Assembly (NCBI GenBank): GCA_003614735.1
Contig: KZ992597.1
Span: forward strand, 1-27,270
Direction: 5' to 3'
Length of the DNA stretch: 27,270 nucleotides
From: Thamnocephalis sphaerospora
Lineage: Eukaryota > Zoopagomycota > Zoopagomycetes > Zoopagales > Sigmoideomycetaceae
Of this stretch, positions 1-27,270 are shown piece by piece. The notes under the pieces were generated by a model. It saw only the letters and a program-made list of their open reading frames with translations, was not told where the DNA came from and made no database searches. The translations under genes were made by a program, and so were the position numbers. Each line of letters opens with the position of its first letter. Position 1 is the first letter of the stretch.

Positions 1-74
1 ACAACACGCACGTGTGCCGCAGCAAGTGATCAAGGCAAACTGGCCAGATAATGTGCTTATACGAGTCGATTTAC

Positions 75-2254
75 TTATGCAAGTGGCATAGCACGACGCT
101 TCATGATCACCTTCTCCGGCAGCGGCACTACATCAATCAGGTGAGAGACGTTTTTCGGCCGTTTGCCAGACTCTGTGCGAATTTCATATTCACGCAGCAG
201 AATGCTCACAAGCAGCTTGATCTGGTTGATGGCGAAAAATCGACCCGGGCAGACGTGGCTGCCGCCGCCAAATATAACGTATGCAGGTCCAGCAGACTGG
301 GTTGAGCGAAACGGTGGCATTAGCAAGCTAGTTTAGACACTTGGCAAGCTTGGCCATCACTTACCGATGCCTTGGCGATCGGCGATTCTAAATGGCGTTC
401 GGGAAGATACGCATTGTGCGTCTCACCATATGCTTTGTAGTCGCAGTTTACGCCGTGAGCTGACACTGCACACACTCGACCTAGAAACGAAAGCAGCATA
501 GTTTAGCGTGTGCTCGTACATCAACACTGAGGTTACTTATGGTCACTTACCTTCCGGGATGAACGTTCCATCGCGTAAAGTGATGTCCGTCATAGCACGA
601 CGGACCACGTTAACTAAGCACACACACACGCACGCACGCACGCACGCACGCACACGGCTTGTAAGCGTCGTGGCGTGACCGAGTTTGCTTTTCACTTGTT
701 ATACGTACAAGAGAGATTGCTGAATCGCATCGACTCACGCACCACAGCATCCAGAAAGGGCATGTCGTCCAGCGCCGCTCGCGTTGTGACGCTACCGTTT
801 ACTTTGGCGTAATCTATCTGTTCCTGTTCCAGACGTTCTCTGTCAAGCAATACGGCCAGAGCAACGAGTTAAAGTCCACACAAACGGTGGCCCAGCGCTA
901 TCACGCGTGCATACCTAACGGTTTGCCGGCCAACAACATCGCAAAGCGTCTGCGTGCATGTCATAACCGTTGTGTGTACCGAGGCAAACACAGAGTGCAT
1001 GAGGCGCAGTGCTATATCTTCTGGTGCGCGTAGATCGCCGTCCTTGCTGCGTGACTCGACGAGCACCTGCAAAAAGTCGGCCTGTGCCAAAGTTAGAGGC
1101 TTGCTAAACGTGAACATTTTGTGTGTACCACGTACCGGGCGTTTAAACTGCTCAGGCAAATTGTCCATCATTTCCCGGCGCCGTAGCACTTCGGGAATGA
1201 TTACGCGAAAAAAGTTGTTACGATGGCGCATGATAGCAGGCGCGCGCCTGGCCAGCAGACTGCAGATGCTAGTTAGTAACGGGCTCAATCGTAGACTTGT
1301 ATACGCTGATACGCGTCCTACTTTGCAATAAACGATGGGAGAAACTCGGAAGCAGACATGACGGTGGTAAAGTCGTGGGCAAGGTGTCGACACGAATCGA
1401 GCAGTGCGCTATCCTTTGCACATTGCTCTCCAACAAGAGCGATACCAACTAAGTGGTAATAGACGGTGAGTTCTGAGCATGCCACAGTGCACACCGCCTC
1501 TGCCTCCTCTTCACATACCTGTCTCGGAAATGACTGCCTCCACAAACGCGCGGATGTCTGGGATTGAATCATGGTCTAGGCAGTGTGCACTGTCAGTATA
1601 AGAATCTTGGCCAACTATTGCACCGGGAATGCACGACTTGCCTGCATGCTGTTCCAGAAAACGCGCAATGATACGGCGCATCTCTCGATTCATAACCAGA
1701 TTAAGCTCGTCAATCATGGCTGTTAGTCGAGTACGGATGAGCGGAAAGTGATACGAGCCAGGCTCGAAGATGTTGCCAAAAAGTGAATTGACACGCATCA
1801 GCTGTACGGGGCCGTGTACCATGGTATCAGTCAAAACACTGAGGCTAAACTATTACAGGCATGCCAGCTACATACCTCGTCTGTCGCGTGATGAAAGCTG
1901 GATTTCCGATCGGGCAGACGAATGATCTCGCGCGCTTTGTCGCTACAGATGATGGTAATGTAGCGGCCAGGTGTAGCCAGGGTGAATATATCGCCATATT
2001 CCTCGCGACATTTGGCAATAAACTCGCTTGGATGCAATGCAAGATAAACGGCATGGCCAAGAATCGGCCAGTTGCCCCCAACGACTGGTGGCTCATTCTG
2101 CAATTACAGCACAGCGTAGAGTGTGACATTGTTAGCGGTGATAGGCGAATGCGCAACATGGCACTGGCATTCTTACCGCGCTGCGTCGCCTAGTGAGTCG
2201 AACAGCGACGAATGCCACAATGGCAAATCCAAATACTGAAACAAGTAGGCTCAT
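75..2254 (-). CDS. Cytochrome P450 monooxygenase, nine exons
   Basis: This is a heme-thiolate monooxygenase of the fungal microsomal type; the substrate cannot be told. Phase-consistent exons, in transcription order: 2254-2177, 2097-1876, 1801-1519, 1448-1322, 1259-915, 839-709, 613-551, 480-365 and 296-75, giving about 528 residues, a normal P450 length. Exon 1 encodes an N-terminal membrane anchor (MSLLVSVFGFAIVAFVAVRL) followed by basic residues. I see the I-helix FASVHTT (near residue 328), ExxR as ESMR (near 387), a PERF-like LPERH and the heme loop FGGGSHVCPGRFFA with its cysteine near 471. Introns are 62-111 nt; intron 4 carries TACTAAC before its acceptor. Introns 2 and 3 have shorter phase-compatible alternatives (exon 3 could start at 1856, exon 4 at 1472), so residues around 100 and 195 are uncertain. 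The gene looks intact. Confidence 0.9.
619..655. repeat. CA / CGCA microsatellite in P450 intron 6
   Basis: Five to six CA units run into about six CGCA units. On the coding strand of the P450 gene this is a GTGC/GT tract that ends three bases before the TTAG acceptor of the intron between exons 6 and 7 (708-614). It takes the place where a pyrimidine tract would be expected. Confidence 0.9.
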
Positions 2255-3092
2255 GATATGCGGCAGTAGCCAGCAGGCTGTATCGGCGACAATGTGAACT
2301 GCAGACAGATACGCGCAGTATGAGTGTGCATAAAAGACTTTAACCTGTGTACGATTGCAAGAGCGGTAGCGCGGACTGGTGATGCCGATGCGGAGAAGCA
2401 GCTGAGTAGTAGACCTTGCGCTTTAAAGTATCACCGACAGCAGCGGTGACATCAGTAGTCACACGCTAAGGCGTATTTGCCCTTACACAAATAGCGCTAA
2501 TCATAGACGGCAAGAGAGAGAGAGAAAGAGAAAGCGGGAATGCTTCCACGTATCATCCTGCATCTGCTTCCCGGTTGACACTGCAGATCCGTGCGGTGCT
2601 GCGGGCATGCACCAAGCGCACACTCGGAAGCCAGCGGCAGCAGCAGGCTGCGTTCTGCCTTTGACGAATTTTTACATAGCACACGTTGCCCAGTAAAGTC
2701 AGAATCGCACGCAGCGCCACAGTACGAACAGGCACCAGATGGCAGTGGTGTAGGACACATGGTACAGGTGCACAACGCCGTTCAGCCAATCAGCTGCCAT
2801 ATCATTTAGCGTTACTGCCAGGAAGTGCGTCGCGGCATGTTGAGCCGCCCGCGCCACAGAGCACCTGCGGCTGCTGATACATTGCAGTATTAAATTGTCC
2901 ATCTTCTGGCACAATTACGCTAGACCATAGTGCGGTCAATTACGTCGTTTAATGCCGACGATGGCGACTATTTATTTGCACGTCGCTGGCAGACGACCTG
3001 TAGCCTCTGTCTCTCCGTGCCTAGACCCCACAACACCGTCAACGCTGCACTTGAGCACTGCTACGCTGTGCTAAGCTCGTCCGCCCGCCAAC
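2255..3092. other. Intergenic region between P450 and aquaporin fragment
   Basis: This divergent interval should hold the P450 promoter (left) and the promoter of the aquaporin-BMT2 transcript (right). A GA-rich microsatellite lies at 2513-2534. The only coding candidate I can point to is the weak cysteine-rich ORF on the minus strand, listed separately. No RNA gene was recognised. Confidence 0.5.
2497..2760 (-). CDS. Possible small cysteine-rich protein (doubtful)
   Basis: An 87-codon ORF begins with ATG at 2760 (MCPTPLPSGACSYCGAACDS...). It has nine cysteines, with C-x2-C and C-x3-C spacings near residues 11-18 that could suggest a small zinc ribbon or a metallothionein-like peptide. The last 15 or so residues are encoded by a GA-repeat tract (SFSLSLAVYD), which looks like untranslated sequence. 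I recognise no family, the upstream frame is closed by a stop, and no supporting introns are evident. A further in-frame ORF at about 2895-2818 (MYQQPQVLCGAGGSTCRDA...) could be an upstream exon, but no convincing splice joins them. It may be noise. Confidence 0.2.
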   Translation of the reverse strand: MCPTPLPSGACSYCGAACDSDFTGQRVLCKNSSKAERSLLLPLASECALGACPQHRTDLQCQPGSRCRMIRGSIPAFSFSLSLAVYD

Positions 3093-3743
3093 ATGTCTAG
3101 ATCGCTTTTGGCGCGAAGTCGAGCAAGATTGCCTTCTGTCGTGTCGGTCCATCCCGGCACCAGAATACAATCTAGAAGACCAAAGACGGTGCTGTTTCGA
3201 CTACAGAGTACCTATGCAGAATATCTGGGAGAGTTTGCGGGCATGTGGGTGTATGTCACCATTGCAATCGGCGCCAATGCTCAGTATTTTCTGGTCATCA
3301 AAGACGAAAGCAGCCATTTTGTTACTAATTTGACGTCGGGTCTGGGACTGATGATGGGCATTTACTCTACAGCTGGCGTCTCGGTAGGCAGCTACGCTTT
3401 TTGCTGCTGAAGGCGTGCCTGACCATAGCGTGTTCTGCTACCACACTAGGGCGGCCATCTGAACCCGGCCATAACGCTGTCCTTTTGCCTGTTTCGCCGG
3501 TTTAACGTGCTAAAAATGCTGGGCTTTTGGACGGCCCAGGTGCTTGGCGCATTTTTTTATTTCATTGTCTTGCCATTCTACAACCATGCCACCCATGCGA
3601 AAGCGGCGCGTAAAGCAACCGGTGACAGCAGTGCCGCAGATTCGCGTTGCCTCCACGGCAGCTGCCAAGGCTGGAATCACCAAGCCAAACAATCAGCTGA
3701 TTCGTCGGTACCATACGTTAAACAAGGAGCTTTCGCGCTGTGA
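3093..3743 (+). pseudogene. Truncated aquaglyceroporin (MIP family), 5' half only
   Basis: Exon 1 is 3093-3383 and exon 2 starts at 3450 (intron GTAGGC...CACTAG, phase 0). The N-terminal tail is basic. It is followed by a clear MIP first half: YLGEFAGMWVYVTIAIGANAQ (TM1), a TM2 segment ending GIYSTAGVSGGHLNPAITL with the first NPA box, and TM3 around MLGFWTAQVLGAFFYFIVL. Homology stops near position 3583, after about 141 residues. The remaining frame to the stop at 3741-3743 is only a shifted reading of the BMT2 coding sequence. The second NPA repeat and TM4-TM6 are absent, so this cannot form a normal pore. Family members usually have about 270-350 residues or more. It is either a decayed 5' fragment or a half-protein; the splice site and reading frame of what remains are intact. 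Confidence 0.8.
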
Positions 3744-4617
3744 TGCACAGCAGGACCAGGCACGAATTGCCGAGATTCGCGCTCAGCTGGAAGAGCTTGG
3801 CGGCTTGGAAGCTTACCAGGCTGCAAGTGCCAAGGGTGCCAGCACAATACGCGGCGGCGATACCAGTCGCTGGCTTATCAAAACGATCATGACGCTAAAG
3901 CTGCGTCCGACGGTAAGCAACTGCGCAACCATCAAGCATACGCGCGCCGGCTGACGTGCTCAAGATGTAGTCTGGCACAGAGAAGCTGCGCCTGCTGGAT
4001 GTTGGAGCACTCGCTGGCGACAACTACCGAAAGGAGCGTGCCTGGATTGCCGATGATGCTGTCGATTTGAACCCGCGCGAGGCCAGCATACAACGCGGCG
4101 ATTTTCTCCTTATGCCGGCTCCGGCTACATCCGCAGCCCGTTATGACATTGTGTGCCTGTCACTTGTCGTGAACTTTGTTGGCGACATTAAGCAGCGCGG
4201 TAAGTGATGACGACGACAATACCGACTCGTGTTGCCAGACTAACATGCGCTGGCTTGATCCAAGGCGCGATGCTACGGCGTGTTACAGAGTTTCTCCGAC
4301 CTGATGGCGCTGGTCTCTTCTACCTCGTATTGCCGCTGCCATGCGTGACCAATTCACGCTATCTCGACCACGATCACCTTGTAGCGATCGTTGCCGCGAC
4401 TGGTCTGGGCACACTACTGAAACATCATCACTCGACGCGACTGGCTTACTATCTTTTTCAGTTAGATGAGGATGCGCGGGCACTGATGAATCAAGCTGAT
4501 GGTAGCAGCACTACTGCAAAGAAGGCTAGCGCGGGAAGGAAGCGGTCATTGGCGTTCCCCAAAAGGGAGGTTCGATCTGGCGCTCATCGAAACAACTTTT
4601 GCATTGTGCTCGAGTAG
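3586..4617 (+). CDS. BMT2: 25S rRNA adenine-N1 methyltransferase (Bmt2)
   Basis: This is a SAM-dependent methyltransferase; yeast Bmt2 makes an m1A in 25S rRNA in the nucleolus, and the animal relative is SAMTOR. Exons are 3586-3912, 3971-4199 and 4265-4617, giving 302 residues, close to yeast Bmt2. The lysine/arginine-rich N-terminus (MPPMRKRRVKQP) precedes the family helix QLIRRYHTLNKEL and the GGLEAYQAAS block. The SAM-binding motif I, LRLLDVGALAGDN, starts near residue 115. CLSLVVNFV, the LVLPLPCVTNSRYL block and the terminal RNNFCIVL are all family signatures. Both introns have CTGAC or CTAAC branch sites. The start codon lies inside the end of the aquaporin fragment's frame, so its promoter must be in or upstream of that fragment. 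The 3' end converges with GDA1, 86 bp away. Confidence 0.92.
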
Positions 4618-4703
4618 CAGCATACAGTAATAGAACCAGTGTATTAGTAGCTAATTTGGAGCCCGGCGGGAGTGGGCGAAAACAAGCCATGGACACACGC
4701 CAG

Positions 4704-6341
4704 CTAGTCAAGCTCGCGCACAGAGCAGTATTGTCCCTCGTCCAGCACCGCAATGGCCGCACCCACACACCAGCCTGTCTCGTAGCCCTGTAGCTTCTTG
4801 GCCATATGTACGCGCCGGTCGTCCGGGATCTCGTAGCCATCACGCAGCAGACTGTAGATGAACGTCATGTCCAGACAGTAGCTGGGGTTTTTGTTGAATC
4901 GCCGCGCCAGATCCTCGGCTCCCTTGACACTTTCAAACCAGGCATAGTCACCGCGGCATACGTGCTCCGCTGCCTCGCGGACATCGCCTAGCAAAAAGTC
5001 TTGGCCAAATCCAAGCGGTGACAGCCGGTCGTAGAAGTAGGAGAACACGTAAATGTCACCGTGGTCAAAGGTGTGCTGTAGGCTTGGCTGGTAGATGCCA
5101 TCAAATGCGCAGGGCCGCACCGGACACTTGCCCGACTTGTCGAACAGATGCGCACGTACCACTTCACGGCACCGCTCCAGGCCATCTGCGCCGCCAGCAA
5201 GTTCCACTTTGTCGTTCTTTCCAGCATCGATCAGCGCAGCACCCACCAGCTTAGAGTCTGTCGTGATCGTTTCGTGGTGGCCTTGCGAAAGGCACGGATG
5301 GACTAGTGCGCCATTGGGCTGCGCTAGATGGCCGTCCTGGTGCCAGCGGTCCACCACCTGCTGCTTAATACGACGGCGCGCTTCCATTAAACCATAGCCT
5401 AGATAGCTGTGCTGGTAAAGCATGTAGTGGAAGCCACCAAACTGCAAATCATACTCGTGCTCGCCTGGCGCCATGACATGGCCGACTGGCAGTGCTGGCT
5501 CAAACACAATCTGCGTGGAACCGCCGCCCAAATCAAAGACACCGGCCGTCTGCTTGCGTTCGCCGGCACCCAGATTCTCGAGCAGATAGTTGACGGTAAT
5601 CCACGCATAAACGCCCTCCTCCTTGCCGTCCATGATGACGACGCCGTCCTTCTTCACGACCGGGAACGGATACGCCGACGTGAGCCGCGCGCGCACATGC
5701 TCCAGAATAATGTCGCCCTTGCCAGCACTGAGAAGTCGTAGACCGGCTGTTGCCTTCACTACAATCGGCGTGCAGTGATGCTGCGATGGCGGCACGTTTG
5801 CGAGCGCCACGTCCAGCAGCGGGTCCAAGCTGTGTGCTGCAGCCTCAGGATCATCCGGATATGCCGACAGACCAGGCTTGATGTGATGGAACACCTCATG
5901 TTCCAGCTCTGGCTGCTCGTGGCAGTGGTTGAAGCGGTACACGTGGATTCGCGAACCAGTACTGCCAGCGTCCACCACCAAAACATACTGAACCAATGGT
6001 TTTTCCGGGTATGGCTGTGAACAGCGCGTAGAAGTCAACCCGGCTGCGCTAGCTGCCGGTACAAACGAGCGGCGGCGGTGCGCCATACAGCAGTATTAGT
6101 CAAGCAGGCTACCGTGGCAGCGCAGATGCAGCTGCATTCACCCACTCTTGCGCACGCCAGCGTCTGTACTCCAGCGCCAGGCGGCTATCAAGGACCAGCT
6201 GGCGGCAAAAATCACCAGCACCAGCGCTGCCAGACGCAGAGGCCGTCCAAGACGACGCCAGCACATGGAGGCGCGCGCCCATAGTGAGAGGCCCTGCTTG
6301 TGCTTTGGGTATGCCTCGGCAAAGACGTCGCGCGAGGTCAT
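4704..6341 (-). CDS. GDA1: Guanosine diphosphatase (GDA1/CD39 NTPase)
   Basis: In the Golgi lumen Gda1 hydrolyses GDP from GDP-mannose to GMP, which drives the GDP-mannose/GMP antiporter used in mannosylation. Two exons, about 6341-6142 and 6048-4704, give 514 residues (yeast Gda1 has 518). Exon 1 supplies the type II topology: a short cytosolic tail and a transmembrane segment LRLAALVLVIFAASWSLIAA (about residues 35-54). Exon 2 carries all five apyrase regions: DAGSTGSR (ACR1, about 93-100), KATAGLRLL (ACR2, 165), GKEEGVYAWITVNYLL (ACR3, 208), GVFDLGGGSTQIVFEP (ACR4, 236) and GYETGWCVGAA (ACR5, near 488). The intron has a CTAAT branch site. Two phase-compatible donor/acceptor pairs differ by a few residues at the junction. 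The gene looks intact. Confidence 0.93.
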
Positions 6342-6575
6342 GATGCCGCTGTCCAATTGACGAAAAGATGAGCCGGGCGTACGGGCGCGTGTCTACGGGA
6401 ACGAGGATAAAGACGACAGGTAAGGAATCGCTAAAAGACAAGTGTGCTAATTTTATTGGCCGATTGATCAATAGGAAACGGCGATCGAACCTTACGACCA
6501 GTCATGAATACATTGGTGTGCTGCAGACAGCACTGTTGGCCATCGCTACTGCGCTACTTGTATCAACGATTGCCA
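6342..6575. other. Short intergenic spacer between GDA1 and gene A
   Basis: Both neighbours are on the minus strand, so this 234-bp spacer holds the end of gene A's transcript and the promoter of GDA1. No further gene is seen; a 219-codon plus-strand frame that crosses it is antisense to gene A. Confidence 0.5.
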
Positions 6576-9500
6576 CTACGGAATGCGATTGCAAATCATT
6601 GCCAAGTAGGCACGTCGAAGGTGTGGCGGGAGTTTTCCAAGAATCTGCTGTAGGTGATTCTGCTCGGCCGGCGAGAGAAAATTGCCCAACGTCAGTTCGC
6701 CCGACGATGGCGAGGACAGCGGATATGCCTGCTGCTGGTGATGATGGTAGTGATGCTGATGAGGCATCGGCATCGGCATCTGGGTCGGTGCTGGTTGCAG
6801 TGCTGGTTGCAGTGCTGGCTGCAGTGCTGGCTGTTGGGCTAATGGCGGCGGTGCCATTGAGTGCGTCGACGGGTATGCCCCATGATCGTGCCCATTGTGT
6901 CCCATCTGCTGCCAGCCTGATGTATTTTGGTGCGGCGGTGATGGAGGCACAGGCAGAGGTGGTGCTGGATGCGTCGAAGCTGCATTGTTGGCTTGCGGCT
7001 GCCGCGTTGGTGGCGGGGGCTCGCTAGTCATCGGTTCATCGGGCAGCGGTGGTGGAAGAGGCGCACCCAATGAGCTGGAGCCCCACGAGCTCTGGCGAGC
7101 GTCATAGGTGGATGCGTTGGGTAGAGGCACACCCAGCGGACCTCTATACTCTTTGCTAGGCGCAGTATCTCGCGTCTGTTTGGCAAGACATGTCAGCCAC
7201 TTTGTTCAGGCCATTACAAGTGTGCGCCGTCAGCTTACCCATGCTTCGTTGCGGTGCTTGAGCCACTCGGACTGGATACTTTCGCCAAAGAAGCCCCGCT
7301 CCTTGCTTTCTTTAAGCTCACGCACTGCATGCCCGACAATTGCATACGTTTTTGCCGGACTTGCAACAAGATCCGCTACGCGCTGCTTGATCTCGGCCAA
7401 GTTTTCCGGGGTAACGCGCTATGCGACGTTCAAGCGCGCCAAAATGTTAGCTACTGGCACCAGACAGCTGGTAACGGACCACATACCGCGTCTACTTGTG
7501 CCTGCTGGGCCACCTTCCTAACCGTAGCTTCACAATTGTAGGCAAGTATCTTGCCCAAAAGGCCACTGCGAGTGTCATCAATGAGAGCACTGCGTGGAAC
7601 GACCTCACCATTGCGGCGGTGATAATTGGTCGAGATGACATTATATGCCCTTCTAATTGCCGTAAGGCGCGAAAGTTCTTTTAGGAACTCCTCGCCGTGA
7701 GTATCGGCCAGGTAGCCTATAGATCCGCTACTTTCTATAGGCGTGCTGTTGGTCACCACTGGTGCAGCCACGTTGGTACTGCCGTCCACTTGACCACTTC
7801 TGAAAATAAGCACCATTATTAGTACGCCATACTAGTCTGCTGCGTAACAGGCATGTACTTACGGAAGGATAAGTCGTGGAGCGGGCCTCTTCAACTGTAG
7901 GGCAGTGTCGATTATTGGATCAATTAAAGACGTGAGTAGGTGGACTAGCGCATACGGCTCGTCGGCTACGCACCATATTGTTGTCTTTGACGCGTGTTAC
8001 GGCCTTTCGAAACTCTTCGCCAAAGATATGATACTGTACAGCACCCTTGATACCGTTGGCCGTTTCCATCATTGCAGTGATGAAATTGTCGACATCGTTC
8101 CAAATGCCCTGCATATCGGTAATCACCTGACTTTGCAGCTGCTCGCGATTGATCGACTGCGCAGGGGCCTATTAGCAAAGCGATGCACATACCATGCGTT
8201 CAATCTGCGCAGCAGCTTACCGCATTGACTTTGACCTTTTGCAAGCAAAGTGGAAAAGAGTTTGTCACCAGTTTCAGCGCCTCGTTTGCCAGCTGGCTAT
8301 TGGTAATGATATTGACAAAGATAGAAAACAAATTGCAGTGCTCATGCTTCTGATAGAAGCGAGAGACTACATAATGCCGGTATGCAAAAAGAATGATTGC
8401 TCGCGATGTCTTGGCAAGATCATCTTGTGGCACAAATCGCGCAAACAGCTTGGGCGGCACGTTTGCCATATGGGCAGGTAACCGAAAGTTTTCATCGCCG
8501 CGTGCAGGCGCGTTGCCGCCCGCACGCGTAAGAAGTAGATTGACCCTGTAGTGTGAAGACGATAAGCCACCTGTGATCATTGCGATGCTCACTACTGCGG
8601 CTTACTTTAGCCTGTCACGGCTAACGGCTTCTTCAAACGACATTGGCGCACGCGGCATTCCCTGGCACAACATGTCGCACAGTTAGCCGCCGGCAATGCG
8701 GATGCAAGTGCGCGCTGCGCTCACCAAATGCTCATTCTTGCGAGTGATTTCCGGCAATAGCCATTCAGAGGAGAGTCCAAATCCCGGCTGTCGTGGCCAG
8801 CGCTCAGCAGGCACCTTTGTGCAAAAGGCAAGCCTTAGTTGAGACGCTACCGCAGCCGACACAGCTCAGACTTGCGACTCGGCTACCTACCGATTGCCGC
8901 TGCGTCCTGGCAGCTTGTAGAGCCTCGGCGAGACGCTGCGCAAAATCTTTCTCGATTGCATCGCCAGAGTCGCGCAGGCTGCTGGCTATGAGCCGGAAAA
9001 AGATCTCTCGGCAGCGAATGCGTCCTACAATCTCTCTCTCCAGCTCGCGGATGTTACTGCATGGCTGGCCGCTAGGACTGACCGTCTGTGCCGGAACCGC
9101 CGCGTCAGCAGAATAGCACAGCACGTCCCTGCTAGCACTTCTTACCTGCCGCAGACCCAACTGATCCAGCGCAGACGTGATGCGCTTTTCCATAGACTTC
9201 ATCATCAGGCCCGCAATGGTGCCGTCTGAGAAATGATCTACTATCACTCGCTGATGTACCAGGGTGCGATGGCAAGAGTAGTAATTTTTGCCTATTACAT
9301 GCATTGCCATACTGGCAAAGACCACGTATATGATTTCAGCAAACGGAAACGGTGCCGTTTCTTCTTCCGGATGCTGAGCCGGAGTGGATGACCAGTCAGC
9401 AACCGGAGCTGATCCTGTCGATGGATGTATTGCGGCAATGTTAGCAGCCCGCAAGCATCAAATTCGCTGCATGACGTGCTGGTTGGCAGCCAGCCAGCCA

Positions 9501-9580
9501 GAAAGACGACGCGCACAAACTCAACACAACATACCGGTAGCCGGGTCTCCGCCGTTGTGAGAAGCGTCTTCGTTGTGCAT
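6576..9580 (-). CDS. Gene A: three-module member of the alpha-beta family, 11 exons
   Basis: The family is not recognised. Exons: 9580-9535, 9414-9146, 9085-8891, 8814-8725, 8661-8606, 8545-8221, 8156-7974, 7894-7863, 7799-7487, 7418-7239 and 7175-6576, all phase-compatible, giving 762 residues. It carries three alpha-beta pairs: alpha1 43-105 with beta1 106-170; alpha2 265-327 with beta2 328-388; alpha3 441-503 with beta3 504-563. Each alpha ends at a phase-0 intron and each beta is a single 0-0 exon. Alpha1 and alpha3 keep the family tyrosine at module position 18 and glycine at 38; alpha2 has Phe and Ser there. The C-terminal exon is P/Q/H-rich (four LQPA units, MPMPMP, HQHHYHHHQQQ) and ends with the family motif FLSPAEQNHLQQILGKLPPH. 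Ten introns carry mostly CTAAC/CTGAC/CTAAT branch sites. The start was chosen because the 46-nt first exon joins in phase 1. The intron at 8605-8546 lacks a good branch site, so two adjacent genes cannot be fully excluded. Confidence 0.75.
6789..6833 (-). repeat. 12-bp tandem repeat encoding LQPA in gene A
   Basis: Just under four copies of a 12-bp unit (plus strand TGCTGGTTGCAG or TGCTGGCTGCAG) encode LQPA repeats in the disordered C-terminal exon of gene A. Confidence 0.85.
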
Positions 9581-9955
9581 GGCGAGCTAATCCAGCCTGC
9601 TTTGACGGCGTCGATGGATGCTTGCGTAGTCGAGACGCAAAGGCGATTGTAGAGAGAGGTGGCCCTTGCAGCAGGTGGTGGCGACAGAGAATAGCAGTGG
9701 CAGGCTGGTCGAGCGCTAGGCCAGACGAGCCGGGTGAACAAAGGTGGCTGGACAAGGCAGCGGGGATGATGGCGAGAAGATGGCGTGCATAAGCGTAGAG
9801 CGGCAGCGCCGGCCTTACGCGTCCGTGATAGCAACAATGGGAAAGCGACTGGTGAATACAACTGATGTGCCATATGCCACCTCTTTGTTTTTCGCCTACG
9901 CAGCAGAATGCGCGATCCGCGTGCCGCCTACCAACCTCAGCGCTACACAGTGAAC
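9581..9955. promoter_or_regulatory. Bidirectional promoter region between genes A and B
   Basis: Genes A (-) and B (+) start head to head about 375 bp apart, so this interval must hold both promoters. An upstream in-frame ATG for gene B lies at 9908. No specific element was identified. Long open frames across it on the minus strand have no recognisable product. Confidence 0.5.
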
Positions 9956-12224
9956 ATGTCAAATTCGCGGTATGATCGCGCGGCCAGCTATGCGCACGAA
10001 CCGCGGCGGCGCAGTCGCTCGCCGTCGCGCCTCTCGCGGCATCCATCACCCTTGGACCAGGGCCACGTCCACCGCAGCCCACCACAGCATACACCCCGCT
10101 ACGCTTATACTGCCCCGGCGGGGAATGCACAAAGAGCCGGCGGCGCTTCTCGCCGCGACATGATATACTATGGCTATACGGATACACAGCGCCACGGTCA
10201 CAGCCAGCCAGGCACGCACGCTACGCTGTCCGACAGCGGCGCAGCTCATGCCGCAAACAATTGGCAGACACCGTCCACGGCTACATCATTTTCGGTCACT
10301 ATCGGAAACAGTGCGGCTACTGCCCGCATGGCTAGTGCGTCAGACGCTACCTTTAATGCTACAGGGGATTCACACCAAAGCACCAGCACGCCAGCGCAGG
10401 GGCAGGAAAGTGCAGTGTTAACGGTGGGGAACGCAAAGGATCCTGCATATATGCATCAGGCTGCTGGCGGGCCGTCAGGCGGTACAGAGCCAGATCTAGA
10501 CGAGGTTGCTCGAAAGAGCGTCTCTCGAATGCTTGTCCAGCTCTGGTTGACCAAATACCAGAGCAAGCAGGGGAAACTTGTGACGCCCAAGGAAGTGGCG
10601 GTCGACATGCTCAATGGAACAATTGCTCGACTGCTTTTGCATCATATTAGCGCAAAACTGAAGCGCTGTCTATCGATGATGCCGGAAATGCAGGTGATTA
10701 GAGGCTATTGCACCACGTTGTGTGATGAACGATCCGCGCTAACCGAGCGGCGCGGATGTACAAAGCAATACACATTCTCTCCGCAGCAGATGACACGCAT
10801 AGTAGGACATGCCACCACATTGCTGGAAAACCGAGGCACTTTTCTGGTGCTAGCGCATGGGGCGGCCAGTGGCCCAAGTCCGTCAAACACCGACAAAAAC
10901 CGCCTGGAACGCTTACGCCAAGCATATTACGAGGCATATACCATGTTGATGGTATGTGCGACGATGCCGTCGATAATGTTCGCCAATGTTTATGGTATAC
11001 TTTTTGCAGAGCGGTGCTGCTCCCGATAGCACCTGGCCCAAGAGCGCGCCCATACAGCAGAGCGAAGCGCTAGATGCTCAGGAAACTAAGGCAAGTACAA
11101 AGCCGCTGCCACAGCAGCAGTCGCAATTGCAAGAATCGACTCAAGCGCAAACGCAGGCACAGCAAACTGAGACAACAACAAGCTCTAAGTCCACGAACCT
11201 TACCACGACGACTGCCGCCGCCGCATCAGCTCAGTCCCAGGCACCCATCTATGGGCAGGACGTTGCAAATAAGCAAACTGCAGCGTCCATTGCGGAAGCC
11301 ACAACGGTACGCGGCCTGGTGATCTACGAAAGTGCATGTCTGAAGACGTGCTGTACAGTTGAATACTAATCATGGGCATGTGCTGTTAGGCACAGACAAG
11401 CGCACCGCTCAGCCAAGCAAGCAAATGCGAGAAAACAGATGACGTGCTATCCTTGCAGACCAACGGTAATACTGTGGAAACATCCGGGCTCTATGTGGCA
11501 GGCGGATCACAGGTAAATGTTCAAGCACGTCCGAGTATTCGTATAGTAGCAGCAGCAGAAAAGGAGAAGCAGGCGGCAGCGGAACGACAGTCAACCATGG
11601 AAAGACAGGTGGCCAAAAACGGCGTAACGGCAGAAAAGCAAGCAGCGGCGGAAAAACAGGCAATAGTACGACAAAGTACCGCTATAGATGTACCCGCATC
11701 GAATAGCTCAGTGCCTCATAAAAGATACAGCAGTGAAATAGATGAGGCCGACAATCCCTTTGAGCAGGATGCGGCTGCACTGCGTGAAATTATTTTCTCA
11801 AGCGCAACCACTCCACGAACCAACACATGCGCCGCGCAAGGAGCCGATGACGACGACAGGTAAGCATAAGCAAAAGGCAGGCGCTTTGATCACTAGGTGC
11901 TCGATGATGGCCGTCGCTTCTGCACGCTCCCCAGGCGTGCTCGCGCTTCCATGACGCCGGTTTAACGGATCATGTAGCAGCGTAGGAAACCGCCAGCAGA
12001 GCTCCGATTGCTACATGCACGCTGTTGACGCGCGTGCAACAGCGACCGATGGTGAAGTACGTGCGCCAACACCGGAACATACGTCTGAAATAGCAGCACC
12101 CGCCGTCAGACTGGTGGATGCCTACTTGAACCAGATTGAGCAAAAGCACATTGCCTACCTGATACGCAAAGTGCCGCTCCATCTTAGACCTGGGCTGCTG
12201 GATCCGTTCTTGAAAAAGGAGTAG
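9956..12224 (+). CDS. Gene B: alpha-beta family protein with SR-like N-terminus
   Basis: The family is not recognised. Exons 9956-10693, 10766-10951, 11010-11306, 11390-11859 and 11981-12224 give 644 residues; ATG 9908 is in frame and would add 16. The N-terminus is R/S-rich (RRRSRSPSRLSRHPSP). Alpha is 184-246 (Tyr201, Gly221), beta 247-308 on a 0-0 exon. Then follow a Q/T/S-rich linker starting near a lone Trp (PDSTWPKS) and a segment of EKQAAAEK-type repeats likely to form a helix or coiled coil. The C-terminal motif is VDAYLNQIEQKHIAYLIRKV then PLHLRPGLL. Intron 1 (72 nt) is in frame and without a stop; its removal is inferred from the conserved family intron position and a CTAAC branch site. 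The last acceptor is a TAGCAG tandem site. Confidence 0.82.
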
Positions 12225-12490
12225 AGCTCGATCCAAAGCTTATGCATACGGGTGCACGTGGTCGGGCGGTGTGGTGCTTGCGCATTGTATTATGTTTGCT
12301 TTTACGGGCACATTCGACTGGCGGAGCGGTCGGTCAATTTAATACAGCTTTCTCGTAGATGAACCCGCACACGTTTTCCTTCTCCACTCGCACGCACGCA
12401 CATCTCACTGCACCCTGCCGCATCTTGCCTGCCCACATACAGTATCCGCCACAGCCACCAGCGTGCTGCGACGATAGGATACTCGCAGCT
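12225..12490. promoter_or_regulatory. Intergenic region and CT-rich leader before gene C
   Basis: This spacer between genes B and C contains a CT-rich stretch (about 12370-12430) like the leaders of PEX7 and the kinase gene here. The gene C frame is open back to an ATG at 12359, but the CT-rich leader makes ATG 12491 the more likely start. Confidence 0.45.
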
Positions 12491-14317
12491 ATGGATAATA
12501 CAAACGGCCAGACGGCCTCCAACGCGGATCAGCCCAGCACAGCACCGTCGAGCAATCAGAGTGGGCCGGTGACGACGACACCGCAAACCGCCGCTGCAGC
12601 TGACGCCACCACAGCAGCAGCGACTAGCATAGCACCAGCAGCAGCGAAAACGCAACCAGCATTGCCGCCGAAGGAAGGCAATGCCAACGCGAATCAAAAC
12701 ACAGAAACAAAAGCGCAGCCGGTGACGGAGCAACGGCCAACGCGAGCAAACGGCAAAAAGCGCCCACGGTCGCCCATAAGAGCACCTACGCCGCCAAAGA
12801 TAGCCCAAGTTGTCACGCCTATAGTACCAAAAGTGTACTCGTCCCATGAACGTCCAAGACACGAGTCGCCGCGACGATCGCGAGAGCGCTCTTACTCGCC
12901 ACGTCGATCGCCGCGCTCGGCCGGCGATCGACGTGACCATTATCCGCCTCGGTCTTCATCGTATCGATACACGGAGAATCGTGCGGACGACGACTATAGC
13001 CGGTCACTTCGTCGATCATCTCGATCCCCGTCGCCTTCATCACATTACTCACGGTATCGGGGACACAGAGATTCTGACGGAGATGAGCGTGCTCGATACA
13101 TGTCACACGCCGCAGAAGACAGTCGGGGCGCTCGTTCACAGTCTGAGCGTAGTCTGCGTTATCCCGTGACACACGCGAGTGCGGTAGTTACCGGGTCCTC
13201 GTTGACAAAGACACTAGCAGAAAAGGTCTGCCGCAAGATGCTATACACCATATTTACCAAACAGTACTTTCGTAGAAACTCACAGCCCATTCCTGCAGAG
13301 GAAATTGCTCAGGACTTTCTGAGTGGCGTGATTGCCGAGCGGTTGCAGTCGACGTTTAGCGCACGAGTCAAGTATGCCCTGAGCGTACTGGGCCAGTCAG
13401 AGGTGGGTGGGTTGAAATCGCTCAAATTTGATAGCCCGTCAGCCTACACGTTGAAAAGTAGTTACCAACATGGGAATACGTTGCTTTGCATAGTATGTGC
13501 AAGACGGGCGGCAGTTTAGCGAGCTGGAACAGCTAGTCCGGAAGATCATTCAGCAGCAGTCGACCTTTTATCTTATTTTCCAGGATGTTGCCGCGTCTTT
13601 TTCTCCAGAGCGCGGACCCTGCCTTGCTGGTAGGGTAAAACGCGCGTTCAAGATTACGCGAGAGAGGACGGTACGCGCACTTTACTGTCACGCTCGTGCG
13701 TTGCCGGCCCAGCTGGTTTACTGACCACGGGCAATCGCCAGGATGCTGAACGAAAGGCCGAAGCAGCACGGGCTAGTCGTGACAAAAAGGATGCATCCAA
13801 GGTAAGCCAGCAAATAGTTACGGAAAAATTGCCGTGTGCGGCATGTGTTGGGCTTTAGCTGTAAAGCCATCGTTTGTCGTTATATCACTAATTTGCTTGG
13901 GCATAATTCAAATGTCTTTTTCAACATGTAGAATAATACATCGGAAAAGCAGCCGCCACAAGAAGATGCTGCACACAGCGCCAAAACGAATGGGCAGGCT
14001 ATGCCGCCACAAAAGTCGCAGAAGCAGCAGCAACAGCAGCAACAGCCAGTGCCGTCAAACAATACGCCAAACAATCCAGCACCTACGCCACAGACTCTCC
14101 AAACGGAGCCACCTAGTCAGCCACAGGAGTCGAGTCAACAAGAATCTGTACAAAACATGGAATGGCAGCTAATCCAGCGAGTCAGGGAGGAGCTTAATGT
14201 ACGAGAACAGAAACTGAAGGACGAGATGCTGCTTATGCGGCAGCAGATGCAGGATTACAACGAACTGTTGCGTCGGCGCAATGAGACGCCGCCGTCACCG
14301 CAACAGCAACCAAAACC

Positions 14318-14349
<32 letters not shown>

Positions 14350-14768
14350 CAAAACCGCAACAGCAACAGCAACAGCAACAACAAAATGCGAGCGGGTGTC
14401 ATACTGCGCCTGTTGACCACAAGCAGCTAGCTGATCGGATGGCGCGAGAGCAGGCAACATGGTTGAGCAAGTAAGTATCATCGATATCCAGCTACTGCGC
14501 CCCTACTAATAATAACCTGTGACCGCTTACTAGCAGTGCCGCGCAACCAGTCCTTATGGAAGTATCACTGCCACCAAGTGTGGTGTCCTGGCCGACGGCC
14601 GTATCCTCGCCTGTACAGCTGTCAGCACACCCTGCTACGCCAAGTATTGACGAGGACAGTGTCATTGCCGAGTACATCACCAGCGCAGAGCGAGGCCAGC
14701 TGAAGTTTCTGCTGGAAAAGGTACCGCCACATCTTCGCCGCCGAATGATTGCCCGCTGGCTATCGTAG
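12491..14768 (+). CDS. Gene C: alpha-beta family protein with RS domain and poly-Q
   Basis: The family is not recognised. Exons 12491-13402, 13494-13670, 13742-13801, 13932-14470 and 14534-14768 give 640 residues. An Ala/Thr-rich start is followed by a basic patch (NGKKRPRSPIR, a possible nuclear signal) and a long R/S/Y/D region resembling the RS domains of splicing factors (about residues 115-225). Alpha is 242-304 (LAEKVCRKML..., Tyr259, Gly279) and beta 305-363 on a 0-0 exon. A 20-codon charged exon and a poly-Q exon with a helix rich in E, R and Q (near VREELNVREQKLKDEM) follow. The C-terminal motif is AEYITSAERGQLKFLLEKVP then PHLRRRMIARWLS, about 605-640. The last acceptor is TAGCAG, as in gene B, and either use keeps frame. 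The RS region suggests a nuclear RNA-related role, by inference only. Confidence 0.83.
14299..14385 (+). repeat. CAA/CAG poly-Q tract with duplicated unit in gene C
   Basis: Two copies of a unit of about 39 bp, each beginning CAACAGCAACCAAAACCG and continuing as CAA/CAG codons, encode PKP-separated glutamine runs. The mixed CAA/CAG codons and exact duplication point to replication slippage. Confidence 0.85.
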
Positions 14769-15269
14769 CAGTGCTGCGTTTCGCACATCAACGCATATGT
14801 TGCTCTCTTTGCCCATGTAAATCTCATGTTTTACTGCTATGCTACGCTGCAGGCAGCATAGACTGGCCGGTCCATGCCGCTGAGCGTCTTGATCATGGCA
14901 GACCATCCTGAGCGTGCTGCATCTTGCATCCCATTGACACCTCAATGAAAATGGCCGCCTACGGCAGAAGGCTAAACTGCACGCATGCCAAATACTCGCC
15001 TATTTTCCTTTGTCTTTCTGCCATAACACTTCTCATCTGCAGCGACCATTCATCACGCAGCATCACAGACTGACTCTTCCTCTCGTGAACAACCGTGCCA
15101 CTTGTCGAGTCTCCGTCATCTCCGAGCAGGCTACAGTCGAATACGCGTATTATTAACCAGTGTACTTTGCAAAGAACGCCACGCCATCCCGGCGAAGCGT
15201 ACTACGTAAGCATTTTGGATCTGGCTCGCACAAAGCCAGTAAGCTACAGACACAAAACGCAACGAAAGC
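14769..15269. promoter_or_regulatory. Intergenic region between genes C and D
   Basis: This contains the 3' end of gene C and the likely promoter and leader of gene D. A CT-rich tract lies at about 15001-15090. No further gene or RNA was recognised. Confidence 0.45.
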
Positions 15270-17324
15270 ATGGCTGCAACGCGTGGACGAGGCCGCGGCC
15301 GTGGTACCGGTGCTGGCTATGCTGACGGCGGCTCAGTGACCACGTATGCCGTCAATCTGTCGAGCAACCGCCGTCCGCCGCCGCCTACTGCAAAGACGCG
15401 CGATCATTCCGACTATGGCCCACGTCTGTCGGCCGGCCACGACGACGGCTTTGGTCCGCGCCCATGGGAGGGTAAACAGCCGGGCGACTCGCAGCCAGTA
15501 CACGACGATTTCAACCACTTGTCCTCGGTGATGCCGGGACAGCTGCTGTACTTTCTGCTTAAGACCGGCTATAAAAGCTGGGATGGCGAGCCGGTGCCGG
15601 TCAACACGCTGGCTGAGCATATCGCGACCGGCCAGATGGCTACCAGGCTACTCCACAACACCAAAGGAAGAATCCGCTACGGCTTTGGTCAGATGGACCT
15701 TTCCCGCGTACGTGCAAGCTGAATTTACCGCCTCTGTAGCATCGCTTCGATGAGTGTAACTGATCTCTGTGCCATGCGGTCCCAGCGGGTCGGTATCGAG
15801 GAACAGAACAGACTGGAGGAATCGGTAACAAAGCAGCTCAAGGACCCAGTAAGATTTGCTGCCATTGTACAAGAGACAATCAAGAACCTGCAAAACACCG
15901 ATCCGGGGCTTTCCAAGCGACTAGAGACTGCTGCCGAGACGGCAGAACGCATGCAACAGGTACCTCGGGTGCCGCGATAGCATGCAACCGTACGCTGATG
16001 CAGAACAACCGCGATGCTGATTGCGTCTGCTGGCTGTGCGTGTAATAGGATAATCCTGCTTGGATAAGTAGCTGGCCAACGGGAGCTACTGTGGAGCGCA
16101 AGCAGCCTGCGCTATCGCGGCCGGTGGTCAAGCCCAGCTCTCCACCACCTCACGGTCACACCATGACGGACAGCGCGGTATGCAGTTTGCTCTGCTAATC
16201 TGTTCTCAGACTCCAACTTTGGCAGCTAACGATGGCCATTACATTCTGCTGGCTTGCCGGCTCATTGCAGAGCGAGTTTATGCGCACTAATGCCGATCTA
16301 GTTGGCGACTCAAACTGGGGAACCCCGGATCCGACAAGCATGGTGACCGACAACGAGGACATCAAGTCCGGGGGCGGCTGGGGCTCACCGCCTGCTACCT
16401 CTGTCAACGACAGCTGGGGCTCGCCCAGTTCAAAGTAGGCCACTGAGCAAATGCGGATTCGTAGTGGGCCTGCGGTAGGCGGAACAGACGGTGTATCTGC
16501 TAACCTCCTGCTACCCATGGGCACTGTGCTTATGCCACGCTCCGATGCCCGCGCGCAGCCCGCAGCCTCCTGCCCCAGTATCCTTCTTATCTTCATCAAA
16601 CAAGGCAAACACTAGCGGCATCGGCGCAGGTAATGGCAGCTCTAGTGGCTTTTCGGTTGTCGGTGCTGCGCGAGCACACAAGCGCACCGAAAGCACCTCG
16701 TCCAAGGCAGCACCGCACACGGAATTCGGTGCATCGGCGGCTAGCACTCCACCTGTAATGCCAGAGTCGCAGCCGCGGCCGCCATCGCCGCAGCCGCAGC
16801 CGCAGCCGCAGCCGCAGCCGCAGCCACCGTCTCAGCCACAACTGCAGTTGCAGTCACAACATCAGCCGCAGCAGTATCAGCCGCAGCAGTATCAACACCA
16901 GTCGTATCAGCAGCCGCAGTCGGCTATGCCGATTGCCGCTGATCCTGCAATTATTACCCAGGTGTCGCACACTGCGCCCACGCAGTTGCCGCCGATGCCC
17001 TTGTCGATCAACGCAGCAGTGGCCACGCCTGGCATGGCCACTCCTGCACTATCTCATGTCATGACGCCCCCTTTAAATAGCGCGTCACACGTGGCAGCGA
17101 TATCGTCTGCGCTGCCGGGCGTTCCTGTTAGTAGCATGTACGGATACATATCGCCCGTGCCTACTTCGGCCTCTACATCTACTGGCGGCGCTATGCCGAT
17201 GAACCTGGACGAGACGGAGCTTGTGAATGCGTATCTGTCACCATTGGAGCGCGAGCACCTGGAATTCCTAGTAGGAAAGATTCCCAAGCATCTACGCACT
17301 GCACTTTTGAATCCGTGGATGTAG
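15270..17324 (+). CDS. Gene D: alpha-beta family protein with RG start and WG motifs
   Basis: The family is not recognised. Exons 15270-15707, 15786-15959, 16049-16177, 16271-16434 and 16559-17324 give 556 residues. It starts MAATRGRGRGRGTGAG, an RG-type stretch. Alpha is 84-146 (Tyr101, Gly121) and beta 147-204 on a 0-0 exon. The next exon begins DNPAWISSWPTG. Exon 4 holds three WG motifs in a G/S/P/T/D context (Trp 263, 284 and 296: NWGTPDP, GGWGSPP, SWGSPSS), the kind of sequence found in Argonaute-binding hooks. The long last exon is S/A-rich and then P/Q-rich (QPQPQPQPQP). It ends with NAYLSPLEREHLEFLVGKIP then KHLRTALLNPWM, the best match to the family motif. Acceptors were chosen by branch site (CTGAT, CTAAC) and phase; the first intron uses GTACGT. 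Confidence 0.83.
16790..16830 (+). repeat. CAGCCG hexamer repeat (Pro-Gln) in gene D
   Basis: About six CAGCCG units encode alternating Pro and Gln; irregular CAG-rich codons follow downstream to about 16920. It lies within the disordered last exon. Confidence 0.85.
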
Positions 17325-19696
17325 AAAAGTGTGCAAGATGACCAACATCCGTCGCTGGATGAGCTCTAACAGCAAGATTGCGCCGTACTGTATGCACCGT
17401 ACTGTCACCAGACAGTCACTACGAACGCAGTACCCGACTATTATATACCTTACGACGGTGCCTTGACCGCTGCTAAAAGCGGCCAAGACACCGCAGCATG
17501 ATCAATTGAACGTAGTCATTGGCGTAGTGATATGCAACCATGTCACTACTGTCAGAGTTATCGCCTGTCCGAACCATTCCCACCCCTCGCTCCTGCAGAA
17601 GAATGTGCGTCTGTGCTCTGCTCAAGACGCCAAGGACCGAGCCGACCACAAGCAGCCAAGCACGTCCGGCCATCCTGGAATAAATATGAAGTTTTAGGCA
17701 CTTTGCCAGCTGCATTACCTGGTGCCGCCGGACGCGGATGATTGCGGGAGCCGAGGGATCACGTTTACCAGACGCTGGTAACCCGTGATTCCGCAGCAGC
17801 GCGCGATTCGTGCGCTACGATGCAAACTACACATCGCTGCATACGGGCACGCCTATGCACTGGCTTTGCGACGCACACGCAAGCAGACAGCAACGTTGCG
17901 CTGCCATTTCCGCATTTAGCGTCTGTGGCGTGGCCGAGTTTGCCGGTGACAAGGACACGCCATTGCGGTGCTGTGTTACGTGGCAGATGTGTAGTGGCTC
18001 ACAATGACGTAGAAGACGAGTGGGTTCTAGACGGCCAGCACCTGACTGGCGACGTGGCTAGCAACTGCAGCGGCGGCAGCGGCAGCAGCAGCAGTCATCG
18101 CTGCACGCACGTTGGTTAGCCCGTTTGCCAAGCGGCCGTGGTATCTTCGAGCCGTTGGCTGCAGTCGACGCATATACGCACATACACACACGCAGCTGCA
18201 AGGCCAAGCTGCACGGGTCGGCAGTGTCCGGAAAGCACTGGCCTCTATTTGCACGGCGTCTTGCGCTAGCATATTCTCGCGCGAGCCGCTGGTGACGTTT
18301 CCGCATGTGTGCTTGCATCGCTATGCACTTGCCGCCTCGCAAGGACGACTCGTGTACCCGCCGTGTCCGCCGCGGCAGCCATTGTCTGTGTCCGTGTCGG
18401 TACCTGCACCTGCGCCCATCTGCGTGCGCCGGCATGCGCGTGCATCCAGGGTGATGAACGAATGACAAAGAGACGCGGCGGGCATGCACACGTCCGTTGG
18501 TGGCGCGCCAGCACGCGGCGGTTGCCTTTCCCGTGCCTCTTGTTCTTTATCCGCTGACCGCTGGAGAGTGGTGCATGCGTGGTTCGGTTGCATGCGCTGC
18601 GCAGTGCTGGTGCTATCGTCGCCAGTCTTGCGACGGTGTGGCCGCAGGCTGGGCGGGCAGACGTGGGTGGGTGAGTGGGTATAGGCGTACATCCTTATCG
18701 TTTGCACATGCGCATGTGTGTGTGTGTGTGTGTGGACCATCAGGCGAGTGTACCTGATCTTTTGTCGGATGGTAGTGCGCACGCATGCCCAAACGGTGGT
18801 GATGATGATGATGATGATGCTGCTGCTGGCGGCCACAACGGCGGCAACGGCATATCTGTACGGCCTATGGCTCCTTTGCGCCTCGTTGGCCAGTGGCGTT
18901 GCGTAGACGTATGACGCTGTGCAACACGGGTTAGGTGCAACCATGGTCTCCTTCCTATCACCCGCTGGTGGCTCTCCGGACGGCGCTTGCGCCCCTTTCT
19001 TCAAGCGCATGCTACTGGCCTCGTCTGTCCTTGGCCATCCACGCGGCTCCCTTACACAGCACACTCCCCTTTCCGCCGGTCCTTCGCCGTCCTCGTCTCT
19101 ACTCGCTCTTTTACCACCGTCGTTTCTCTCTCGCTAAACGCTCCTTCTCTCTCGGCTCTCGCTTTCAGACACTATTTTCACCGTCTTTCGTTTCTCGTCA
19201 TCCGGCATAGACATCGCCGAATATTCGCTGGCGCCTCGTACACGTGCGAACGCTATTCCTCGCTAGCCAAGGCTGCATTCCGCTCCTCCATTCCCTTGCT
19301 CATCTCCTGCCAGGTATACATTGTACCGCGCCACGCAGCTTGCTCTGCCGACTAGTGCGCGGCCCGTTTCACCTGCGTCTCATTCCCGCTCCCTATAACG
19401 GCACTCCTCCGTCTACGTTCTTTTGTTTGTGCGTCCCTCCTCCTCTTCCTCCTCCTACTCCTTGCCCAGCGCCTTAAACGCCTTGATCCTATTCCCCGGC
19501 TACTACGATAAGCTCGCGTGCTCCTCCCTGCCCTGGTTGCCTCGTGCTTGGCCTCTAGCTCGCGCAACACGGTTCCATAGACGAAGCGGAGTTTTAACCA
19601 CGCTCGAGTGTCACAGCCGCCACGGCATCTTTCGCTCTCCACTCTGCGGCCCGTGCGAACGTGCCACACCGTATCACCAACTGACAGTGTGTTGCC
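17325..19696. other. 2.4-kb gene-poor interval upstream of gene E
   Basis: I see no convincing gene here. Open frames exist on both strands (the longest is 247 codons, minus, 19064-18321), but they run through simple repeats and resemble no protein. A GT microsatellite lies at 18715-18734 and GAT then CTG repeats at about 18801-18828. From about 18940 to 19660 the plus strand is strongly CT-rich, which fits a promoter and long 5' leader for gene E. A consensus-like CAG|GTATAC at about 19312 could be the donor of a leader intron. An AATAAA at about 17679 could serve a transcript from the left. Confidence 0.5.
18715..18734. repeat. GT dinucleotide microsatellite
   Basis: About ten GT units occur in the gene-poor interval upstream of gene E. 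On the other strand this gives a run of His-Thr codons, which helps keep spurious frames open. Confidence 0.85.
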
Positions 19697-21453
19697 ATGG
19701 CTTACCCTGCCGGTGCGAACATGAATACGCCGATCCGTGTCTGGTCAGAGTACGGTATCACCACTCTGCCCAAGGGCCAGGGCAAGCAGCGTTATAACGG
19801 CAACCATCAGCGTCCCCGCCCGCCAACGGTGCATAGCAACCTTGGTTACGCCATGCACCTGCCCACCGGTCACCCTCAGCATCAGCATCAGCATGCCCAC
19901 TATCAGCACCCGCACCCGTCGCAGTCACGCCACACTCACGCGCACCCCCAGCATCCGGCCCAGTTCCACGCGCCAACTTCGGCGGGACGCTTTTCGCAGC
20001 ACCAGCGTCAGCAGCAGCACCACCATCATCACCAGCAGCAGCAGCAGCAGTATGCGTACGTGCAGCAGGCGCCACACAATCTATTCCAGTCGCTAGCCCA
20101 CCAGACACCGCAGCAGCGTCAGTCTGCGCAGGCCATGCAGCAACAGCAGCACCAGCACCAGCAGCACCATCATCACCATCACCAGCAGCAGACGCAGCAA
20201 CAGGCCGCGCAGCAGCAACAGCAACAGCAGCAACAGCAGCAGCAGCAGCAGCATGCACATGCCGGACAGTCCTACAGCTACCAGGTGCCGCCGCGCATTG
20301 AAGATGAGCCGGAGGCGCACCCGCAGGTGGCAGGCGACTTGGCACATAAGGCATTCAAGCAGATGCTGCTGCATCTGATTCTCACCGGATACAAGTCGCG
20401 CAGCGGTCGCCCTACCACGCCCGAGGAGATTGCACATGACTTGTCCAACGGCGAGATGGCTGAGAAGCTGCGTCGTGAGACGGAGATGAAAATGATGGGA
20501 GCGTTCAAGATGCTCAAGCTGGACCAGGTAAAGGCGACCGCTACCGTGTATGCGTCCGGTGATCCTGTCACTAACGCACATCATCCCTCGTTGACAGGTG
20601 GTCCGCGGTAATCTCAAGTCGGATGTGCTGCATCGCGTCGAGTCGATGATCAACAACCATGCGCTCCTGCATCACAATGTCTACGTGACGGCAGTGGCGC
20701 TTGGCAAGAAAGATGACAAGCTGTTTGCCAAGCGCATCATGGAGGCGTGGAACATGGCCGACGAGATGCTCAAAGTAAGTGTGCGCGCTGGACATGCGGG
20801 CCAAGCGAGACGCTCTAGACATCCGGGCTGACCCTTTTTGCGGCCAATCCAGCAATCTTCCGCAGCACAGCGCATGGTACGCACTGCTTCTTGGGCCGCG
20901 GCCACCTCTGGCGAGCCAGTTCAGCGCAGCCAATCGGCCTCGCCCCCTCGCATGGTCACGTTCCTCCAGCGCGCTGACACACCGCAGAGCTCCAGCACGG
21001 CGGTATCTCCGGAAGCCCCCAGCCTGCACCGGTAAGCTCCGCCTGGTGTGCTCGCTTGTCCCGTGACGGTGACGCTGACCCCATTTCCCTTTTGCGTCTT
21101 CGCTTTTCCATGGCAGCGGGTCCAGCGAGGCAGATTCAACGAGCGACGAAGCGTCCACGCATGCCCACAATGCGGAAACGATGGTGGCGCCCGTTACCGT
21201 GGCCTCGCAGACGGCCGCGCCCAAAGCAAGCACCGACGACGAAGCCGCCACTCCCGTAAATTATCTGCTTCTGAACGCCTATCTCAACTCGGTGGAGCGG
21301 GAGCACCTGATCTATCTGATCTCCAAGGTGCCCGATCACCTGCATTCTGTGCTGCGCGAGTGGGTGTTTGCGCCGCAGTCGACGCCGGTAAAGATGCAGT
21401 CGTCGCAGCCGCAGCAGCCACTGGTGGCGCAGGTGCAACAGGCGCAGCAGTAG
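19697..21453 (+). CDS. Gene E: alpha-beta family protein with His/Gln-rich N-terminus
   Basis: The family is not recognised; this is the clearest copy. Exons 19697-20527, 20598-20774, 20853-21031 and 21117-21453 give 507 residues. The first 210 or so residues are extremely H/Q-rich (HQHQHAHYQHPHPSQ, long poly-Q). Alpha is 215-277 (LAHKAFKQMLLHLILTGYKS..., Tyr232, Gly252). Beta is 278-336 on a 0-0 exon of exactly 59 codons, the same length as in gene C. The third exon is S/A/Q-rich with a lone Trp (RTASWAAATSG). The C-terminal motif NAYLNSVEREHLIYLISKVP then DHLHSVLREW (about 446-480) is followed by a 25-residue Q-rich tail that the other paralogs lack. Introns have CTAAC or CTGAC branch sites. 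The leader is CT-rich. The Q/H-rich start suggests condensate- or prion-like behaviour, by inference. Confidence 0.87.
20209..20253 (+). repeat. CAG/CAA poly-Q tract in gene E
   Basis: A run of about 14-15 CAG/CAA codons just upstream of the alpha module, the longest of several CAG/CAC-rich stretches between about 19875 and 20260. Confidence 0.85.
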
Positions 21454-22262
21454 ATCTGCTATAGAGGTCGCCGCCAGCTTCTCTGTGGCATACCTGCAAC
21501 AGATGTATTTGTGCTTGTACGGCAAGGAGGAGCCTGCTCGCCCGCTCGCGTGCCGGCTCTCCTCGCATACCATCCCGGCCCGTGTCTGCCGTCCTCGATC
21601 TTTAACGCCACCGCAACCGGATAAAGCGGCGGGTGCCGGCAGCGCGTTACTGGGCTAGCTTCTACTCACCCGTGCCGCCTACACACCGCTGGTCCGTCCG
21701 CCCGCCCACGTTTGGATGCATTTTCGCCGTCACCACCACCCTCTTTTGTTTGCCTGTTTCTCTCGATCCATGTCTGCTCGTCTGTGATCTCCATTCGCCT
21801 GTCTATCCTTACGCTTACGCTGCTCAGTTCAGTTCACCCTCGCTTTCGACCGTCCTTGTCCCTGGTTATCACTTCTTTGTGCGTGCATAAACACGTCATT
21901 ATCGTCATCTACACTGCGCGCTGTTTGTGCCTGCGCGTTTCAGTATACGCCCCAATGTAGGTGGACGCGACCGGTTGTGGTGTGGTTGGCCTGCAGCCGT
22001 GAACGGGCGAATGGGTTAAAACGCTATATTTAATCTATCACATGCGAGACATACAATGTGTTCTATGAAGCGGTGAGACGATCATGCCGGCCAAGGCCAG
22101 GGCCTGTGGCCGTGATCTGGGCAGCCAGCAGTGCCGTCTACTGACGCATTGCCGCAAGGTGCCAGATCAGCCCATGCGAGGACTGGGTGGCGAGCAGGAC
22201 CAGCAGCAGCAGCAGCGGCGGCGGCGGCGGCGGCGGCGCAGTCTGTGCCCCAGTTTGGACGC
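21454..22262. other. Convergent intergenic region with an internal CT-rich tract
   Basis: The interval lies between the 3' ends of gene E (+) and the Gag1-like gene (-). A strongly CT-rich stretch on the plus strand (about 21650-21880) resembles the gene leaders seen elsewhere in the window, yet no plus-strand gene follows it. A CAG then CGG trinucleotide run lies at 22200-22240. No coding gene was supported. Confidence 0.45.
22200..22240. repeat. Adjacent CAG and CGG trinucleotide repeats
   Basis: About five CAG units pass directly into about eight CGG units, just beyond the stop codon of the Gag1-like gene and probably within its 3' untranslated region. Confidence 0.85.
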
Positions 22263-23119
22263 TTAACACGGAGCATCGCCTGACACGGCTGGACGATCAT
22301 ACTCTGTCGACGATGCCTCCAAGCAGTCTGATGCTGCCATGCTCACTGCTTCTACTTGCGACTGCGGCGGCGGTGTCAGTGGCGGCGACAAGTGCGGCGG
22401 TGGCAGCGGCGGTGGTGTTATGCCCGTGGGCACGAGCGTGGTGCCCACCACCTTGTAGGCAGGCGATGGTGCCTCGCCAGATATTACCGACGAAGGTGGC
22501 GACACCATTAGCACGCTCTGCGAAGCCGGTGGCGGTGGGGGCGGCGAGCCACGTGTAGGCCGAGGCACGGGCGGAGCCGCGCTAGAAGCAGCGGCCATGG
22601 CCCATAGCCCATCGCGTTTCCATCCGTGTACAATCACGTTGACCTAGCCACGCAAAAGACCGGCATTAGCTAATGCGATTGCGGCAGCTCACCCGACTTG
22701 GCCCGTACGCATCATCGCCCACTTACCACATTGCTGAGCGGTACAGGCCGGCTTAGCTTGCGCTGTCCTAGCACCAGCTGGTCGTAGATATTGTCGTAGT
22801 TTTCCGGCACAAACTTGCGCAGCTGTCGGTGGTGTTCCAGCTGCGTTGCTGTTGGTACCCTTTGCGCAGGAAGGTCGGTGTTTACCATGTCACAGCCGAA
22901 TGCTTGCAAGCGCCGATTCTCCGCCTCTTCCTCGTCGTCCTCGTACCGGTGTTCAAAGTGTCTTGTCCAGTGGCGTCGCTGGGTTTCCCAGTGCTGCACT
23001 CCGGGGACCGCGGCAGCTGGTGTACCTGGCTGCCATGCGCTCGTGCCACTCGATGCCGGCTCGTCGCCTGCACATGGCGAAGGCGACTCGTCCGCCTTGG
23101 TCGCCCGTTGTTGTGTCAT
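22263..23119 (-). CDS. Gag1-like clamp domain protein (formerly DUF4050)
   Basis: Two exons, 23119-22727 and 22643-22263 (intron GTAAGT...GCTAG, phase 0), give 257 residues. The fungal clamp domain spans roughly residues 40-145: WETQRRHWT, then the NYDNIYDQLVLGQRKLSRPV block, then across the splice PLSNVVNVIVHGWKRDGLWA. This W...YDxxYxxLVxGxxxLxxPxxLxxxxxVxxxGWKxDGLW pattern is typical of the family (Pfam Gag1-like clamp). Its biochemical role is poorly known; from memory, S. pombe Gag1 is reported to link to protein phosphatase/TORC1-related control. The remaining C-terminal half is a disordered Pro/Ser-rich tail (SPPPPPPASQ). ATG 23119 was chosen over the upstream His/Thr-repeat frame, which derives from a GT-rich stretch. 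It is divergent from PEX7. Confidence 0.8.
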
Positions 23120-23778
23120 TCCGTGTGCGTGTGTGTGTGCGCCCACCCACACGTGCGCGCAATAATAGAAGGAATCAGCAATAGCGCGTCCTGAGTTGGC
23201 AGGGTAACGACGAACGGTGGTAATTCTAGCAGGCGTAGCGTCGTCGTGGGTGATGAAGGCGGTGTTTGTGGGCAGAATGAGAAACAGGCAGGCCGACCGT
23301 TTTTACTTGCCTACTAAAGTCGCCTTGCTCAGAGCGGAGTTGCACTGCTACTGGTTAGCCGCGGGCCAGACGCTAACCACCATCACCATCACCAAACGAG
23401 AGACAAGGCGAAGACGGCGTGGGCATCAGGGCCCAGTAGACTGTTTGCCACGAACGGCAGTGGAGTGCATGGCACACGCACCAATCGACAGCATCGCGAG
23501 TGTGCTTGCAACCGCGTGTGCCGGCAGCACTCGTGGCCAGGCGCATGCCCTGTCGGGTGGTGCGCCAGCATCATCGTCGTCGTCGGGCAAGCACAATACG
23601 TCAGTGGCGTCGATCGGCAAGGTTGCAGTGCTCGTGTTGCATGTGACGCGGCTCAGGTCGTCTCCACTCGAGCCATCTTGCCGCTCCGACTTGGTTTTCG
23701 CGCCCACCGGCCGGCCTGCTACGCCTCCCGGTAACACGCACCTCTTCTGCCCCCTCTTCTTCGTCATTGTCGTGGAGC
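23120..23778. promoter_or_regulatory. Divergent promoter region, Gag1-like gene / PEX7
   Basis: The 660-bp interval separates two start codons facing away from each other. A GT-rich tract lies near 23125-23140 and a CT-rich tract (about 23740-23770) immediately precedes the PEX7 start. The 196-codon plus-strand frame crossing it shows no recognisable domain and overlaps the PEX7 start, so I treat it as chance. Confidence 0.5.
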
Positions 23779-25078
23779 ATGTTTCGCTTTCAGACACAGG
23801 GCTTTAACGGCTATTCGGTGCGTGTGCGGCGGGCCAAGACGCGTGTGGGACGCGATCAGCGCGCGTGTCGGCTAACGCGTCTCCCCTGCTGCACGCCCAG
23901 GTCAAGTTCAGTCCATTCTTTGAGGACCGTATTGCCTGCGCGTCGGCCGCCAACTTTGGACTGGTGGGCAACGGTCGGCTGTGGATTCTCCGCAGTGGGG
24001 CGGGCCCTCATGGCGTGGATGCAGAGAAGCTGTGAGTGCTGCGAGCAGACGGCATAGAGGCGTTTGGCCATGCTCACTGTTCTGCTATCGCCGCTGCTGC
24101 CGTTTAGCTATGACACGCAGGATGGCCTTTATGATGTAGCCTGGAGTGAACAGCACGAACATCAGCTGGTGACGGGTAGCGGCGATGGCTCTGTAAAGCT
24201 TTGGGACGTGACGCTATCGGTAGGCGTGCGCGCGCTATGCGACCGGGCAGAGACCAGCACTGGACTAACTTGGCGGTCGGTGTATGCTACCCGGCAGGAA
24301 TTCCCCATCCAAAACTGGAGCGAGCATACACGCGAGGTGTATTCGGTCAACTGGAACCTTATTCGCAAGGATACATTTCTGACGGCATCCTGGGACCTCA
24401 CGGTTAAATGGGTACGTAGCTACGACAGCATGAAGATTAGCAGCAGCAACAGTAGTAGTGATGGTAGCGCATACACGCAGGCTAACGAGACACTGTATGC
24501 GCATATAGTGGACACCAGAGCGGCCACAGTCGCTGGCTACATTTGCAGGCCATCAGCACTGCGTGTATGAGGCGTCCTGGTCGCCACATGAGCCGGATCT
24601 GTTTGCCAGCGCATGCGGTGATCGCATCATTCGGCTGTGGGACGCGCGCCAGCCAGGTCGTCCAACCATGACGATTCATGGCCACCAGGGCGAAGTGCTT
24701 TCGCTAGACTGGAACAAATACCAGCCGTACACGCTGGCCAGCGGTTCGGTGGACAAGACAGTGCGCGTCTGGGATGCGCGCCGGCCAGATCGTGAACTCT
24801 CGGCTGCCACGGGCCACGAGTATGCCGTGCGGCGAGTCCGCTTTTCGCCACACCAAGCGCAGCTGCTAGCCAGCGCCTCCTACGACATGACCATGCGTAT
24901 CTGGGACATGGGCATTGCAGGCGGCATTGCCAAGCCGGTGGAGACCTACGGCGCACACACCGAGTTTGTTCTTGGCGTCGACTGGAACCTGTACCATGAG
25001 GGCGAGCTGGCCACCTGCGCCTGGGACGAGCAGGTGCACATTGTGCGGCCCGCACTGTTGGCGTCAGGACAGCGTTGA
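23779..25078 (+). CDS. PEX7: Peroxin 7, PTS2 import receptor (WD40)
   Basis: This WD40 beta-propeller receptor brings PTS2-bearing enzymes to the peroxisome. Exons 23779-23817, 23901-24031, 24108-24219, 24298-24411 and 24509-25078 give 321 residues, the usual length. The start MFRFQTQGFNGYS joins VKFSPFFEDRIACASAANFG, an exact PEX7-type N-terminus. WD repeats follow: VTGSGDGSVKLWD, LTASWDLTVKWW, ASACGDRIIRLWD, ASGSVDKTVRVWD and ASASYDMTMRIWD, with GAHTEFVLGVDWNLYHEGEL before the last blade. Exon 5 restores WTPERPQSLATFAGHQ, which supports the acceptor at 24509. Intron 3 (24220-24297, 78 nt) is in frame with no stop but interrupts the propeller, so it must be spliced out. It is intact. Confidence 0.94.
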
Positions 25079-25908
25079 GACGCCCGCTACGAGCCATCGG
25101 CACCGGGGTTTCCGTCCATGTACAGCTCTATTACACTAACGCCGTGTCAATACACCGTCTAGCTTATTCGCGCTGTTTTCAGCCCATGCTCTTCTGTATT
25201 GTCTTTTCACCATGCTGCAGCCACATGCTCACTTGGCTCTGGCTCATCTGGAAGCCCCTAGCGCCTGCCCTGACTGTTTGCTGTCGGCAGTTGCCATTGC
25301 CATTGCGGACGCGCTAGAAGCCGACGCGCCTATTGTGGCCTGCCGCCCTATGCAGCGATCCCTCACGATTGCCAGCAGCGACCGTTGCCTTCATGCGCTC
25401 GTCATTTACGCCAGGATACTCACTATGCACAAGGCTGTACCCGCCCGTATCCTGCATTTGCGCCGCCATGTATCAGATACCCGCGGGTCATGCAGCCGTC
25501 ACGCCCAGACGGCCCTCGCGCGTCCGGCAAGGCGAGACAAGGCTGGCGTGATTTGGCCAGAGCGCCGTGTGTGTGTCGCCAGGTGATCAGCCGGAAATAC
25601 ACACTGCATCCTGCCGTGTACGCATAAGGACGTGGCACATCCATGTGCTATGACCGTCCCCTCCTCACACGATCAGTCAGCGGATAAGTCGTTCCGCGTC
25701 ACATTTCCAGTCACCTGATAGAACATAACGGCCAAGACTGCAACACGGCCGACTGCCGCCGCCGCCGCCGTGGAGCAGCAGCGTGCTTGCGCCACAGTGT
25801 GGCATATGTGGATGCAACGTTTAAATATTCCCCGCTAGGCGTTTTCGGCTTCGCTTCATCATCTATCGTACTCACTTTTCACTCTTGTGCTCTTCATCAG
25901 CATCTGCC
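25079..25908. other. Intergenic region between PEX7 and kinase gene
   Basis: This holds the PEX7 3' end and the kinase promoter. A CT-rich leader at about 25845-25905 precedes the kinase ATG. A 124-codon frame at 25212-25586 has no recognisable domain. No RNA gene was recognised. Confidence 0.45.
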
Positions 25909-26872
25909 ATGACGGTCAACAGTAAATCTGCAGAGCAGCATACCGCCAACACGTAAGTCGATGTGGCCTGCTGGGATCGGGACGGCCAGGATGCTTACAC
26001 TGCTGGCCACGTTGCCGGCACCGATGATAGTGACAACGGCGGCAGCGCTGTATTCTGCGCTTCTCTATTCTATCCATTCCGGTAAGCGTTGCAAACGTAT
26101 ACGCCATGCAGAATATTAGCTTATCCATGCTGTTTGCCTGTCGCAGCAAGCTGCTGGGCAGGCGTCGGGCCAATCCGCCGACGAGCGTCCCGTCAAAGAA
26201 AGCCTCAATGGAGGCGGCCGTGGAGACGCGCGAGCCGCAGCTGCAGCGAGACATGCGGGTTGGCATTGCTACCGATCACACCAACTCTACGTCGGCCGCG
26301 AGCGCCCACACCGACGCTGGCGCAGTACTCCCTGCAGAAAAGCGCTCGTCGACAGGGTCCCAAGCAGCCCCGTTGCCGTTCAAAGACTCGTTCATTGTGT
26401 TTGTTTTGGGTGAGTACTTTTGCACCAACTGCCTCGTGCCTCCAGCTCCATGCTAAGCAACATCCATTATGCGTGTCATAGGTGGTCCTGGATCCGGAAA
26501 GGGTAGGCTCGCACGGCATTAATGCGTGGTAACGTCGACCGTCCAACGTACTCACACCTTGCCGCGCTGCTGAAACCAGGCACACAAAGCGCCATTCTTT
26601 CGGAGGAGCTTCAGCTGACGCACATTTCCATGGGTGACCTTCTCCGCCAGGAGGTGGCAGAAGGCTCAGAGCTCGGCGAAGAAATCACCGCAGCTATGCG
26701 AGAAGGCCTCATGGTCACCATGGTGGGTGCTAACCAAGGCGGCGCTCGGCTGCCACGTGCATTTCATCTGACCCATCGGTCCGACGTAGGATATCACGCG
26801 CCGGCTGCTGCTCAAGGCTATGACCAACGCTCCGGTCACCAGTAAGGGCTTTCTGCTGGACGGCTTCCCTCG
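25909..26872 (+). CDS. UMP/CMP (adenylate-type) kinase, truncated after GFPR
   Basis: This is a nucleoside-monophosphate kinase most like fungal Ura6, which phosphorylates UMP/CMP. Firm exons are one ending at 26409, then 26482-26502, 26580-26722 and 26790-26872. The 21-nt microexon encodes the P-loop GGPGSGKG. Next come TQSAILSEELQLTHISMGDL and EGLMVTMDITRRLLLKA, then FLLDGFPR, the NMP-binding half of the fold. The N-terminus is unsettled: ATG 25909 with short exons, or ATG 26106 running directly on (MQNISLSMLFACRSKLLGRR, a possible mitochondrial presequence). After GFPR there is a donor-like CG|GTAAGG with an in-frame TAA. The LID, the catalytic arginines and the last half of the domain (about 90-100 residues) are not found in the remaining 400 bp, which encode a zinc-finger gene on the other strand. 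The gene is therefore truncated, or its missing exons lie beyond the window. Confidence 0.75.
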
Positions 26873-26899
26873 GTAAGGGCTGCCGTCGATACCGACATC

Positions 26900-27234
26900 C
26901 TTGCATAGTGTCTGCAGCGGCCTACCAGATCCTTGACCTGTATTCGCAGCACGGCTATTCTTTTTGCTCTGTTCCTTGACCGCGCTTTGATGCTTGGACG
27001 AACGAATGTGCGTATTCCACGTAGCATCCGTGGCAAACGACTTGCGGCAAGCCGAGCAGTGGAAGCGCTGTGCACCTGGCCCTCCTGCACCAGCAGACGA
27101 CGCTGGTGCGCTTCCATGCGCGACTGGCTTTCGTGACGAGCTCTGCGTCGATGCGGCCTTGTCTGCTCCGTCACGCACATTAGCGGGCAGTGGCGCAGGC
27201 TCGGCAGGCTCACGCGCCACCGGCGGACCAAAGA
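26900..27234 (-). CDS. C2H2 (U1-type) zinc-finger protein, partial
   Basis: The gene enters from the right edge. Its visible exon starts just after CTAACATGCAGCAGCAG (branch site plus tandem acceptors at about 27235-27248), so the start codon and 5' exons lie beyond 27270. The exon encodes a Pro/Ala/Ser-rich segment, then a clear zinc finger, FHCSACRKSFATDATWNTHI followed by RSSKHQ, with C-x2-C-x12-H-x5-H spacing as in U1-like/JAZ fingers that often bind RNA or structured nucleic acid. A basic stretch (VKEQSKKNSR) follows. The 3' end is unresolved: the frame stays open to 26666, but that part is antisense to firm kinase exons. A donor such as CAG|GTCAAG (about 26934) may end the exon. Confidence 0.65.
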
Positions 27235-27270
27235 CTGCTGCTGCATGTTAGCACTGCGCAAGCAACCGTG

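Follow-up and report, generated by a model that had tools for sequence, protein, structure and literature searches.

The window, a 27,270-nucleotide stretch of the Thamnocephalis sphaerospora genome (contig KZ992597.1 of assembly GCA_003614735.1), carries five adjoining intact genes, of which A to D lie on the plus strand and E on the minus strand, and whose 25 predicted introns are all of the GT-AG type. Gene A (19697–21453, +) has four exons (19697–20527, 20598–20774, 20853–21031 and 21117–21453) encoding 507 amino acids, laid out as a Q/H-rich arm, a predicted six-helix domain, a linker and a C-terminal motif. Gene B (15270–17324, +; 556 amino acids) has five exons (15270–15707, 15786–15959, 16049–16177, 16271–16434 and 16559–17324), the last of which has at least two frame-keeping acceptors (16559 and 16616), the former being used in our model. 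Genes C (12491–14768, +; exons 12491–13402, 13494–13670, 13742–13801, 13932–14470 and 14534–14768; 640 amino acids) and D (9908–12224, +; exons 9908–10693, 10766–10951, 11010–11306, 11390–11859 and 11978–12224; 661 amino acids) also have five exons each; a further in-frame ATG is present inside the first exon of D at position 9956. Gene E (6576–9580, -) has 11 exons and encodes 762 amino acids comprising three alpha-beta domains in a row (E1 to E3) and one C-terminal motif.

The five predicted genes look genuine. With codon preference trained on three neighbouring stretches, the proposed frame beats both shifted frames in all 14 alpha and beta segments and is positive in 13 of them; the beta segment of gene D is slightly negative (-0.08), yet above both of its shifted frames.

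A conserved two-exon segment in seven copies

A preliminary description of the locus had proposed that every copy begins with alpha, an ungapped stretch of 63 residues whose last codon directly abuts a phase-0 intron, and continues with a second segment, beta, on an exon of its own with phase 0 at both ends. The gene models bear this out in all seven copies: the alpha/beta junctions fall where they had been placed (20527/20598, 15707/15786, 13402/13494, 10693/10766, 9146/9085, 8221/8156 and 7487/7418), the beta exons span 58–65 codons, and the 14 alpha/beta and beta-end junctions are all predicted to be in phase 0.

The alpha segments map to 20339–20527 in gene A, 15519–15707 in B, 13214–13402 in C and 10505–10693 in D (all +), and to 9146–9334, 8221–8409 and 7487–7675 in domains E1, E2 and E3 of gene E (-). 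As had been described, six copies have Tyr at position 18, where E2 has Phe; Gly stands at position 38 in six of seven, and positions 40 and 41 are respectively hydrophobic and Ala/Gly throughout. When each alpha was left out in turn and an ungapped profile of the other six was scored against 11,295 stop-free 63-residue windows from the six frames, the missing copy ranked first of 11,295 in all seven cases, with z of 7.8–9.9 for A, B, C, D, E1 and E3; E2, the most diverged copy, in which little of the alpha signature is left, had a z of 4.0 and beat its runner-up by just one score unit. Leave-one-out HMMs recovered six of the seven alphas, those of A, B, C, D and E1 at E ≤ 2.4e-8 (2e-13 for A, 7e-10 for C, 2e-11 for D, 2e-8 for E1) and that of E3 at 6e-4; alpha E2, which is placed by exon structure, was not among the matches listed.

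The beta segments occupy 20598–20774 (A), 15786–15959 (B), 13494–13670 (C) and 10766–10951 (D) on the plus strand and 8891–9085 (E1), 7974–8156 (E2) and 7239–7418 (E3) on the minus strand, each placed by the gene model and codon preference and that of A also by structure prediction. Here leave-one-out HMMs matched A at E 0.012, over about the last 20 residues, and B weakly at 0.89, the other five copies not being among the matches listed. Because these HMMs mostly miss them, it is chiefly their location, their length and the phase of the introns that identify the beta segments and alpha E2.

Predicted fold and comparison with known families

The preliminary description had treated alpha and beta as two modules, a division that structure prediction does not support. 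AlphaFold2 was run on SYNPS1DRAFT_29190 (hereafter P0001), a 561-residue hypothetical protein of Syncephalis pseudoplumigaleata related to gene A. It returned one domain at residues 211–350 with a block-mean pLDDT of about 88, most residues outside it falling below 50. In this model alpha (helices 1–3) and beta (helices 4–6) are predicted to pack into one compact domain of six helices, which the intron divides between helices 3 and 4.

The earlier view that the family lacks a named domain is upheld by the Pfam-A search, in which full-length A, B, C and D, E in two pieces, and P0001 gave no match at the curated cut-off, the best sub-threshold matches being at E 0.017 and 0.12. Four NCBIfam families each matched one of seven members in a scattered manner, with a best E of 0.0084, and the one family whose curated cut-off was given fell short of it. 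KIX, TAFH and ARID are helical coactivator interaction domains, KIX and TAFH being the small helical domains of Q-rich coactivators, in which disordered Q-rich arms surround a helical domain much as they do here. The six-helix domain could be a strongly diverged form of such a known interaction domain (KIX-, TAFH- or ARID-like, among others), and the genes ordinary transcription co-regulators, which we regard as possible if rather unlikely; neither a sequence match nor a clear structural match to KIX or TAFH was found, and a limited structural comparison of the predicted domain gave no match above helical-bundle background.

C-terminal motif

Each of the five genes ends in a conserved motif of about 36 residues with the consensus YL..xE..HL..LI.KVP.HLR. 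Leave-one-out HMMs, whose training sets all included the P0001 motif, recovered all five at E ≤ 1.4e-7, at 21262–21369 (A, +; E 1.5e-12), 17214–17321 (B, +; 8e-15), 14655–14765 (C, +; 8e-10), 12108–12212 (D, +; 3e-10) and 6591–6698 (E, -; 1e-7). The residues E, K, P, H and L are invariant in six of six motifs, including those of C, D and E, and the helices predicted in the P0001 motif have low pLDDT (block means of 43–57). These sequence comparisons show common descent for all five C-terminal motifs and, among the seven domain copies, for six or more. The locus is a gene family rather than a demonstrated system, for which the preliminary description had named it a candidate.

Arms and linkers

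The sequences surrounding the domain differ from gene to gene: Q/H-rich in A; an RG-rich N-terminus, WG repeats and a P/Q-rich linker in B; an R/S-containing N-terminus and a Q-rich linker in C; mixed in D; and P/Q-rich in E, whose N-terminal arm is short. The Q runs of A and C and the H runs of A were matched by at most two of 2,000 shuffles. RG in B was marginal by the same comparison (p 0.06), and R/S dipeptides were not enriched over shuffles in C (p 0.16) or D (p 0.44). SR splicing proteins were considered and rejected for C and D, which have no RRM and no RS/SR excess over shuffles.

One exon of gene B (16271–16434, +), placed by the gene model, encodes by count three Trp-Gly repeats (SNWGTP, GGWGSP and DSWGSP) within 55 residues. 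GW/WG proteins constitute the Argonaute-hook class, and the linker of B resembles them in carrying such repeats in an S/G/P/D context; E contains SSWGSS, and Piwi-domain matches were found on two contigs of the genome. That gene B, and perhaps the whole family, represents a putative Argonaute-hook adaptor of RNA silencing nevertheless appears very unlikely, as shuffling gives the four WG/GW dipeptides of B no better than p 0.03, before any correction for the five genes compared, the two of E give p 0.22, and A, C and D have none.

No signal-peptide-like N-terminus was seen, the highest 19-residue Kyte-Doolittle mean near an N-terminus being 0.16. Residues 38–56 of gene E, in helix 1 of domain E1, average 1.75 over a 19-residue window, above the threshold of about 1.6 for a membrane candidate, which makes the solubility of this protein uncertain.

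Relatives and age of the family

Gene A and P0001 are 78–79% identical over 154 residues and 92% identical in alpha alone. P0001 shares with A the Q/H-rich arms, the alpha-beta domain, a conserved VRTASWAA stretch after it and the C-terminal motif, whereas its arms and linker fail to align. The relative of gene B is P0002, a JGI-sourced hypothetical protein of 147 amino acids, probably from a metagenome, which is 72% identical to B over 74 residues and 79% in alpha. It corresponds to exon 1 of B and stops just past the start of the intron, its frame running into Val (GTN) directly after the same LSR that ends alpha in B; unlike B, it is a single-exon prediction that covers neither beta nor the C-terminus. 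Since gene A and gene B are both more similar to a protein from another source than to one another (30% identity), the expansion is old, in agreement with the first of the two options, ancient or fast-evolving, in the preliminary description. In both relatives the domain is conserved and the arms do not align; conservation of the domain in A and B is consistent with purifying selection.

No relatives of C, D or E were found, these three having been queried only as rows of a joint search. GC3 and codon preference drop from A (0.75 and 0.37) through B (0.63 and 0.17) to C, D and E (0.54–0.56 and -0.02 to 0.16), and alpha E2 is largely eroded, all of which would fit constraint on A and B only, with C, D and E being remnants, or copies that drift rapidly under relaxed selection. 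We consider this improbable, as remnants of such age should have acquired stops and every frame is open across the 25 introns, ten of them in E, while the motifs of C, D and E retain their invariant residues.

Alphas from different genes or domains are only 3–35% identical, and such extreme divergence of paralogues within a tandem cluster might be expected if diversifying selection acted on a locus for recognition or conflict, whether in self/non-self or in host interaction. The strong conservation of the domain in the relatives of A and B is the opposite of diversifying selection there, and the N-termini are not secretion-like, so that this interpretation seems most improbable.

As far as the genome searches reach, the family is confined to one place, as first proposed. 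Neither translated search nor motif pattern revealed further copies elsewhere in the genome, with the proviso that diverged copies would escape, that protein searches missed alphas E1–E3 within the cluster too and that the assembly is possibly incomplete; of the seven motif-pattern matches, two lie outside the cluster, and in these the invariant Glu is missing.

Discussion

Our tentative reading, a real possibility if short of probable, is that the genes form a tandem family of old origin and encode five adaptor, or scaffold, proteins working inside the cell. Each would be built to the same plan: a low-complexity N-terminal arm, then a two-exon six-helix domain (present three times in E), and finally a helical motif at the C-terminus, reached through a disordered linker. 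Helical domain and tail motif alike would self-associate or engage a partner that stays the same, and the differing arms and linkers would supply each paralogue with partners of its own, the assemblies served being most plausibly those of nuclear RNA or transcription. The 25 GT-AG introns, the common alpha and C-terminal motif, the conserved domain and its confident prediction as a single unit, the N-termini unlike signal peptides and the low-complexity arms support this reading, and the lack of any Pfam domain argues against a known catalytic domain. As a counterpoint, the arms may be mere drift in disordered sequence, given the unenriched R/S of C and D and the marginal RG of B; the low pLDDT of the C-terminal motif helices and the hydrophobic window of E also count against it.

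More speculatively, and with a somewhat low likelihood in our estimation, a domain confined to Syncephalis-type fungi may have given rise to a small class of adaptors, nuclear or RNP, in which the core and tail motif were kept and each gene of the tandem locus received a different disordered arm (Q/H, RG plus WG, R/S, P/Q).

Lineage-restricted families are already known, and this locus is a clean single-site case, found in a group of little-known moulds that parasitise moulds: five disordered arms, each different, are combined with the same core domain and the same conserved tail motif, with the gene structure retained although alpha identity between genes is down to 35% or less. The family offers a new-looking domain for structure solution and a natural series in which to probe what disordered arms contribute around a core that has been kept.

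A tandem family of related genes

The five paralogues (genes A-D on the plus strand and gene E, with three domains, on the minus strand; 6576..21453) were modelled by joining exons across GT-AG introns on contig C174 of a 14.46-Mb, 594-contig assembly. They encode proteins of 507 (A), 556 (B), 640 (C), 661 (D) and 762 (E) residues, interrupted by 3, 4, 4, 4 and 10 introns, respectively (58-130 nt; median 76), and none of the five reading frames contains an internal stop. With codon preference trained on three stretches adjoining the genes, the proposed frame beat both shifted frames in all five genes and in all 14 alpha and beta segments, gene D scoring slightly negative (-0.02) though above both alternatives. 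Intron 1 of gene D and intron 3 of gene E end in the unusual acceptor AAG, for the last acceptor of gene B at least one alternative also preserves the frame, and gene D may start at 9908 or 9956.

Evidence for a real family comes from the 63-residue alpha segment (helices 1-3 of a predicted six-helix domain). Each copy was scored, together with all other stop-free 63-residue windows of the six frames, by an ungapped profile built from the remaining six; it came first of 11,295 in seven of seven scans, with z of 7.8-9.9 for six copies and, for alpha E2, a margin of only 1 score unit (z 4.0), bearing out the tandem relationship proposed in the preliminary description. Leave-one-out profile HMMs recovered six of the seven alphas (E 2e-13 to 6e-4) and the C-terminal motif of every gene (five of five; E 8e-15 to 1.4e-7; training sets included the motif of the Syncephalis pseudoplumigaleata protein SYNPS1DRAFT_29190, P0001), but alpha E2 was absent among the matches listed, where only two betas appeared, at E 0.012 (last ~20 residues) and 0.89. 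Since so few betas are recovered, it is their place, length and single 0-0 exon, kept in 7/7 modelled copies as first described, that tie them to the family more than sequence; a weak R...A pattern is common to the beta rows when six are aligned jointly. Five positions of the C-terminal motif (E, K, P, H, L) do not vary among six sequences, P0001 included.

Relatives and age of the family

As a protein query, the alpha-beta segment of gene A retrieved P0001 as sole relative at E<=1 among 146 candidates (79% identical over 154 residues); P0001 also bears the C-terminal motif. Gene B retrieved none at E<=10 among 170 candidates, in a search whose stated length range excluded the 147-residue P0002, and a six-segment alignment, the query in which C, D and E were represented as rows, retrieved only P0002 among the 8,000 candidates scored, the maximum allowed. 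P0002, a JGI-sourced prediction probably of metagenomic origin, matches exon 1 of gene B, with 72% identity over 74 residues and 79% within alpha. Its sequence ends in ..LSRVSCV, so that its frame continues exactly where the gene B intron starts, as an unspliced prediction would. Distant relatives can escape the protein search, which depends on five-residue words in common. Ahrendt et al. (2018, PMC6784888) describe the assemblies of S. pseudoplumigaleata and its relatives P. cylindrospora and T. sphaerospora as single-cell, and their multi-cell co-assemblies as capturing an estimated 73-99% of the genome; on these figures, absence of B-E from such assemblies would prove little. Within the T. 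sphaerospora genome, the cluster was picked up both by translated searches and with a DNA pattern for the C-terminal motif, and no convincing copy appeared outside it. Alphas E1-E3, though inside the cluster, were absent among the matches listed by the translated searches, and equally diverged copies elsewhere would therefore be missed.

Because alpha identity is 92% between A and its relative and 79% between B and its relative vs 30% between A and B, the A/B split predates the splits sampled. The proposal of an ancient or fast-evolving expansion is upheld to that extent; the tree, which has no starred branch and places alphas E1 and E2 on very long branches, settles almost nothing further. 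GC3 and codon bias drop from gene A to genes C-E, which may reflect lower expression or weaker constraint.

Domain content and a proposed adaptor function

As anticipated, no named domain was matched: Pfam searches with full A, B, C and D, and with E in two pieces, yielded no domain. A signal-like N-terminus was not seen; helix 1 of domain E1, with a hydropathy of 1.75 over 19 residues, qualifies as a membrane candidate. What the proteins have in common is a conserved helical domain and a conserved tail motif, and their disordered arms differ from gene to gene. No more than 2 of 2000 shuffles reached the Q and H runs of gene A or the Q runs of gene C; against shuffles, gene B showed marginal RG enrichment (p 0.06) and WG at an uncorrected p of 0.03, and no R/S enrichment was found in C or D. 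The simplest model is that of adaptors whose core domain and tail motif would bind a common partner or one another, the arms supplying gene-specific contacts; the nuclear or RNA setting is a guess from arm composition. Past the domain, in exon 3 of gene A, RMVRTASWAA (20871-20900, plus strand) is matched by RLVRTASWAA in P0001, the rest of the linker not being kept. The common VRTASWAA, which resembles a basophilic kinase site, is a possible control point.

Genomic setting and significance

The cluster neighbours are ordinary genes: Bmt2 25S rRNA methyltransferase (3514-4614, plus; at least two exons), a GDA1/CD39 nucleoside phosphatase (4707-6095, minus; E 4e-99), a Gag1-like clamp domain protein (22715-23302, minus; E 5e-9), a WD40 repeat protein in two ORFs (24058-25075, plus), an adenylate kinase fragment (26507-26842, plus) and, overlapping the latter on the opposite strand, a C2H2/zf-met zinc finger ORF (26669-27247, minus). 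Below cut-off are a diverged cytochrome P450-like ORF (I-helix region; 872-1408, minus; Pfam E 0.065), whose companion ORF (1514-1849, minus) had no match, and a weak match to the major intrinsic protein (aquaporin) family (3075-3407, plus; E 0.0064). Elsewhere in the genome, Piwi-domain matches on two contigs (C239 and C264; E 2e-91 and 5e-90) make Argonaute-type genes and RNA silencing likely.

The suggestion of an undescribed system stands as regards the family, which is real, undescribed as far as our searches reach and apparently lineage-restricted, with a novel-looking domain, but there is no sign of an unusual mechanism. Its interest lies in the biology of a little-known fungal group.
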